This document shows, one piece after another, positions 1 to 64,000 of a DNA stretch of 64,000 nucleotides. Position numbers and translations under genes: made by a program. The notes beneath the pieces are model-generated. The model ran no database searches, was not told the origin of the DNA, and was given only the letters and a program-made list of their open reading frames with translations. Within the stretch, counting starts at the first letter, position 1; each line of letters begins with the position of its first letter. This DNA comes from Solirubrobacterales bacterium (GTDB lineage: Bacteria > Actinomycetota > Thermoleophilia > Solirubrobacterales > Solirubrobacteraceae): positions 1-64,000 of the forward strand of contig JAOPZS010000084.1 of NCBI GenBank assembly GCA_025963965.1, read 5' to 3'.

Positions 1-2
1 TC

Positions 3-158
3 GGCAGCCTCGTCGTGAGCTACGGCCAAGGCCTCTTCGGGTGGCACGAGGGCGGCTTCCGCACGCCCGTCGAGCTCGTCACGATCGCCGAGGTCGCAGC
101 AGTGCTGTTGCTGTCAGCAGCGCTCGCGGGGAGCCTCGCTGACCGCAGCTCGGGCTGA
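3..158 (+). CDS. C-terminal fragment of a membrane protein (gene starts upstream of the window)
   Basis: Open frame from base 3 to TGA at 156-158: GSLVVSYGQGLFGWHEGGFRTPVELVTIAEVAAVLLLSAALAGSLADRSSG*; hydrophobic helix. Confidence 0.5.
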   Translation, partial: GSLVVSYGQGLFGWHEGGFRTPVELVTIAEVAAVLLLSAALAGSLADRSSG

Positions 159-272
159 ACGCGGAGACCCTGGGCAAGGCGACCCGTGCGTCGTTGGAAG
201 CGATCGCCACCGACGCGGTTCCGCTGTCCGTTGAGCTTGGAAGCGCTGCTCGAATGGACGGGGAGTCTGGGG

Positions 273-1052
273 TCAGATCGCCGTACGCCCGCCGTCGGCG
301 GCGACGATTGCCCCGGTCACGTAGCTTGCGCGCGGTGACGCGAGGAAGCTCACAACCTCCGCTATCTCCTCGGGCTGCGCCGCACGGCCGACAAGTGTGG
401 TAGCCCCGAGCGCCGTGATGAGATCATCCTGCGAGCCTTCGGTATACACCGGACCGGGCGCGATCGCGTTGACGCGAACACCACTCGGGCTGTACTCAGC
501 GGCCCAGGCTCTGGTCATTGCCGACAAGCTCGCCTTGGTCGCCGAGTAGGCAGCACCGCCGGCGAGTCCGACCTGAGCGGCCATGCTGCTGATGTTGATG
601 ATGCTCCCCTCGCCCCGGGCCGCCATCCCCGGCGCGAAAGCGCCGACGAGCACGAACGCTGAGCGGACATTCGCTGCGAACATCGCGTCGAACGTGTCGA
701 CCTCGAAGTCCGCCGTCGGGGCCCACGCGGAGAACCCGCCGTTGTTAACCAGAACATCGGCATCTCCGACCAGAGCGGCCAGACGCGTCACGTCCGCAGC
801 GTCACCGAGATCGGCCGCCTCAAAGCGGGCGCTGCCACCGACGGTGCTGATCGCGTCTACGACTTCCGCGCCGCGCTTGGCGTCTCGGCCATGGACGATG
901 ACCTCGACGCCGTCGAGACCGAGTCGCAGCGCGATCGCCTTTCCGATTCCTGAGGTCGCGCCTGTCACCAGCGCCTTGTGTCCCTCGAAGTCGTCGTTCC
1001 GTGCGGCTGACATTGCTCGCTCCTTAGGTGGATGGGACAAGCCCCTCCCCAC
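273..1052 (-). CDS. SDR family NAD(P)-dependent oxidoreductase
   Basis: TGATSGIGKAIA cofactor motif, NNGG, YSATKAS catalytic motif, C-terminal YVTGAIVAADGG. Confidence 0.93.
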   Translation of the reverse strand: MGRGLSHPPKERAMSAARNDDFEGHKALVTGATSGIGKAIALRLGLDGVEVIVHGRDAKRGAEVVDAISTVGGSARFEAADLGDAADVTRLAALVGDADVLVNNGGFSAWAPTADFEVDTFDAMFAANVRSAFVLVGAFAPGMAARGEGSIINISSMAAQVGLAGGAAYSATKASLSAMTRAWAAEYSPSGVRVNAIAPGPVYTEGSQDDLITALGATTLVGRAAQPEEIAEVVSFLASPRASYVTGAIVAADGGRTAI

Positions 1053-1225
1053 ATATCGCTCGGCTCAGCGTGCCACTAGCTGAACCTCGTCGTGTTAGCC
1101 AAAGCTCTAATGCTTGCGCCCGATTCCTGTCGGAAGCGCTAAGCGCGAGTGCGTGGTCCCAGAGCACGAATACGCCCCGTAACACGGGCCGGCAACGAAC
1201 GGCGATCTGCCGCGTGACGACACGA

Positions 1226-2512
1226 TCATCTGTCGCGCGGGGCCCCGTTTTGGTCGAGCGAGTCGTCCTCGAGCGTGTCGATCAGGCAAACCAGCTCGAG
1301 GAGGCCGGCGAACGTCCGCGGGTCATAGCCAGTCGTCTCGGCGATGCGCCCTAGCCGATAGCGCACAGTGTTGGCATGCACGAACAGTGTCGTCGCGGCA
1401 CGGTTCACGTTGAGATCACTGGCCGCAAAGGCGCGAACCGTCGCCTTGACCATCGCGAGCTCCTCTGAGGGCAGAGCTTTGAGTTCGGCCCCTTTGGACA
1501 TGATCATCGCTTTCGCGGTCGAATCTGAACTGATCAACGCGCACTCCAACGAGGACAGGTCACCTAGCGCGACGACCGGCCGGGCCGCCGAGGAGTAGGA
1601 GAGGGACAGCGTGGCCTCCCGGTAGGCATTTGCGACGCCCGCGAAACCGGACGCGGGTCCGCTGACGCCGTAGCGGATGTCCGTCTCCTGATCGTCGAGA
1701 GCCTGCTGCCGCGCTGCTCGGATGCTGGTGGCACGACGCGCCGGAGCAGCCGCCGGCGTGATTAGAACGATCTCGCCTTGACGGATCGCGATCAGTGGCC
1801 GGGCGCGACCCACCGACATTGCGTCCCCGAGGGTTTCACGGGCCGCCTGCAGCGCATCAGGGACGGGCGCGGCGGCCCGGTCAACGCGTCCGACAACGAC
1901 GATCAACGGCCCAGCAGGGTCGAGCCCCGGCGCCGCAGGGTGGCGCCCTCGGTCCGTCGGCGGATAGCCGCCGATCAGGCGCTCAATGAGGTCTCGCTCG
2001 GCGCGTCCACTCTGCATGCGCACGCGAGCTTCCTCCCGGGCGTACGCCTCTGCAGCCTGAGTGGTCACGACGTCCATGGCCTGCATCGCGAACCGGGCCA
2101 GATGCAGCGAGGCCTCACGTGGAACCTTGAGGCGTGTCGCTTCTCGTGCGCACGCGTCCCAAAAAGCAAACAGCGCTGCACGATACGCATGCTGGAAATC
2201 CTCGGGGCTTACGCCCTGGTGGACGCGTCTGCGAGCAACTTCTCGCACCACCTCAACATCCTCGCGACGCAACTCGATGCCCTCCGCGAGTGCGCGAGCC
2301 AGCAGCTGACCTGTCGCCGTTGCACCGGCAAGCACATCCCGCAGCAGCTCGGGTGAGCTGGCTCGATAACGCGGGATCTCCTCGACGATGCGATGGGCCA
2401 TCGCTCCGCCGAGCTTGTCCTCCTGCGCTAGCAGCGTCTCGCCGACCTTCCGGATCGCGCCAAGCCGCAGCGCCTCGGCAGCTTGGGGAGATGTTGTAGA
2501 GCGCGTAGCCAT
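1226..2512 (-). CDS. PucR/CdaR-like helix-turn-helix transcriptional regulator
   Basis: C-terminal FAASDLNVNRAATTLFVHANTVRYRLGRIAETTGYDPRTF is the PucR-type HTH; start chosen at internal Met (MATRSTT...) of the 460-aa ORF. Confidence 0.85.
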   Translation of the reverse strand: MATRSTTSPQAAEALRLGAIRKVGETLLAQEDKLGGAMAHRIVEEIPRYRASSPELLRDVLAGATATGQLLARALAEGIELRREDVEVVREVARRRVHQGVSPEDFQHAYRAALFAFWDACAREATRLKVPREASLHLARFAMQAMDVVTTQAAEAYAREEARVRMQSGRAERDLIERLIGGYPPTDRGRHPAAPGLDPAGPLIVVVGRVDRAAAPVPDALQAARETLGDAMSVGRARPLIAIRQGEIVLITPAAAPARRATSIRAARQQALDDQETDIRYGVSGPASGFAGVANAYREATLSLSYSSAARPVVALGDLSSLECALISSDSTAKAMIMSKGAELKALPSEELAMVKATVRAFAASDLNVNRAATTLFVHANTVRYRLGRIAETTGYDPRTFAGLLELVCLIDTLEDDSLDQNGAPRDR

Positions 2513-2657
2513 AGGCCGCTGGTTCGATCCTACAACGATCTCTGCGATGCATTGGAGGTTTCGCGCACGCCAAGGGGTCAGGGGCGGTAACGCGGCCCGC
2601 GGGATCAACGGCCTGCGATGATCGAGAAATGGTGCGTGTGATGATCGAACGGTCAGC

Positions 2658-4322
2658 GTGAGCGGCGCCGGAGACAGCCGAGGCGGTGGGGGGGACGGCG
2701 CATTTCCGGTGCTGGGAGCGGCGCAGCTGGCGGAAGCGGCGCCCTTTGGCAGCGAGCGACAGGTTGCTGTCGGAGACTTGCTGTTCGAAGCCGGCGCAGC
2801 AAACTACGAGTTGTTTGTCGTCCTCGAAGGCGAGGCGGAGGTCGTCAGAGTCGAGGGCGACGGGGCGGATGTGATCGCGACCTTCGGGCCCGGCGGATTC
2901 GTGGGCGAGCTCACACTGCTGACGGGGCAGCGCCGTTTTCTTACCGGCCGCATCACGAAGGCCGGCCGCGTACTCGTTATCGAGCAGGCGGACTTTCGGA
3001 GACTGATGAGTCTCCGTCCTGCGCTGGCTGAGACGATCTTCGGTGCGCTTCTCGCCAGGCGCGAGATCCTTCGCTCCGGAGGCGGTTCACTCGCGATCCG
3101 GATCATCGGCTCGCACCACTCACCGGCGGCGATGAGCTTGCGCGCCTACGCGGAGCACTCTCGCCTTGCCCACACGTGGATCGACCTCGAGGAAGCCGAG
3201 GACGTAACCATGCTGCTGAGCAGCATGGGGCTAACCGCCGATGACACCCCGGTGGTCGTCACCCCGACTGGGCTGCTGACGCACGCGACCCCCGCGGGGT
3301 TCGCGGAGTCGCTCGGCCTGACGTTCCAGGCCGTGCCAGGCTTTGTTTTCGACCTGGTCGTCGTCGGTAGCGGTCCGGCCGGGCTGTCCGCCGCTGTCTA
3401 TGGGGCTTCCGAGGGCCTTCGCACCGTCTCACTCGACGCCGTCGCGATCGGTGGCCAGGCGGGATCGAGCTCGAGGATCGAGAATTACGCCGGTTTTCCC
3501 GACGGCATCTCGGGCGGTGATCTCACCGCCAGGGTTGCGATCCAGGCAATGCGGCTGGGCGCCCGTCTGAATGCGCCGTGCGAGGTCGCTGGACTGCGAT
3601 CAGAGGCGAGCTTCCACGTCGTCGTCCTGAAGGACGGCAGCGAGATCCCGGCCCGCTCCGTCATCATCGCCTCTGGCGCTCAGTATCGGCGCCTGAACGT
3701 CGAGAACCTCGCACGTTTCGAGGGAGCGGGCGTCTACTACGCCGCGACCGATCTTGAGGCGCGGGCATGCTCCGGGTCGCCCGTGCTCGTGGTCGGCGGG
3801 GGAAACTCCGCCGGGCAGGCCGCGATCTACCTGAGCCAGAGCAAGTGCGGCGTCAAGCTCGCGATCCGCGGCGGCGACCTGGATCACAGCATGTCCCGTT
3901 ACCTGATCGAGCGCATCGACGCAGACCCCAGCATCGAGCTCGTCACAGGCGTAGAAGTCGACGCAGTCGCCGGGACCGACAGCCTGCAGCAGGTAACACT
4001 CCGTCACACGGCGGCAGGAGAGAACGAGACGTTCCCGTGCTCGGGCCTGTTCTGCTTCATCGGTGCGCGCCCGCAGACCGGCTGGCTCGACGGCGCCATC
4101 CAGCTCAATCCAGACGGTTTCATTCTCACCGACCGCCAGCTCGAAGCAGGGACGAGCCGCGAACTCTTCCGACCGCTGCCCTTCGAGACATCGCTCGCCG
4201 GAGTGTTCGCAGCGGGAGATGTCCGCCACGGGTCGATGAAGCGGGTCGCCGCCGCCGTCGGCGAGGGATCAAGCGCCGTACGCTCCGTCCACCAGCGACT
4301 CGCAAACGCAGCGGCTGCCTGA
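2658..4322 (+). CDS. Cyclic nucleotide-binding domain fused to thioredoxin-reductase-like FAD oxidoreductase
   Basis: N-terminal CNB-like region (GDLLFEAGAANYELFVVLEGEAEVV...GPGGFVGELTLLTGQRR), then VVGSGPAGLSAAVYGASEGL, GGQAGSSSRIENYAGFP, VVGGGNSAGQAA, AGDVRHGSMKRVAAAVGEGS. Confidence 0.9.
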   Translation: MSGAGDSRGGGGDGAFPVLGAAQLAEAAPFGSERQVAVGDLLFEAGAANYELFVVLEGEAEVVRVEGDGADVIATFGPGGFVGELTLLTGQRRFLTGRITKAGRVLVIEQADFRRLMSLRPALAETIFGALLARREILRSGGGSLAIRIIGSHHSPAAMSLRAYAEHSRLAHTWIDLEEAEDVTMLLSSMGLTADDTPVVVTPTGLLTHATPAGFAESLGLTFQAVPGFVFDLVVVGSGPAGLSAAVYGASEGLRTVSLDAVAIGGQAGSSSRIENYAGFPDGISGGDLTARVAIQAMRLGARLNAPCEVAGLRSEASFHVVVLKDGSEIPARSVIIASGAQYRRLNVENLARFEGAGVYYAATDLEARACSGSPVLVVGGGNSAGQAAIYLSQSKCGVKLAIRGGDLDHSMSRYLIERIDADPSIELVTGVEVDAVAGTDSLQQVTLRHTAAGENETFPCSGLFCFIGARPQTGWLDGAIQLNPDGFILTDRQLEAGTSRELFRPLPFETSLAGVFAAGDVRHGSMKRVAAAVGEGSSAVRSVHQRLANAAAA

Positions 4323-4483
4323 GCCTAACGGCGCGTTCCGCTGATCGACCTGGGTGTCTGATGACACCTCGCGTTGGTCCGGTAGCCGAGGCGAGCGCTA
4401 CGACCCGAACGTTCTCCAGGCCCCGAGATACGCTGGGGCTTGTCCCGATTCGGTCCCGGGGGAACGTGAGACGATGGTCTGGG

Positions 4484-7240
4484 ATGGTGAGGGGATCGGA
4501 ACAGAGGGTGCCTCTCTTCGGCCGCGCCGAGGAGCTCGGTGTAGTGCGGGGCTTGCTGGACGGCGTCGAACGCGAGGGCGCCGCGCTCGTCCTGCGGGGC
4601 GAGCCGGGCATCGGCAAGTCGCGGCTCCTCGCGGAGGCAGTCCAGGACGCTCGCGAGCGCGGGATGCTCGTCCTGACCGCTGCAGGTGTCCAGTCTGAAG
4701 CGAGGCTGCCCTTTGCGGGGCTGCACCAGCTGCTGCGCCCGGTCCGCGACCGCGCGGTGCATCTGGCCACTGTTCAACGCCAAGCCCTCGACGCCGCCTT
4801 CGGTCTGAGCGAGGAGGTTGTGCCCGAGCCGTTCCGGATCGCGATGGCCGCGCTCGACCTCATCTCTGAGGTCGCCGCGGAGAGTCCCGTGCTGGTCGCC
4901 GTCGAGGACGCTCACTGGCTGGACCGCGCATCCGCGGACACGCTCGCGTTCGTCGCCCGGCGCATCGAGTCCGATCAGGTGCTGCTGCTCGTCGCTGCAC
5001 GCGACGGCTACCCGGGGGGTCTCGCCCACGCCGGGCTCTCGGAGCTCAGGCTTACCGCCCTTGACGACGCGACCGCCGCAGCGCTGCTCGACTCGGTCGC
5101 ACCCGACCTCTCGCTGGGCGTCCGCAGACGCGTCCTCGATGGTGCGGCCGGTAACCCTCTGGCGCTGACGGAGCTGCCGGCAGCCTTTGCTCGTGGCGCC
5201 AACGATGAGGGATGGCTCGCCGGTGCGGCTCCACTCACCGAACGTCTCGAGCGCGCATTCGCCGACCGCGTATCCGACCTTCCCGACAGGACGCGCGTAC
5301 TGCTGCTGGCCGCTGCGCTCAGCGACGAGGACCGTCTCGACGAGATCTTGGCTGCAAGCACGGCCGTGGCGGGCACCGCCGTGGACCTGGCCAGCGCAGC
5401 GCCGGCCGTGGAGTCTGGCATTGTCGACGCCGATCTACGGACTATCCGGTTTCGTCACCCGCTGATCAGGTCGGCGATCGTCCAGAGCGCAGATCTGACG
5501 AAGCGGCGGCGCGTGCACGAGGCATTGGCCGACCTGCTTCACGATCAGCCTGACCGGCGAGCGTGGCATCGCGCGGCCCTGCTCTCAGGCGAGCATGAGG
5601 ATGTCGCGGGCGAACTCGAACAGGCAGCCGACCGGGCGCGGGGGAGGGGCGCGGCCGCGATCGCGGTCACCGCGCTGAGACGCGCAGCCGAGCTCGGCGA
5701 GCCGGCAAGCCGTGTGCGTCGCCTGCTCGCTGCTGCCGGCCTCGCTGTCGAGCTCGGGCGACGGGACCTCGTGGAACCCGTACTCCGCGAGGCCCGCGAA
5801 GCAGACCTGGGAGAGCTTGAACTCGCCAGGGTCTCATGGGTCGAAGAGACATCGATCACCCGCCCACTGGCTGCCGACCGATACATGTCGATCATCGCTG
5901 CCGCTGAACGCTCCGCGAGCGCAGGCGAGCATGATCTTCACGTGAATCTCCTGTGGCTCGCTGTGTCACGCGCATGGTGGGTAGATCCGGGCCCCGAGGT
6001 GAGACGAGCGCTGGTCGCTGCTTCCGACCGCCTCGGCGATGAGAACGCCGAGGACCCGCGCGTGTTCGCGGTCCACGCCTACGCCGACCCGCTCGCCCAC
6101 GCCGACGGCGTCCTTACACGGCTGCGGCGCGCCGCACACGAGAGGAGCGTTGACACCGACACAGCCCGGTTCTTCGGGCCGGCCGCGCTTGTCGTCGGTG
6201 CGTTTGACCTCGGCGCCGACTTCTTGAAGGTGGCAATCGAAGGGCTGCGCGCGGACGGAAGACTCGGTCACCTGCCACGGTTGCTCGTCCTCTACTCCTC
6301 GATGACGGCCCGGACCGGCGACTGGCAGGCGGCCGTCACCTCCGCAGCCGAGGCCCGGCGGCTGGCGGAGGAGTTCGCGGACCCGCAGTGGGCAGCCGCC
6401 GCCGACACCGCCACCTCGATCGTGGCCGCGATGCGCGGGGATGAGCAGACAGCCGTCGAGATGGCCACCCGGGCGGAGCTGATCGCGGAGCCCGCGGGCG
6501 CGAACATCACGATGGCTTTCGCCCAGTTCGGGAGGGTGCTTGCCGCTCTCGCCGCCAGCCGAGACGATGACGCCTACGTGACGGCCGACCGTCTCTTTGA
6601 CCCTGCCGACCCGGCTTATCACCCGGTGATCTCGTCGTGGCTGATCGCCGACCTCGCCGAGGCGGCGTCCCGCACGAACCGGCTCGACGCCGCCCGCGCT
6701 CGGGCCGCGCAAGTCGAGTCGACCGTCGGAGAGCGGCCCGGCACCTGGATCGCGATTGAGCTGAGCCACGCCAGAGCACTGCTCGCAGACCCCGCCGAAG
6801 CTCGCGATCGATACGAAGAGGCACTGTCACGAGATCTCGCCAGGTGGCCGTTCCAGCGCGCCCGGATCCAACTCTCGTACGGGCAGTGGCTGCGGCGACG
6901 CCGGCAGATCGCGGGCTCGCGCATCCTGCTGCGAGACGCTCGCGACGCTTTCGACGCGCTTGGATCTACGCCCTGGGCGGAGCAGGCACAGCGCGAGCTT
7001 CGCGCCTCGGGGGAAGGCACCCGCCGCCAGATGCCGGAGGCGCGCGACGAGCTGACCGCCCAAGAGCTGCAGATCGCCCAACTGGCCGGCGAGGGCCTCA
7101 CCAACCGGGAGATCGGCCAGCGCCTGTTTCTCTCGCACCGGACGATCAGCACACACCTCTACCGGGTGTTTCCCAAGCTCGGAGTGACCTCGAGAGCCGA
7201 GCTGAGCATCGCGCTGGCGTCGCAGGTGACCCAGCCCTAG
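4484..7240 (+). CDS. LuxR family regulator with AAA+ ATPase domain
   Basis: GRAEEL...LRGEPGIGKSRLLAEAV Walker A, VEDAHWLD, C-terminal LTAQELQIAQLAGEGLTNREIGQRLFLSHRTISTHLYRVFPKLGV; start taken at MVRGSEQRV (4484), in frame with the 3767 ORF. Confidence 0.9.
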   Translation: MVRGSEQRVPLFGRAEELGVVRGLLDGVEREGAALVLRGEPGIGKSRLLAEAVQDARERGMLVLTAAGVQSEARLPFAGLHQLLRPVRDRAVHLATVQRQALDAAFGLSEEVVPEPFRIAMAALDLISEVAAESPVLVAVEDAHWLDRASADTLAFVARRIESDQVLLLVAARDGYPGGLAHAGLSELRLTALDDATAAALLDSVAPDLSLGVRRRVLDGAAGNPLALTELPAAFARGANDEGWLAGAAPLTERLERAFADRVSDLPDRTRVLLLAAALSDEDRLDEILAASTAVAGTAVDLASAAPAVESGIVDADLRTIRFRHPLIRSAIVQSADLTKRRRVHEALADLLHDQPDRRAWHRAALLSGEHEDVAGELEQAADRARGRGAAAIAVTALRRAAELGEPASRVRRLLAAAGLAVELGRRDLVEPVLREAREADLGELELARVSWVEETSITRPLAADRYMSIIAAAERSASAGEHDLHVNLLWLAVSRAWWVDPGPEVRRALVAASDRLGDENAEDPRVFAVHAYADPLAHADGVLTRLRRAAHERSVDTDTARFFGPAALVVGAFDLGADFLKVAIEGLRADGRLGHLPRLLVLYSSMTARTGDWQAAVTSAAEARRLAEEFADPQWAAAADTATSIVAAMRGDEQTAVEMATRAELIAEPAGANITMAFAQFGRVLAALAASRDDDAYVTADRLFDPADPAYHPVISSWLIADLAEAASRTNRLDAARARAAQVESTVGERPGTWIAIELSHARALLADPAEARDRYEEALSRDLARWPFQRARIQLSYGQWLRRRRQIAGSRILLRDARDAFDALGSTPWAEQAQRELRASGEGTRRQMPEARDELTAQELQIAQLAGEGLTNREIGQRLFLSHRTISTHLYRVFPKLGVTSRAELSIALASQVTQP

Positions 7241-7386
7241 CAGTACCGCGGCAACGACGACCTACGTATGCGGCGCGCGAAAACGGGCGTCAGCTGACGG
7301 ATGACTCAGCTGCAGGCGCGCGCGAGAGTCAGGCAGACGAGATCTTGGCTTCGAAGCGAGGCCGACCGAGACAAACGGAGGTCACA

Positions 7387-8091
7387 ATGACTGATGTAAA
7401 GAACGTCGTGCTCGTCCACGGTGGGTTCGTGGATGGCTCCGGCTGGGAAGGCGTCTACCGCCTGCTCAGGCAGGAGGGGCTGAACGTCAGCGTCGTGCAG
7501 AACCCGACCCTCTCGCTGGGGGACGACGCGGCCATCACGCGGCGCGTGCTCGACCAGCAGGACGGGCCCGCGATTCTGGTCGGGCACTCCTACGGCGGCG
7601 CAGTGATCAGTGAGGCCGGCACTCACGCGAACGTCGCGGGGCTCGCCTATATCACCGCGTTCGCCCCCGACCAGGGCGAGTCCGTCAACACGCTGATCGA
7701 AGGCTTCCCCCAGGACGGTCCGCAGCCACCCATCTTGCCGCCCCAGGACGGGTTCCTCTTCTTGGACCGCGCGAAGTTTGCGGACTCGTTCGCCGCTGAC
7801 GTCGACCCCGCCCAGGCAGCCTTCATGGCCGACTCGCAGGTTCCCTGGGGCCTGGACGCGCTCGGCGGCCCGGTCACCGACCCCGCGTGGCGGCACAAGC
7901 CGACCTGGTACCTGATCGCGACCGACGACCGGATGATCCCGCCGCCCGCACAGCGGACGATGGCGGAGCGCACCGGCGCCACGATCAGCGAGGCGCCCGG
8001 CAGCCACGCGATCTACGTCTCCAGGCCCGCTGTGGTCGGCGACGTGGTCATCCAGGCAGCCGAACGGGCACTCCAGGCAGCTTCGGCGTAG
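7387..8091 (+). CDS. Alpha/beta fold hydrolase
   Basis: VVLVHGGFVDGSGWEGVY, nucleophile elbow GHSYGG, late GSHAIYVSRP; start at MTDVKN. Confidence 0.9.
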   Translation: MTDVKNVVLVHGGFVDGSGWEGVYRLLRQEGLNVSVVQNPTLSLGDDAAITRRVLDQQDGPAILVGHSYGGAVISEAGTHANVAGLAYITAFAPDQGESVNTLIEGFPQDGPQPPILPPQDGFLFLDRAKFADSFAADVDPAQAAFMADSQVPWGLDALGGPVTDPAWRHKPTWYLIATDDRMIPPPAQRTMAERTGATISEAPGSHAIYVSRPAVVGDVVIQAAERALQAASA

Positions 8092-8113
8092 GAGCACCGC
8101 GCCCGGGAGGAAC

Positions 8114-8146
8114 CTGGTCGACAGGGCTGCCGGCCCTGTCGACCAG
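8114..8146. terminator. Perfect 14-bp stem hairpin after the hydrolase gene
   Basis: CTGGTCGACAGGGC-TGCCG-GCCCTGTCGACCAG; no clear U tract. Confidence 0.6.
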
Positions 8147-8285
8147 CACCTCCGGCCCCCGGAGGAGTAGGTGAGCAGCACAGGAGTCCGAGGCTCGTGC
8201 CCCTCCGAGCGGGGCGGATATTCAACCGCTTGGCTGTCCGGGGGCACGCCGCGGTCTTTTACTGCAAGAAGCAGAATGGCCTGAC

Positions 8286-8535
8286 GCCGTTGCCACGGTC
8301 CGCCTGCCGGAACTCGCGCGCTACCGCGCGTCGGCGCGATCCCCCGGATTCCAGCCCAAACTCATGCGCTCGAGTGGACTCGAACCACCACGGGCCGTTA
8401 AGCCCACAAGGCCCTCAACCTCGTACACCGCCGCCATATAGGTCCGCGGGCGTACAGATCGTCCAAATAGCACGCTTTCGCGGACGCATCGGACGCATCT
8501 TGCGCAGCGAGCGTTGCCACGATGTTGCCACGGGG
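8286..8535. repeat. Imperfect direct repeat, copy A (contains tRNA T-arm-like segment on the minus strand)
   Basis: GCCGTTGCCACGGTCCGCCTGCCGGAAC ... CTCATGCGCTCGAGTGGACTCGAACCACCACGGGCCGTTA ... GGACGCATCGGACGCATC ... GTTGCCACG; same order as copy B at 13531-13782. Confidence 0.85.
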
Positions 8536-8636
8536 CTTGCGCAACTCCTGTCCCCGGCCCGCGACAACGACGGGCCTGAGGGCAACGCCGAAGTCGTCGG
8601 GTACTGCGACGACGGCTGGCCCGATTCAATACATCG

Positions 8637-9869
8637 ATGCATTCGCGCCGCACCGACATCCTTCGTGAGCTTCAGGCCCCTGACGAGGCGACGCTCGTCT
8701 TCAACAGCTTCGGCCTCGGAGGCCGCCTTGAGCCCGAGCACGCCGCTGCGTTTCAGGCCGCAACGATCGCTCGCGCCGTGCTCGCCGACAACGTGCCCGA
8801 AGACGTACGCGACAACTTCGAGCGCACACGCAAGCTGCACCTTCACGGCGTACTGGAGTACGAGTTCTTCACGGCGGCCGGCGATTACGCGTTGCTCGTG
8901 CTCGAGGGCGCCCTCCGGGTGCGGTTCCTCGCACTCTACAGCGACGGCATCCCGCTGATGCGCGGAGACGCCGAGGAGCTGCTCCACCCGGAGACATTCG
9001 AGGACGTGCTCGCTGCCCGTGGCGCCCGGCTGAGAGGAGGCGACGGTTCGACCCATCGGCTACCGCTGAGCGCGGACGCTCTGCTCGCATGGGCTCGACG
9101 CGAGCAGCTGCTCGCCGGCACACGAGTGAAGATCATCGAGGGCATCCTGACCGAAGGTCGCAATCACGCCGCCCACCCCGTCGGGCACGCGATCAACACG
9201 CCCGTGGACTCCGCGCGAACCCTTGGCGACGTCGCCGAGACCATCAACAAGCTATGGGGTCACGACACGCCGGGAGGACGCCTCTTTCCCGGCCCAGTAG
9301 CGCGCCAGCCAAAGGTCGCCGCTGTAGCACCGGACGGCAGCGGCGGCTGCCAAATGCGTCTCGAGCAAGTCCATGAAGCCGACGAGGGCGAGCGCGTCTT
9401 CAACTACGCAGTGTTCCTCGCCGTCGAGGCCGAGCGGCTGATCGAGCCTCGCCGGGGCAGTATTGGCTTCGCGTCCGTGCCGGGCTTCCAGACCACCCGG
9501 TTCCCTTGCGAGCGGATCTGGGAGGGCAACTGGGACGACTTGACGCGAGCCATCGAGAATGGCTCGTTCTCGGGATTGGGCGACATCGCCGATCACCTCG
9601 ACCGGGTCTTTCTCATCCGCGTGGGTCAAGGACAAATCGACCTAGCATGCTCACCCGCTGATCTGCTCGCCCTTGAGGAGCAGCCTCGGCCGGTGGTACG
9701 CAGTCACAGCCGACGCGCCCCTGGATGCCTGGGTACACATCCGCGACCACGAGCCCGACATCGCCGGCGGCAGAGAGATCTGCCCCGAGTGCTTTGTCAA
9801 GATCACTGCGAGACGTGTACCGACCGATCAAGCGATCGCAATCGCCCGCTACTCCTCACGCAGTCGTAG
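8637..9869 (+). CDS. HEPN-like domain protein, hypothetical (C-terminus probably frameshifted)
   Basis: Largely helical N-terminal half with EGRNHAAHP = RNxxxH HEPN-type motif at 9159-9176; protein-like sequence switches to frame 1 near 9670-9690 (YAVTADAPLDAWVHIRDHEPDIAGGREICPECFVKITARRVPTDQAIAIARYSS). Confidence 0.55.
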   Translation: MHSRRTDILRELQAPDEATLVFNSFGLGGRLEPEHAAAFQAATIARAVLADNVPEDVRDNFERTRKLHLHGVLEYEFFTAAGDYALLVLEGALRVRFLALYSDGIPLMRGDAEELLHPETFEDVLAARGARLRGGDGSTHRLPLSADALLAWARREQLLAGTRVKIIEGILTEGRNHAAHPVGHAINTPVDSARTLGDVAETINKLWGHDTPGGRLFPGPVARQPKVAAVAPDGSGGCQMRLEQVHEADEGERVFNYAVFLAVEAERLIEPRRGSIGFASVPGFQTTRFPCERIWEGNWDDLTRAIENGSFSGLGDIADHLDRVFLIRVGQGQIDLACSPADLLALEEQPRPVVRSHSRRAPGCLGTHPRPRARHRRRQRDLPRVLCQDHCETCTDRSSDRNRPLLLTQS

Positions 9870-9902
9870 CGACCATGATGCAGCCAGATCAACACCGCAG
9901 TC

Positions 9903-10403
9903 GTGACTCCTAACCCAGACTCGGCACGACTACGCGAGCTGCTCGGAGAGGTGAAGCTGCTCGCACGCGAGTATTACCTTCTCACCGGCCGCCCGCTTGG
10001 AGTGACCGGCGAGATGGCCGAGTACGAAGCAGCGCGCATCCTCGGCCTGAAGCTCGCTGTCGTACGCCAAAACGGATACGACGCGATCCGCAAAACGCCC
10101 GACGGAGACCAACTCCTAGAGATCAAGGGTCGCTGTGTACCTGGCGGCAGGGGCTCACAGCGCGTCGGCGCGATCAACCTGGAAGGTGCGTGGGAAGCCG
10201 TGCTCCTAGTTCTGCTCGACGAGGAGTTCAACGCAACCGAAATCTATGAAGCAGACCGCGAGGCGATCATCGAGGCGCTTCAGCGCCCAGGCTCTAAGGC
10301 CCGAAACGACCGGGGCCAGCTCGGCGTATCGCAGTTCAAGGCCGCCGGACGACGGATCTGGCCGATGGGCCACGATCAGCGCGCGTTGGCCTCCTCCGGC
10401 TGA
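9903..10403 (+). CDS. PD-(D/E)XK nuclease-like hypothetical protein (resembles DUF6998-type)
   Basis: GYDAIRKTPDGDQLLEIKGRCVPGG has a D...ExK pattern; GTG start. Confidence 0.6.
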   Translation: MTPNPDSARLRELLGEVKLLAREYYLLTGRPLGVTGEMAEYEAARILGLKLAVVRQNGYDAIRKTPDGDQLLEIKGRCVPGGRGSQRVGAINLEGAWEAVLLVLLDEEFNATEIYEADREAIIEALQRPGSKARNDRGQLGVSQFKAAGRRIWPMGHDQRALASSG

Positions 10404-10530
10404 GTTCTGCGCTGGGGAGGGGGAGGGTCCCGCCGCTGACCGGCTGCTCCCATCCGGTCGGCCGGCACCCGATGCCAGCCGACAGGCCCTCAGAAGTTCC
10501 GGTGCTCGCCGCGTCTACACTCGACCCAAC

Positions 10531-11658
10531 ATGAGCGACCCGTTCCTTGACCGACTCATCGACTGGAAAGACTTCGAGCTGTTCATCCACGACGTCTACG
10601 CCGAGGACGAGCAACTCAGCGTCGAGCACGACGTCACGGTCACCGGCAAATCGGGTGCCAAGCGCCAGATCGACGTGCGTTTCACCCACCACGTCAAAGG
10701 CCACACCTACACGACCGTGATCGAGTGCAAGCGCTGGAAGGAGCCGGTCACCCGAGAGCGGATCGACGTTCTCGCCTCCACGATCGAGGACACCGGCGCC
10801 GCGAAGGGCGTGATGTTCACGACCACCGGCTACGAGGAGGGCGCACAACGCTACGCGGCGGCGAAGAACATTGACCTTTTCTTGGTCCGCGACCTAACAG
10901 ACCAAGAGTGGGGCCTGCCCGGCCGCGTGGTGTGGCTGTACCTGCAGATCTACGCCGCAGAGACCCGCGACATCGCAATGCCAGGCGCGCAGCTGATCAC
11001 CACCGATCCCAACCCTCCGACCAACATTTCCCTGGACTTCGTAATCGCGCCCGACCGCCCGGAGGACCCGAGCTTGACCCTCTACGACACGATCGACGGG
11101 AGCGCCGGACCGAACCTCCTCACGGTCCTCAACGAAGCGCGCAACGCGACGCTTGCCCAACTGCCCCCGCAAGTCGGTCTGCTCGACGACGGCGCGGACA
11201 CAAGCCGCTCCTACATCATCCCGCTCGTGATCGACCTGGCCAGCGCCCGGCACCGCGACCTGCAACGTCCGTTCGGGATCGTGCGCCTGGCGCAGATCAC
11301 TGGTGAGCTGCACGTTCACATCAGCCAGTCACGGATGGAGTTCGACAGAGGAGCGCAACATGACCTCGCTCTCGCGCTCGAGAACTACCTAACCCGGCAG
11401 CGCAACATCGTCACCCGCGCAAGCGCCGGCGGCCCGCTAGCCGTCGCCGAACTGACCGACACCGCTCCTCCCGCCCCAGAGGAAGATGTGCTGCAGAATG
11501 GTACGGTGTTGCCAGTCATCACCGAGCCGTGGGTCAGTATCGGCAAAGCGCTCACCAACGCGCAGCGGCTCAAGACGGCCACCGTCAACATTCGGACCGA
11601 GGACTCGACCGCCCCGGCGGCCGGACCCGACACCCAGCAGCAAGACGGCGAGGCCTAA
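10531..11658 (+). CDS. Mrr-like restriction endonuclease domain protein
   Basis: GAKRQIDVRFTHHVKGHTYTTVIECKRWKEPVTRERIDVLASTIEDTGAAKGVMFTTTGYEEGAQRYAAAKNIDLFLV: D...ECK core; start at MSDPFLDRL (10531). Confidence 0.8.
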   Translation: MSDPFLDRLIDWKDFELFIHDVYAEDEQLSVEHDVTVTGKSGAKRQIDVRFTHHVKGHTYTTVIECKRWKEPVTRERIDVLASTIEDTGAAKGVMFTTTGYEEGAQRYAAAKNIDLFLVRDLTDQEWGLPGRVVWLYLQIYAAETRDIAMPGAQLITTDPNPPTNISLDFVIAPDRPEDPSLTLYDTIDGSAGPNLLTVLNEARNATLAQLPPQVGLLDDGADTSRSYIIPLVIDLASARHRDLQRPFGIVRLAQITGELHVHISQSRMEFDRGAQHDLALALENYLTRQRNIVTRASAGGPLAVAELTDTAPPAPEEDVLQNGTVLPVITEPWVSIGKALTNAQRLKTATVNIRTEDSTAPAAGPDTQQQDGEA

Positions 11659-11821
11659 GCGTCGGTCACGGCTGAGTCACGATTGCCGTCTCTGGTATCG
11701 GCTCGGCCGATCGCAACGGGCTCGGTAACGAGGAGCTTATAGTTCGTCCTTCACTGTCCACTGTTCTCATTCTTCTTGGGAGCCTCCGTGCGTGGGAATC
11801 GTGCTCACCGTGGCGCTGAGC

Positions 11822-13408
11822 TCAGCCTGGGGGCTCGGTCGGGATCTCATCCACGAACACTTCAAAGTTCATCGCGCGCAGCCGCTTCACAGTCTGGCGC
11901 AGAGCGATCTTTGAGAAGAACGGAAGCGCGGCGGCCGGGCGTTTGCTCGGCGTCGATGCCTTCGTAATCAGGCCGAGCACGACGGGCAGGCTCGCCGATT
12001 TCGGCGGCTCGGTGATCAGAGCCGCGAGTGTCGCGTCGGTTTCGCTCAGTTTTCCGCGCAGAGCGACTCGAAACGCGGGCTCCTCGAGCAGTGCTTCGCC
12101 GGAGACGGAGGCTTGCGCGAACAGGTGGCTCAACGGCGCGGAGCCACCCTTGCGTCGCTTCACATGAATGAAGTGGCCTCGTGGCGAGAACAGATCACAG
12201 GGCTCGATCGCCGACAGCCCGGGCAGCCGGATCAGGCGCTGGTCAAGCAGGGCCAGCGCCCGATCGTTGGCCGCCCGCGCGTTGTACTGGCCCTCGTTCT
12301 CTGTCCGCCGGGCTGCCGGCAGGTCCAAGCCTGACGAGCTCAGTTCGCGCGCGAAGTCGTCCACTCCCTTCGCGAAGTTACGCTGAACCCGATACCACTG
12401 ACCGTTGTCGAGTACGAGCGTCTCCGAGCCGCTTCTGCGCTCGTGGTGGAGACACTCCCAGAGCGACCAGCGGTCGATCTCGTCACCGTTGTCGTCGACG
12501 CCGATCACTTTGAAGTAACGCAGCTTCTCGTTGGCTTCCGCGCCGCTCATGGCTCTAGGGATCGCGTGGCGAAGTAGGGACGAGTCGGGCTCCACTAGCA
12601 CCAAGCCACCGAGCGGGGGGTAGGTGCGGAACTGAACGATCTCCCCCGTGACGAGCTCAGGCGGGAACAGGTCGAAGTCGGGAAACCGTCGTTCGCCGAG
12701 CCGGGTTGCGGCCGCCTCGTCCAGCGTGCTCACCTTCGTGGGATCGACGATCTCCTCGACGTTGTCGATCCACGGGTAGTGCGTCCGGTAGCCCGTCTTT
12801 TTGTACTCCCGTAGAAGGGCGGTGCAGATGCGGCCCAACGCCGAGACGCTCAGCTCGGCCGTTAGCCGAACCGCGTCCCGCCCCTCGATGCGCTTGCCCA
12901 ACGCCGGATCGCCCACTGCCCCGGCGAGCGAGGTCACCAGATCCCGTTCGATGTCGAGCTCGAGCGCCTCCACGCCCGACAGCCTGGAGACCTGGCGTTG
13001 CGTGTGAAGCGCGTATTCGTTGAAGCTTCTCGCCTGAGCTCCACGGAGTTGGGCTGGGTCCGCCGCATTGAGCGCCACACGCAGCCCGAACCGTCGCACA
13101 TAGGCGGCGGGGTCCAGCAGGTGCCGTCCCTGGCCGAACGCGATCGCAAACCACCGCCGGCTCGTCCGCAACAGCAGCACCGCGCTCGACGTCCGGGTGC
13201 GCTCAGCGACCGGAGGCTCGGTCACCGGGGCCAGCAGACGGACCCACGGCGGTTCCCGGTCATCTACCTGGGCGACATACAGCGTCGCGGTAGTACGCCC
13301 TGCGCGCACGGCATGCTCGCGGTATTCATTCGGCTCGACGCGCAGCGCATCCGTCGCGGCGGTGACGGTGTCCTTGAGTAGGTAGACGGTGATCGTCTCC
13401 GTGCCCAC
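11822..13408 (-). CDS. TIGR04141-like (DUF6119) sporadically distributed protein
   Basis: N-terminus TITVYLLKD, overall length about 528 aa and layout resemble the TIGR04141 family; assigned by recollection of family features. Confidence 0.6.
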   Translation of the reverse strand: MGTETITVYLLKDTVTAATDALRVEPNEYREHAVRAGRTTATLYVAQVDDREPPWVRLLAPVTEPPVAERTRTSSAVLLLRTSRRWFAIAFGQGRHLLDPAAYVRRFGLRVALNAADPAQLRGAQARSFNEYALHTQRQVSRLSGVEALELDIERDLVTSLAGAVGDPALGKRIEGRDAVRLTAELSVSALGRICTALLREYKKTGYRTHYPWIDNVEEIVDPTKVSTLDEAAATRLGERRFPDFDLFPPELVTGEIVQFRTYPPLGGLVLVEPDSSLLRHAIPRAMSGAEANEKLRYFKVIGVDDNGDEIDRWSLWECLHHERRSGSETLVLDNGQWYRVQRNFAKGVDDFARELSSSGLDLPAARRTENEGQYNARAANDRALALLDQRLIRLPGLSAIEPCDLFSPRGHFIHVKRRKGGSAPLSHLFAQASVSGEALLEEPAFRVALRGKLSETDATLAALITEPPKSASLPVVLGLITKASTPSKRPAAALPFFSKIALRQTVKRLRAMNFEVFVDEIPTEPPG

Positions 13409-13530
13409 TTCACGAGCCTATTCGAATGCTCGGATTCAGCACGCTCCGTGCGTGCAGCCGATCCGGCGGGAAGGCCGTTTCGATGGCGCTGCGGTCTATT
13501 GAGAGGTATGGAGTGGAAGCATCCGTTGCC

Positions 13531-13782
13531 ACGCCGTTGCCACGGTCCGCCTGCCGGAACACGGGTGCCGCCTCGCGTTGGCGGGATTCCGTCGATTTCC
13601 GGCCACTTCTCATGCGCTCGAGTGGACTCGAACCACCACGGGCCGTTATGCCCACAAGGCCTCAACCACGTACACGCTCGCAAGATGCTTACAGGAGCGT
13701 CCAGATCGTCAAGTTAGCGCGGTTGGGCGGACGCATCGGACGCGTATGGAGGAGCGAGTGTTGTCACGGTGTTGCCACGATT
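13531..13782. repeat. Imperfect direct repeat, copy B
   Basis: GCCGTTGCCACGGTCCGCCTGCCGGAAC ... CATGCGCTCGAGTGGACTCGAACCACCACGGGCCGTTATGCCCACAAGGCCTCAACC ... GGACGCATCGGACGC ... GTTGCCACG; near-identical blocks shared with copy A. Confidence 0.85.
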
Positions 13783-13964
13783 TTGCGCACGAGAGGGGCC
13801 GCCGACTCTGAGGCTGCGCTCCTGGGGCGCGCGTAGTTCCTGGATCGGCAGCCAGCAGCCCGAGCGCGAGACGTCGAATCAGGGACGGCCGGCGTTCCCC
13901 AGGGCGCCCTCGGTCTCCACGCGACAGATTCAAGCTGTCAAAACCCTGGGTAGGATGGGCGTCC

Positions 13965-15635
13965 ATGGGCGAGGGGGATGCCGAGGACGAGTCCATCGTG
14001 CTGAACGAAGCGCAGCTTGGTGCGATTGCAGTCCAGCTCGCGCTCGACTTCCCGACGTGGATCGAGCGCCGAATCGAGCGCGTCAGTTATCTCGACCGCT
14101 CCACGGTGTCTGTCTCGGAGGGCGTCATGTTCAGGCTGCCCGAGCCGGAGTTTTTTGCCGCGGCGAGCCGGCCGGAGTGGGGTACGCGGATTTTCGCTCC
14201 TCTCGACCTGCTGAGCAAGGACTCTCTGGCAGGCCTTGACGGCTATCGCCCGGACGGCAGCCCCGTACCGATTCTGCCATACGCCCGGAGCGCACGTCTG
14301 GCGAACGCCGGCGTCGGGGGCTTCCTCGTTGGCAAAGCGCTGATGGCCCTCGGGAAGCCGCTTGACCACGCGAGCCAACGAACTGTGCAGGCGATTGTGA
14401 CGGCAACCGCACGACGAGCAAAGCCTCTCGCGCGCGTCGCTCTCCAGGACCCCAACCTCCAACTTCGCCGCATCTTTGAAAACGAGGATCCGATCGAAGG
14501 GCTACTCCGGGAGCTCGCGAGCTCGGTCATGATGCTCGTCCCAGTCGACTACGAACCTGGCGAGGAACACGTCTACCGCTACAGCTACGGCCAGACCATG
14601 GAGCAGCCCCGCGCTCTGATCCGGCTCGCCGAACGCGCGGTCCACAAAGATCTCGAGGTCAAACACGAGCCGCTAGCCATCGGCTGGAGCCGGAGCTACC
14701 ACTTCGAAGTCGATGTGCCCGCCGAGGTTTACGTTGCCCGTGCGCAGCTCTTCGGCATTTACGACTTGCAGACCGAGCAAACACCTGCGCCGATCGCCGA
14801 AGCTGACGGTGGACCCGTTGTCGACCTGCACGCCACCCGGCCCACCCAGCTTGCGCTCGACGACGGGAGCGCGATCAAACCGGTGACGCGCCCGCCCGTC
14901 CTTCCGCCGCTGCCCACCCGGAGGGCTACGGACAGCTACCTAGATTCCGCAGAGAAGTCGCGACCAACACCTACCCAGCGTTCCGACACGGGCATCGCAA
15001 AGATCCGGTTCCGGCTCGAGCCGAACGGGACGTTCCTCGCAACGATGCTCGTTGCGTGTCTCACAGCAGTTCTACTGTTGCTCGCGAGGGGCCGCCTGCG
15101 TCAGCTCGACGGTCAGACGGACGCGGCGCTGCTGCTCGCGCTCCCAATCCTGACGCTCGGGTACATGACTCGCCCCGGAGAGCACCGGTTCGCGACGCGA
15201 CTGCTCGTCGGGATCCGCGGCGCGTCCCTGATCGTTGGCGTCTGCGCACTTGCTCTCGCCTGGGTGCTCGCCAGCGGGGCCGTCACCCATCAGGGTCCGG
15301 GCGCTCTGAGGTACGAATGTGGTGCGGGCGTAACGGACCTCCCGCCGCACAAGGCCGCCGGCCAGTCCTGGGCCCGTACACGAGATCCGGATAGCGTCCA
15401 CATGGACTGCCACGCGACCCGTACCGGGAAAGGGTCGACGAAGGTACGTCCTTGGGCGCAAGCTACCGCCGACGCCGCGGCCTACGTGGCAGTTGCGCTC
15501 GCGATCTGGTTGCTCTCCGGGTGGCTGATCAGCCTCCTCTGGGCGCGCGGACCCCTCAAACCGGAGCCTCAACGGGAACCTGATGACGAACGCAGGCGGC
15601 ATCCCGTGACCGGCAGCGCCGGGGGAGGCGTCTAG
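13965..15635 (+). CDS. Hypothetical protein with C-terminal transmembrane segments
   Basis: 556-aa ORF with soluble N-terminal ~350 aa and hydrophobic helices (FLATMLVACLTAVLLLLARG, ASLIVGVCALALAWVLASGAV, AYVAVALAIWLLSGWLISLLW). Confidence 0.7.
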   Translation: MGEGDAEDESIVLNEAQLGAIAVQLALDFPTWIERRIERVSYLDRSTVSVSEGVMFRLPEPEFFAAASRPEWGTRIFAPLDLLSKDSLAGLDGYRPDGSPVPILPYARSARLANAGVGGFLVGKALMALGKPLDHASQRTVQAIVTATARRAKPLARVALQDPNLQLRRIFENEDPIEGLLRELASSVMMLVPVDYEPGEEHVYRYSYGQTMEQPRALIRLAERAVHKDLEVKHEPLAIGWSRSYHFEVDVPAEVYVARAQLFGIYDLQTEQTPAPIAEADGGPVVDLHATRPTQLALDDGSAIKPVTRPPVLPPLPTRRATDSYLDSAEKSRPTPTQRSDTGIAKIRFRLEPNGTFLATMLVACLTAVLLLLARGRLRQLDGQTDAALLLALPILTLGYMTRPGEHRFATRLLVGIRGASLIVGVCALALAWVLASGAVTHQGPGALRYECGAGVTDLPPHKAAGQSWARTRDPDSVHMDCHATRTGKGSTKVRPWAQATADAAAYVAVALAIWLLSGWLISLLWARGPLKPEPQREPDDERRRHPVTGSAGGGV

Positions 15636-15645
15636 AATCCAACAT

Positions 15646-15846
15646 ATGCAGATCTCAGCCCACACGAAGGCGCCAGCCACACCGATCCTCGGCAGCGGGA
15701 CGGTAAGTGCCGGATTGGTAGTTCCCAGCGCCACGGGCGTGGCGTTTCCTGTCCAGAAGCGGTATACGCCTGAGCAGGTCAACGAGCTTTTGACCGATGA
15801 GGCGATACGCATCGTCTCGGAGAAACTCGCCAAAGAACCGGCCTGA
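15646..15846 (+). CDS. Small hypothetical protein
   Basis: 66-aa ORF MQISAHTKAPATPILGSG...RYTPEQVNELLTDEAIRIVSEKLAKEPA, followed by hairpin. Confidence 0.5.
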   Translation: MQISAHTKAPATPILGSGTVSAGLVVPSATGVAFPVQKRYTPEQVNELLTDEAIRIVSEKLAKEPA

Positions 15847-15861
15847 CCGGCCGCTTTCCGT

Positions 15862-15881
15862 CCGCGTAGATCCCTACGCGG
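15862..15881. terminator. Short hairpin after small ORF
   Basis: CCGCGTAG-ATCC-CTACGCGG, perfect 8-bp stem. Confidence 0.4.
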
Positions 15882-16105
15882 CGAACTCCTTCGTCGCCGC
15901 ACGACCAGGCCGCACAGAGCGCCTGGGGTGAAACCCTGCTGGCGATCCACGCCCCACGCTGCGCAAGCGCTTCTCCAAGCTTGGAGTAACGGGCACGCGG
16001 ATCCCGATGTCGCGGCGGGCTCTCAGCGGGTGCTGCTGGCTGAGCTGATCGCGCTCGTCCCGCAGGATGCGTGCGGTCGCCGCGACCAAAGATCGAGAGG
16101 GTAGC

Positions 16106-16290
16106 GTGATCGCAGTAGGCGGCAAAGGCGTCCGTTCCCTCGACCAGAGCGAGATCAGCGGCTTCGTGCAGACCACCGGTTTGGCGGTTCGGCTGGACGT
16201 GGCGGTCAACCGATGGGTCGGACAGGCGGATCACGCTCGCCGACGAGATCGCAGAGCACGCTCGCAGGATCGTACGCAGGCGAGTCGCCA
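16106..16290 (+). pseudogene. Degenerate paralog of the 32860-33219 gene
   Basis: GTGATCGCAGT..GGCGGC..CTCGACCAGAGCGAGATCAGCGGCTTCGTGCAGACCACCGG aligns by eye with 32860 onward (IAVSGSRVLALDETAISGFMQTNGW vs IAVGGKGVRSLDQSEISGFVQTTGL); frame lost afterwards. Confidence 0.65.
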
Positions 16291-16607
16291 TCCAGCCGCA
16301 ATTGCAGGCGCGGGACGCACACTTGACCAGGAAGTCGAAAGTGGGTCCGATACGGCTGCGCGGGGCCACAGTCTCTCCTCGCGCCGGGTGCGCCGCCTTC
16401 GTCGGCGGTGACGGCACCGCCCGCTTGACCCGCTGTGGCGGCGTGCTCCCGCGTCACGCGCTCGGCATCGCAACATCGGCACGGCATACGTGTTGTGCGT
16501 ATCCCGAACGGATGTTTCGATCGACCAGGAGCGACGGGCTGCCGGCCCTGCCCCAGCGCGCAAAGAGAGCCCGCCATTCGCCTTCCGTCCTTGTGGCGCT
16601 GCGGGGT

Positions 16608-17990
16608 CTAAACCTTCGCCTTGAAGCTCAGCGAGCCAGCACACACGCCAACGTGTCGATTCTTGGAGCGGATGCGGGCCCGCATGCGTCCTTCGAGCGA
16701 GCCAGCACCATTGAAGAACAGGTAGACCCCGATGCGACCAGCTCGCATGTACCGATCGCCTTCGGTTTCAATTGTCAGCGTCGCGACGTGATTCGTGACG
16801 AGGACGTTGTCGGCATAGGAGAGCGCTGATTCGGCGAGTCCATAGGTGTAGCCGTGCTGACAGGGGATCGTGGTTTTGATGCCGACCCTGACGAGATGCG
16901 CTCCGTCGCCGGAGACGCGCGCCGTGATGCGCCGGCCGACCTTGCTGTGCCGCGTGACGTACAGCCCCGGCGTATTCGGCGGCGCCCAGGGTGGGGGAGG
17001 AGGCGGCGGGGACGGAACAGGAGCAGGGCTTGGCGGTGGCGCGGGTGGAGGCGGCGGAGGCGGTTTAACGGCTTGAATCCAGCTGTCAGCCCAGGAAGCG
17101 ATGAGATCAGCACGGGTCACGACTGTGGGGCGGGTTGTGCTGCATTCGCCGTAGTTATGGCTTATGACCCCGGTCTCGATCACACCACTGCCCGACGGAT
17201 TGAGCGAGATCAGCGGACCGCCGCTATCCCCTTGGCAACCTCCCGTTTCATCTTCGGGCGGGTCGATGACGCACAGCTCATCGCTAGGAAAGAAGGTCGG
17301 CGCGTTCGCTTCGCAGTAGGAGGGGCGTTGCATGACGGTTTCCGCCCAGCGCAGGCGTTCCGTTGCTTCTTCTTGGGCGAAATATGTTCTGCCCCAACCC
17401 GCAATAACGGCTGGCCTTCCGGCTTCCAGGTCGGTCGAGTCCGAGGGCCAGGTCCCGAGGGCAATAGGCGGCACGGTCGTTGGTGTTGAGAGCACAAGGA
17501 GCGCCGCGTCGCCAACGAGATAACCACGCGAGAAGCCGGGATAGATGACAACTTTGGAGACCCCGGAGACCTGACGCGACGGCGAGGCCCAATCAACGTT
17601 GCCCGTGACGACTGCGTAGCCGGAAGGTTCATTGGTCACGCCAGTTTCAGCGTCCTCGCCGCAATGCCCAGCGGTTAAGACGACGTTCGTGGAGATCACG
17701 GTTCCCGTGCATAGCCCGAAGCCGTCGGCGTCTTTGTGGATGACGAACGCCAGAAACGGGAAGGTGCCGCTCGCGGCTTCAGTCCCGCCGATGATTGAGG
17801 CGAGCGCCCGAGGCCCCCTGTGAACAGGTGCGCGGTGACGCGTGTTGGGCCGCGCCCGATGGACTGGCAGGCTAGGGGCCGCTGAAGCTGGCACCGTGCC
17901 AGCGAGAAGAACGAGGCTGAGCGTCAATGACTGCGGCATCCCCCGGCCGAGGCGAACACTGCTCATCAGGTCGGTCGGCGACGGTCGCAT
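16608..17990 (-). CDS. Secreted trypsin-like serine protease with Pro-rich linker and C-terminal domain
   Basis: IIGGTEAASGTFPFLAFV, LTAGHC, GDAALLVL, GCQGDSGGPL triad motifs; signal peptide; PPPPPPPAPPPSPAPVPSPPPPPPPW linker. Confidence 0.93.
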   Translation of the reverse strand: MRPSPTDLMSSVRLGRGMPQSLTLSLVLLAGTVPASAAPSLPVHRARPNTRHRAPVHRGPRALASIIGGTEAASGTFPFLAFVIHKDADGFGLCTGTVISTNVVLTAGHCGEDAETGVTNEPSGYAVVTGNVDWASPSRQVSGVSKVVIYPGFSRGYLVGDAALLVLSTPTTVPPIALGTWPSDSTDLEAGRPAVIAGWGRTYFAQEEATERLRWAETVMQRPSYCEANAPTFFPSDELCVIDPPEDETGGCQGDSGGPLISLNPSGSGVIETGVISHNYGECSTTRPTVVTRADLIASWADSWIQAVKPPPPPPPAPPPSPAPVPSPPPPPPPWAPPNTPGLYVTRHSKVGRRITARVSGDGAHLVRVGIKTTIPCQHGYTYGLAESALSYADNVLVTNHVATLTIETEGDRYMRAGRIGVYLFFNGAGSLEGRMRARIRSKNRHVGVCAGSLSFKAKV

Positions 17991-18244
17991 CGCGGGAGCC
18001 CTGTGTCGGCGGCGAGAAGAGGACGTTTTAGCCTAGTGAACGGGTTCTAGCTGGTTATCCGACGCCGACGTCCAATTACTTGGCAGATTCTATCGTCTAC
18101 GAACGCAGAGGGGCGGCCCCCTATCCTGGAGCTGGCGGATCTAGCGCGGCTCCGGGTGCGCGGCACACACAGCTGTTAGCTCTCCGTCGTCTGCGGTGAG
18201 GGATGCGGCACAACTATTGTCGATACACGACGCGCGACGTTGCC

Positions 18245-19130
18245 TCACGCGTGTCGCCCTGAGCAGCGGTGACCTCCGCCGCATCTGAGCAGACGACCTT
18301 CGCGCTCGAGGCGCGTGAGCACCCTGGCGAGCAGTCCCTCGCTGATTCTGATCTCGCCGGCGATCTGCATCGACGTCATGCCGAGGTTCGCCGTCACGAT
18401 CTCGACCGTTCTGTCCGAGAGGGCCGCAACCGGGCTGCGTCGATCCGTCGCCGCGTCGTCCAGAGCCACCTTCCGCAAGCCCCCGAGATGTCGGGTGGCC
18501 GCCGCGAACCTGCCGACCGGCTGGTCGACGAGGCTCGGCGGCCGCATCGGACGCGGGGGGCCCACCGGGGGAGGGCGCCGGCTCGTCCGCGCCGTCCGCC
18601 TCGACCGAGGGTGAGCTCGTCGCCCTGCTGGTGCGTCACGTGCATCTTCACGGCCTCCGGAGCGAGCGGCCGCTCCTCCCCTGCGGCCGTCTCGGTCCCA
18701 CTTGCGATGACATAGTGGGTGCCGCGGCTTACTCCGCGCCTGGCGAGGATCCCGAGATCGACGAGTGCCATCAGCACCGCGCGCGCGTCCTGTGGCCGCA
18801 TCGTGACCGCTTCCCGGAGGCTGATGTTCCTGACGCGGCCGGTCTTCTCGGCGATCGAGATGGCTGCCTCGGAGGGGGTGCCCAGCTCTTCGTGCTCGGG
18901 GTCGCTCGTCCTCGTGTTGACCGGGTAGACGTAGGCCCGCCGCGACCCGTGTCAAGTTGGGCGACGGCTCGGGAGCGTCGAGCGCGATCGGGTCGGGGAC
19001 GGCGGTCCGGACGCCCCCGAGGCCGTCGGTTGCGGCCGCGAACGTCCCGTCGATCAGCTCGGCGATCTCGCCGTCGGAGAGGCCGCGAACGAGAGGAACG
19101 GGTCAGTCTCAGCAGGCGCTTCATGGTCTC
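18245..19130 (-). pseudogene. Frameshifted winged-helix-type gene remnant
   Basis: Protein-like minus-strand segments sit in different frames: LSDGEIAELIDGTFAAATDGLGGVRTAVPDPIALD, MRPQDARAVLMALVDLGILARRGVSRGTHYVIASG, FAAATRHLGGLRKVALDDAATDRRSPVAALSDRTVEIVTANLGMTSMQIAGEIRISEGLLARVLTRLEREGRLLR. Confidence 0.55.
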
Positions 19131-19325
19131 GCGCATCAGCTGCGTCCGTTCGAGTCCGGGGTCGCTGTCCACCCCGCCGCAGGAACTCGGTGGACCCTGC
19201 AGCAACTTCGGAACCTGTCGAGCGCCTCGGATGTGGGAGATTCGACCACTCCAGGATGATCCGGGGCCAGCGCTTGGCGGCCGGTCCCGCCCGGCGATCC
19301 GGCGGGAGCTACCATCGGGTGCTCT

Positions 19326-19398
19326 GGGGCCATAGCTCAGCTGGGAGAGCGCCTGCTTTGCAAGCAGGAGGTCGCCGGTTCGATCCCGGCTGGCTCCA
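19326..19398 (+). tRNA. tRNA-Ala (anticodon TGC)
   Basis: GGGGCCATAGCTCAGCTGGGAGAGCGCCTGCTTTGCAAGCAGGAGGTCGCCGGTTCGATCCCGGCTGGCTCCA folds as a full cloverleaf; CCA not encoded. Confidence 0.97.
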
Positions 19399-19659
19399 CT
19401 AGTCACGGCGCATGAACGGCGTCCCGTGTCGGCTGCCCGCGAGGTCGTCCCGGCGCCGGCCGCCGCGGGTCAAAGCCCCGTCCGGAGGTGCCGCGATCGG
19501 CAGCAGCTGCACCCCGACCGGCCTCATGGCCGCCGAGCGATCGGCTGCCAGTAGCTCTGCGACGCGCCTTGCAATCGCCTCCACCGACTCGGGCGTGAGC
19601 TCCACCTGGCCCATCACCGTAGAATACAGTTGTCTGCAAGCGGATGGCGGCATCATCAC
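19399..19659 (-). CDS. Small protein between tRNA-Ala and integrase (possible truncated excisionase-like ORF)
   Basis: VELTPESVEAIARRVAELLAADRSAAMRPVGVQLLP; N-terminal part looks coding, C-terminal part does not. Confidence 0.3.
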   Translation of the reverse strand: MMMPPSACRQLYSTVMGQVELTPESVEAIARRVAELLAADRSAAMRPVGVQLLPIAAPPDGALTRGGRRRDDLAGSRHGTPFMRRD

Positions 19660-20618
19660 CGGTCTGGTCCCAGGTTTCCTTCCACGTCTTCGCCTCGCGA
19701 TGGTATGCGGAGGTCGAGCCGGGCGTGCGGCCCAAGAGCGCCGAGTCGCTCCGCTGGGCGCTGTCCCACCACCTGCTCCCGTTCTTCGCGGGCCACCATC
19801 TCGGCGAGATCACGGTCGCTGAGGTCGACCGCTACCGCACCGACAAGCTGATCGAGGAACGCCTGAGCGCGTCGTCGATCAACAAAACCCTGCGGCTGCT
19901 CGGACAGATCATGGACGCCGCCGTCGAGCGGGAGCTCGTCGATCGCAACCCGATGTGGATCAACCGCCGCCGCCGCTACGTCCGCGCCGCGTCCCCAAAC
20001 GGCACGCATCTCAGCCGCGCCGTACACATCCAAGCGCTGCTCGACGCCGCGGGCGAGCTTGACCAGGATGCCCCGCACGGTCACCGCTCCCGACGCGCGA
20101 TGCTCGCCACTCTTGTGTTCGCCGGCCTCCGGATCTCCGAGCTGCTCGAGCTGCGCTGGACCGACGTCGACACCAACGCGGGACGGCTGACCGTCCGGCG
20201 CGGCAAGACCCCGGCGGCAGCCCGAGAGATCGTCCTGTTGGCGGCTCTCACCGAGGAGCTCGGGATGCTGCGCGCCCGCCGGACCCGTCTTGCCGAGCAG
20301 CTCGTGTTCGAAGGCACCCGTGGTGGGCGCTGGACCGCCGAGAATCTGCGCCGCCGCGTGCTGCGCCCCGCCGTCGAGCGCGCCAACGAACGCCTCGGGG
20401 CCGCCGGCTCGGCCACACTACCGGAGCCGGTGACCCATCACTCGCTGCGCCGCACGTACGCCTCGCTCATGTTCGCGATCGGTTGCACTCCGCCGGAGGT
20501 GATGGACGCCCTCGGTCACGTCGACGCCCGCACGACGCTCCAGATCTACGCGCGAGCCATGCGGCGGGAGGAGGACGAAGTCGAGCTTCTGCGCTGCCTT
20601 ACGGGCGTGAATGAATGA
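19644..20618 (+). CDS. Tyrosine-type site-specific integrase
   Basis: Core-binding N-terminal domain, GLRISELLELRW (Arg), HHSLRRTYASLM (HxxR), LGHVDARTTLQIYARAM (H...Y). Confidence 0.95.
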   Translation: MAASSPVWSQVSFHVFASRWYAEVEPGVRPKSAESLRWALSHHLLPFFAGHHLGEITVAEVDRYRTDKLIEERLSASSINKTLRLLGQIMDAAVERELVDRNPMWINRRRRYVRAASPNGTHLSRAVHIQALLDAAGELDQDAPHGHRSRRAMLATLVFAGLRISELLELRWTDVDTNAGRLTVRRGKTPAAAREIVLLAALTEELGMLRARRTRLAEQLVFEGTRGGRWTAENLRRRVLRPAVERANERLGAAGSATLPEPVTHHSLRRTYASLMFAIGCTPPEVMDALGHVDARTTLQIYARAMRREEDEVELLRCLTGVNE

Positions 20619-20648
20619 CGTCAGTGGCAGCATGCATAAACGCCAGAC

Positions 20649-20900
20649 ATGATCGTCGGAGTCGACATAGATGGCGTGCTCGCGAATCAAATCGAGGGGG
20701 TGCTGCCTCAAATTAAGCGTCGACACGGCATCGATCTGGGCTACGAAGACATCACGCATTTTCGGTTGCCGATAGCCGGTACCGACATTGCTTTGGAGAT
20801 CCTCGAGGCAATGACTGTCCCGACTACTTGCTCAGCATGCCGGTACACGAGGGGGCGCACGAGCTCCTACGGTGGTTGGTCGGGCGTCATACGGTCAAGC
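20649..20900 (+). pseudogene. Truncated/frameshifted HAD-like 5'-nucleotidase fragment
   Basis: MIVGVDIDGVLANQIEGVLPQIKRRHGIDLGYEDITHF, then a different frame reads DYLLSMPVHEGAHELLRWLVGRHTVK. Confidence 0.5.
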
Positions 20901-20960
20901 GAGGGGCTGCATGCTTTGATATTGTTTTGTTCAACCATTCCCCTATCAATGGAGAAGAGG

Positions 20961-21308
20961 ATGACCACAGCACAGCTACAGAAGATCAAAAGCGCCCATG
21001 ACCTGCTCGGCTCGTTGCTTACGGAGGCTGGCGGCGACTCTCAGCCAGCTGACCAGCCGGCCTGGCGGCAGGAAGAAGAAAAGCGCTGGCGGCTGATGAA
21101 GGCCGTCGATCTCCGCGGGGGCGACGTGGGGGACCAGGAGTGGATCAAGGTCGGTGCGCAGCATGGCTACCAGTCGCAAGGACTCGGTGGCTTCTTTCGG
21201 GGCTCAGCGCCGTACATGGGGATGCAGGGCAAAAGGCGCGTGCTCACAGACCACGGTCGTACGTTTGTCGCCCGCTGGGAGCCGGAGTTCGGGCCGTACC
21301 AGGCCTAA
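20961..21308 (+). CDS. Hypothetical protein
   Basis: MTTAQLQKIKSAHDLLGSLLTEAGG...FGPYQA; 115 aa in the frame of ORF 20649-21308. Confidence 0.5.
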   Translation: MTTAQLQKIKSAHDLLGSLLTEAGGDSQPADQPAWRQEEEKRWRLMKAVDLRGGDVGDQEWIKVGAQHGYQSQGLGGFFRGSAPYMGMQGKRRVLTDHGRTFVARWEPEFGPYQA

Positions 21309-21404
21309 GGCGGGAGGTGCCGACCTCCTCGCGGGGTCGTCACCAACGCCTCAGCGACAGGACCCTGGCGCGTTTGCGTTCCGAAATGACACCATCCGCG
21401 GTCG

Positions 21405-21440
21405 GAGATAGCATACGAACATATGTTCGTATGCTATCTC
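21405..21440. promoter_or_regulatory. Perfect 36-bp palindrome with LexA/SOS-box-type core
   Basis: GAGATAGCATACGAACATATGTTCGTATGCTATCTC is its own reverse complement; centre CGAAC-ATAT-GTTCG matches the Gram-positive/actinobacterial SOS box GAAC-N4-GTTC. Confidence 0.8.
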
Positions 21441-21476
21441 GCAGGGGACGCCGCCGCGCCTAGTAGCTTCTCAGCT

Positions 21477-23135
21477 GTGGCGCCCCCCGGTCAATTGGAG
21501 CTTGACGGCTTCGGCAGGCCTGATGGAGCGGTTGCTGCTCGGCGGAGCACGCCGCTCTACGGCGTCCATGCCTACCACACGAAGGTGCCCGCTGAGGCGA
21601 TCGCTGGCTTCATCGTCGACCACACGAGCCCAGGGGACACGGTGCTCGATCCGTTCTGTGGCTCGGGCATGACCGGCGTGGCGGCGACAATGACCGGACG
21701 CAAGGCCGTGCTCAACGACTTGAGCCCCGCGGCCGTTCATATCGCCACGAACTACACGACGCCTTGCGAGCCAGGCGCTTTCGAGATGGCGGTGGCCCGG
21801 GTTCTGGAGAACGTCGGGGACGAGATTGAGGCCCTGTACGCGACACGTCATTCGGGTCGGCCGGCCACAATCGAGTATCTCGTCTGGAGCGATGTTCGTC
21901 GCTGCACCGAGTGCGGCGAAGATCTCCTACTTTGGGATCACCGGACGTCCGGCCTGCGGACCGTGTGCTGTTCGGGGTGCGGATATGAGGCGAGCAAGGC
22001 CACGATGTTGGTAGTGGGCGAGGAGGCGGTCGAGGCAAATCTGAGCGCGCCGGGAGGGCACCGCCGAGTCGTGCGGAGCGTGGTCCCCGATGATCTCAGA
22101 CCAGATCTCAATCTTGACTCGCTGCCCTGGTACCCGTCGACGAGGTTCGACTCCACGCGACCGATGTGGCGACGCGGGCATAGCGACTTAGGCATCTCAA
22201 CGGTCGCGGACTTTTACTCCGCGAGGAATCTGAAGGCGCTGAGCCTGTTGTGGAACGCCGCCAATGGTGAGCCCGATGAGCGGGTCAGACTGGCGCTTCG
22301 GTTTTCGCTTACGGCTATCGCGAATCGTGCGAGCCGGCGCTACCAGTGGAACGCAAAGCGGCCTACAAATGTGCTCGGCGGAACCCTGTATGTGTCCAGC
22401 CTCCGTTATGAGTGGAACGTGTTGTCTCTCTGGCGTCGGAAGACTCGCGCAATCGTGCGCCTCTTCCGCTCAGGAGCAGCTGTTGAGGGCGCCGTACAGA
22501 CAATCCGAGGGTCAGCGACTCGTTTGCCTCTTCCTGACGGCTCAATCGACTACTGCTTCACGGATCCCCCTTTTGGTTCCCACATCGTTTACAGCGACGC
22601 CTCGCTCCTGTGGGAGGCGTGGCTCGACGACCTGACCGACCGCGCGTCTGAGGCGATTGTCGTCCGAGGGGGCGACCACTCGAAGTCCGTGTCTGACTAC
22701 GGGGATCTGCTTCAGGCGTCGTTCGCCGAGATCCGACGGGTTCTCAGGCCCGAGGGGAAGGCGACGATCGTGTTCCAAGCAAGCGATCCAGACACATGGT
22801 CGGCGGTCTACAAAGCGGCATTGCGCGCTGGGTTGAGCTTTTCTGATGCGACAACGCTCAGTAAGGGGCAGCCGTCGTTTAAGCAGGTGAAGGGCCAACG
22901 TGAAGGCGAGATGGTGGCCGAGACCGACGTCGTGTTGACTTTTTCCCGCGAGCCTGCGAGGTCTCCAGCACCGACGATCAATCTCGCGGAAGCGGTTCGA
23001 GCGGCGGTGACCGCCCGATCGGATGCGGGCGAGATCAGCGCCGGCGCGATCTTCGGCGACGTCAATGCGCGGCTCCTCCGTGGCGCGGCTGAGCCCGTAG
23101 GTATTCGGGAAGTCCATGACGCGCTCGCCACATAG
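21477..23135 (+). CDS. DNA methyltransferase (N4/N6-type) with internal zinc ribbon, paralog 1
   Basis: TKVPAEAIAGFIVDHTSPGDTVLDPFCGSGMTGVAA and DYCFTDPPFGSHIVYSD; C-x2-C...C-x2-C in between. ORF opens at 21423, inside the palindrome; GTG at 21477 is a likelier start. Confidence 0.88.
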   Translation: MAPPGQLELDGFGRPDGAVAARRSTPLYGVHAYHTKVPAEAIAGFIVDHTSPGDTVLDPFCGSGMTGVAATMTGRKAVLNDLSPAAVHIATNYTTPCEPGAFEMAVARVLENVGDEIEALYATRHSGRPATIEYLVWSDVRRCTECGEDLLLWDHRTSGLRTVCCSGCGYEASKATMLVVGEEAVEANLSAPGGHRRVVRSVVPDDLRPDLNLDSLPWYPSTRFDSTRPMWRRGHSDLGISTVADFYSARNLKALSLLWNAANGEPDERVRLALRFSLTAIANRASRRYQWNAKRPTNVLGGTLYVSSLRYEWNVLSLWRRKTRAIVRLFRSGAAVEGAVQTIRGSATRLPLPDGSIDYCFTDPPFGSHIVYSDASLLWEAWLDDLTDRASEAIVVRGGDHSKSVSDYGDLLQASFAEIRRVLRPEGKATIVFQASDPDTWSAVYKAALRAGLSFSDATTLSKGQPSFKQVKGQREGEMVAETDVVLTFSREPARSPAPTINLAEAVRAAVTARSDAGEISAGAIFGDVNARLLRGAAEPVGIREVHDALAT

Positions 23136-23147
23136 CGAGATGACGAC

Positions 23148-24983
23148 ATGAAACCACCTAGCTTCGACCATCTCTACCCGCAGTTCGGACACCTGGCGGT
23201 CGAGCCGGTTGGAACTTCGCCGCTCGATGTCGAGCCGCTTGGGATTTCCACCCGTGGCCGCAAGAACACGCCGGCATATAACGCACACTCGTATCCGACC
23301 AAGGTTCCCGCCGAGGCGATCGAGCCCTACATCGAGCACCACACTCGGGAGGGCGATCTGATCCTCGATCCGTTCTGTGGCTCGGGCATGACGGGCCTTG
23401 CTGCGGTGAGGCTTGGCCGCCACGCGGTTCTCAACGATCTTTCCTACGGCGCCACTCATCTCGCTTGGAACCTGTGTGAGCCGTGCGACCCCGGAGAGCT
23501 CGAGGAAGCGGCCGGCGCGGTGCTGGCCGCCGTTGCGGACGAATACGCCGACCTTTACTCGACGCCTGGGCGAGGCCGAAAGCCGGCGACGATTCGCTGG
23601 ACATTGAACTCGACGGTCCTGGCCTGTTCGTCTTGCGGAGAGGGATCGATGTTGTGGGACGACGCGACCGATCGAGTCCGTGGGACTGTCGCAAGAAGCT
23701 GGCCGTGTTCGCACTGCGGAGAGCTCATCGACAAGCAAAGCGCCAAGCAGCTTGGATCGGAGCCGGCATGGATGCTTGTAGAAGACGAGAACGGCACGTT
23801 TGAGCGAGAACCTAGGCCGGTTGATCTCAAGCGGCTTGCCCGACTTGAGCGGGAGGGGATCGCCGATTGGTCCCCAAGCCTGCCGTTGGGCCCCGATCGC
23901 GAGATGTACATTCGGAGCGCCCTGCATCTTCGTGGCGTCCATGACGTCGCCGACTTCTGGACGACTCGCAATCGTCGTGCCCTCGCGATTCTCTGGCGCG
24001 AGATCCAGCACACAGATGACCTGCGCCTGCGGCAAGCGCTCTCCTTTGCCTTCACTAACACCGCCTGGCATGCAACGCGAATGCGGCGCTACAACGCTCG
24101 CGGGGGCCAACGTCCGCTGACTGGGACGCTTTACATCCCGCAGCTGTCGATCGAAGTCAATCCGGCGTTCGTCTTTGCAAACAAGATCAAGCAGCTATGC
24201 CGCTTTTATGCAGACCGCCCTGTTTCCTCGTCGGCGTCGCTTGCGGTTACACAAGGATCGGCGGCGGCCCTCTCTTTGCCAGACGCGAGCATGGATTACT
24301 GCTTCACCGATCCGCCATTCGGATCCAACATTTTTTACGCCGATTGTGCGACGGTCTGGGAGTCGTGGCTTGGCCGTACGACGCCGGTCGCCGACGAGGC
24401 CGTCGTAAACCGCTCACTACGGCCACAAGCCGGGGGGAAGACCGTCGATGCATACGCAGTTCTCATGCAGAGCGCCTTCGTGGAGGTTCAGCGGGTGCTG
24501 AAGCCAAACGCGTGGGCGACAGTGGTCTTTCAGTCGTCGGACGCCGAGGTGTGGGCGGCATTGCGCACAGCCGTAGACAACGCGGGATTTGATCTCGCCA
24601 ACGCCAACTATCTCGACAAGACTCAGCAATCCCATAAGGGCTACAAGGGGCGCGCTGGAACTGAGGACGTCGCGTCGTTCGACGTGGTTCTCAACCTCCA
24701 CAAGCCCGGCAAGCAGAGGCGCGTGCCGCGGCCGCCCGGGGGTCTCCAAGACGCCGCCGAGGTGCTGCGGGCGCATCTTGCTGCGCTGCCCCCGATTGGT
24801 TCAGACGCCGAGCTGGATCGCCAGCGAACGCTTCCCTTCCTTCATTCGCTTCTCGTCCGCGAGCACTTCAACGGGACGATTGGGCTCGAGGTTGGACGCT
24901 ACGCTCTCGTCCGCCGAATCTGTCAAGAGCGGTTCGGCGTCACTGACGCCGGCTTCTGGTATCAGCCGACGCCCGCAAGCTGA
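23148..24983 (+). CDS. DNA methyltransferase (N4/N6-type) with internal zinc ribbon, paralog 2
   Basis: TKVPAEAIEPYIEHHTREGDLILDPFCGSGMTGLAA, DYCFTDPPFGSNIFYAD, CSSCG...CSHCG zinc ribbon; same architecture as the preceding gene. Confidence 0.9.
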   Translation: MKPPSFDHLYPQFGHLAVEPVGTSPLDVEPLGISTRGRKNTPAYNAHSYPTKVPAEAIEPYIEHHTREGDLILDPFCGSGMTGLAAVRLGRHAVLNDLSYGATHLAWNLCEPCDPGELEEAAGAVLAAVADEYADLYSTPGRGRKPATIRWTLNSTVLACSSCGEGSMLWDDATDRVRGTVARSWPCSHCGELIDKQSAKQLGSEPAWMLVEDENGTFEREPRPVDLKRLARLEREGIADWSPSLPLGPDREMYIRSALHLRGVHDVADFWTTRNRRALAILWREIQHTDDLRLRQALSFAFTNTAWHATRMRRYNARGGQRPLTGTLYIPQLSIEVNPAFVFANKIKQLCRFYADRPVSSSASLAVTQGSAAALSLPDASMDYCFTDPPFGSNIFYADCATVWESWLGRTTPVADEAVVNRSLRPQAGGKTVDAYAVLMQSAFVEVQRVLKPNAWATVVFQSSDAEVWAALRTAVDNAGFDLANANYLDKTQQSHKGYKGRAGTEDVASFDVVLNLHKPGKQRRVPRPPGGLQDAAEVLRAHLAALPPIGSDAELDRQRTLPFLHSLLVREHFNGTIGLEVGRYALVRRICQERFGVTDAGFWYQPTPAS

Positions 24984-26917
24984 ACGAGCCGAGTGAGCAA
25001 CCCCGGCTTTGCCTGCTCGCCCGAGCCGAGGATAAGGACGTGTCCTGCCGTGTAATCTGCCTCCGGCACGAGGTTGAGATGGGCCGCAGCCTTGCGGTAG
25101 TTGTTGAGCGTGAATAGGTCGGCCCGGAGATCGGTAAGCGCCTCGAAGTTGGTCTCGGCCTCTGTTTCGACCAGGGCTCGAATCTGATGGTCCTCGGGCC
25201 GCTTCGGCTTTACGCACCACTTGAGGCACATCGCCGCGGTGCCGAGCGTGATCGGCCTGCGCAGGATGTCGCCCGCCCCAGTTGCAACTCGGTCAAACAA
25301 CGCTTCCGGTCCGCACAGTATCCTCTCGCATGCGGCAGATAGCCCAAGGAGAGGACCGGAGAGGTCGGCCCCCGGCGGCGCTGAGGCGCCAAAGTAGTAC
25401 GCGGTTGCGACTATCGTGCTCAACTCGTCGTCCAACCGGGGCCACGTTTCAGGTATCAACTGACTAAGGATGTGACGGTAGGGCTCTAGCGTATTTGCAG
25501 GCAGGTGTGACGCTCGGACTAGGAGGTCGCTCACGGCCTTCTCCTGGACTGCTGCGACCTGTCCCTCGTCGAGATCCTGCTCGCTGTCAGCTGGCTGGGC
25601 GAACGCGGTCTCGTCGGAGCGACGCAGCATTTCCATGACCATGTCAGCGATCCTGTCGAAGCCGAGCTCGTGGTCGGCGCTGGCCGGGCCGACACCAACC
25701 GAGAGCATTTGTCCGTCGCCGCCGTCCACGAAGGTCTCGACGACCGTACTTGCGACGTTGTAGTAGACAATCGCGCCACGTCGCGCCGCAGGGCTACCTG
25801 TGTTGTCAAAATATCCGAGGAGCTTGTACAGCTCCTCGGTCGGGTGGTGATCTCGCTGCCTGAGCTTTGCATCCACGTAAGCAAGCGATTCGCCCGAGCG
25901 TGCCGTAGAGATCACCACGGTGATGTCGGGTACGCCGTCGAATGGCGCTGGTGGTTCGCGACGCCGCCATACGGTTTGGCCGACGCCGCTGCTTAGGGCG
26001 CGTTGGAAGTGGACGGCCACGGTTGCAAGGCCCTGCTTCCAAAAAAAGGTCGGATTCGCCCCCCGGTCCCATAGGGGACGCGAGATCGCATGCCCCAATT
26101 TCGGGGCAAGAGCACGCTCCAGCCGGTCGAGCATCCAGATCTCGAAGAGCTTTGTATCGAAGCGCTCGTCGTAGAACGACCACTCAACGTCCGATGTCTC
26201 AGGAAGTCCTTGCGGATCAAAGTTCCGCACCCAATCCACGAGCGCGCCGTACGGCTCCGGCCGAGCCAGGTGCCCGCCAACGACGCGCGCTTCGACCGAA
26301 TCGAGGAGGGGTTCGAGGTGCCCCGCCCGCCATGCCGATTCAGCGCTAGCCCGCGCCTCCGCAAGGACGGGATGATTCAGCGTACGCGCGAGCGCGACCC
26401 GCCGCTCGCGCACCTCTCGACGCTCGGGCGAGTTCGGAGGTAGGACGAGATCCTCCGCAACATCGAGTTCACGGAGGATCCAGCCAGTCGCGTAGATGGC
26501 CAACACGTTCTCCGGGGTAACGTGCGATCGCTCCACGACAACTACGGGATACCGGCGCGGTGCCTCCCGCTTTCCCTGAGACCGGAGGTACCGCTGCACG
26601 TCGAGTCGTCCGCGCACCATGCCAACCGTTTCGTCCTCGACTCGGCGGTAGCGGAAGCTGAGGTCAGCACCGATCTCGCGGAGCAAGGTGTCGAGGCGTC
26701 GCGCTGCAGATAGAGCGATTCGGAGACGCAGCGAGCGTGCCACGAGGTCGTCGTCGCTCTCCCCGGTGGAAATATCTGCTCGGTGCTCGAGTTCCCAAGT
26801 CGGGGCATCCGCGAAGTACGTCCCGAGAAGGCGGATTGCGGCCTGCGTGGCGGCAGTACGAGCCTCCGGGCTAAGTTGCCCCGGAAGCACCGGTTCTTCA
26901 GCGGCGGTGAGGCTCAC
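24962..26917 (-). CDS. McrC-like / DUF2357-type PD-(D/E)XK nuclease subunit
   Basis: McrC-like layout with FDGVPDITVVISTARSGESLAYVDAKLR (PD...DAK nuclease motif); downstream of a McrB-like AAA+ gene. Confidence 0.7.
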   Translation of the reverse strand: MSLTAAEEPVLPGQLSPEARTAATQAAIRLLGTYFADAPTWELEHRADISTGESDDDLVARSLRLRIALSAARRLDTLLREIGADLSFRYRRVEDETVGMVRGRLDVQRYLRSQGKREAPRRYPVVVVERSHVTPENVLAIYATGWILRELDVAEDLVLPPNSPERREVRERRVALARTLNHPVLAEARASAESAWRAGHLEPLLDSVEARVVGGHLARPEPYGALVDWVRNFDPQGLPETSDVEWSFYDERFDTKLFEIWMLDRLERALAPKLGHAISRPLWDRGANPTFFWKQGLATVAVHFQRALSSGVGQTVWRRREPPAPFDGVPDITVVISTARSGESLAYVDAKLRQRDHHPTEELYKLLGYFDNTGSPAARRGAIVYYNVASTVVETFVDGGDGQMLSVGVGPASADHELGFDRIADMVMEMLRRSDETAFAQPADSEQDLDEGQVAAVQEKAVSDLLVRASHLPANTLEPYRHILSQLIPETWPRLDDELSTIVATAYYFGASAPPGADLSGPLLGLSAACERILCGPEALFDRVATGAGDILRRPITLGTAAMCLKWCVKPKRPEDHQIRALVETEAETNFEALTDLRADLFTLNNYRKAAAHLNLVPEADYTAGHVLILGSGEQAKPGLLTRLVQLAGVG

Positions 26918-28125
26918 CCGAACGAGGCCCGCTGGCTCCGCCGAACGCGCTGCAACGCGCTCTCACTGCGGGGCAAGTTGCCGGCCTCAGCAAGCCAAGC
27001 TTCAATCGCGTCCAGCTGCGTGCGAAGCAGACCACTGACCTGGGGAATCAGCGCGTCGCTCAACGCGAGGTCGAGAGCCTCAATCAAGTCCGCGGTGTCG
27101 CCTCGAGCAGACCTGACGATGATCTGCCGCATGACGTCGCCAGCCTGGGCGGTACCAATCGGCCAAGCGACGCTCTCGCCGTAGCGCAGAAATTCGATGA
27201 GGCTCTGCAGGTGGGCGGCAGCGCCTTTAATGTGCTCGTCATCTGCGAGTCGCTTGCTCTCGGACGGTTTCGCAGCGCCGTCGAGGTCCGGTCGATACGT
27301 CTCGACCCACCACGAAGCCGCTTGTACCGTTACCGCCACAATCTCGGCCGCCACTTGGTCCTGCTCCGGTACTCCGACATGGACGAACTGGAAGCGCCGT
27401 TGCAGTCCCTGGGATAGAGAGTAAACGTAGGCAGTGTCGACGGAGTTCAGTGTGCCGATAATGCGAAAGCGCTCCGGGATCCAGCACTCAAGAGTCTCGG
27501 GCGTATCCCCGAACCAGAGAGGGAGCCGACGGTGGGACGGGCCACCGCCCCGCCCGAGAACGGTGTAGAGCGGTCCGACTGCCTTATCGATCTCGGCCCG
27601 GTTGAACTCGTCGATGATCAGCCAGTGAGCCTGGTCGGGATTGGCTTTGTCGTCGTCTGCGTGAAGGTTGATCGCGTCGGCGCAGCGCAAGGCGGCTCGT
27701 GGTACGTGGCCGAGCCATGGCTTCAGTACCTCAGTGTCGTGCTCGCCTACGGCAGGCTGCAACCCGCCGATAACGTCAAACGTGCTCCAGTCCGCCGTGG
27801 CGGTCTCAGTGTCGTAGGAAGCGCGGAACGCGGCCGCGACAATCCCGGCGAGCGTCGTCTTGCCGGTCCCCGGTGGCCCTGCAAGAATGAGATGTCCACC
27901 GAGCAGCGACACCACCACCCGCTCAATTAGGGCCTGTGCGTCAGGAAGGAGAAGTCCGGCCTGATTGACGCCTGCTTCGACGTCGCGGACCAGGGCGTCG
28001 AGGTCCTCGACAATAAGCGGCTCATCCGCAATCACCCGAGCGGCGCGGTAGTCGTGCTCGCCGATGTGGTCCAGGTATTTGACTTGACCGGCGGCGCCGG
28101 CTGCTGACAGTGGATTGCTACTCAT
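26914..28125 (-). CDS. McrB-like AAA+ NTPase
   Basis: LILAGPPGTGKTTLAGIV Walker A, HWLIIDEFNRAEIDKAVG Walker B, RIIGTLNSVDTAYVYSLSQGLQRRFQFV sensor/Arg-finger region; ATG at 28125 overlaps the upstream stop by ATGA. Confidence 0.85.
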   Translation of the reverse strand: MSSNPLSAAGAAGQVKYLDHIGEHDYRAARVIADEPLIVEDLDALVRDVEAGVNQAGLLLPDAQALIERVVVSLLGGHLILAGPPGTGKTTLAGIVAAAFRASYDTETATADWSTFDVIGGLQPAVGEHDTEVLKPWLGHVPRAALRCADAINLHADDDKANPDQAHWLIIDEFNRAEIDKAVGPLYTVLGRGGGPSHRRLPLWFGDTPETLECWIPERFRIIGTLNSVDTAYVYSLSQGLQRRFQFVHVGVPEQDQVAAEIVAVTVQAASWWVETYRPDLDGAAKPSESKRLADDEHIKGAAAHLQSLIEFLRYGESVAWPIGTAQAGDVMRQIIVRSARGDTADLIEALDLALSDALIPQVSGLLRTQLDAIEAWLAEAGNLPRSESALQRVRRSQRASFG

Positions 28126-29231
28126 TCGAGCGCCTCGATCGTCGTTTTTGGTAGATCGTCCACGATGCCTACCCGCCGGCATCGGAACCGTATGAACCGA
28201 CGCGGATAGCCAGCCTTTGTCTTCTCTTCGACGGGTTCGAGAGATGCAATCCGCCAGAGCGCACGGTCTGAGACGCGCTTCCGGCTATCGAGAATCAGGA
28301 GGCGGTCTTTCTCGCGCAGCCAGCTCGTCGGCTGCGAGGCATGCACTTTCCCGACGATCACGATGTTGTTCGCGTCGACCGTGGTCACGCTCACCGGAAC
28401 GATCGCCGCAACCTTCGGATCGTGCAGCCCGTGGGCCCACTTGATGAAGTCGGCGACGTGCTGGGCATCAAAGCCAAGACGAGCGTCGTGGCGCTGGCCT
28501 TCAAGTATCGAGCCGTTCTTTCTGACCGCCCTGATGACCGCCCTCTTGGTGTGGACGCTTGAGGAGCCTCCCGTATAGCGCCTGGCCCAAGCGTCGAAAC
28601 CGACAAAGACTTCGTCGTCGCGGTGCCAGCCGATCCCGACGGTAACCCGCGATTTCTCGTCCATTAGCGGGCCGCCGTGCGCACGGGTCGTCTGGATTCT
28701 GAAGTCGTCCTTGCCGCGGCCGAAGCCCTCAAGCGTCAGGAACCAGGAGTAGATCAGCAGCTTCGTTAGGTGCGGTCCGATCCGAAGGTCGACCCGCGTG
28801 GGGTTCAACCCACCAGAATTCGACACTGCCTGGCGGAGATCCACGCTGTATCCAACCGCTTGGGCAGCATCGAGCAGCTTCGCGAGTGGTTCTCCGGATT
28901 TTCCGGTGGCAGTGCTTGGCGATCTCGGCGAGGCGGGCACGAGTGTGGATACTAGTCGGGACGTTACGTGCCTTTCCACGACGAGTTGTCCGGCCGGACC
29001 GCGTCCGGGCACCTCGGGCGCACGTATGCAGTTGAACGCTGGCGAGTCAGGCTGCCGCCTTGGCGGCGCGATCCGATTTGCCGGCCAAACTCGACTAGCT
29101 ACTCTTCCCGATCGCGGCGAACAGAGGTCTTCATTTCGCCGTGGGCACTGCGCGGTCTCGAGCGGACAGCGTTGCGGGGATTCGAAACTACGTTCGATTC
29201 CCACCGCGCCTTTCGTCGGAGTCGCCGTCAT
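28122..29231 (-). CDS. Methylase-associated X1-like component (putative), upstream of mcrB-like gene
   Basis: VTVGIGWHRDDEVFVGFDAWARRYTGGSSSVHTKRAVIRAVRKNGSILEG resembles the X1 domain seen in methylase/McrBC-type clusters; N-terminal ~85 aa of the ORF look non-coding, so the true start is probably nearer 28979. Confidence 0.5.
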   Translation of the reverse strand: MTATPTKGAVGIERSFESPQRCPLETAQCPRRNEDLCSPRSGRVASRVWPANRIAPPRRQPDSPAFNCIRAPEVPGRGPAGQLVVERHVTSRLVSTLVPASPRSPSTATGKSGEPLAKLLDAAQAVGYSVDLRQAVSNSGGLNPTRVDLRIGPHLTKLLIYSWFLTLEGFGRGKDDFRIQTTRAHGGPLMDEKSRVTVGIGWHRDDEVFVGFDAWARRYTGGSSSVHTKRAVIRAVRKNGSILEGQRHDARLGFDAQHVADFIKWAHGLHDPKVAAIVPVSVTTVDANNIVIVGKVHASQPTSWLREKDRLLILDSRKRVSDRALWRIASLEPVEEKTKAGYPRRFIRFRCRRVGIVDDLPKTTIEALE

Positions 29232-29240
29232 GATGGGTGG

Positions 29241-29597
29241 ATGAGCGAGCTTGAGCAGACACTCGTGCGAATCGCCAACGCCAGCGAGCGGATTGCAAGC
29301 GCCCTGGAGTCAGTCGCACGCACGCGGCTGGATAGCGGTCCGAAGCGGAGGCTGACCGTGGCCGGGTCGCTCAATGACAGCAGCGGCCTCGGTGCCGTCA
29401 ACTCACAACCACGGTACGCTCAACGCGATCATCCAAAACCTCGGCGACGCGGAGACCACGCTGCTCGAGCCAATCGCCGAAATCGGCAGTGTGAGAGCGT
29501 CAGGTCAGATCATCCAGCGCGGCGCCCAACCAGAGTCCGTCGGGGAGGTGCCCTCCGTGCCGAACGGGCCCGGGATCACCGTGACCTTCAAGCTTGA
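29241..29597 (+). CDS. Small hypothetical protein, possibly frameshifted
   Basis: MSELEQTLVRIANASERIASALESVARTRLDSGPKRRLTVAGSLND, then frame 1 reads HNHGTLNAIIQNLGDAETTLLEPIAEIGSVRASGQ. Confidence 0.35.
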   Translation: MSELEQTLVRIANASERIASALESVARTRLDSGPKRRLTVAGSLNDSSGLGAVNSQPRYAQRDHPKPRRRGDHAARANRRNRQCESVRSDHPARRPTRVRRGGALRAERARDHRDLQA

Positions 29598-29652
29598 GGT
29601 CGCGGGTTCGAGACCCGTTCACCTTAGAAGAAACAGAAGCCATATTTGGCTC
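29597..29652 (+). other. tRNA 3'-end-like fragment followed by hairpin (candidate att remnant)
   Basis: GAGGTCGCGGGTTCGAGACCCGTTCACC (T-arm GCGGG-TTCGAGA-CCCGT) then CAGAAGCCATATTTGGCTCTG hairpin; no 5' half found. Confidence 0.4.
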
Positions 29653-29781
29653 TGTGAAGCCTTATTCGGCGTTTCTCCTGAGCGCCGTTCGGCGGTCGAT
29701 CACGGACAATAGCGGCCCCCAAGGACACTGCTCTGCGGCAACCACACGGCAATATTGGTGGCCTTTCGCGGGGCCACCCCG

Positions 29782-30033
29782 ATGCCGATAACCGCTGCGA
29801 TCGTCGAGTCGCTGCCGTCGACCGAGGAGGCCGCGGAGACGTTCAGCCGAGTGCTCAGCTACAAGGCGCTGGCCGCCGGCGAGGAGCGAACCGACGAGCA
29901 GATTGGCGCCGCGCGCGAGGAATACAGCCGACTGAGGGCGGCCGCCACGGCCGCCGCCGTAGACCTCGAGGTCGCGACGGCCGCGGCTCAAACCTTGGAA
30001 GCCGAATACGGGTTCACAGAAGCCGACAGCTAG
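29782..30033 (+). CDS. Small Ala/Glu-rich hypothetical protein
   Basis: MPITAAIVESLPSTEEAAETFSRVLSYKALAAGEERTDEQIGAAREEYSRLRAAATAAA..., predicted helical. Confidence 0.5.
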   Translation: MPITAAIVESLPSTEEAAETFSRVLSYKALAAGEERTDEQIGAAREEYSRLRAAATAAAVDLEVATAAAQTLEAEYGFTEADS

Positions 30034-30228
30034 GCCGGTAGATCCGGCGCCCAGTCCGGCGGGCCGCCAGCTAAGGGAGCGCCGCCGCAGCCGCGGAGCG
30101 ACCGCCTCACAAAGCGAAAAAGCCGAACACCGACCGCCGGCGGACGGATCTTTCGCCGCCCGAGTCGTCCCAGCTCATCTGGCGGGTCGTGGTGGACGCA
30201 GGCAACCACATCGGATGGAGGCAAAGAA

Positions 30229-30556
30229 TGTCCGCTCCGGATGTAAACCAGGTCGTTCTCGTCGGCCGGCTCACGAAGGACCCACATTCCCGACAACTCA
30301 AGGGCGGCGGCAGCGTCTGCGAGCTGCGCGTCGCCGTCAACGACCACCGGGAACGCGAAGCGCTGTTCATCGACATCGCAACGTTCGGCAACAGGCCGAC
30401 GCATGCGCCACCTACCTGAAGAAGGGCCCGCAGGTCGCCGTCGCCGGCCGCCTCGTCCGCGACGAGTAGCAAAACAAGGACGGCCAGCCCCGCTCCCGGT
30501 ACCTCGTGATCGGCAAGGTCTCCTTCGGCAACGACCGCAACGAGACCGGCCCGGGA
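30229..30556 (+). pseudogene. Single-stranded DNA-binding protein remnant
   Basis: MSAPDVNQVVLVGRLTKDPHSRQLKGGGSVCELRVAVNDHREREALFIDIATFG, frameshift, then ATYLKKGPQVAVAGRLVRDE*QNKDGQPRSRYLVIGKVSFGN (in-frame TAG). Confidence 0.75.
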
Positions 30557-30558
30557 CC

Positions 30559-30726
30559 ACACTTGACGGGCCGCTCCTCACCCCCGCCCAGGCCGCCGCG
30601 CTCCTCAACGTCAAGACCAGCTGGATCTGCGAAGCCACCCGCACCGGCAAACTCCCCTGCATCCGCCTCGGCCGACGCATCAGGTTCACGCGGGTCATGC
30701 TAGAAAAGTGGCTAGACGTCCGCTGA
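30559..30726 (+). CDS. Excisionase-family helix-turn-helix domain (start uncertain)
   Basis: LDGPLLTPAQAAALLNVKTSWICEATRTGKLPCIRLGRRIRFTRVMLEKWLDVR. Confidence 0.65.
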   Translation, partial: TLDGPLLTPAQAAALLNVKTSWICEATRTGKLPCIRLGRRIRFTRVMLEKWLDVR

Positions 30727-30746
30727 AAACGCTTCGCGCTTTCAGC
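30722..30746. terminator. Hairpin overlapping end of HTH ORF
   Basis: GCTGAAA-A-CGC-TTC-GCG-C-TTTCAGC. Confidence 0.5.
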
Positions 30747-30799
30747 AGTCCCGACGCTCCGCCCTGACGGGAACCGGCCAGGCACAATAGGATTCCGGT

Positions 30800-31501
30800 A
30801 TGTGGGGGCACCGCAAACAGCAGCGTCTGCCTGACCAGGAGCGTCGCGACACTGAGCGCCACGTCGAGGTGTTGAAGCGATTCGACAACCTAGAAACCTC
30901 GGGCCAGTGGCTGGCGAGGGCGGCTAACCGCAAGGCGGTGATCCTGGCAGCGATCGGAGTCGCCGCAGGCGGCATCATCGCGTTCGTGTTCGCGCAGGGG
31001 TCACCAGACGTGTCACCGAGCCAGATCGCATCTCCTGTCATACTTCCTGTCGCAGCGCCTCGGGTGGGTCAAGCGAAAGCGACACTCATCCTTAACCAAA
31101 CTCTACGCAGCTGGATCGACGCGGAACCAGGCTACATAAGCGAGGTAACGAGCGGAACTCGGCATGACATGACACCAGCAGAACAGAATGCTGGTCTGGA
31201 CTTGCGAGGAACCGTTGTGACGTTCGAACTGAATCTCTACGGGCCGCTGCGCACCGAATTTACGTTCCATCTCTACATGTTTAGGGCCAGGGACAACTGG
31301 CGTGTGCCCGACCACTACGTCAACCCATTTTCGAAACCGCCCGCCCGTGCAATTTTGCACGGACAAGCGCAGCCCTATACCTACGCGACGTGGGTTCCGG
31401 CGCCGCCCAGGCCCGGCAAGTATTACATCGAACTTCGCGTTTACGACAACGCACGGAATCTCCTCGGGCGCCCCGAAACTCGGCGCTTCTACGCAGCGTA
31501 G
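30800..31501 (+). CDS. Membrane-anchored hypothetical protein
   Basis: Single TM helix AVILAAIGVAAGGIIAFVFA followed by an extracellular-looking beta-rich domain. Confidence 0.6.
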   Translation: MWGHRKQQRLPDQERRDTERHVEVLKRFDNLETSGQWLARAANRKAVILAAIGVAAGGIIAFVFAQGSPDVSPSQIASPVILPVAAPRVGQAKATLILNQTLRSWIDAEPGYISEVTSGTRHDMTPAEQNAGLDLRGTVVTFELNLYGPLRTEFTFHLYMFRARDNWRVPDHYVNPFSKPPARAILHGQAQPYTYATWVPAPPRPGKYYIELRVYDNARNLLGRPETRRFYAA

Positions 31502-31533
31502 GAGTCCAAAGCTGAGGCGTCTTTGGCCGCCAT

Positions 31534-32592
31534 CTATCCGCCGCGCGCCGAGCGCCGCCTAAGCGTGACGCATACCCACTTATGCCGTCGGGTAGGCAAA
31601 CAGATCGTCGTACCCGCAGCTGGCGGAGTACTGGGTTCCGTGCCGTGTTTTTTCATCGCGGGAACGCATGGGATAGTTGGAATTGGATGCGTTGCCGCCG
31701 TGACCGACTGGTACGCAACGGACGTCATTTCGCTTTCCGTTTTGTTCGGACACGACGTATCTTGTCGCGGCGTGAGGGGCGCGACGCCAGGTTCCACCAG
31801 GAGTCCGCCGCCCCCTGGCGGCCATACACCCGCCCGACAGAAGTGCGGGACGAGCCGTGGGGAGGACGTCGTCGCAAGCAGGCTGGGAGGCAGGTTGTCG
31901 ATGCAAGAAGAAACGGCGACAGACCGACCGTCGGGGGACCAGTCCGGCCGAAGACCATGCTCTGGGTCGTCGGTGACGCTGGCATCCGCGGAACTCACGA
32001 GACTGACACTGACGCGGCGGGTCAGCAACGGGCTGCCCTGGGCGTGCACGACGTCGAGTTCGTGGGTAAAGAGTCTCGTTCGTTCGTCCAAGAAGCGGCC
32101 GGGGCTCACTTTCTCGAACGCTAGCCGTCCGCGAGAGCTCCATGCAGGGGTCTCGACGCCTCTCGCGCGAACCACCAGCCGCACTTTGGCCCCAGGCGAG
32201 GAGCCGGCGACGAACAGCCCTTCCGGTCGAGTGAACGCAAGTCTATTTCCATCGGGTGAGAACACGGGCTGCCGACCGGTCGTTATGTAGCGCAGAGACG
32301 AGCCGTCACTTTTGATGACGAAGATCGATACGCCGGTACCAACTCCGCGTTGAAACGCGACGGTGTTGCCGTCTGGCGAGAAGCTCGGGAACGCGTCGGT
32401 GTGATCGCTCGTAAGTTGCATCTCGTTCGAGGTGGCCGGATCGACTATCCATAGACCTTCGTTGGTCGTGTAAGCGATGACGCCGTCAGCGCCCGGGAAT
32501 GATGCCCACGCTGCGGGCTGCGAAAGCAGCGCGACGATGACGAGGGCAAGCGCTGATACCCACACCACTGGGCGGCGAAAAACTTGAGCCAC
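31534..32592 (-). CDS. TolB-like beta-propeller secreted protein (3' part possibly frameshifted)
   Basis: Signal sequence, ADGVIAYTTNEGLWIVDPATSNEMQLTSDHTDAFPSFSPDGNTVAFQR, PDWSPDGRSVAV PD40-like repeats; GTG start at 32592. Confidence 0.7.
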   Translation of the reverse strand: MAQVFRRPVVWVSALALVIVALLSQPAAWASFPGADGVIAYTTNEGLWIVDPATSNEMQLTSDHTDAFPSFSPDGNTVAFQRGVGTGVSIFVIKSDGSSLRYITTGRQPVFSPDGNRLAFTRPEGLFVAGSSPGAKVRLVVRARGVETPAWSSRGRLAFEKVSPGRFLDERTRLFTHELDVVHAQGSPLLTRRVSVSLVSSADASVTDDPEHGLRPDWSPDGRSVAVSSCIDNLPPSLLATTSSPRLVPHFCRAGVWPPGGGGLLVEPGVAPLTPRQDTSCPNKTESEMTSVAYQSVTAATHPIPTIPCVPAMKKHGTEPSTPPAAGTTICLPTRRHKWVCVTLRRRSARGG

Positions 32593-32859
32593 GGAAACAC
32601 TCCCTTTCGTTCCGTTATTCAAGATACAGGAACTCGGGCGGGTACTCTCAGGAACCCTCCGGGCGATCGGGCCTGAACGCGGAGGAATCGCCCCGCGGCG
32701 AACGGCCGCCCTGGCGCCCTCTAGCTCCGGCCCGGATCTGCAGGGTCTCGGCTCGGGGCCCGCCTGCGGCTTGGCGTGGCGTAGCGTTTCGGCGGCCTTG
32801 GCGATCATCACGGGCTTGTCTCACTCCCGTCCCACGGTGAGGCGTGTCGTGCGGTCCAT

Positions 32860-33219
32860 GTGATCGCAGTGAGCGGCAGTCGCGTTCTTGCCCTCGACGA
32901 GACCGCGATCAGCGGCTTCATGCAGACCAACGGCTGGCGCTTCGGCTGGACATGGCGAGCAACCGATGGTTCAGGCACGCCGATCACCCTGGTCGATGAG
33001 ATTTCAGGTCAGGCGCCCACCGTCATCCGCAGGCGAGAGTGGACTTTCCGTTTCGACTCCACTCCGTTCATGTTGATCGGGGAGCAGATCGTTCGCGGCG
33101 CCAACTTCGCCGGCGAGCAATCACCCGACGAGAACGAGATCGGAGCCCGCGAGCTGGCGCGGACCTTTGGCTGGTTGATACCCACACCGGACGAAAGCCT
33201 CGCCGAGTACCAGAGCTAG
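32860..33219 (+). CDS. Hypothetical protein (intact paralog of 16106 pseudogene)
   Basis: MIAVSGSRVLALDETAISGFMQTNGWRFGWTWRATDGSG...; GTG start. Confidence 0.55.
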   Translation: MIAVSGSRVLALDETAISGFMQTNGWRFGWTWRATDGSGTPITLVDEISGQAPTVIRRREWTFRFDSTPFMLIGEQIVRGANFAGEQSPDENEIGARELARTFGWLIPTPDESLAEYQS

Positions 33220-33259
33220 CTCAGCCTCTTGCGCCGCCCCGTCGGTCAGAATCGGTGCC

Positions 33260-34330
33260 GTGGCGCTGATCATCGACCGCACGCAAACGGCGACCGCGCT
33301 CGACGCCGAAGCGTTCGCTGCGTGGGCACACACCCATACCGTCTTCGTCTCCAGCGAGATGAGCGAACTAGCCAGCGAACGGCGCGCCGTCGCCGACCAT
33401 CTCCGCGCTCTCGGCTTGACGGTCATCATGTTCGAGGATCTCGGAGGTCGAGAGGACGACCGCGAAACCGCCTACCCCGGCGGTGTCGCACGCAGCGACA
33501 TCTACCTCGCGATCATCACCGACCGGTATGGGCGCATACCCACGACGAGTACCGCGCGGCGCGCAAGCGCGGCAAGCGGATCGCAGCGTGGGTCGCAGCC
33601 GATGAGCAGAACCGTCAAGGTGACGCCCGCGACTTCGTCGCCGAGCTACAGGTCTTCCACTCGACTGGAACGTTCACCGACGAGCACTCCCTCATTCGGT
33701 CCGTTGAGCAACGGATCCGCGAGATCGCAGCCGAGCAGGACTCCCCCTGGCTCAAGCTCGGTGACCTGCTCCTCCGTGCAACCTCGATCGAGGACGACCG
33801 AACGCGCCTCGTGATCACGTCGCGGACCCGGGACCGCGACGTGATCAGCGTGCTGGTCTCGATGAGGCCCGGCCCTACGTGCGCGCGAGCCCGTCGCTGC
33901 GGGTGACCTACGGCGACCGCTCTGGCGAGGCTCGCATCATCGAGGTCTCTTCGCGAAGCCGCTCAGCCTCACTTCAGGACCTCACCGTGATTATCGAGCT
34001 CGCCTGGACCGAGCCTCGGCGGCCGGCGCTCGATGCAAGTCAACGGCGTGAGCTTCGAGGAGCAGCTCGAGGTTGGGCTCAACGCGGGCGTCTTCGGTCA
34101 GTCGCCGCCGCAGCAGCTGGGGGCGCTCGCCGGAACGATCGACCGGAGCGACCCGCTGGCTGCGCTCGACGCCGATCGCTCAAGCACGCCGTCTACGAGC
34201 CGGTCGCACGGCTGCTGATCGCCGAGCGGCTGCTGTCGGCGGGCGCCAGTCACGTCGACGTCGCGGTAGGAATCGTTCGCGCTGGACGCTGGCGGCTCGA
34301 CCTGTCCTGGACAGATCCATCCATCTACGG
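33260..34330 (+). pseudogene. DUF4062-type gene with multiple frameshifts
   Basis: TVFVSSEMSELASERRAVADHLRALGLTVIMFEDLGGREDDRETAYPGGVARSDIYLAIITDRYGRIP continues in other frames as HDEYRAARKRGKRIAAWVA...FVAELQVFHSTGTFTDEHSLIRSVEQRIREIAAEQDSPWLKLGDLL and VYEPVARLLIAERLLSAGASHVDVAVGIVRAGRWRLDLSW. Confidence 0.7.
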
Positions 34331-34468
34331 TGCGTTTCTTCCCAGACCGAGTTGCGTCTCCCTCGCGAGTCTCCGGGGAGCGCTAGCGGCAAGCAAGTGC
34401 TGCCACGGTATCGCCGCGGCTTTGGCCGTGTCCGAGCGAACGTCGCTCTCAAAGCGTCCGCGCTGGGA

Positions 34469-35416
34469 TCAGAACGTCTTCAGCAATGTCCCGACCGAGA
34501 CGTGTGGCCAATGGAGGCCCTGAAAGTCGAGCAGGACGGTCTGGACGTACTGAAGCTGGAGGAAGGTCCCATTCGGGCCCTCGACCCGCTCGATCCAGAA
34601 GATCGCGCTCATAAACGATGCGTTTGCGTTCGTCGTGACGAATGGGATGTTCTGGACACCGCCGCCTTTGTCTTTGTGCGTCGTCACGGACAGCGTCGTC
34701 GTCTCGCTAATCGTCTGGTTGTGTAGGGCATGCCGGAGCGCGACCGTCGGATCGTTGACCATGTCTTGCGAGATGTCGCCGAGCAGGCTCGCATCGGTAC
34801 GGAATTTGGTCGGTTTTGACAGGTCGTACTCGGGGAAGCCGTTGGCGGTTCCGGACGGGGGCGCTTTTTCGCCTTCGCCGAACGGGACGGTGTTCACAGG
34901 TTCGATTTTTGGTTTGTTGTTCGTATGGGCTATGCCACCGACTGCGCAAACCGCGTCCCCGTGTGGGATGTTCGCCAACCGCGAAACACTCTCGGGCTCG
35001 GCGGGGGCCGATGTCGCCGGAATGTGAAGCCAGATTCCCGGCTCGATGTGCAACGCGCCGTTTGTCTTGGCGTCGCTGATCTGTTGTAGGTAGGTGACCC
35101 CACGCAGGAAGATGTCTGCCTGAGCGCTGCCGCGGTTTGGTATCGGGCTCCCAATCGTCGTGAACTCAAGGGTCTCCCTGGTCAGGTTCAGCTCGATGAA
35201 GCGGTCGGAGCCTTGACCGAACTGCGGCCGCGCGATCAGATTGAAGCCGGCGCCGTTCCAACGTCCCGGTAGGTCGTTGAGCGGCCCCAGCTCTGTCGCA
35301 AGGGCGGCCCGCTCGGGCACCGCCCGGAACGACGTTGTCGTGTTCTGATCGGCGACGGGTGCATCTAGGTGCGCCGCTCCTAGCCGGGTGTCTGGTTCTG
35401 GCGTCGTCGTGGCCAT
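34469..35416 (-). CDS. FABP/heme-binding-like hypothetical protein
   Basis: LGPLNDLPGRWNGAGFNLIARPQFGQGSDRFIELNLTRETLEFTTIGSPIPNRG...; start at MATTTPEPD. Confidence 0.5.
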   Translation of the reverse strand: MATTTPEPDTRLGAAHLDAPVADQNTTTSFRAVPERAALATELGPLNDLPGRWNGAGFNLIARPQFGQGSDRFIELNLTRETLEFTTIGSPIPNRGSAQADIFLRGVTYLQQISDAKTNGALHIEPGIWLHIPATSAPAEPESVSRLANIPHGDAVCAVGGIAHTNNKPKIEPVNTVPFGEGEKAPPSGTANGFPEYDLSKPTKFRTDASLLGDISQDMVNDPTVALRHALHNQTISETTTLSVTTHKDKGGGVQNIPFVTTNANASFMSAIFWIERVEGPNGTFLQLQYVQTVLLDFQGLHWPHVSVGTLLKTF

Positions 35417-35779
35417 CGTCTCCTCCGTGGTCGAAGCTGTTGTCGGACTTTCGAGCATAACTACGGCGCGAACCAGGATGTTGCTTGTTGCGCAAATTCG
35501 CAATAGCGGGAGGCTGAGCTGTTGTCGCTGCTGGGTGCGGGACACGTCCCGCCGACCCAAACCATGGACGCGTCGGCCTCATCTGGAGCGGCAGTCTTGC
35601 TCGCTACGACCACGGATCGACACCACGAGCGTCACTGCGGCGGTTGGTGACGCAATCCCGCCTAGCGTTCGCGGTGCGGCTCAAGACCTATTCGCGCCTG
35701 CGGTGGATGAGCGGCGTAACGACGCGCCTGCGCCAGTATCTCGACTGCTGCCGCGATATCACCCAGATCGAGCCAGTTT

Positions 35780-35895
35780 GCCATGCGCTCGAGTGGACTC
35801 GAACCACCACGAGGAACTCAGCGTTCAGATTGTCCACCTAGCTAGCTGTGATGCACGCATCGGACGCATCTGCAGCTGCGGGTGTTGCCACGCGA
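35780..35895. repeat. Partial direct repeat, copy C of the A/B family
   Basis: CATGCGCTCGAGTGGACTCGAACCACCACG ... ACGCATCGGACGCATC ... GTTGCCACG, same order as A and B. Confidence 0.75.
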
Positions 35896-36029
35896 CGACC
35901 GCCATGCCGGCAGGCGGCAGCTCGATTTTTGGTTTCTCGCGTTCTGCCCGTGTTCCGTTCCGAGCGCCCGCCAGTCGCGTCGCGCTCCGAGCCCGCCGGG
36001 CACGCACATCGCGAGGCTAGGCTATCCCC

Positions 36030-36356
36030 GTGCCAAGCGAGTTTCCGAAACGAACCCGAATAGCGCTTACGTCAGTGGGGCTCGCAGCCCTGGTCCTTGC
36101 CGCCGGACTCGTGGTCCACCTTTTCCTCGCACTCGGATGCTCGAGCGACCATCACGGCGACTACGCGCACTACTGCAGAGAACAGCGGCAGGGCACACTC
36201 CTGCTCTGGCTCGTACTACTCGGACCGCCCACACTGACGCTCGCGATGGGGCTCGTCAGTGTCAGGCGCCGCTCGATGATGCCCGTCATCGCCATCGGGA
36301 TCCTCCTCGTTCCAATCGTGATGATCGCGCCAGCCTTCCTGTGGACCAGCGAATGA
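36030..36356 (+). CDS. Small multi-TM membrane protein
   Basis: Hydrophobic helices LVLAAGLVVHLFLALGC, GTLLLWLVLLGPPTLTLAMGLV, VIAIGILLVPIVMIAPAFLW. Confidence 0.6.
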   Translation: MPSEFPKRTRIALTSVGLAALVLAAGLVVHLFLALGCSSDHHGDYAHYCREQRQGTLLLWLVLLGPPTLTLAMGLVSVRRRSMMPVIAIGILLVPIVMIAPAFLWTSE

Positions 36357-36483
36357 ACAATCCGCATGGGTGGTATCCGCCCGATTCGCGGCTCCGCACG
36401 AGCCGGCTCGTGAGCTGGCGACAGGGTCGCGCAAGCCTCACGTGCCTCCGAGTGTCGGTCTCGCTCGCAAACGCATGATCCGC

Positions 36484-36960
36484 CTATCCAGCGCCGCTCA
36501 GCAAACGCCGGCATCTCGCCAGGGCTCGCTGGAAGGCCGGGCCCTTGGCGATCCTCCGAGTGTCGAAAATCGGGCCCTGCCCCGACGTGTTTGGGGGCGG
36601 CAGAGCGACCCCGTTCGAGCGCATGCAGCCAGCGAACCGGACGATCCGGCCCCCTCCACGCGATCGCCCTGCCCGCGACGAGCTCCGCCTCGGCAAATGC
36701 GGGCCCACCCGTCGGTGGGAGCCCGATCTATGTGCCGGCCGGTGCCCTTTGCTTTGCCTAGGGCTACTAGCCTGCTTGGGACCGCTGGCTGTCGCGGCCG
36801 GTCGAGTCGGGTTGGCGCCGCTTTGACCGGTGCCGCCTCCGCAGCCGGACGCAACCGTGCCGCCTAGGAGGACCCATAAAACAAAGAACTTGCGCAGAGC
36901 GCCTTGTTGCCTCATCCCACAAACCGTTCGCATCAGACCCTCCCGACCCGCGCCGATCAA
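36484..36960 (-). CDS. Putative lipoprotein
   Basis: FFVLWVLLGGTVASGCGG lipobox; C-terminal FAGCMRSNGVALPPPNTSGQGPIFDTRRIAKGPAFQRALARCRRLL. Confidence 0.65.
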   Translation of the reverse strand: MIGAGREGLMRTVCGMRQQGALRKFFVLWVLLGGTVASGCGGGTGQSGANPTRPAATASGPKQASSPRQSKGHRPAHRSGSHRRVGPHLPRRSSSRAGRSRGGGRIVRFAGCMRSNGVALPPPNTSGQGPIFDTRRIAKGPAFQRALARCRRLLSGAG

Positions 36961-37027
36961 TCCAGGACCTCCCCATCCACGGCTGTCCGGTAATGTAGCC
37001 GATTAGCCTCAGCCGAACGCCGGAACA

Positions 37028-37621
37028 ATGCTGACTATCAATCGCGCCCGACGAATGCGAACGACACTCATCGCGGCAACTGTGCTCGTATTCGGCCTCT
37101 TCGTGTCATCTGCAGCGGCGAGATACCACCGTCCTGCACACCACCCCAGCACCGACCCGGTCGCGCTCGCATTGACGCTAGGCGAGCGCTATTGGCATGC
37201 CTCGCCCTGTAACGGATCGGTCCGCGTCGTGTCAAGTACCGAATTCCCTACGGAAGTGACCGGTGCAGCAGTCAACTCAAAAATCCAGGCCGGCGCGGCC
37301 GTACTCCTCGCCTGGACGAGCTTTGAAACACCGGACGGACCTAACGAAATCAAGGACAAGCCAGCCCAGTACACGGACTGTCAGATCGCCCTAAACGGCA
37401 ACCTGTGGCGCACCTGGTGGATTGATGACGGCGAGTTCCACTGGCTGTGTGACCTCATGACCCACGAGCTCGGACATCTCTTCGGCTATCCCGACGAAGG
37501 ACAAACCGATCCCAGATCCGTCACCTACCCCGTGCTCGAACCAGAATCCCCGAACTTCAACTCCGTGCCACAGTGCCGTCATGTGACGCTTTGGTACGGC
37601 AATCGACGCCTCGTGGGATAA
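37028..37621 (+). CDS. Secreted zinc metalloprotease-like protein (matrixin-type)
   Basis: Signal peptide and MTHELGHLFGYPDE zinc-binding motif. Confidence 0.7.
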   Translation: MLTINRARRMRTTLIAATVLVFGLFVSSAAARYHRPAHHPSTDPVALALTLGERYWHASPCNGSVRVVSSTEFPTEVTGAAVNSKIQAGAAVLLAWTSFETPDGPNEIKDKPAQYTDCQIALNGNLWRTWWIDDGEFHWLCDLMTHELGHLFGYPDEGQTDPRSVTYPVLEPESPNFNSVPQCRHVTLWYGNRRLVG

Positions 37622-37697
37622 CCCCGCAGTTGCTCTGCAGGGCGCGGGCCTCTATGGGATAACCTCGCAGCTGCTCTGGACGGGCGCCGGGCCTCTA
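37614..37697. repeat. Two tandem ~42-bp imperfect repeats between convergent genes
   Basis: TGGGATAACCCCGCAGTTGCTCTGCAGGGCGCGGGCCTCTA / TGGGATAACCTCGCAGCTGCTCTGGACGGGCGCCGGGCCTCTA. Confidence 0.75.
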
Positions 37698-38903
37698 CTT
37701 GACTCGGAACACCACTCGGCTCACGCCCGTAACGGACTTGCTGACCTGACCGTTGGCGTCCTCAGCTTGGATCTCATAGACGTACCTGCCTGCCGTCAAG
37801 CGCGTAGGCAGCAGGTAGCTAAACGACTGGCTTGCTCCGACAGAGAAGAAGACGCTTGACCCGCACCGGCGCCGCACAAACCTGCCGCGAGTGCCGCTGA
37901 ACACAAAGCACCGGCGGCCGGCGACGCGCTCAAGGCTGATCCGCACCCTCCGCAGCGTCCCGCCGTTCGTGACGACCGCTCCCGCCAGCAGCCGAGGCCC
38001 CTTGCCGTGCTTGAAAACACGCCCCGTCCCGATCCCGACGATCCGAGGGGTCGCAACGCCCGACGTGGGCGAGACCGCAGGGCCGCTCGCGACGCCGACG
38101 GGAACGGGCACGCCGCATGCGCCGTCGAGGGCGCTATGCGCACAGAGCGGGAGCGCGTTCGAGCGGACCGAGTCGGCACGCTGTGCCTTCAGCGTCAAAA
38201 CGCCCCCGCGGGCGACCGTCACCGTCGCGTTTCCGCTCGCGTCCGTGGTCGCACCAGGCACCGGCATGGCGGCCGTACCCACCATTTCCACGACTTGAGC
38301 GCCGGCCATCGGATCGCCCGTCGAACCATCGGTAACGCGCACCGTGAACGGCTTACCGACGGTGGCGACGCTGGGGCCGGTCAGGCTCAGAAGATGATGG
38401 AGATTGAAATAGTTGTACGCCCACAGCACCTCGCTACCGGGGGCCAGCTGAAACTGGCAGCCGCCCACCCCGGCGGTCGTGTAGCTCACCGCGTAGCCCC
38501 AAGACGCAAATTCCGGTGGGCCACCTTCGAGGTCTGGCCCGACCTGTGTGACGAAGAAGTCGCCGAACGAACCCGACCATGTCGCGTCGAACGAAAGCCC
38601 AGCCGCTGCCGCGGCTGCGGCCAGGGCGGTCGTCGGGGTGGCAGCGGCGACGCCGAACCCTTCGTTGGCTCCATTGTCCCTGACATCGCAAGGGTGGCCG
38701 CCGCCACTCGAGGGCGTGCTGAGCCCCGGCGTTGGCAAGATCGCTTCCGCGTTAACCGGGCCTTCGAAAAGCGTATCGACAGAACCCTCGATCCGTACAT
38801 TGACGGTTATCGGAGACGCCGCCGCTACGGACATAGGGAGCACCGACCAGGCGGAAGCGACGAGCAGAGCGAGCGCGACACCGACACGGACGTAGCGAGA
38901 CAT
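37695..38903 (-). CDS. Secreted DUF4430 (transcobalamin-like C-terminal) domain protein
   Basis: Signal peptide; ITVNVRIEGSVDTLFEGPVNAEAILPTPG...ATPTTALAAAAAAAGLSFDATWSGSFGDFFVTQVGPDLEGGPPEFASWGYAVSYTTAGVGGCQFQLAPGSEVLWAY. Confidence 0.75.
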   Translation of the reverse strand: MSRYVRVGVALALLVASAWSVLPMSVAAASPITVNVRIEGSVDTLFEGPVNAEAILPTPGLSTPSSGGGHPCDVRDNGANEGFGVAAATPTTALAAAAAAAGLSFDATWSGSFGDFFVTQVGPDLEGGPPEFASWGYAVSYTTAGVGGCQFQLAPGSEVLWAYNYFNLHHLLSLTGPSVATVGKPFTVRVTDGSTGDPMAGAQVVEMVGTAAMPVPGATTDASGNATVTVARGGVLTLKAQRADSVRSNALPLCAHSALDGACGVPVPVGVASGPAVSPTSGVATPRIVGIGTGRVFKHGKGPRLLAGAVVTNGGTLRRVRISLERVAGRRCFVFSGTRGRFVRRRCGSSVFFSVGASQSFSYLLPTRLTAGRYVYEIQAEDANGQVSKSVTGVSRVVFRVK

Positions 38904-38944
38904 AGAGAGCCACCCCTTCCACGAGGGCTAATGGGCTTGCGGCT

Positions 38945-39112
38945 GGATACAGGTCTCCTGGCTTCCGGGCCGACCTCTCGCGCCTTCCCGAGGGCTAGAA
39001 ACCCCCGGTGGCTGCACTCGAAAGCGCTACGACAGGCACCCCCGGTCACAGTGGCGGGACCGCACCGGACTCTCACCGGCTTCCCCGACAACCAACCGTG
39101 CGAACCCGGCGA
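38945..39112 (-). ncRNA. Cobalamin riboswitch
   Basis: Minus strand: GGGGAAGCCGGTGAGAGTCCGGTGCGGTCCCGCCACTGTGACCGGGG ... GAAGCCAGGAGACCTGTATCC; B12-box and conserved core present; ~40 nt upstream of the DUF4430 gene. Confidence 0.93.
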
Positions 39113-39218
39113 TCATAGCGCTGGGAGCCGCCACGTGTCGGCCGCCTGTGAGCACCTCAGGGATCCTCCCATCCAGCCGGAGCCTCCACGTCGAATGTTT
39201 CGTTTTTTCGAATGGGTC

Positions 39219-39247
39219 TTGACATTGGGTTTTCCGTCAGGTTAGGG
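39219..39247 (+). promoter_or_regulatory. Candidate promoter for the RHS/NHL gene
   Basis: TTGACA at 39219-39224, 17-nt spacer, weak -10 TTAGGG at 39242-39247. Confidence 0.35.
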
Positions 39248-39297
39248 TCGCCGTGTTAGGCGGACAACCGCACGGCCGGTCTAGCTCGGGGGTTGCG

Positions 39298-42200
39298 ATG
39301 CGTGGGATGGGGCGTTGGGTACTGGGCATGGTCTGCTTCGCGGCGATCGGTGGCGGAGTCTGGACAGCGCCGGCGTTCGCGGATGGCGGGCAGGGAGAAG
39401 CGGGATTTTCGCTCGCTTCCCGTGCGCTGCTCGTACCTGCCGTGGAGATCTTGGACGGGGGACTGCAGATCTCGGCAGTCCAACGTGCGCGTCACTCTGC
39501 GCCATATGCCGTCGCGGCTCGTGTGTCTTCGCGTTCCCGGTTCAAAGGACTTGGAGCGGCTCGCGCCAGGGGACTAGCGGGTGAGCTATTCCCATGGATC
39601 GTCGACCGAGCCGCCGGGGGCTTGTTGTTGCCGAAGGGGTCGCATGTCACCGCGTTCGTCGGCGATCACGCGGCGGTCGTGGATCTTGGCTCAGGGCGCC
39701 GGGGAGTCATAGAAGCATCACAGCCAGTGTCGGTTGCCGCTGGAGACGGTCGGCGCATGCCTGTAGATCTCGGGTTACGCCAGCATGACGGCGTGTTCGG
39801 GCCACGCGTATCTGACGTTCCAGTCCTGATCCCAAAGCGGTTGGCAGCCGGTCTGGCCCTGCCCGGAACGGGGGTCTCGCTGACCCCCGTGGACCAGGCA
39901 GGCACGCCGATTTCCGGAGGAGACGGGACACTCGATCATTCCGGCGTGTTCTTCGCGAACACACAGCTCGACGCCGATACGCTTGTTAAGCCAACGAGCG
40001 AGGGATTCGAGGAGTACACGTTCCTGCGCTCGGCAGCGAGTCCACGACGTCTGTTCTTCCGGGTAAACATGCCGGCCGGAGGGCGGCTCGTGCAGCAGAC
40101 ACCCGGTCAAGGGGCCGCGAAGGTTCTCGTAAATGGTGCGCAGGTGGCGGCCGTGCTCGCGCCAGGCGCCGAGGATGCAACCGGGACGCAGGTGCCTGTG
40201 TTGATGCGAGTCTCAGGCAAGCAGGTGATCCTCTCGCTCGCTGACGACCCTCGCGGTTACCAGTATCCCATCGCGGTCGATCCGACGTTCGTCGAGGAAC
40301 AGGTCGTCGATGCCGGGGCCCGTCGGTCAAACTGGGAATTTCACACTAATAACCCCGGCGCGTTCAAATGGAGCATGAAGGGCGGCCCGATTATCGAAAC
40401 CTGGGGCGCCGGCTCCTCATACAACCCCGGTGACTTCGGCTTCTGGGGCTACCAGACGCAGGGCAACTCCGACATCTATCAGGTGACGGCGGCCACATGG
40501 GCCGCGAACGCCGGTGCGCACCTCGAAAGCATCCTGGAACTCCAGCACGGGGAAGGCGCAGCTGGGGTCACCGAAAGCAAAGAACTGCTGTCGTCAGAAG
40601 CGGCAGGCACGGCCGAATACGCGGACAAGATCACGACTATCTGCCCGACGACAGTCAACGCGTGCCTTCCGTTGACGGGCCATGAACACAACGCTGTGCA
40701 CTTCCAGCAGTCCGCTGCGAAAGCCTGCAGCGGCTGCAGCTTCTCGGACTCCATCCGCGAGGGCTTGGTCTATCTCTCCCAGCCCGGACACGCAAAAACT
40801 AACCTAAACACAAGCTCGCCAGAATTTGAATTCGAAGTCGAACAAAAAAAACAAAAAAGGATCAACGCGCTGTTTGGCACAGGGCGATGGCTCAGCAGGT
40901 TTCAAGGCGCACTCGGGCTCAATGCCGAAGACGCCGGGATAGGAGTGTCACAAGCAAAACTCGAATACGAAAGCGCACCCGGGCAGTGGGAACAGGTGAT
41001 CGAACACAACTATCTCGAAAAAGAAAACCTATGCAAGGGAGTGCAGTGCTTTCCTACCCATAGCGAAGTCTGGACGTTGAACAGCCGGCTGCCCAACGGA
41101 GAAGACAAGATCCGCTACAGCGCCAGGGACGCCATGCCCGGCACGGAATCAACCGCCAGCGAAGGCGCCGCAACCGTCAAAGTCGATGCCGCTGCCCCGC
41201 ACGACGTCGTTATGTCGGGCCTCCCGTTCAGCGACGAAATCAGAGAAGCGCCTTACGAAATCACCGGCGAAGCCACCGACGGGGACGGCAGCACAGTTGC
41301 GAGCTCAGGAATCAAGACGCTCTCACTCTTCGTCGACGGGAAAGAAGTCGGGGAACCGGGAGGTGCCTGCGCGAAGCCAAAAGGCGAATGCACCGGCGTG
41401 GCCAAATGGACTGTCAACGGGGCAGAACTCGGCGCTGGCAACGCAACGATTGTGCTCGTCGCGACGGACAACGCAAACAACGAAGCAAGGCACGGAGAAC
41501 TCGTCACGGTCCTGCACTCGAAACCCGTCCCACTCGGACCCGGAAGCCTAAATCTGGAGTCAGGAAACTTCAGTGTTGGCGCGAGCGATGTGGCGATGGG
41601 GACAGGACTGACGGCATCGCGCAACTACAGCTCAAGAGACGTCACTAGCGGAGAATCCGGGCCCCTCGGGCCGCTTTGGGGCCTGAGCGTAGCTACAAGC
41701 GAGTCACTGCTGGAACTCGGAGAAGGCAGCGTCGAGCTGACCTCCGCAAACGGGAGTCAAAGCCTCTTCCTAAGCCTTGGCCCCGGCCTCGGCTACCAGC
41801 CCCCCGCCGGCGACGCCAACCTGGCGCTGACCTTCGAAGAAGACGAAAAACACGAAAAGGTCGCGTACTACCTGTCCAATGCCGCCGACAAGTCGAAAGT
41901 AAAGTTCACGAAGATCGGCGCCTCTCCTAACTGGGTGCCAACCGTGCAAGAAGGACCCGTCACGACGGATACCGTTACCTACCGCTGGCAGACAGTCGAA
42001 GAAGAAGGCCATCAGATCACAGAGCCGATCGAAACTCGCGCACCAGTCCCACCCGGCGTCGAATGCTCGTGGAAAACGAAACCAACCGAAATGCACGCGG
42101 GCTGTCGCGCGCTCGAGTTCACCTACTACGCCAGCACCACCGCCGGCGAAGCAGAAGAAGCCTGGGGACCATACAAAGGCCGACTCAAACAAGTCGCGCT

Positions 42201-45200
42201 GGTTGCCTACAGCCCAGCGTCAAAAGCTATGCAAGAAATCCCGGTCGCCGAATACGCTTACGACAAACAAGGCCGCCTGCGCGCCGAGTGGGACCCGCGC
42301 ATAAGCCCCGCCCTCAAGACTACCTACGGCTACGACAGCCACGGGCACCTCACAGCGCTACAGCCGGCCGGCGAACAGCCGTGGCTAATGACGTACGGAA
42401 CCACAGGCAAGGACGCCGGCGACGGACGGCTACTAAAGATCGACCAGCCGCCAGCGGAAACTAAACTTCCGGGGGCGCTACCTCCCGAAAACACCGCGGC
42501 ACCCCAGCTATCAGGATCACCTGTGGTCGGCATCAAACAAGGCGTGTCCAGCGGCGCCTGGAACGGCAACCCGGAAGCTCGCGGATACCAGTGGGAAGAC
42601 TGCAACGCTGAAGGAGTAAATTGTAGCCGCATCCCGGGCGCGATAAACCCAAACTACACCCCGACGATGAGCGACGTTGGGCATACCCTCGCGGCCCGCG
42701 TCACCGCCACAAACGGCCGCGGCTCAACCACCGCGACCGCGCTCACCCCAACAATCACTGGCGAGCCGATCGCTACCTTCACGGCGTCGTTTGGGCATGG
42801 CGCACCGGGCCATCCCGTCCCCCCTGGGTCGTTCATGGGCCCAAAAAGCATCGCCCGGGGGACAAACGGAAACCTCTGGCTCACCGAAGGTTGCCTGTGC
42901 GGCAACTTCGCTCAGACGCGAGTACAGGTCTTTTCGGCCGGAGGCGAATATCAGTACGAATACGACCTCCACGTACTCGGGGAAGGGCGGCCACGGAACG
43001 GAATCGCGCTGGACGCAAGTAACAACTCGTTTGTGACCGCCGACAGCGGAAAGGTTGAGGAGTTCACCCAATCTGGGACGCCAATACGAACCTTTGGGAT
43101 CGGTGAAAGCAGCGAAGCAGGAGGGCTGAAAGCACCCGAGGGGATTACGATAGGTGCAGGCGGAAACCTGTTTGTCGCGGACACCGGAAACAACCGCATC
43201 GATGTGTTCACAGCCACCGGAGCATTCAAAGCCGCGTTTGGGTGGGGCGTGGCCGACGGTCAAAGCCGGCCAGAGTCCTGCACGACAGTTTGCCAAGCTG
43301 GTATCGCGGGCAGCGCCGCCGGCCAGTTCAATAGACCCGACGACCTAGCTATCACCCCGGCGAACGTCCTGTGGGTCACCGACCCAAGCAACTACACCAT
43401 CCAAGCCTTCACAGAATCAGGCGAATACCTCACGACAATCGGTGGACAAGGGTCCGGCGGAGGCCGGTTTCAAGGCGGCCCTGGCGGCATTTCAGTAGGA
43501 CCGCGCGGGACGATCTTCGCGGTAGACGGGGGTCAAAACACTGGTGCGATCGTGCAGTTCTCAGAAACAGGCGAATTCCGTAGCGAATTCGGCCGCGGCA
43601 CCTTTGGTGACGCAAACGACGTATACGTCGACGGGGAAAACAACGCCTGGATCACGGAAGGGCCAAACGAACCGAAGCTCGTGAAGCGATGGACGCTCGC
43701 CCCTGTCGTGGAAGGCGCACCATATTCGAACGTCCAGCCAGGCGCGACGGTCGAGTATGAAGTCCCGCTGGAGGGTGCTGGGGCGCCCGCCCAGCTGGGA
43801 GTCAACGGCGCGTCAGGTCAGCAGGAGTCTGCTGCCTGGGGTCAGCATGACTTTCCCGTCGAAGGAACCGCTGTGATTCCAGCGGACGCGCCGCAGGCGT
43901 GGCCCGCGTCAAGCTACTTGAGAGCCACGGCGTACTACTTGGACCAGCTGGGCCGCTTGGTGAACGTTGTCCAGCCCAGTAACGGAGCCTACGGATCGCT
44001 GGCGACCACGGAATACAACGAACTGAACGACGTGATCCGGACGTTGTCGCCGGGAAACAGGGCTGCGGCCCTGGAAGCGGGCCCGGCACGCTCAGTCGAA
44101 GTCTCGACGCTGCTGGATACAAAATCGTCGTACAACGGGGAATCCGCACAGGAATGGGAAGTGAGCGAACCCGGTACCGAGCTCTTGTCGAAGACGGGAC
44201 CACAGCACAAAATCAAGTACACGGCGGGGAAAGAAGTCAAGGAATCGCTCGCCCGCGACCATCAGGAGTACTTCTACGACCAAGGAAGGCCGTCTGGGCC
44301 CGCGTTCGACAGCGAAACGTACAATGTGTTGACCGAAATCGCGGACCTGGCGCAGCTTCCGAATCACGAAGAAGTAGAAGTGCACACCACGAGGAGAGGC
44401 TATGGCGGCCAGGAAAACCTCGGATGGAAGCTCAGAACGCCCACTTCCATCACTTCCGATCCAAACGGCGCGAACATCACTCAGACCACGGTCTATGACA
44501 GCGTGACCGGGCAGACGGTTGAAGTGCGCGGTGCCGCGGGCGCTAGCGGGAACTCTCCGCACGACGCGAAGACGGTCTACTACTCTGCGGCAACGAACGG
44601 CACCTACCCGGCGTGCGGTGCACATCCGGAGTGGGCAGGTCTCGCATGCGAGACGCTCGCGGCGAAACAGCCGGAAGGAACCGTCGCACCGCCGCTGCCG
44701 ATCACGGTCACGACTTACAACGTGTTCAACCAGCCGGACACGCTTACCGAAACATTCGGTTCCGCCGTCCGCGTGAAACGCAACACTTACGACTCTGCCG
44801 GGCGGCTCGAACACGCCGAAGTGACCGCCACCGGAACCACCAACACGCCATTGCCGGTCGTGACCGATAAATATAGCGCCAGCACCGGTCAGCTGGTCAG
44901 GCAGGAAGCAAGCCGTGAAGGCATCACGAAGGCGATCACGAGAGAATACAACACGCTCGGCCAACTGGTGCACTACGAAGACGGCGACAAAGGTAGTGCT
45001 ACCTATCGGTACTTTGGACGGGAAGGCGATAACGCGCTGAAGGAAATGAGCGACAGCAGCAACGGTGGCAAAACAACACAGACGTACAGCTATGACCCGA
45101 CGACTCGGGCGCCTACCGAACTTTTGGATTCGGCCGCCGGAAAGTTCACTGCTAGCTACGACACCGAAGGGCGCCTTGCGAGCGAGCTCTACCCTGACGG

Positions 45201-46731
45201 ATTGTGCGCTAAGCACGCGTACAACCCCAACGGTGAAGCTGTCGGCCTGGAATACGTCAAGAGCACTAGCTGCGCCGGAGGCGGTACCGCGGTCTGGTTC
45301 AGCGAATCGCGTGTCCCGTCCGTTCACGGCGAAACGATGAGCCGCGTCAGCACGCTTGCGAAAGAGACCTACAGCTACGACCCAATTGGCAGGCTTTTGC
45401 AGGCGCAGGAAGAACCGACGGGCGCCGGCTGCACGATCCGGCTCTACAGCTACGACGAAGAATCCAACCGCAAGGCGCAGACGCTTCGGAAACCAAAGCT
45501 AAACGGGGAATGCAACACCAAAGGGGGCACCGTCACCGAACATGGATACGACGAAGGCAACCGCCTCACCGATCTCGAAATCCAATACGAAACATTTGGG
45601 AACATAACAACGCTACCGAAAGCGGACGCCGAAAAAGAAGCCATAACGAGCACCTACTTTGTCGACAACGCGGTGGCAACTCAGACGCAGGGAAAAATTA
45701 CCGAAACCTACGGCCTCGATCCGGAAGGGCGCCTCGATTCGACTCTCGCGACCGAAAGTAAAGGCAAAATCGTAAAGAAGAACTACGTGTCCCATTACGA
45801 CAGCCCCGGCGCGGCAGTCGCATGGACGAGCGAAGCCGGCAAATGGACGCGACAGATACCGGGAATCGACGGCACGCTGTCCGCGGTCCAAAACAGCGGC
45901 GAAGAAGCGGTGCTGCAGATACACGATCTCAACGGCAACATCATCGGGACCGCGGCGCTGAGTAACGAATCCGAAGCACTGCTCACGACATATAACAGCA
46001 CGGAGTTCGGTGCCCCGAACAGCGCCGGAGCGCCGCCCCGTTACGCCTGGCTCGGCGCCGCTGGCGTAAGCACGGAACGTAAAACCGGGCTATTCACGGA
46101 CGGCGGAACCTCCTACGTGCCCCAGACAGGCATGCCACTGCAGACAGAACAGGTCGAACCGCCTGGCCTGCCCGGCGGCTCTGGCGGCGGCAACGCGTAC
46201 TCGCTCGAAGAGGAAGCATGGAACATCCACGGTGCGGAACGGGTCGGCGCAGAAGCGCCTGGAAAGGAAGCTGGCCGCGAACGAGAAGCCGCCGAAGCCG
46301 CCTGCCGAGCAAACGAAGAAGCGTGCGTCTTTGGAGAAGTCGTAGATCCAACAGGGCACCACCTCTACGCGCAGGGCAAGGTTCAGACGCTCGCCGTCGA
46401 ACTCGAAAAAATGGCCGGATGGGCAAGCCTCGGTAAACTTCTCGAGCTGATCCCAAAAATCGGTGACCTCTTCAAAGGCCTAGAGGGCTACCAAGCAGCT
46501 CTCATCGGGTTCGCCGGTAGGCTTCATCTCTGCGCGAAACTCATCGGCGGATCCGGGCGATGCTGGGTTACGGTGTCGGCGTGGATCGTGAAAAACCCTA
46601 TACACGACCTCACATTCCCGTACTTCGTCGATGCGGAACCGTGTTTCTGGCATGGGCGTGCTTTCTATACGGACCGGTACAAATGCCATGACGGAACCAT
46701 CAGGCGCCACAACGAGGGTACGCCCGAATAA
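39298..46731 (+). CDS. Giant secreted RHS/YD-repeat protein with NHL repeats
   Basis: Signal peptide MRGMGRWVLGMVCFAAIGGGVWTAPAFA; many YD-like repeats (YDSAGRLEHAEV, YSYDPIGRLLQAQ); NHL motifs (GNLFVADTGNNRIDVFTATGAF); PGSLNLESGNFSVGASDV. ORF extends upstream to 39253. Confidence 0.9.
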   Translation: MRGMGRWVLGMVCFAAIGGGVWTAPAFADGGQGEAGFSLASRALLVPAVEILDGGLQISAVQRARHSAPYAVAARVSSRSRFKGLGAARARGLAGELFPWIVDRAAGGLLLPKGSHVTAFVGDHAAVVDLGSGRRGVIEASQPVSVAAGDGRRMPVDLGLRQHDGVFGPRVSDVPVLIPKRLAAGLALPGTGVSLTPVDQAGTPISGGDGTLDHSGVFFANTQLDADTLVKPTSEGFEEYTFLRSAASPRRLFFRVNMPAGGRLVQQTPGQGAAKVLVNGAQVAAVLAPGAEDATGTQVPVLMRVSGKQVILSLADDPRGYQYPIAVDPTFVEEQVVDAGARRSNWEFHTNNPGAFKWSMKGGPIIETWGAGSSYNPGDFGFWGYQTQGNSDIYQVTAATWAANAGAHLESILELQHGEGAAGVTESKELLSSEAAGTAEYADKITTICPTTVNACLPLTGHEHNAVHFQQSAAKACSGCSFSDSIREGLVYLSQPGHAKTNLNTSSPEFEFEVEQKKQKRINALFGTGRWLSRFQGALGLNAEDAGIGVSQAKLEYESAPGQWEQVIEHNYLEKENLCKGVQCFPTHSEVWTLNSRLPNGEDKIRYSARDAMPGTESTASEGAATVKVDAAAPHDVVMSGLPFSDEIREAPYEITGEATDGDGSTVASSGIKTLSLFVDGKEVGEPGGACAKPKGECTGVAKWTVNGAELGAGNATIVLVATDNANNEARHGELVTVLHSKPVPLGPGSLNLESGNFSVGASDVAMGTGLTASRNYSSRDVTSGESGPLGPLWGLSVATSESLLELGEGSVELTSANGSQSLFLSLGPGLGYQPPAGDANLALTFEEDEKHEKVAYYLSNAADKSKVKFTKIGASPNWVPTVQEGPVTTDTVTYRWQTVEEEGHQITEPIETRAPVPPGVECSWKTKPTEMHAGCRALEFTYYASTTAGEAEEAWGPYKGRLKQVALVAYSPASKAMQEIPVAEYAYDKQGRLRAEWDPRISPALKTTYGYDSHGHLTALQPAGEQPWLMTYGTTGKDAGDGRLLKIDQPPAETKLPGALPPENTAAPQLSGSPVVGIKQGVSSGAWNGNPEARGYQWEDCNAEGVNCSRIPGAINPNYTPTMSDVGHTLAARVTATNGRGSTTATALTPTITGEPIATFTASFGHGAPGHPVPPGSFMGPKSIARGTNGNLWLTEGCLCGNFAQTRVQVFSAGGEYQYEYDLHVLGEGRPRNGIALDASNNSFVTADSGKVEEFTQSGTPIRTFGIGESSEAGGLKAPEGITIGAGGNLFVADTGNNRIDVFTATGAFKAAFGWGVADGQSRPESCTTVCQAGIAGSAAGQFNRPDDLAITPANVLWVTDPSNYTIQAFTESGEYLTTIGGQGSGGGRFQGGPGGISVGPRGTIFAVDGGQNTGAIVQFSETGEFRSEFGRGTFGDANDVYVDGENNAWITEGPNEPKLVKRWTLAPVVEGAPYSNVQPGATVEYEVPLEGAGAPAQLGVNGASGQQESAAWGQHDFPVEGTAVIPADAPQAWPASSYLRATAYYLDQLGRLVNVVQPSNGAYGSLATTEYNELNDVIRTLSPGNRAAALEAGPARSVEVSTLLDTKSSYNGESAQEWEVSEPGTELLSKTGPQHKIKYTAGKEVKESLARDHQEYFYDQGRPSGPAFDSETYNVLTEIADLAQLPNHEEVEVHTTRRGYGGQENLGWKLRTPTSITSDPNGANITQTTVYDSVTGQTVEVRGAAGASGNSPHDAKTVYYSAATNGTYPACGAHPEWAGLACETLAAKQPEGTVAPPLPITVTTYNVFNQPDTLTETFGSAVRVKRNTYDSAGRLEHAEVTATGTTNTPLPVVTDKYSASTGQLVRQEASREGITKAITREYNTLGQLVHYEDGDKGSATYRYFGREGDNALKEMSDSSNGGKTTQTYSYDPTTRAPTELLDSAAGKFTASYDTEGRLASELYPDGLCAKHAYNPNGEAVGLEYVKSTSCAGGGTAVWFSESRVPSVHGETMSRVSTLAKETYSYDPIGRLLQAQEEPTGAGCTIRLYSYDEESNRKAQTLRKPKLNGECNTKGGTVTEHGYDEGNRLTDLEIQYETFGNITTLPKADAEKEAITSTYFVDNAVATQTQGKITETYGLDPEGRLDSTLATESKGKIVKKNYVSHYDSPGAAVAWTSEAGKWTRQIPGIDGTLSAVQNSGEEAVLQIHDLNGNIIGTAALSNESEALLTTYNSTEFGAPNSAGAPPRYAWLGAAGVSTERKTGLFTDGGTSYVPQTGMPLQTEQVEPPGLPGGSGGGNAYSLEEEAWNIHGAERVGAEAPGKEAGREREAAEAACRANEEACVFGEVVDPTGHHLYAQGKVQTLAVELEKMAGWASLGKLLELIPKIGDLFKGLEGYQAALIGFAGRLHLCAKLIGGSGRCWVTVSAWIVKNPIHDLTFPYFVDAEPCFWHGRAFYTDRYKCHDGTIRRHNEGTPE

Positions 46732-46733
46732 CC

Positions 46734-47492
46734 ATGAACCGGCGGACGCGGTGGCGCCTTGTGGTTCTCGGCGTGAGCGTCGCCGTCATCGTCGCAGCGG
46801 TGGCAGCGGGTCTCACGCTCGCGGTCAAGAGCGGGGAGCAGCAGAGTCCGGCTCGCGGCTACCTGCTCGCGAGCGAACGGCTCGCGAGCAGCATCCTTTC
46901 GAAACGACAAGTTGTGGTGTCGGGATACACCGAGATGACCCAACAGGTACGCTCGGCCTGCGGAGGAGTGCTGCACGCGACAGGTCCCGGCACGGGGCGT
47001 GAACAGCTCGAAGCGGCATTGACGCCGGCGCTAACCGCGGCCGCCTACAAACTGGAGACGAAACAGCTGCGGGCGTTCCAACGAGAAACAAGGGGTCGAC
47101 ACTGGGACGACAAGCTCCTCGCCAAGCTAGTCCTCATACAGTCGTCGCAGATCGATGATGGAATGCGGCTGACGCCACCCAATCTGTGCGAGGCGGCGAG
47201 CACCGTGGCTGCCGGCGGCACACCCTACAATCTGGCTCGCTTCGTCAATGCGGCCGAAGCCGCCACGAATCCGAGCTACCAGGAGGAGAACAGCCTCGGG
47301 ACGCCCCTCACGTCGGTCGAGGAAACGATCCTCGTGCGGCTAAACCGTCACCTCTCGCCAACAGATGCGCGGCTTGCCGCCAGAGTAAAGGGGCTTGAGC
47401 AACATGCAGCCGAACAGGAAGTAACGACCCTGATCGAAGCGGTTAAACAGCTTCGGCGTGCCCTCGGTCTGCGCGATGCCGGCGCGAGCTAG
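46734..47492 (+). CDS. Membrane-anchored hypothetical protein downstream of RHS gene
   Basis: N-terminal TM (RLVVLGVSVAVIVAAVAAGLTLAV), starts 2 bp after the RHS stop. Confidence 0.7.
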   Translation: MNRRTRWRLVVLGVSVAVIVAAVAAGLTLAVKSGEQQSPARGYLLASERLASSILSKRQVVVSGYTEMTQQVRSACGGVLHATGPGTGREQLEAALTPALTAAAYKLETKQLRAFQRETRGRHWDDKLLAKLVLIQSSQIDDGMRLTPPNLCEAASTVAAGGTPYNLARFVNAAEAATNPSYQEENSLGTPLTSVEETILVRLNRHLSPTDARLAARVKGLEQHAAEQEVTTLIEAVKQLRRALGLRDAGAS

Positions 47493-47548
47493 ACCGCCCA
47501 GCTTTCGGAACGGCACAACACCGCGCCGATACTGCCAGGCGTGAATTG

Positions 47549-49105
47549 CTACCGGTCACCGTCGCCCGGGGTGGCGATCTCAAGTAGGTAAGGGCACGAG
47601 CCTGACAACGACCACAAGCGCGCCTGAGTCCAGGGACGCTCACCACGTGCCTCCGCTCGGGACAACGCGTCTGCAAAGTGCGAGCGAAACCGCGGAAGAA
47701 CCCGACCCACCGCCTGCTCCCCCACGTGGACCAGCAAGGCGGCACTGGCATTCCGGTCGGGCGCGACCGCCAGCCAGACCTCGAGCTCTAACCCCGCCGC
47801 GATGCTGCGGTGATCCAGCGTTCGAACGGTGTGTAGCAGTGGGTCCGCTTCAGAGAACAGCTCCACTCGTGTCCAGCTCCGCGTGGACCACGTAACCAGA
47901 TAACTCGCATCGGCCGGTCGTCGCATCCAGCCCGGAACCTCCGGAGTGGCCGGGAGGCGCTCGATCAGCCCCGCGGCATGAGCCAACACCCCGTCCTCGA
48001 GAGGCAGCGAGTTGCGCAACTGGTTCACCACGTTCGCCACGACACGCGCAGCTCCGAAACGCTTGCGCCCCAACTCCAGCGCGTCGAGCTCACGCTCTAC
48101 ATCTATCGCATCGAGCGTCAAGGAACGCGCATCAAGCTCCCGTTCTAGCACCGACCTGAGGTCATCGCGGCTCCTGCCACGACCACGGCCACGGACTGCA
48201 TGGACCGCCTCGCGCCGCGCTTGCGCGCGGTGGCGGACGACCTCCATCCGTTGCTCGTCGCGCACAAACTCGCGAAAGCTTGCAGGCGCCGCGCCTGCAG
48301 AGACTCCAGCCAGGACTGGCTCTCTCCGTGCATCATCCGGCGGCAGGCCGATGCGCCCCCCAGTCCGGAGCCACCGCGTCAGCCGCGCCGCGAACCGTCG
48401 ATAATCCTCCCCCAAGGGCTCGCTTCCCCCGCTCGCGAGATACCCGTCAAGCGCCCTCTGGGCCGCCTGAAATTCGCCTGCAGCTCCCAGCAAGGCAGGG
48501 ACCAGCTCACGCGCCGCTCTGGCGTAGGGGCCTGAGCTGCCGATTGCTGACATCGGGCCGTAGGAGCCCACCAAGGCTGGGTCGCGAACGAACGGCACGG
48601 CCAGCTCGGACTGCAGGGCCTCGATCATTTTCGGCACGACACAAAGCTTCCGTGTCGCTGCCAGCGCATCATCTACCGCGAAGCGTACGAGCTCATCCTG
48701 GGCCCGAAGGAGGTCACGGCGGCTGTTGACGAGGAACTCGACCGTCGGCTTCCGCATCAGCAGACCCATTGTCCCTAGATCAGAGTACGCGCCGAGAAGC
48801 CTCGCAGCAGGCTCAAACACAACGCCCACGCGACAGGCGACGTAGATCCCCTCAGCCCATCCGGCATGCCGATCAGAGGCCGCTGAAGTATCCTCCCCGA
48901 GGGCCGCGGCCCCCAGTGAGAGTGGCCACCACGGGAACACCGCCACCATGCGCCAGTCGCTCGAGAGCACGCGCGTGAAGCTGCCGCAACTCCCGGCCAC
49001 GAGCCCAAAATGATCGATCGGCACCTCCTCCTTCCACCCCTCCTGAACCAGACGCGGCATCAAGGCGGCCGCAAGGGCGTCCGGCACCACCATCGACGGT
49101 GACAT
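47549..49105 (-). CDS. Hypothetical protein of the T4SS region
   Basis: 518-aa GC-consistent ORF; no recognised motif. Confidence 0.65.
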   Translation of the reverse strand: MSPSMVVPDALAAALMPRLVQEGWKEEVPIDHFGLVAGSCGSFTRVLSSDWRMVAVFPWWPLSLGAAALGEDTSAASDRHAGWAEGIYVACRVGVVFEPAARLLGAYSDLGTMGLLMRKPTVEFLVNSRRDLLRAQDELVRFAVDDALAATRKLCVVPKMIEALQSELAVPFVRDPALVGSYGPMSAIGSSGPYARAARELVPALLGAAGEFQAAQRALDGYLASGGSEPLGEDYRRFAARLTRWLRTGGRIGLPPDDARREPVLAGVSAGAAPASFREFVRDEQRMEVVRHRAQARREAVHAVRGRGRGRSRDDLRSVLERELDARSLTLDAIDVERELDALELGRKRFGAARVVANVVNQLRNSLPLEDGVLAHAAGLIERLPATPEVPGWMRRPADASYLVTWSTRSWTRVELFSEADPLLHTVRTLDHRSIAAGLELEVWLAVAPDRNASAALLVHVGEQAVGRVLPRFRSHFADALSRAEARGERPWTQARLWSLSGSCPYLLEIATPGDGDR

Positions 49106-49183
49106 GTTTGGATGATCGCAGCAACGCCAGTCTTTCCGATGCAGCGCCTGCGTTTCCCTGTACTAAGTGCGTCCCTGTAGCCG

Positions 49184-50194
49184 TTATCGGGCGCCCTCGA
49201 TCCCGAACTCCTGCTGTGCTGAGGCCGAACGTAGAGAGCTCGCGATACCGGTCCGAGGGCGAGGAGCCGCGGGGGCCCTTCCCGCCGAGTGCTCCTCAAC
49301 ACGTCGCGGCTTCGCGAGAGCTAGAGCGGCCGCTCGCTTCCGTCGCTGCGACCACGCTCCCGTTCTTCGATTGGGCGGCACCGGACGGGTAGCGCGTCGA
49401 CTTGACGCGGAACCTGCGGGATGTGCGCCCGGTGAGGAGCCGACTATCCCGGCGGCGCCCGCCCCGAAGAGCGCGATGCTCGCTGCGGCGGCTCCCGCCT
49501 TCGCGGACAATCCTGTCCCGAACAGCCATCGCCGCGTCGCCGCAAAGCCAGCGGCGAGCATTGGAACTGGGGCCGCCAGCAGCTGCACCGACCGGGCTTG
49601 CGGGTGAGGCTGCCACCCCTGCGCGTGACGCAAGCGAAAATGGGCTCGCTTGCGCTCGACTGTTCGGGCGGCCCGCCGTGCCTCGTTCACGTCGACACCA
49701 AGCCGGCGTGCGATTGCACGGTAGCGGAGGCCCTCAGCCGTCAGCTCGAATACGCGTTGCTCGAACGGATCGAGCTCCCCAAGGAACTCGAGGACCACCT
49801 GTCGGTCCTCACCCCGGAGCGCCATGCTCTCCGGCGACATCGTCTCGGCGGAAGACTCCGCCATTTGATGCATGCTGGGCGCGTGCTCGGCGAGGATCTG
49901 CCCCCGACGACGCGTGTCGCGGTGCAGGTTCAGTGCGCGGTGCCTAATCCCGCGGCGCAGCGCGTTACGCAGATGCTCCTCATTGCCATACGGACGCGCG
50001 AGCAGTGCGAGCACCGTCTCCTGGTAGAGATCCTCGAGCTGCTCGGTCGATAGGCCCCTGCACTCCAGGAACCCGCGCGCGATCCTGATCTCCGCGGGCT
50101 GCCAGCTCCCAAGTACCTCCCCGGCGCTCCGGGACCCGAGCGAACTATCGCGCCAACGGGATGGACGAGTCGCTGTTGTGCTGCTGACCTCCAT
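49184..50194 (-). CDS. Sigma-70/ECF-type sigma factor with C-terminal membrane-anchored extension
   Basis: LEDLYQETVLALLARPYGNEEHLRNALRRGIRHRALNLHRDTRRR (region 2-like), LDPFEQRVFELTAEGLRYRAIARRLGVDVNEARRAARTVERKR (region 4-like), then hydrophobic segment SAKAGAAAASIALFGAGAAGIVG. Confidence 0.75.
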   Translation of the reverse strand: MEVSSTTATRPSRWRDSSLGSRSAGEVLGSWQPAEIRIARGFLECRGLSTEQLEDLYQETVLALLARPYGNEEHLRNALRRGIRHRALNLHRDTRRRGQILAEHAPSMHQMAESSAETMSPESMALRGEDRQVVLEFLGELDPFEQRVFELTAEGLRYRAIARRLGVDVNEARRAARTVERKRAHFRLRHAQGWQPHPQARSVQLLAAPVPMLAAGFAATRRWLFGTGLSAKAGAAAASIALFGAGAAGIVGSSPGAHPAGSASSRRATRPVPPNRRTGAWSQRRKRAAALALAKPRRVEEHSAGRAPAAPRPRTGIASSLRSASAQQEFGIEGAR

Positions 50195-50195
50195 G

Positions 50196-50834
50196 TCAAC
50201 ACCTCCCGTCGCAGGGCGACGATCCGGGAACGGACGTATGTAGATAGGTCGAGCCGGACAGCGTGTTGCCCACCCCCGGAGTTCGAAGTGGACGGTGGGG
50301 AACTCCGAACGTCTCGACGCTTGCCGCCCCGGCGAGCAGCGCCGCTAGCGTTGCCAGCACTGCGATGCGGTCCTTCGATCTGAGCGGGCCGAGGGACAGC
50401 CCCACGGAGGCGCCGAGCGCGAGGGCCGCCCACTCGAGTGGGATCTGCGGCGCGAAGCGAGCGACCCGAATCCCGTATGCGCTGAACGCGGCGCCGACCG
50501 GGAACGCGTTTGCGCCGAGTGCCCCGCACACCAGACAACGCGCGATGCGGCGGCTTCGAGTGGAGTGGCCAGCTCCCGCCGCGTCGAGCAGCAGCGGCCA
50601 CGCCGCGACCGGCAGGTTGTGGGCGGCCAGAGCAAGAGCACGCCCGGCCGATGGAGCGGGCGTCCGCGCGGCGGACAGCCTCAAGGCGAGCCAGCCACGG
50701 ACCGGGACCGCGAGGCTCTCGCCGGCCCCGAGTACCACCAGGCCGACCGCGACGGTGAAAGCGCATAGGGCCAGGAACACGAGCGGCCAGCGCGCCACGG
50801 CTCCCTGGAGCCGGGTCAGCTCTGAGGTTCCCAT
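50196..50834 (-). CDS. Multi-TM membrane protein in T4SS operon
   Basis: Multiple hydrophobic helices (WPLVFLALCAFTVAVGLVVLG, ARCLVCGALGANAFPVGAAFSAYG, IAVLATLAALLAGAAS). Confidence 0.6.
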   Translation of the reverse strand: MGTSELTRLQGAVARWPLVFLALCAFTVAVGLVVLGAGESLAVPVRGWLALRLSAARTPAPSAGRALALAAHNLPVAAWPLLLDAAGAGHSTRSRRIARCLVCGALGANAFPVGAAFSAYGIRVARFAPQIPLEWAALALGASVGLSLGPLRSKDRIAVLATLAALLAGAASVETFGVPHRPLRTPGVGNTLSGSTYLHTSVPGSSPCDGRC

Positions 50835-51382
50835 GAGCTCACTGCCCAGCCGCCGTCGACGCGTGCGACGCGGGCGAGCGTCAGGTGGAAGCCGGCCGGG
50901 AGCGCCTCGTATTCACCGGAGCCGCCCGTTTGCTCCCGGCTCACAACCACCCAGACCCCTGGGCTGAGTCGGTCAGCTGCGATCGACACGAGCACACCCT
51001 TGTTCCACGCGTGGGCTCGCGTGAGCGTGGTATCTCGGGCGCTTTGCGCAGCCGCCTGGCGCTCCGTCGCGTGAGCGTCGCCGACCGCGATCGCGGCGAG
51101 CCGGCGCTGGCGTGCCGGGAGGTCCCGGTAGTCCCAGTTGACATAGAGAGAGCCGAAGTATGCGAGCGCCTGCTGCGGCGTTGGCTGCGCCGCCGCAGGC
51201 GCTTCGCTTATAGGTGCGCGTGGGGGAGGAGCAGCCGGCTCGCCCGGGCTGCCCGCCCCCGTCACCGGTGCCCGTGGCGGAGAGTCCGGGTTCGCGCATC
51301 CCGCGAGCAGGGCGCACAGTGCGGCCGCTGCTGAGATCAGGATCGCTCGTCTCACAGGCCCGCCGGGTGACGTATGACCCAT
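50816..51382 (-). CDS. Putative lipoprotein, T4SS accessory
   Basis: RRAILISAAAALCALLAGCANPDSPPRAP lipobox; overlaps neighbours on both sides. Confidence 0.65.
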   Translation of the reverse strand: MGHTSPGGPVRRAILISAAAALCALLAGCANPDSPPRAPVTGAGSPGEPAAPPPRAPISEAPAAAQPTPQQALAYFGSLYVNWDYRDLPARQRRLAAIAVGDAHATERQAAAQSARDTTLTRAHAWNKGVLVSIAADRLSPGVWVVVSREQTGGSGEYEALPAGFHLTLARVARVDGGWAVSSWEPQS

Positions 51383-52512
51383 GACGCCCAGCCGGGGACG
51401 GTGGGGGAGACCCGCCACTTCGGGCCCGGCACACCAGCGTTCGGGCCGCTGTCGTACGCCGCGGCTTCCACCGTGTCCAGCCGTACACCGGCGACGTACA
51501 CGAACGCGTGCGCGGTGTTCGCGTAGATCGAGACCCACCGGCCAGGACCAGGCAGCCCGAAGCTCTCGAGGCCGGTTGAATCCAACGCACTGGCGCCGAG
51601 CAGTCCCCCGGCGTGCAGCACGAAGGACACGGCCGATGAGCAGTCATACGCCGGCTGCAGAGTGTCCAGTGACTCCCCATGGCCGCCGCCGTACAGGTAC
51701 CTCGCGTCATGGAGCCGGTTGCCGGCGGCGAGCATCGCCCTGACCCGAGGCGGATCCTCGTCGCCGGCGGCAGCGAGACCGGAGGGGAGGATCCGGGCGG
51801 CCCTTCCCGGCACAAGCGGCAACGGCATCGCCCCGACGGCGGGGGGTTCACACCCAGCCGTGGCGCCGTCCTGGGGAGGTGACGGGAGCGCTTCAAGTGT
51901 CGCCGCGGCGCCGCTCTTGGGGGCGAGCGCGATCCTCACCGGCCCCTTGCTGACACCCAGGATCCGGGCTGCTTGCCACCACAGGTCAAGGCGGTACGGT
52001 TCGCCCCCCGGGACTGTCTGACCGGGTCCTTGGCCGTAGCCGATGTCGCGCTTCTCGAGCACCAGCCTGCGGCCCGCCGCTTCGACGCGCAGCGCCGTCA
52101 GATATGGCAGGCCGCCGAGGGCGTTCGCGTCAGCGAACGTGAAGCTGCCGCTGTTCGCCGGGTTCGTATCGAGGACCGACAGCTCAGCGAAGCTGTCCGG
52201 GTGCGCCGGCAGATAGGACTGGCCCGCGTCGGGGATCGCGCCGGTCGACCCAGAAGACGGGTCCGACAGGCCGCCGTACGCAGTCGCTCCAACCACATAG
52301 GTCCGGCCCGGCCGCAGCAGCAACGGCGCCGCGAACAAACCGCGCGCCGTCGAGCCCGCCGCGGGTACGGCCGGCGAGCATTCCGAGGAGCCCGTCGAGA
52401 CCAGCGCGCCGCCGAGGGTCATCAAAGCCAGCAGCGCCACCAGCGCAGCGAACACCGCCAGCGCGATTAGCCATCTGCGCACCGACCCGCCGGTCGGCAC
52501 CGTCGCGTTCAC
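51352..52512 (-). CDS. NlpC/P60-like peptidoglycan hydrolase of the T4SS cluster
   Basis: N-terminal TM; YLYGGGHGESLDTLQPAYDCSSAVSFVLHAGGLLG...TAHAFVYVAGVRLD; GTG start overlaps the VirB4 stop (GTGA). Confidence 0.75.
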   Translation of the reverse strand: MNATVPTGGSVRRWLIALAVFAALVALLALMTLGGALVSTGSSECSPAVPAAGSTARGLFAAPLLLRPGRTYVVGATAYGGLSDPSSGSTGAIPDAGQSYLPAHPDSFAELSVLDTNPANSGSFTFADANALGGLPYLTALRVEAAGRRLVLEKRDIGYGQGPGQTVPGGEPYRLDLWWQAARILGVSKGPVRIALAPKSGAAATLEALPSPPQDGATAGCEPPAVGAMPLPLVPGRAARILPSGLAAAGDEDPPRVRAMLAAGNRLHDARYLYGGGHGESLDTLQPAYDCSSAVSFVLHAGGLLGASALDSTGLESFGLPGPGRWVSIYANTAHAFVYVAGVRLDTVEAAAYDSGPNAGVPGPKWRVSPTVPGWASWVIRHPAGL

Positions 52513-55343
52513 GACTGCTCCCGTGAGTAAACACCGGCTGAGTGATCGGCAAGGAGTCTCAGCGCGCCCCACGGATCCCCGCCGCTCTGCCGCAGCGCAG
52601 CGCGGCGGAGCGGCTCGTCTCTGGCCGGGTCGCTGCTAGCCAACCAATACTCGCCCGGGCCGACGGTGATCCGGACGTTCCCCTCACCGCGAGACCCGTT
52701 CATCAGGTAGGAGTCCGCGAACGAGCCCTTGACGGTCTTCAAATCCCCGATCGCGGCGAGCGCCGGCTCGGAGAGCCCGAGCGCGTCCTTCACATAGGAG
52801 AGCTCGCGGGTCTCCTGGCGCAGGAACAGCCGCATCGTCGCGTTCGTCAGCAGCGCCCGGCCGTGCTCGTTCTCGAAATCGGAGAGCTGTTGGCTGATCG
52901 CGACAAGCCACAGCGCGTAATGGCGGCTGCGGCGAGAGAACTCGTTGAACCAGCGTCCGGTCGCCGGACGCTCGATCAGCTTCCACGCCTCATCGAGCAC
53001 CAGGAACGAGCGGCCTGCCCACGCCTCGCCCGCAGTGTCGCCGTCCAGGTGTTCGGCGCGGGCCGTCTCGATCCGGCTCTTGACGTGCTCGCAGATCACG
53101 AACAGCGCCGCGGCGGCCTTCGCGTCCGGGATCGACCGTGTGTCGAAGACCACCAACGGCGCTCCCGGCGCGAGCGTCGTCTCCCGGTCGGTCAGGTACG
53201 CGTACGGGCCGTCGCCGACGTAGTTGGAGAGCCTGAGCGAAAGGTTCCGGAGCGCCTCGGAGATCCCGACCGACCCCTCAGCGCGTTCCGCGTCGAAGCG
53301 CCGGTCGAGCTCCTGCTGGAGCAGCAGCTCCCGCGGCTGCTCGCCGGTGTCCGCGCAACGCCGGTAGACCGCGCCGATCGCGACGCCGAGCAGGCTCGCC
53401 TCCAGATCGCTCAGCCCGTAGCTGTCACGGCCCTGATGGTGCTCACCCAACAGCAGCGCGTGCAGCGCGAGCAGATAGTCGACCTTCTCCGCCGTCACCG
53501 CCCTCGGGTCCGGGACGTCCCAGCAGTTGATCGCCTCGGGCCGGTCCGCGCCGAGCGCGACGGTTCCTGCGCCGGCGATCAGGGAGGTGAGGAAGTCGAA
53601 GTGCCCGGCCCTGTCGATGATCGCGCCGGTCGCGCCCTGACTGATCGCGCGGGCGATCAGCACGATCGCGCTCATCGTCTTCCCGGCCCCCGACATCCCG
53701 TTGATCAAAAGGAGATGGTTGGGATGCGCCGGATCGAACGGGTCCAGGCGCACCAGTGTCCTGCCCGGGTGAGCGAGTCCGAGCGGGATCCCGGAGGGGC
53801 TCGAGACGGTGCTCGCCAGCAGCGGGAAGCTGTCCCCGACGTTGCTCGCCAGATACTTCCGGTGCCGTGCCGCGACGTCCTGCCCGAGCGGCAGTGTTGA
53901 GCGCCAAAGCGGCAGTTGCGCGAACGGGCCGTGCTGGACCCGCGCGTCAGAGGCCATCGTCAGCTCCCGTCCCGCCGCACGAACGCACTCATCGAGCAGG
54001 GCCTGATCGCCGGCGGGTTCGGTGAACGCCGCGTAGATGCTCATCCGGTAGATGCCGGCGCCGGTCGCGGCGAGCTCGTCGTTCAGCTCGAGTGCGTCCT
54101 GCTCATGCAGACGGGCGTCCGGGTCAAGCAGCTGCCCGCGCGCTTCAACACCGCGGTTCACGCCGTGAACGCGGCGGTAGCGGCGGCGTTGCAGCATCCG
54201 CTCCCGGTGGCGCTCGGTCGCCGTTACGTGCACAGACACTGTAAACGGCCGTGGGTCTCCCATTAGATGAAGCAGCCACCCGAGCCACGTCTGCTCAGGC
54301 GCGAGTGAGACGAACAGACAAGCCTCAGGGCGGCCATCGAGGAGCAGGTGACGCGAGCCGACCTGGAGCTCCGCGGTCCGCAGCAGACCGTTCACCGCCG
54401 CAGGATCGGCGGGGAGGCCCTCGGCGATCGCGCTGGCGGGAGGGGAGAGGTGTTCCCCGCGCGCCGGGTCAAACCGTTCGCCGAGCAGATCCAGCACCGC
54501 GCACCCGTCCAGTGGGGCGACGGTCAACCCGGCCGCTTCGAGGTCCTCCCGGACCCCGTCGGTATGCCGCGCACAGTCATAAGCGTCCACGGCTCGGTCT
54601 GGCTGCTGACGCCAACCCCTGCGGCCCGGGCTCCACGGGCACACGACGACATGCCGAAGCCACAGCGGCGAGAGCTGCTCCCCCGATGAGCGCAGCGACT
54701 GCTCAGCCACACCACCCAGGGCACGGATCGACTCAGCGAGACCCGGAGCACCGTGTGTCTCAGCGCGTGCCGCGGCCCGCTCGCACTTGTCCTCCTCCGA
54801 GGAGAGGAGCCGTACCCGGTCGGGTCGTGCGGCGGTCGTGTACAGCTGAAGGGACTGGCCGTCCTCGAGGCGTGCAGCGACCTGGGCTAGACCCGCCGAT
54901 ACCCGGCCGGCGTCCTCGGTGTCGAGCACCAGCGGGTTTACCGCCGACACCTCCAGGTAGCGCACCAGCTGCCCGTCTCTGCGCGTCACCAGGCCGTCTT
55001 GCTCGATCGAGATGACCCCGGGCAGCCGATCATCCACGTGCTTGGCGCGGCGCCCGAGCGACGCCCCCGACGCCGGCAGCATTCGGGGCATCGTGCGCCA
55101 GCGGAGCACGCCTACGATCAGCCCGCCGATCGTCGGGCCACCCGACTCCGACACGTACAGCAGCGTCGCTGGGACGCCGACCAGCAGCACGAGCAGCGTG
55201 ATCGCGGGCTTCGCCGACAGGCCCACCGCATAGACCATGCCGCCGACCGTCACGCCGTCTGCGATCAGCGCGGCCCACTGACCGACGGTGAACCCCAGCA
55301 GCCGGGGAGCCTGATCGAGAGACCTGAACGTCCGGTGGATCAT
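52509..55343 (-). CDS. VirB4-like conjugation ATPase with fused PrgI-like N-terminus
   Basis: PrgI-like RTFRSLDQAPRLLGFTVGQWAALIADGVTVGGMVYAVG; Walker A LLINGMSGAGKTMSAIV; Walker B SFLVLDEAWKLIERPATGRWFNEFSRRSRHYALWLVAISQQLSDF. Confidence 0.92.
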   Translation of the reverse strand: MIHRTFRSLDQAPRLLGFTVGQWAALIADGVTVGGMVYAVGLSAKPAITLLVLLVGVPATLLYVSESGGPTIGGLIVGVLRWRTMPRMLPASGASLGRRAKHVDDRLPGVISIEQDGLVTRRDGQLVRYLEVSAVNPLVLDTEDAGRVSAGLAQVAARLEDGQSLQLYTTAARPDRVRLLSSEEDKCERAAARAETHGAPGLAESIRALGGVAEQSLRSSGEQLSPLWLRHVVVCPWSPGRRGWRQQPDRAVDAYDCARHTDGVREDLEAAGLTVAPLDGCAVLDLLGERFDPARGEHLSPPASAIAEGLPADPAAVNGLLRTAELQVGSRHLLLDGRPEACLFVSLAPEQTWLGWLLHLMGDPRPFTVSVHVTATERHRERMLQRRRYRRVHGVNRGVEARGQLLDPDARLHEQDALELNDELAATGAGIYRMSIYAAFTEPAGDQALLDECVRAAGRELTMASDARVQHGPFAQLPLWRSTLPLGQDVAARHRKYLASNVGDSFPLLASTVSSPSGIPLGLAHPGRTLVRLDPFDPAHPNHLLLINGMSGAGKTMSAIVLIARAISQGATGAIIDRAGHFDFLTSLIAGAGTVALGADRPEAINCWDVPDPRAVTAEKVDYLLALHALLLGEHHQGRDSYGLSDLEASLLGVAIGAVYRRCADTGEQPRELLLQQELDRRFDAERAEGSVGISEALRNLSLRLSNYVGDGPYAYLTDRETTLAPGAPLVVFDTRSIPDAKAAAALFVICEHVKSRIETARAEHLDGDTAGEAWAGRSFLVLDEAWKLIERPATGRWFNEFSRRSRHYALWLVAISQQLSDFENEHGRALLTNATMRLFLRQETRELSYVKDALGLSEPALAAIGDLKTVKGSFADSYLMNGSRGEGNVRITVGPGEYWLASSDPARDEPLRRAALRQSGGDPWGALRLLADHSAGVYSREQS

Positions 55344-56911
55344 CCGCGGCTCCCGGGCCGCGGCTTACGACGAGCCCGTACACCGACAGGACGCGAACGA
55401 GCCGGTGAGGATCGGGGCTGGCTGGGCGCAGCCGGCATACCCGGCGCTCGAGTAGGCCGGGTCGAGCGCGGCGGCCTGTCCCGCAGAGCCCGGGTACTCG
55501 TTGAGGACCGTGGCTGCCCGCGGCTCACCGTGCCCGGCGCCCGGGCCGTCCCCGCCGGCCTCGGACCGCTCCCTGCCGCGGCCGCGCGTCCGGTGCGCAC
55601 CGCGACGCGGCGGGTGCTCGACATCCGGTCGGGCCCGCCCGCCACACGGACCCCGGCGCTCCGTTCGCCGTCGCGTGGCTGTCGGTAACGGGACCTACCC
55701 GGGGACGCTGGCCGCTCCGCCCTGTAGATCGCTTCGCGAGCACGACGCGGCGTCTCTCCCAGCACGTCCCTTGCGGCCGTCACCCGCGCCCGCGCGGTCC
55801 GGCCCCGGTTCGCCTCCGGCCGCTCTGACGACGCTCGTCCGGTCGTTCGCGCCACGCGCCTGCGTAGCGCGCCGGCCGGGCCGCCTCTCGGCGCGCCGAG
55901 CGCGCCCGCAGCAAAGCCGACTGTGCGTCCCGCGGCGGGTACCGCGTCAAACGCGATCGACCGCAGTCGCGCCTGCGCCGTCCTCACTCTGCTCGCGCCC
56001 GGACCTTCGGCCGCGCCGCGCGAGCCAGTGGTGCCGCGAGCTGCAGCCCCAGCTCCGGCGAACAGGAAATACCGGGCCTGAGAGAAGAGGATGATCGGGA
56101 GCCGGACGGCGAGCATGAACGTGATCAGCCCGGCGAACGCCGCGGCGACATGTTCGGGCAGCCCGCCTGCGCCGCCGGTGAAGCTCGTCGCATCGAGTGC
56201 GAGCGCTCCCGCCGTCGCGAACAGCACGGTCCAGCCGACGGGGACCAACGCGACCGCGAGTAGTGCATGTACCCAGGACCGTGCGAGATGCGAGAGCTCC
56301 GGGACCGCAGAGACAGCGATCAACAGAGGCCCGGCGACCACGAGCAGCGCCAGCACGAGCGTCACAAGCACCTGTGCCGCGAACAACGCGGCCGCGAAGA
56401 TCACGCCGACGATCACGAGCAGCGCACCGAACACCCCGCCGGCACCGACCAGCAACGCGCCACCGAACAGGACCCCGACGATCCTGCCGAGCCCGCCGCT
56501 GACAGCCGGGAAGCCGAGGAGCGCATGCGTCAACGTGTTCGCCCCCGCGACCGTCTGCTCCACCAGCCACCGGTAGCCGACCAGCACCCCAGTCGCCCAG
56601 CCACACCGACCAACCGCCAGCAGAGGGCTTGGCCCGCCCATGAGTCCGAGCAGCCAATACCGGAGTGCGCCCGCCGCGAGCGTCACCGGCAGCAACAGAA
56701 CCGCGAGGTAGGTCATGTCGCCCTGCAGCTGGCTGACGTGCGGCCATGTCGCCGGGTCCGGCAACGCGACGAGCGCCTGGATCGTGCCGACCGTCGCGTG
56801 CTTCAAGAACCCTGGGACGAGCGCGGTTGCGAGTGCGCCGAAGAACCCGTTCGCGATCCCTTCGATGATCCCGTGAAGCGACGGGAGCCCCGGGAAGATC
56901 GGCGGCAGCAT
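55340..56911 (-). CDS. VirB6/TrbL-like multi-TM conjugation protein with Arg-rich C-terminal tail
   Basis: N-terminal ~280 aa with several TM helices; C-terminal ~230 aa highly Arg/Pro/Ser rich; ATGA overlap with VirB4. Confidence 0.8.
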   Translation of the reverse strand: MLPPIFPGLPSLHGIIEGIANGFFGALATALVPGFLKHATVGTIQALVALPDPATWPHVSQLQGDMTYLAVLLLPVTLAAGALRYWLLGLMGGPSPLLAVGRCGWATGVLVGYRWLVEQTVAGANTLTHALLGFPAVSGGLGRIVGVLFGGALLVGAGGVFGALLVIVGVIFAAALFAAQVLVTLVLALLVVAGPLLIAVSAVPELSHLARSWVHALLAVALVPVGWTVLFATAGALALDATSFTGGAGGLPEHVAAAFAGLITFMLAVRLPIILFSQARYFLFAGAGAAARGTTGSRGAAEGPGASRVRTAQARLRSIAFDAVPAAGRTVGFAAGALGAPRGGPAGALRRRVARTTGRASSERPEANRGRTARARVTAARDVLGETPRRAREAIYRAERPASPGRSRYRQPRDGERSAGVRVAGGPDRMSSTRRVAVRTGRAAAAGSGPRPAGTARAPGTVSRGQPRSSTSTRALRDRPPRSTRPTRAPGMPAAPSQPRSSPARSRPVGVRARRKPRPGSRG

Positions 56912-57309
56912 CAGGCGACGATGCCGCTGATCGACGCGAGGATCGCAAGGCCCGCGATCGTCCTGATCGCCAGGTCATGCGCGCGGCTGTGCCCCGCCAT
57001 GAACATGATCCCCACCACCGCGATCACCAAGCCCATCGCCGTACCGCCCAGCCACACCAGGTTCCCGCGGAGCTTGTCCACGAACGTCTGCACACCGCTG
57101 ATCGGAGTGCCGTTGAACGCTCCCGCCGCGTTCAAGGCATGTGAGCGTGCGTCAGGGAGAAACGCGATGATCACAGCGACCAGCAGCAGCACCGCGACTG
57201 TCCCTAGCGCCAGTTCTTTGAGGGCGTGTCTCGATGAGCAGCCTGAGACAGCGAGACCCGGAAGCCTCCGCTGTTTTGGCCGTAGCTCGCATGAACGCTC
57301 AACGGTCAT
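56911..57309 (-). CDS. VirB2/TrbC-like small membrane protein (putative pilin-like)
   Basis: Hydrophobic segments LALGTVAVLLLVAVIIAFLP, LVWLGGTAMGLVIAVVGIMFMAG, IAGLAILASISGIVA; immediately upstream of VirB6. Confidence 0.6.
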   Translation of the reverse strand: MTVERSCELRPKQRRLPGLAVSGCSSRHALKELALGTVAVLLLVAVIIAFLPDARSHALNAAGAFNGTPISGVQTFVDKLRGNLVWLGGTAMGLVIAVVGIMFMAGHSRAHDLAIRTIAGLAILASISGIVA

Positions 57310-57562
57310 CGGTGATCATGACCACCACCGGCCTCGGGCGGCCATGACACGCGTGGCCGGTCGCCTGAAGCTACGACGCTTCACGTTCGAGAGCGGCACG
57401 CAGCGTCAACCGGCCCCAGGATTCCGGAAGGCTTGTGACGAGTCCGGACCCGCGCTTGGTGCCGGATGCCTCTGCAGTCCCTACGGCCGAGAAGCGGAAG
57501 CCGCTGAACTCCGCAGTCTGTTGGACGCCGTGTACTCTGTTGCTTGAGCGAGGAGGGAGCCA

Positions 57563-59647
57563 GTGCGGAATGGTGCGTTAGCTCGGTTGGCGTGCACAAC
57601 GGTCGTTCGGCGGACCATCGTCGCGGCATCATGCCTGTTGATTCTCGGAGGCGCGGTCAGCGATGCCACAGCTAGGCGTGTCGCGCCACTGTCGCCTGGG
57701 TCGGCCAGGCACCCGAGCAGAGCAGAACCGCTCGCGGGCAGCGCCTGCACGTCGGTGCCGAGTCCTCAAAACCTCGAATACCACGGGGGTCCCGTCATGC
57801 ACTCGACGCGTACATGGGTGATGTTCTGGGAACCTCCCGGATTTCAAGTAGGCGAGACCTACAAGAACGGCATCATTGAATACCTCAGAAACGTCGCCGC
57901 TGACAGCGGGCGCAGGACCAACGTCTACTCACTCCTGAGCCAGTACTGCGACAACAGCGGAAAAATCAGCGACAGCGTGACGCTGGGCGGGACCTTCAGT
58001 GATCTAGCCAGCTATCCAAAGCACGGATGTCAGGTTGCCGGGGCCCTCGCCTGCGTCACCGAACGACGGATCGCAGCTGAGCTGAAGAAGAACATCAAGG
58101 ACCGCGCGATGCCTACCGGGTTTACCGAGATGTATGTGGTGGCCCTGCCGAATAACGTCTCGTCATGCCACGACCTTGGCAGGCCTGTGTGCTCAGGCCC
58201 CAACTCGTGCGCCTATCACACCTGGACGGGTAAGAACGCGAAGACGATTATCTATGTAGTGCAGCCCGTAGATGCGCAGATCGGATGCGACAAGTCGCAG
58301 CACCCTAACGGCGGCGGTAGCGAAAGTGTCGATCCGACCCTCAGCTCTCTCTCTCATGAGCAAAGTGAGGCGATCACCGATCCTACTCTTCATGGATGGA
58401 AAGATGCGGCAGGCAACGAGATCGGCGATAAGTGCGAGATGTCCTTCGAACCCCCGCTTGGAGGTCCGACCGGGGAGCAGTTCAACCAAGAGATTGGGAC
58501 CGGCAAGTACTGGCTGCAGCAGGAGTGGAGCAATCGGATCGGCAAATGTGCCGGGCAACCACCGGTCGCGAGGTTCACGACCGGTCGCGCGCCTGCGGCG
58601 GGAGGGGAGACGATCAGCTTCGACGGTTCGGGGTCGACCGCGACCGTGGGCGAAGTCGTCAAGTCCACGTGGGACTTCGGTGACGGGACCTCTGCCACGG
58701 GCCAGTTCGTGCACCACACGTACGCTGCGACGGGGACTTACACCACGCGCCTGACGGTCGAAGACAACAACGGCCTCATCGGGGAACATACTGCGACTGT
58801 CAGATCTGCGGGGAGGCTCGGCGGTGTCGTCGTCTTCACGAGGAATTCGGGCGGCCAGTTCACCCTCTGGCGAATGGAAGCAAACGGCGCGAACCTCCGC
58901 CAGCTCAGCAGCGGCGGGACCGAGCACCATCCGTCCCTCTCGCCGGACGGGTCCAGAGTGGCGTTCGAAGTGACCCAAGGGGCCGAAAGTCGGCTCTGGA
59001 TCATGGGAGCGGACGGCAGCGACGCACACGAAGTTCCAAACGCCCCGGCGGGCGACGCACCCTCCTGGTCCCCGGATGGCACTCATATCGTCTTCGCTGC
59101 GCGGGCCGCAAGGACGATTGACACCATCAATCCCGACGGAACGAACCTCACGATTCTGACCCACATCGAAAACCCGAGCTTCCCGCGGTATGCCGCCGAC
59201 GGCAACACGATCTACTTCAGCACGTACACGGGCTACTTCAGCCTCTGGCGCATGAACAGCGACGGGAGTCATCCGGTTCAACTCACCAGCAACGATCGAT
59301 CAGCCTACTCGCCCGCCTCGTCGCCCGATGGTCAGCAGCTAGCGTACACCGGCTTTTCGCAACGCAACTTCGAAGGCCAACTCATCGTGAACTCAGACAT
59401 TTTCGTCGCTGCGAGCGACGCCAGCAGCCCATCCGACCTCAACGAAGGACCAGCGGCGCCGCACAGCGAAGACTTCTATCCGGCTTGGGCGCCCACCGGT
59501 GGGTATATCGCTTACGCGACAGAACGTTGTGCGAGCACCGGCGCCACCTGTCTCTACGCCACCAGCCTTAGCGCGTTACCCGAACGCGTCGAAGTTCAGC
59601 TGACGCCACCCGAGTGGAACGCCGGCGAACCAACGTGGGGCCCCTAG
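57563..59647 (+). CDS. Secreted PKD-domain / TolB-type (PD40) beta-propeller protein
   Basis: Signal peptide; GGETISFDGSGSTATVGEVVKSTWDFGDGTSATGQFVHHTYAATGTYTTRLTVEDNNG (PKD); repeated LSPDGSRVAFEV, WSPDGTHIVFAA, SSPDGQQLAYTG. Confidence 0.85.
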   Translation: MRNGALARLACTTVVRRTIVAASCLLILGGAVSDATARRVAPLSPGSARHPSRAEPLAGSACTSVPSPQNLEYHGGPVMHSTRTWVMFWEPPGFQVGETYKNGIIEYLRNVAADSGRRTNVYSLLSQYCDNSGKISDSVTLGGTFSDLASYPKHGCQVAGALACVTERRIAAELKKNIKDRAMPTGFTEMYVVALPNNVSSCHDLGRPVCSGPNSCAYHTWTGKNAKTIIYVVQPVDAQIGCDKSQHPNGGGSESVDPTLSSLSHEQSEAITDPTLHGWKDAAGNEIGDKCEMSFEPPLGGPTGEQFNQEIGTGKYWLQQEWSNRIGKCAGQPPVARFTTGRAPAAGGETISFDGSGSTATVGEVVKSTWDFGDGTSATGQFVHHTYAATGTYTTRLTVEDNNGLIGEHTATVRSAGRLGGVVVFTRNSGGQFTLWRMEANGANLRQLSSGGTEHHPSLSPDGSRVAFEVTQGAESRLWIMGADGSDAHEVPNAPAGDAPSWSPDGTHIVFAARAARTIDTINPDGTNLTILTHIENPSFPRYAADGNTIYFSTYTGYFSLWRMNSDGSHPVQLTSNDRSAYSPASSPDGQQLAYTGFSQRNFEGQLIVNSDIFVAASDASSPSDLNEGPAAPHSEDFYPAWAPTGGYIAYATERCASTGATCLYATSLSALPERVEVQLTPPEWNAGEPTWGP

Positions 59648-59931
59648 CCGCAGCCCGTCCAGAGGCCCACGACAGTACCTGCGGCCAGCCGCCGGGGTGC
59701 CGGAGGGCCAGAGCACGGCGGTGCGCCGAGGAAAAAGGGGCGCCGAGCGCGTGGGTCGGCCAACAGTCCCCGACCTATGGAGTAAACAAAGAACCTTTGA
59801 CGGGCAGTCGATCACCGCACAGCCCGCCGAATGCCCGAGGCGTCGACCTGCTCTGCGGACGCAAATCCGCCGAGGGCGGGCCCGCCTGTCGAGTCCCCGA
59901 CGCGGAGCTCGGCCCATGTCGGCCATTCCTA

Positions 59932-61689
59932 TCAGTGCGGTCTACGCCGCAACGCTCGGCGACCACCCTGGGCCTCAAACCAGCCAGGGGCTCGGACCAC
60001 CACTGGCGGAAGATCTCTGTAGATCAGGATCGCGCGTCCTCGCCCTATCTGGCGTAGCCAACGCGTGGGAGCCGCCTTACGCTGCCCCGTAGCTTCACTC
60101 GAACCTCCCGTCGAACGAGACACGGACGACACAGTCTCCTCGCCGAGCAGGTCGTTCAGGTAGCCCGTGGTGGTCGGGTCCGCTAGGGGAGGAAGGAACA
60201 GCTGCGCTGTTGATGCGGCGCAGATCGCGTCCCGGGTCGGGCGCCCGTAACGCTGGTCGATCTGTGCGATTGACTGCCAGATCGTCGCGATCACGATCCC
60301 ATGATCGCCACACTGTGAGAGCCACGAAGCGAGGTTCCGCACCGGGGCGATGTTCGCCGCCTCATCCAACACGATCAGCAGCCGAGGTTCGAGTTGCGCG
60401 GCCCGACCCTTGACGATCGCGGCCTCATAGATCGCAGTGAGCAGCGAGAGAAGAACTGGCCTGAGGGCCTCCTGATCGTGGCCGGCGGCGACCACATAGG
60501 CCGTGTTCGCGTCGCCGTTGAGGAATGTGTTGGGTCTCAGCTCGTCAGCGGAGGCGCCGGCGACCTGCGGATAACGGTAGGCGCGGAGCAAGTTCAGAGC
60601 GCTCATCACGGTCGTCTCCCGGTTTCGCTCATCGCGGCGGCTGACACCTTCGAGCTGGTCGGCCGCGGCGGGCGCACCGGTCTCCTTCAACGTGTCGATC
60701 GCCTCCGTGAAATCCCGGGCGTCGAGCCAACGCACCAGCTCCCCGATCTCCCGTCGGGCGATCGCGGCGGCGTGCAGCAGCGGCGCGAGCATCGAGGCTG
60801 CCTCCTTGTCCCAGAACTCGTTTGCGGCGTTACTCGCATCAGGATGGGCGGCCGAAGCGAGCGCTTCCCCCGTCCGGATCGCCCCCGGCCAGGTTCGCGC
60901 CGGGACCAACGGTGTGAACCCGGCGCTCCGCTCGTCCCCGAAGGGGTCATATACCCACACCTCGCCCAGACGTTCACGGTGGTCGACGGTCGCCTCGTGC
61001 ACGTCGCGCTTGGTCGACAGCACCAGCGCTGGACCGTGATGGTCCAGTAGCCAGGGGATCACGAACCCGCTCGTCTTCCCAGCCCGCGGCGGCGCGACCA
61101 CCATCGGCTGCACCTCGAGCTCAGCGGCCAGCTTCCTCGCCGGGCGCCGCCCACACCAGCCCAAGTACGGGCGCCCGGACACCGGGCCGGCAACCCACAA
61201 TCGCTGCAAATCCCTCGGCGCTGCCCAGGTGCGGGGCGCTACCCATCCCCGGTCCACGCTATGTCGCGCCAAAGTGCCCGTAGCGTGTCCTAGCGGTGAG
61301 CCGATGCTCAAACGCCGCCTGAGACGAAGCGACCAGGTGCATACCGTCCCTGCTGCGAGGAGGGTAAGCGACCCGCTGACCAGGTACGCCCACACTGCAG
61401 GTGCCGTCGTCCGCTCCTCCTGTGACGGGAAGGCATCTGCTGGCGTCTCCCAGCCTCCATGCAGAAGCAGCCGCCACATTGTACGGCCGGCGTCCGCGAG
61501 GGGCAGCCGTATGCCCGGCCGCAGCTCGAGCATCGACGCGAGCTGCGTCCACCCCCAAGCGAAAACGCCGCTCAGCAGCGCCGCGAGCAGCATCACGGCG
61601 GCGAGCCCGAGCAGCCGCCGGCTGATGCTGTGACGCTGCGACCGCTCGACCCTCATCGGCACGCGACCGCATCGACGCGCGTGCGCCAT
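59932..61689 (-). CDS. VirD4/TraG-like type IV coupling protein
   Basis: MVVAPPRAGKTSGFVIPWLLDHHGPALVLSTKRDV, LIVLDEAANIAPVRNLASWLSQCGDHGIVIATIWQSIAQIDQRYG; N-terminal TM helices. Confidence 0.92.
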   Translation of the reverse strand: MAHARRCGRVPMRVERSQRHSISRRLLGLAAVMLLAALLSGVFAWGWTQLASMLELRPGIRLPLADAGRTMWRLLLHGGWETPADAFPSQEERTTAPAVWAYLVSGSLTLLAAGTVCTWSLRLRRRLSIGSPLGHATGTLARHSVDRGWVAPRTWAAPRDLQRLWVAGPVSGRPYLGWCGRRPARKLAAELEVQPMVVAPPRAGKTSGFVIPWLLDHHGPALVLSTKRDVHEATVDHRERLGEVWVYDPFGDERSAGFTPLVPARTWPGAIRTGEALASAAHPDASNAANEFWDKEAASMLAPLLHAAAIARREIGELVRWLDARDFTEAIDTLKETGAPAAADQLEGVSRRDERNRETTVMSALNLLRAYRYPQVAGASADELRPNTFLNGDANTAYVVAAGHDQEALRPVLLSLLTAIYEAAIVKGRAAQLEPRLLIVLDEAANIAPVRNLASWLSQCGDHGIVIATIWQSIAQIDQRYGRPTRDAICAASTAQLFLPPLADPTTTGYLNDLLGEETVSSVSRSTGGSSEATGQRKAAPTRWLRQIGRGRAILIYRDLPPVVVRAPGWFEAQGGRRALRRRPH

Positions 61690-61935
61690 TCAATGCCTGC
61701 ACTCGACGGAAAGCTCCTCACGGAGAGGATGACCGCGCGCTGCTACCTTCGGCCTCGGCCCACCCCACCACCCTGCCAATGTGGTGTCAACCACCCCCTG
61801 ATCCATATGCGATCGGTATGCGTCACAGCAAAGATCTTATGGCCCAAGCGCCACAGCATGCCGGATCGGTGGAATCGACACGTCATATTGAATTCGCGGT
61901 TGACACCGTCGCCTCAAGATCGTTACCGTGATCTC

Positions 61936-62574
61936 ATGCAGGGACCGGGGGGCACTGCCACACCAGCGATCGGCGCCGAGGGCGCGGACGCCGACGAAGG
62001 CGTAAAGGACACGTCGGCCGACGCCATCGATGAGAGTGTCGCCGACACGTGGGCGAAGGCCGTCGCGCTCGCCATCCTGATCGGCGGCTTGGCGTACTGT
62101 CTGCTCGGCGCAGGCCTCGCCAAAATCTGTCATGCGCAGCCCTTTCAGGTCGATGAGGCGAACTTTGCGTTCTTCGCAGCGTTCATCGTCGTCGCCGGGG
62201 CGATCGAGCGCTTCCTCGAGCCCCTCGCTGCACTCATGCCTCCCTGGAGTAAGAAGCTAACGTCCGCCACAAAGGCCGACCGTGCGCTGCTGTCGAGCAG
62301 CATCGCACTCATCATCGGGATCATCGTGAGCTCCGCCTTCGGCCTTTACTTCCTCGAGGCCATCGGCATCAAGATCGGCACGGTCACGGGATCCGCGAAA
62401 GCACCAACAGTGATGTTGGTGAAAGACGGAGACAAGCTCCTGCGCGGCTTGGACGTATTCGTTACGGCTCTCATCATCACGGGTGGAACCAAGCCGCTGC
62501 ACGATCTGATCTCCTCGGTGGAAAAGAAGAAGGAAGAGATCAAGGCCAAGGCCAAGGTTGCCGCCGGCGCCTAA
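61936..62574 (+). CDS. Membrane hypothetical protein
   Basis: MQGPGGTATPAIG...; TM helices WAKAVALAILIGGLAYCLLGAGL, FAFFAAFIVVAGAIERFL, SSSIALIIGIIVSSAFGLYFL; in frame with ORF 61459. Confidence 0.65.
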   Translation: MQGPGGTATPAIGAEGADADEGVKDTSADAIDESVADTWAKAVALAILIGGLAYCLLGAGLAKICHAQPFQVDEANFAFFAAFIVVAGAIERFLEPLAALMPPWSKKLTSATKADRALLSSSIALIIGIIVSSAFGLYFLEAIGIKIGTVTGSAKAPTVMLVKDGDKLLRGLDVFVTALIITGGTKPLHDLISSVEKKKEEIKAKAKVAAGA

Positions 62575-62992
62575 GCGGCGCGCATGTCCACGGGTCCCAG
62601 GCAGACAATGACGGGACTAGAAGTTCACGCCGGCTGACGCGCGGAGCACCGCGCTCTGATCCGGGCTCCTGCGCCAGCAGCACGTGTAATGGGCTCGGAG
62701 GAGAACCTAGCCGCGTCGACCCGGCTCGCGCTACGCCCCACGCCCATGCGACGCTTCCCGGCGCCTACCTGACCGCCAGCCACACAAGGAAGCTGATCCA
62801 GCCGAGTGTCACGAGCACCGGACCGACGACCGGAAGATTTGCGGACACAGAGAAGCTGTGGCTGCGCAACGTTGGACCCGCCACGGTAGGGGCCTTCCGT
62901 CCAATCGACGATACTCAAGGAGCTCAAAGGGTCACCGGAGCAGATCGGGGTCGCATGCCGGACGCTGGCAGTCTTCTCGAGGTAGGAGGGGA

Positions 62993-63175
62993 ATGTTCAA
63001 CGAGAACGACCGGGTTCGGGTTCCGAATCCGGAGGGCGACGGCACCGTCGAAGCGATCGTCATCGTGTCCGCCACCAAGAAGGGCGAGCTCAAGACCTGC
63101 TGGGTCCGCTACCTGGATGGCCCGCAGAAGGGGCTGCCCGCAAAAGTCGCTCATGACGACATCAAACGGGCCTAG
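62993..63175 (+). CDS. Small hypothetical protein
   Basis: GGAGGGGA SD then MFNENDRVRVPNPEGDGTVEAIVIVSATKKGELKTCWVRYLDGPQKGLPAKVAHDDIKRA. Confidence 0.65.
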   Translation: MFNENDRVRVPNPEGDGTVEAIVIVSATKKGELKTCWVRYLDGPQKGLPAKVAHDDIKRA

Positions 63176-63224
63176 CCGGCCTACTTCGGCTTCGGCGTGT
63201 TGAAAAGCACGCTTCGCGTTCGGC

Positions 63225-63398
63225 CTACAGGTCCGCTTGGCCCTCGTCGCCCTTGGTCAGCCGGTCCAGCGCCTCACGATTGCGCTCAAGCGACTCCGCG
63301 AGCCGCCGCTGAAACTCGGGGTCGTTGCGGGCCCTCTCGATCTGCGCGTCCAAGTCGACGCGCTCGGCCTTGATTTCGCTCCACTTCCGGCCCGGCAT
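63225..63398 (-). CDS. Small hypothetical protein not in the ORF track
   Basis: Reverse complement: MPGRKWSEIKAERVDLDAQIERARNDPEFQRRLAESLERNREALDRLTKGDEGQADL*; ATG directly abuts the stop of the upstream gene. Confidence 0.6.
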   Translation of the reverse strand: MPGRKWSEIKAERVDLDAQIERARNDPEFQRRLAESLERNREALDRLTKGDEGQADL

Positions 63399-63998
63399 CT
63401 ACTCGTCGCTCCGCTTCGGCGTGTTGACGAGCTGCCGGGTCAGATCATTCGCCGCGTCTATTCCTGCGCGCTTCGCCTCCTCGCTCTCGCTCATCAACGC
63501 CTCCCAGATCATGCTCGCGGGGAGCATCAGTCCGATGCCGTAGCGGCTCGCCGCCGCTGACCCCTCATCATCGTAGTGGGCCGTGAACATGCCGACGAGG
63601 ACTGCGAGCGACGCGAGTTCGTACAGGTCGTGTTCCGCAGCTTCGCGCGGCGGCTCTACTGGCATCTCCGCTGCATGAGAAAGGTTCGCGTACTGAAGGA
63701 CCGCGTAGCACGGCGAGCCGCTGAAACCGTCGTAGGAGCGGCAGTCCACCAAATTGGCCTGGTACTCGTACCTGTTCGGATTCTCGCGAGTGGGCTCTTT
63801 GACGATCTGGACGGGTGGCGAGCCAAGGGTCCCGCTGCGAGCCATCGGCAACAGCAATTCGCCGGGCAGCGCGAACGTGCCGACGTAGAACAACTCCGCT
63901 CCGAGGTTCGGTTCGGTGTCGGGCGTGATCTGGCGGTGCAGGTCGACCGAATGCGACGGGCGTTGAGGGCCGCTCAGCCGCGCGTACATGAGGTCCAC
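63399..63998 (-). CDS. Trypsin-like peptidase-type protein, runs to window edge
   Basis: VDCRSYDGFSGSPCYAVLQ (GxSGSP) motif; upstream part may lie outside the window. Confidence 0.5.
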   Translation of the reverse strand: MDLMYARLSGPQRPSHSVDLHRQITPDTEPNLGAELFYVGTFALPGELLLPMARSGTLGSPPVQIVKEPTRENPNRYEYQANLVDCRSYDGFSGSPCYAVLQYANLSHAAEMPVEPPREAAEHDLYELASLAVLVGMFTAHYDDEGSAAASRYGIGLMLPASMIWEALMSESEEAKRAGIDAANDLTRQLVNTPKRSDE

Positions 63999-64000
63999 GC

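Follow-up and report, generated by a model that had tools for sequence, protein, structure and literature searches.

The window analysed here, a stretch of 64,000 nt from a Solirubrobacterales bacterium (GCA_025963965.1, contig JAOPZS010000084.1, positions 1-64,000), contains a five-gene array. Two methyltransferase genes on the forward strand (MT1 and MT2) converge on a coupled reverse-strand operon encoding an MTaX1 protein (X1), a McrB-like GTPase (AAA) and a McrC-like nuclease. A preliminary description had proposed this array at positions 21423-29231, beside a tRNA-Ala gene and an integrase. All five genes were located using Pfam and PDB profiles and conserved motifs, and the tRNA-Ala gene and integrase are both present. 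The array within that span therefore stands, but the X1 start at 29231 does not: X1 homologues are 261-266 aa long, so the start was corrected to a GTG at approximately 28940. The features of the locus are as follows.

19326-19399, forward strand: tRNA-Ala(TGC) gene, the likely integration target of the carrier element
19644-20618, forward strand: tyrosine integrase of the carrier element (profile match 1e-20)
21405-21440, no strand: 36-nt perfect palindrome with a LexA-type box, CGAACATATGTTCG, at 21416-21429; likely operator of the methyltransferase operon
21477-23135, forward strand: MT1, N6/N4-type DNA methyltransferase; probable GTG start, frame open from an ATG at 21423
23148-24983, forward strand: MT2, a paralogue of MT1 with the same motifs (Pfam N6_N4_Mtase)
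24962-26917, reverse strand: 651-aa McrC-like nuclease starting at GTG, fused to an HEPN-like domain at its C-terminus
24965-25600, reverse strand: all-helical C-terminal domain of the McrC-like protein (residues 440-651), a probable RnlA-like HEPN RNase
25079-25096, reverse strand: HEPN motif Rx4H (R608 ... H613), invariant in 9 aligned sequences
25865-25930, reverse strand: PD-(D/E)XK catalytic motif of the McrC-like protein (P330, D331 ... D349-x-K351)
26914-28125, reverse strand: McrB-like AAA+ GTPase, 403 aa (AAA_5); its ATG start overlaps the X1 stop
27436-27447, reverse strand: GTPase signature NxxD (NSVD), with N and D invariant in alignments
28122-28940, reverse strand: X1, MTaX1 protein, 272 aa, with corrected start; predicted site-recognition subunit
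28503-28763, reverse strand: MTaX1 domain (PF20296) of X1, a Pfam profile match

The MT2 and McrC genes overlap tail-to-tail by 22 nt. The X1 stop and the AAA start (28125) overlap in ATGA, and the AAA stop and the McrC start (GTG at 26917) overlap in GTGA; judged from sequence, the X1-AAA-McrC operon is translationally coupled. No second att copy (the tRNA-Ala end) was found downstream within the window, and the only near match to the tRNA-Ala end elsewhere in the genome is a second tRNA-Ala gene.

Both methyltransferases match Pfam N6_N4_Mtase (2e-17 for MT1 and 9e-19 for MT2) and have motif I (DPFCGSGMTG) and DPPFG in common. In MT1, motif I is followed by a Cys4 ribbon and then by motif IV (DPPFGS), and four cysteines are invariant in MT1 and MT2 (C161, C164, C183 and C186 in MT1 numbering). 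These matches bear out the earlier view of two adjacent paralogous methyltransferases with Cys4 ribbons. MT1 probably starts at the GTG at 21477 rather than at the ATG at 21423, because the latter falls within the palindrome.

The palindrome is centred on the LexA box; this box (CGAACNNNNGTTCG) lies upstream of the MT1 start and is the same as that at lexA and recA. A genome-wide count returned 12 LexA-box sites, compared with one for the reversed control, and lexA, recA and uvrA were among them. Since the box of the methyltransferase operon is the motif found upstream of these three genes, SOS control, which had been suggested for the whole system, is supported for this operon; it is not supported for the restriction operon of the window, where no comparable LexA box was found. 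Near X1, at 29183, a LexA-like sequence with one mismatch was put down to chance, the window containing six such sites against four expected. The LexA-box palindrome at the methyltransferase operon appears to be a new feature. No LexA box was found upstream of MT1 in the other five-gene loci described below, and the Arthrobacter-type loci have an HTH gene instead of the box.

The five best PDB matches of the AAA protein are all McrB (1e-16 to 2e-14), and NxxD is present in 16/16 aligned AAA proteins. With Walker A, NxxD and McrB as its closest match, the AAA protein has the defining characters of a McrB-like GTPase. The McrC-like protein has PD at residues 330-331 and DxK at 349-351, with D331, D349 and K351 invariant among aligned relatives. 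It has no direct Pfam match and no relevant PDB profile match, and the Pfam McrBC profile has no match in the window genome. A Cryobacterium relative, found with the window McrC as query, matches Pfam McrBC (PF10117) at 7e-4, which is under the curated cut-off. A search for the McrC-like protein in viral contigs and phage records found none.

The C-terminal domain of the McrC-like protein was modelled with AF2 (residues 440-651, pLDDT 89). A Foldseek search with this model placed RnlA at ranks 1, 2, 3, 5, 7, 8 and 9 (probability up to 0.99, TM up to 0.50, E 0.1 or worse). The motifs are collinear, with D518, E531, G559, R608 and H613 corresponding to D245, E258, G279, R318 and H323 of RnlA. 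A Pfam scan and a PDB profile search with the domain gave no relevant match, and an hhalign alignment of the domain against RnlA was not significant alone. Based on fold and motif order, residues 440-651 are a probable RnlA-like HEPN RNase. RnlA (RNase LS of E. coli K-12) has the same D, E, G, Rx4H order and probably the same fold, but is a stand-alone toxin with the antitoxin RnlB, whereas the window domain is fused to a DNase in a restriction-modification (R-M) system. As the support for RNase activity comes from structure and motifs, and some HEPN families have lost their active site (PMC3710099), the domain could instead be an HEPN-like fold for dimerisation or binding; we consider this unlikely, given that every relative with the domain keeps the R and H of Rx4H. 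The domain is absent from McrC of four relatives (L006, L009, L017 and L019) and is therefore dispensable for the AAA-McrC chassis. The fusion of a probable HEPN domain to McrC appears to be a new feature; the domain had been overlooked in the preliminary description.

X1 matches MTaX1 (PF20296) at 8e-12 and 46.1 bits, above the curated cut-off of 25. MTaX1 proteins elsewhere carry a PD-(D/E)XK-like or HNH nuclease, which suggests that X1 is most likely the site-recognition part, with its nuclease replaced in trans by the GTPase and McrC. In two loci (L050 and L051), two methyltransferases with 41-45% identity to MT1 and MT2 lie beside an MTaX1 protein that ends in a PD-(D/E)XK-like domain (D...EVK), and no AAA or McrC profile match was found within the stretch read. 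In L049, MTaX1 is fused to HNH_2 and adjoins a methyltransferase, and in L052 it adjoins a C5 methyltransferase and Vsr. These arrangements suggest that MTaX1 is a recognition part with exchangeable nucleases. Such simple MTaX1-nuclease systems share the recognition domain of the window system, and L050 and L051 its two methyltransferases too, but they have the nuclease in cis and no GTPase or McrC was found in them. The predicted recognition role of X1 had previously gone unnoticed. The X1 model also matched SPARDA DREN-APAZ chains (E 2e-4, TM 0.33), which we retain as no more than a weak lead.

Eight further loci, from Arthrobacter (plasmids as well as genomes), Rhodococcus and Gordonia, contain all five genes together (MT1-MT2-X1-AAA-McrC). 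The array is therefore not a chance assembly, and the proposal that its modification and restriction arms form one system, for which a check of homologue neighbourhoods had been suggested, is supported, the system being a conserved one. The same AAA-McrC chassis is also found with other partners: one N6_N4 methyltransferase and an N-terminal extension on AAA (L005, L011 and L015), or two D12 methyltransferases and a different protein of ~260 aa (L013, L017 and L019).

The combination had been taken to be unlike any named system, but two methyltransferases with McrB-like and McrC-like subunits is the plan of LlaJI from Lactococcus lactis pNP40, a likeness drawn from the description in PMC1459862 only. 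In LlaI and BsuMI, the restriction cassette consists of three ORFs and its McrB subunit is small (337 and 343 aa); from the text of PMC1459862, we liken this layout to the overlapping X1 (272 aa), AAA (403 aa) and McrC ORFs. LlaJI, LlaI and BsuMI have a plasmid or mobile location, as does the window system (PMC1459862). The LlaJI methylases are of the C5-cytosine type, whereas those of the window are N6/N4-type, PglXI-related and carry Cys4 ribbons. The window system differs from all three in its predicted recognition part (MTaX1), the probable HEPN domain on McrC, the apparent LexA control of the methylation operon and the convergent restriction operon. A census of McrBC systems describes a McrB branch linked to predicted DNA methyltransferases and leaves it to a later publication (PMC11090510). 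This branch shares NxxD and the methyltransferase link with the window McrB, which possibly belongs to it. CoCoNuTs differ from the window system in having NxD together with coiled coils and domains of the OB/YTH type (PMC11090510), and a CoCoNuT identity of the AAA protein was rejected because all 16 proteins have NxxD.

The observations comprise the genes present, their coupling and co-occurrence, the motifs, the exchange of domains between loci and the LexA box; from them we infer the functions that follow, including the substrate, the site, the base that is methylated, the movement along DNA, and RNase activity and its trigger. We consider it probable that this is a mobile R-M system that is Type II-like, resembles LlaJI, LlaI and BsuMI in kind and uses a McrBC-type effector, working as follows. 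MT1 and MT2 would between them methylate both strands of a single site that is probably asymmetric. When this site is unmethylated, X1 would bind it, taking over the recognition task that falls to the N-terminal half in McrB or R1.LlaJI, and would load the McrB-like GTPase ring, which would move along the DNA and deliver the McrC-type PD-(D/E)XK nuclease to cut it. Purified R1.LlaJI showed neither GTPase activity nor cleavage in vitro (PMC1459862), so the motor step of this model is taken from McrBC. With methylation under LexA, breaks in self DNA would raise MT1 and MT2 levels and the chromosome would be re-protected. The RnlA-like HEPN domain of McrC would be a second effector that cuts RNA. 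HEPN RNases usually work as dimers, so the domain would most likely be switched on by two McrC subunits meeting.

In a variant of this mechanism, the complex would keep HEPN inactive until phage inhibition of the restriction enzyme or accumulating DNA breaks freed it, DNA restriction being the first line. The precedent is PrrC, an HEPN RNase attached to an R-M system (PrrI, of Type I), although PrrC is a separate ABC-ATPase fusion and the probable HEPN domain of the window forms part of the nuclease subunit itself. HEPN domains within R-M systems are fused to nucleases and ATPases, not methylases (PMC3710099), which is consistent with this variant, as is the dispensability of HEPN for the chassis. 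However, neither an inhibitor nor a sensor was found encoded by a gene of its own, and direct coupling to McrC assembly is simpler; the data fit both, and we regard the variant as possible but lean against it. It is a speculative and rather doubtful idea that McrC is a two-substrate effector, in which two GTP-driven complexes would meet on unmethylated DNA and so join their McrC subunits, the DNA would be cut while an active RnlA-like HEPN RNase dimer formed and halted the cell, and the methyltransferases, derepressed through LexA by DNA breaks, would be the off switch.

We find it improbable that X1, McrB and McrC attack foreign-modified DNA in a Type IV-like manner, with MT1 and MT2 mainly marking self or competing with other systems. 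AAA and, by the evidence of its motif and a relative, McrC do fall within the McrBC superfamily, whose prototype, E. coli McrBC (Type IV), pairs a McrB GTPase with a McrC PD-(D/E)XK nuclease, as the window system appears to, and cuts methylated DNA, but the window system has its own methyltransferases, a separate recognition protein and a predicted unmethylated target. Furthermore, MTaX1 is found in ordinary methyltransferase and nuclease pairs, loci that keep one chassis but have other methyltransferases also have other recognition parts, in line with shared site recognition, and the LlaJI system, whose plan is the same, acts on unmethylated DNA (PMC1459862). McrBC-type parts need not imply attack on modified DNA here. 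Finally, PADLOC PglXI profiles match MT1 (4e-92) and MT2 (7e-103) and plasmid relatives of both outside the five-gene system include BREX-3 methyltransferases, but a BREX/Pgl-like system that blocks replication without cutting is highly improbable and BREX membership was rejected, as no PglZ, BrxC or other BREX gene was seen in the window cluster or its relatives.

The favoured Type II-like reading describes a McrBC-type R-M anatomy in which a recognition module (the methyltransferases and X1) has as its partner either a GTPase-McrC machine or a PD-(D/E)XK-like nuclease in fused form; HNH is the partner of another MTaX1 protein. This anatomy opens the function of MTaX1, a Pfam domain, to testing, and experiments on the system are feasible, since sequenced isolates are the source of the Arthrobacter plasmid copies. 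With an HEPN RNase fused to McrC, one protein would combine the restriction of DNA with RNA-based shutdown, and methylation under LexA control would link self-damage directly to self-protection.

All genes of the cluster lie where the preliminary description had placed them, with the tRNA-Ala gene and the tyrosine integrase upstream. Both methyltransferases, MT1 and MT2, had Pfam N6_N4_Mtase matches in a profile search and matched the PADLOC Type II methyltransferase and PglXI models, and each carries four invariant cysteines between motif I (DPFCGSGMTG) and motif IV (DPPFG). The genes for X1 (an MTaX1 protein), AAA (a McrB-like GTPase) and the McrC-like nuclease are on the opposite strand, with an ATGA overlap at the X1/AAA junction (28122-28125) and a 22-nt tail-to-tail overlap between MT2 and McrC. 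The originally proposed X1 start at 29231 is too early, as homologues are 261-266 aa long and GTG 28940 gives a protein of 272 aa. GTG 21477 is the likelier start of MT1, because the alternative, ATG 21423, falls within a palindrome. The frame between the integrase and MT1 (20649-21308, + strand) has a weak 5'-nucleotidase-like start and a small unrelated stretch; its best Pfam E-value is no better than 0.2.

The five top matches of the AAA profile against the PDB are all McrB (1e-16 to 2e-14), and the GTPase NxxD motif is kept in 16/16 AAA relatives. X1 scores above the Pfam cut-off for MTaX1. The McrC-like protein had no direct family match in Pfam or in a PDB profile search. It retains the PD...DxK motif, its gene comes directly after the one for the McrB-like protein, the two sharing 4 nt (GTGA, 26914-26917), and its Cryobacterium relative matches Pfam McrBC at 7e-4, under the cut-off.

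Four related loci (L006, L009, L017 and L019) lack residues 440-651 of the McrC-like protein, which all remaining relatives conserve. An AF2 model of this region is all-helical (pLDDT 89), and in a Foldseek search against the PDB, RnlA took ranks 1, 2, 3, 5, 7, 8, 9, 14 and 25 (prob 0.57-0.99, TM to 0.50, but E 0.1 or worse). When aligned with three RnlA proteins, D518, E531, G559, R608 and H613 pair with RnlA D245, E258, G279, R318 and H323, without gaps around the D and E. The modelled fold and this alignment suggest an RnlA-like HEPN domain, which we call probable because of the Foldseek E-values and because Pfam, PDB profile and hhalign searches with the domain gave nothing significant. 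Known HEPN fusions in restriction-modification systems involve nucleases and ATPases, not methylases (PMC3710099). No earlier report of a HEPN-McrC fusion was found in a limited literature search.

A tblastn search with the McrC protein matched plasmids of Paenarthrobacter, Arthrobacter, Pseudarthrobacter, Mycobacterium and Cryobacterium, and one scan of GTDB species genomes gave 12 loci, all in named actinobacteria. The complete MT1-MT2-X1-AAA-McrC set is present in a single orientation in L004, L007, L008, L010, L012, L014 and L016. The L003 plasmid also has the full set, split by the record start so that MT1 is at the opposite end of the circular record. In L004, a plasmid of the Arthrobacter type, the gene ahead of MT1 encodes an HTH protein and extends into the start of MT1. 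Compared with these eight loci, the restriction operon is inverted in the window. A convincing McrC match was found in the window genome only, among 397 genomes of the phylum.

Some relatives keep AAA and McrC and differ in methyltransferases and recognition parts:

L005, L011, L015: a single N6_N4 methyltransferase and an AAA protein extended at its N-terminus
L013, L017, L019: two D12 methyltransferases and an unrelated protein of ~260 aa
L006: two further N6_N4 types and a 389-aa protein

We found no name for the first two of these combinations on an AAA-McrC chassis. A tree built from AAA plus McrC places L011 with L017 and L019 (support 0.93), apart from L005 and L015, which is modest evidence that methyltransferase and recognition part move together. 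MTaX1 occurs in 6/397 genomes of the phylum, including the window genome, and four neighbourhoods were read. L050 and L051 have the same two methyltransferases as the window and an MTaX1 protein with a C-terminal PD-(D/E)XK-like D...EVK domain, with no AAA or McrC match in the stretch read. In L049, an MTaX1-HNH_2 fusion adjoins a methyltransferase shortly before the contig end, and in L052 an MTaX1 protein adjoins a C5 methyltransferase and Vsr. The simplest reading of these neighbourhoods is that MTaX1 is a site reader with an interchangeable nuclease.

The suggestion that the system is SOS-controlled is well supported for the methyltransferase operon in this genome, where sequence evidence predicts regulation through a LexA-type box common to lexA, recA and uvrA. 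A perfect 36-nt palindrome at 21405-21440 contains CGAACATATGTTCG. The motif CGAACNNNNGTTCG has 12 sites in the genome, against 1 for the reversed control, including sites immediately upstream of lexA (TIGR00498 match, 1e-65), recA and uvrA. No such box was found upstream of MT1 in other loci. A possible purpose is to raise methylation when self DNA is broken. On another stretch, L023, an identical box CGAACATATGTTCG lies beside the start of a radical SAM protein (1-1507, - strand), which also shows a weak match to intein splicing.

The cluster is bounded by the tRNA-Ala gene and integrase on one side and by a near-copy of a tRNA-Gly 3' end on the other; past this repeat come genes for an HTH_17 protein and conjugation ATPases, as well as an SSB fragment:

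29591-29624, + strand: 34 nt matching, at all but one position, the 3' end of tRNA-Gly(CCC) from contig C86
30215-30726: SSB fragment and excisionase-like HTH_17 gene
52509-55343, - strand: TraG-type P-loop ATPase
59932-61689, - strand: T4SS coupling protein

The repeat resembles an attachment scar left by the integration of a second element. The genes beyond it make a conjugative or integrative element likely, and those at 30215-30726 and 50000-61700 may form the main part of a conjugative element or be its remnants. A DUF4062 domain, frequent in conflict-type proteins, lies at 33260-33814 (+ strand, 2e-13) in a seemingly interrupted frame, and 39253-46731 (+ strand) encodes a protein of 2492 aa that contains NHL and RHS repeats. 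Upstream of tRNA-Ala, a DUF6119 family protein (11822-13408, - strand) has a full-length match at 4e-126.

LlaJI comprises two methyltransferases, R1 (a recognition half and a GTPase half) and the McrC-like R2; it restricts unmethylated DNA and requires both R subunits in vivo (PMC1459862). The restriction cassettes of LlaI and BsuMI comprise three ORFs and include a small McrB subunit (PMC1459862), a layout that the window system shares, together with two methyltransferases as in LlaJI. A McrBC census also tied a McrB branch to predicted methyltransferases, deferring it to later work (PMC11090510). Because this layout and a methyltransferase-linked McrB branch were already reported, the window system is of a known type and not wholly new. 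It differs from the LlaJI/LlaI/BsuMI kind in its PglXI-related Cys4 methyltransferases, predicted recognition by MTaX1, a probable HEPN domain on McrC, predicted LexA control and the convergent arrangement of its arms.
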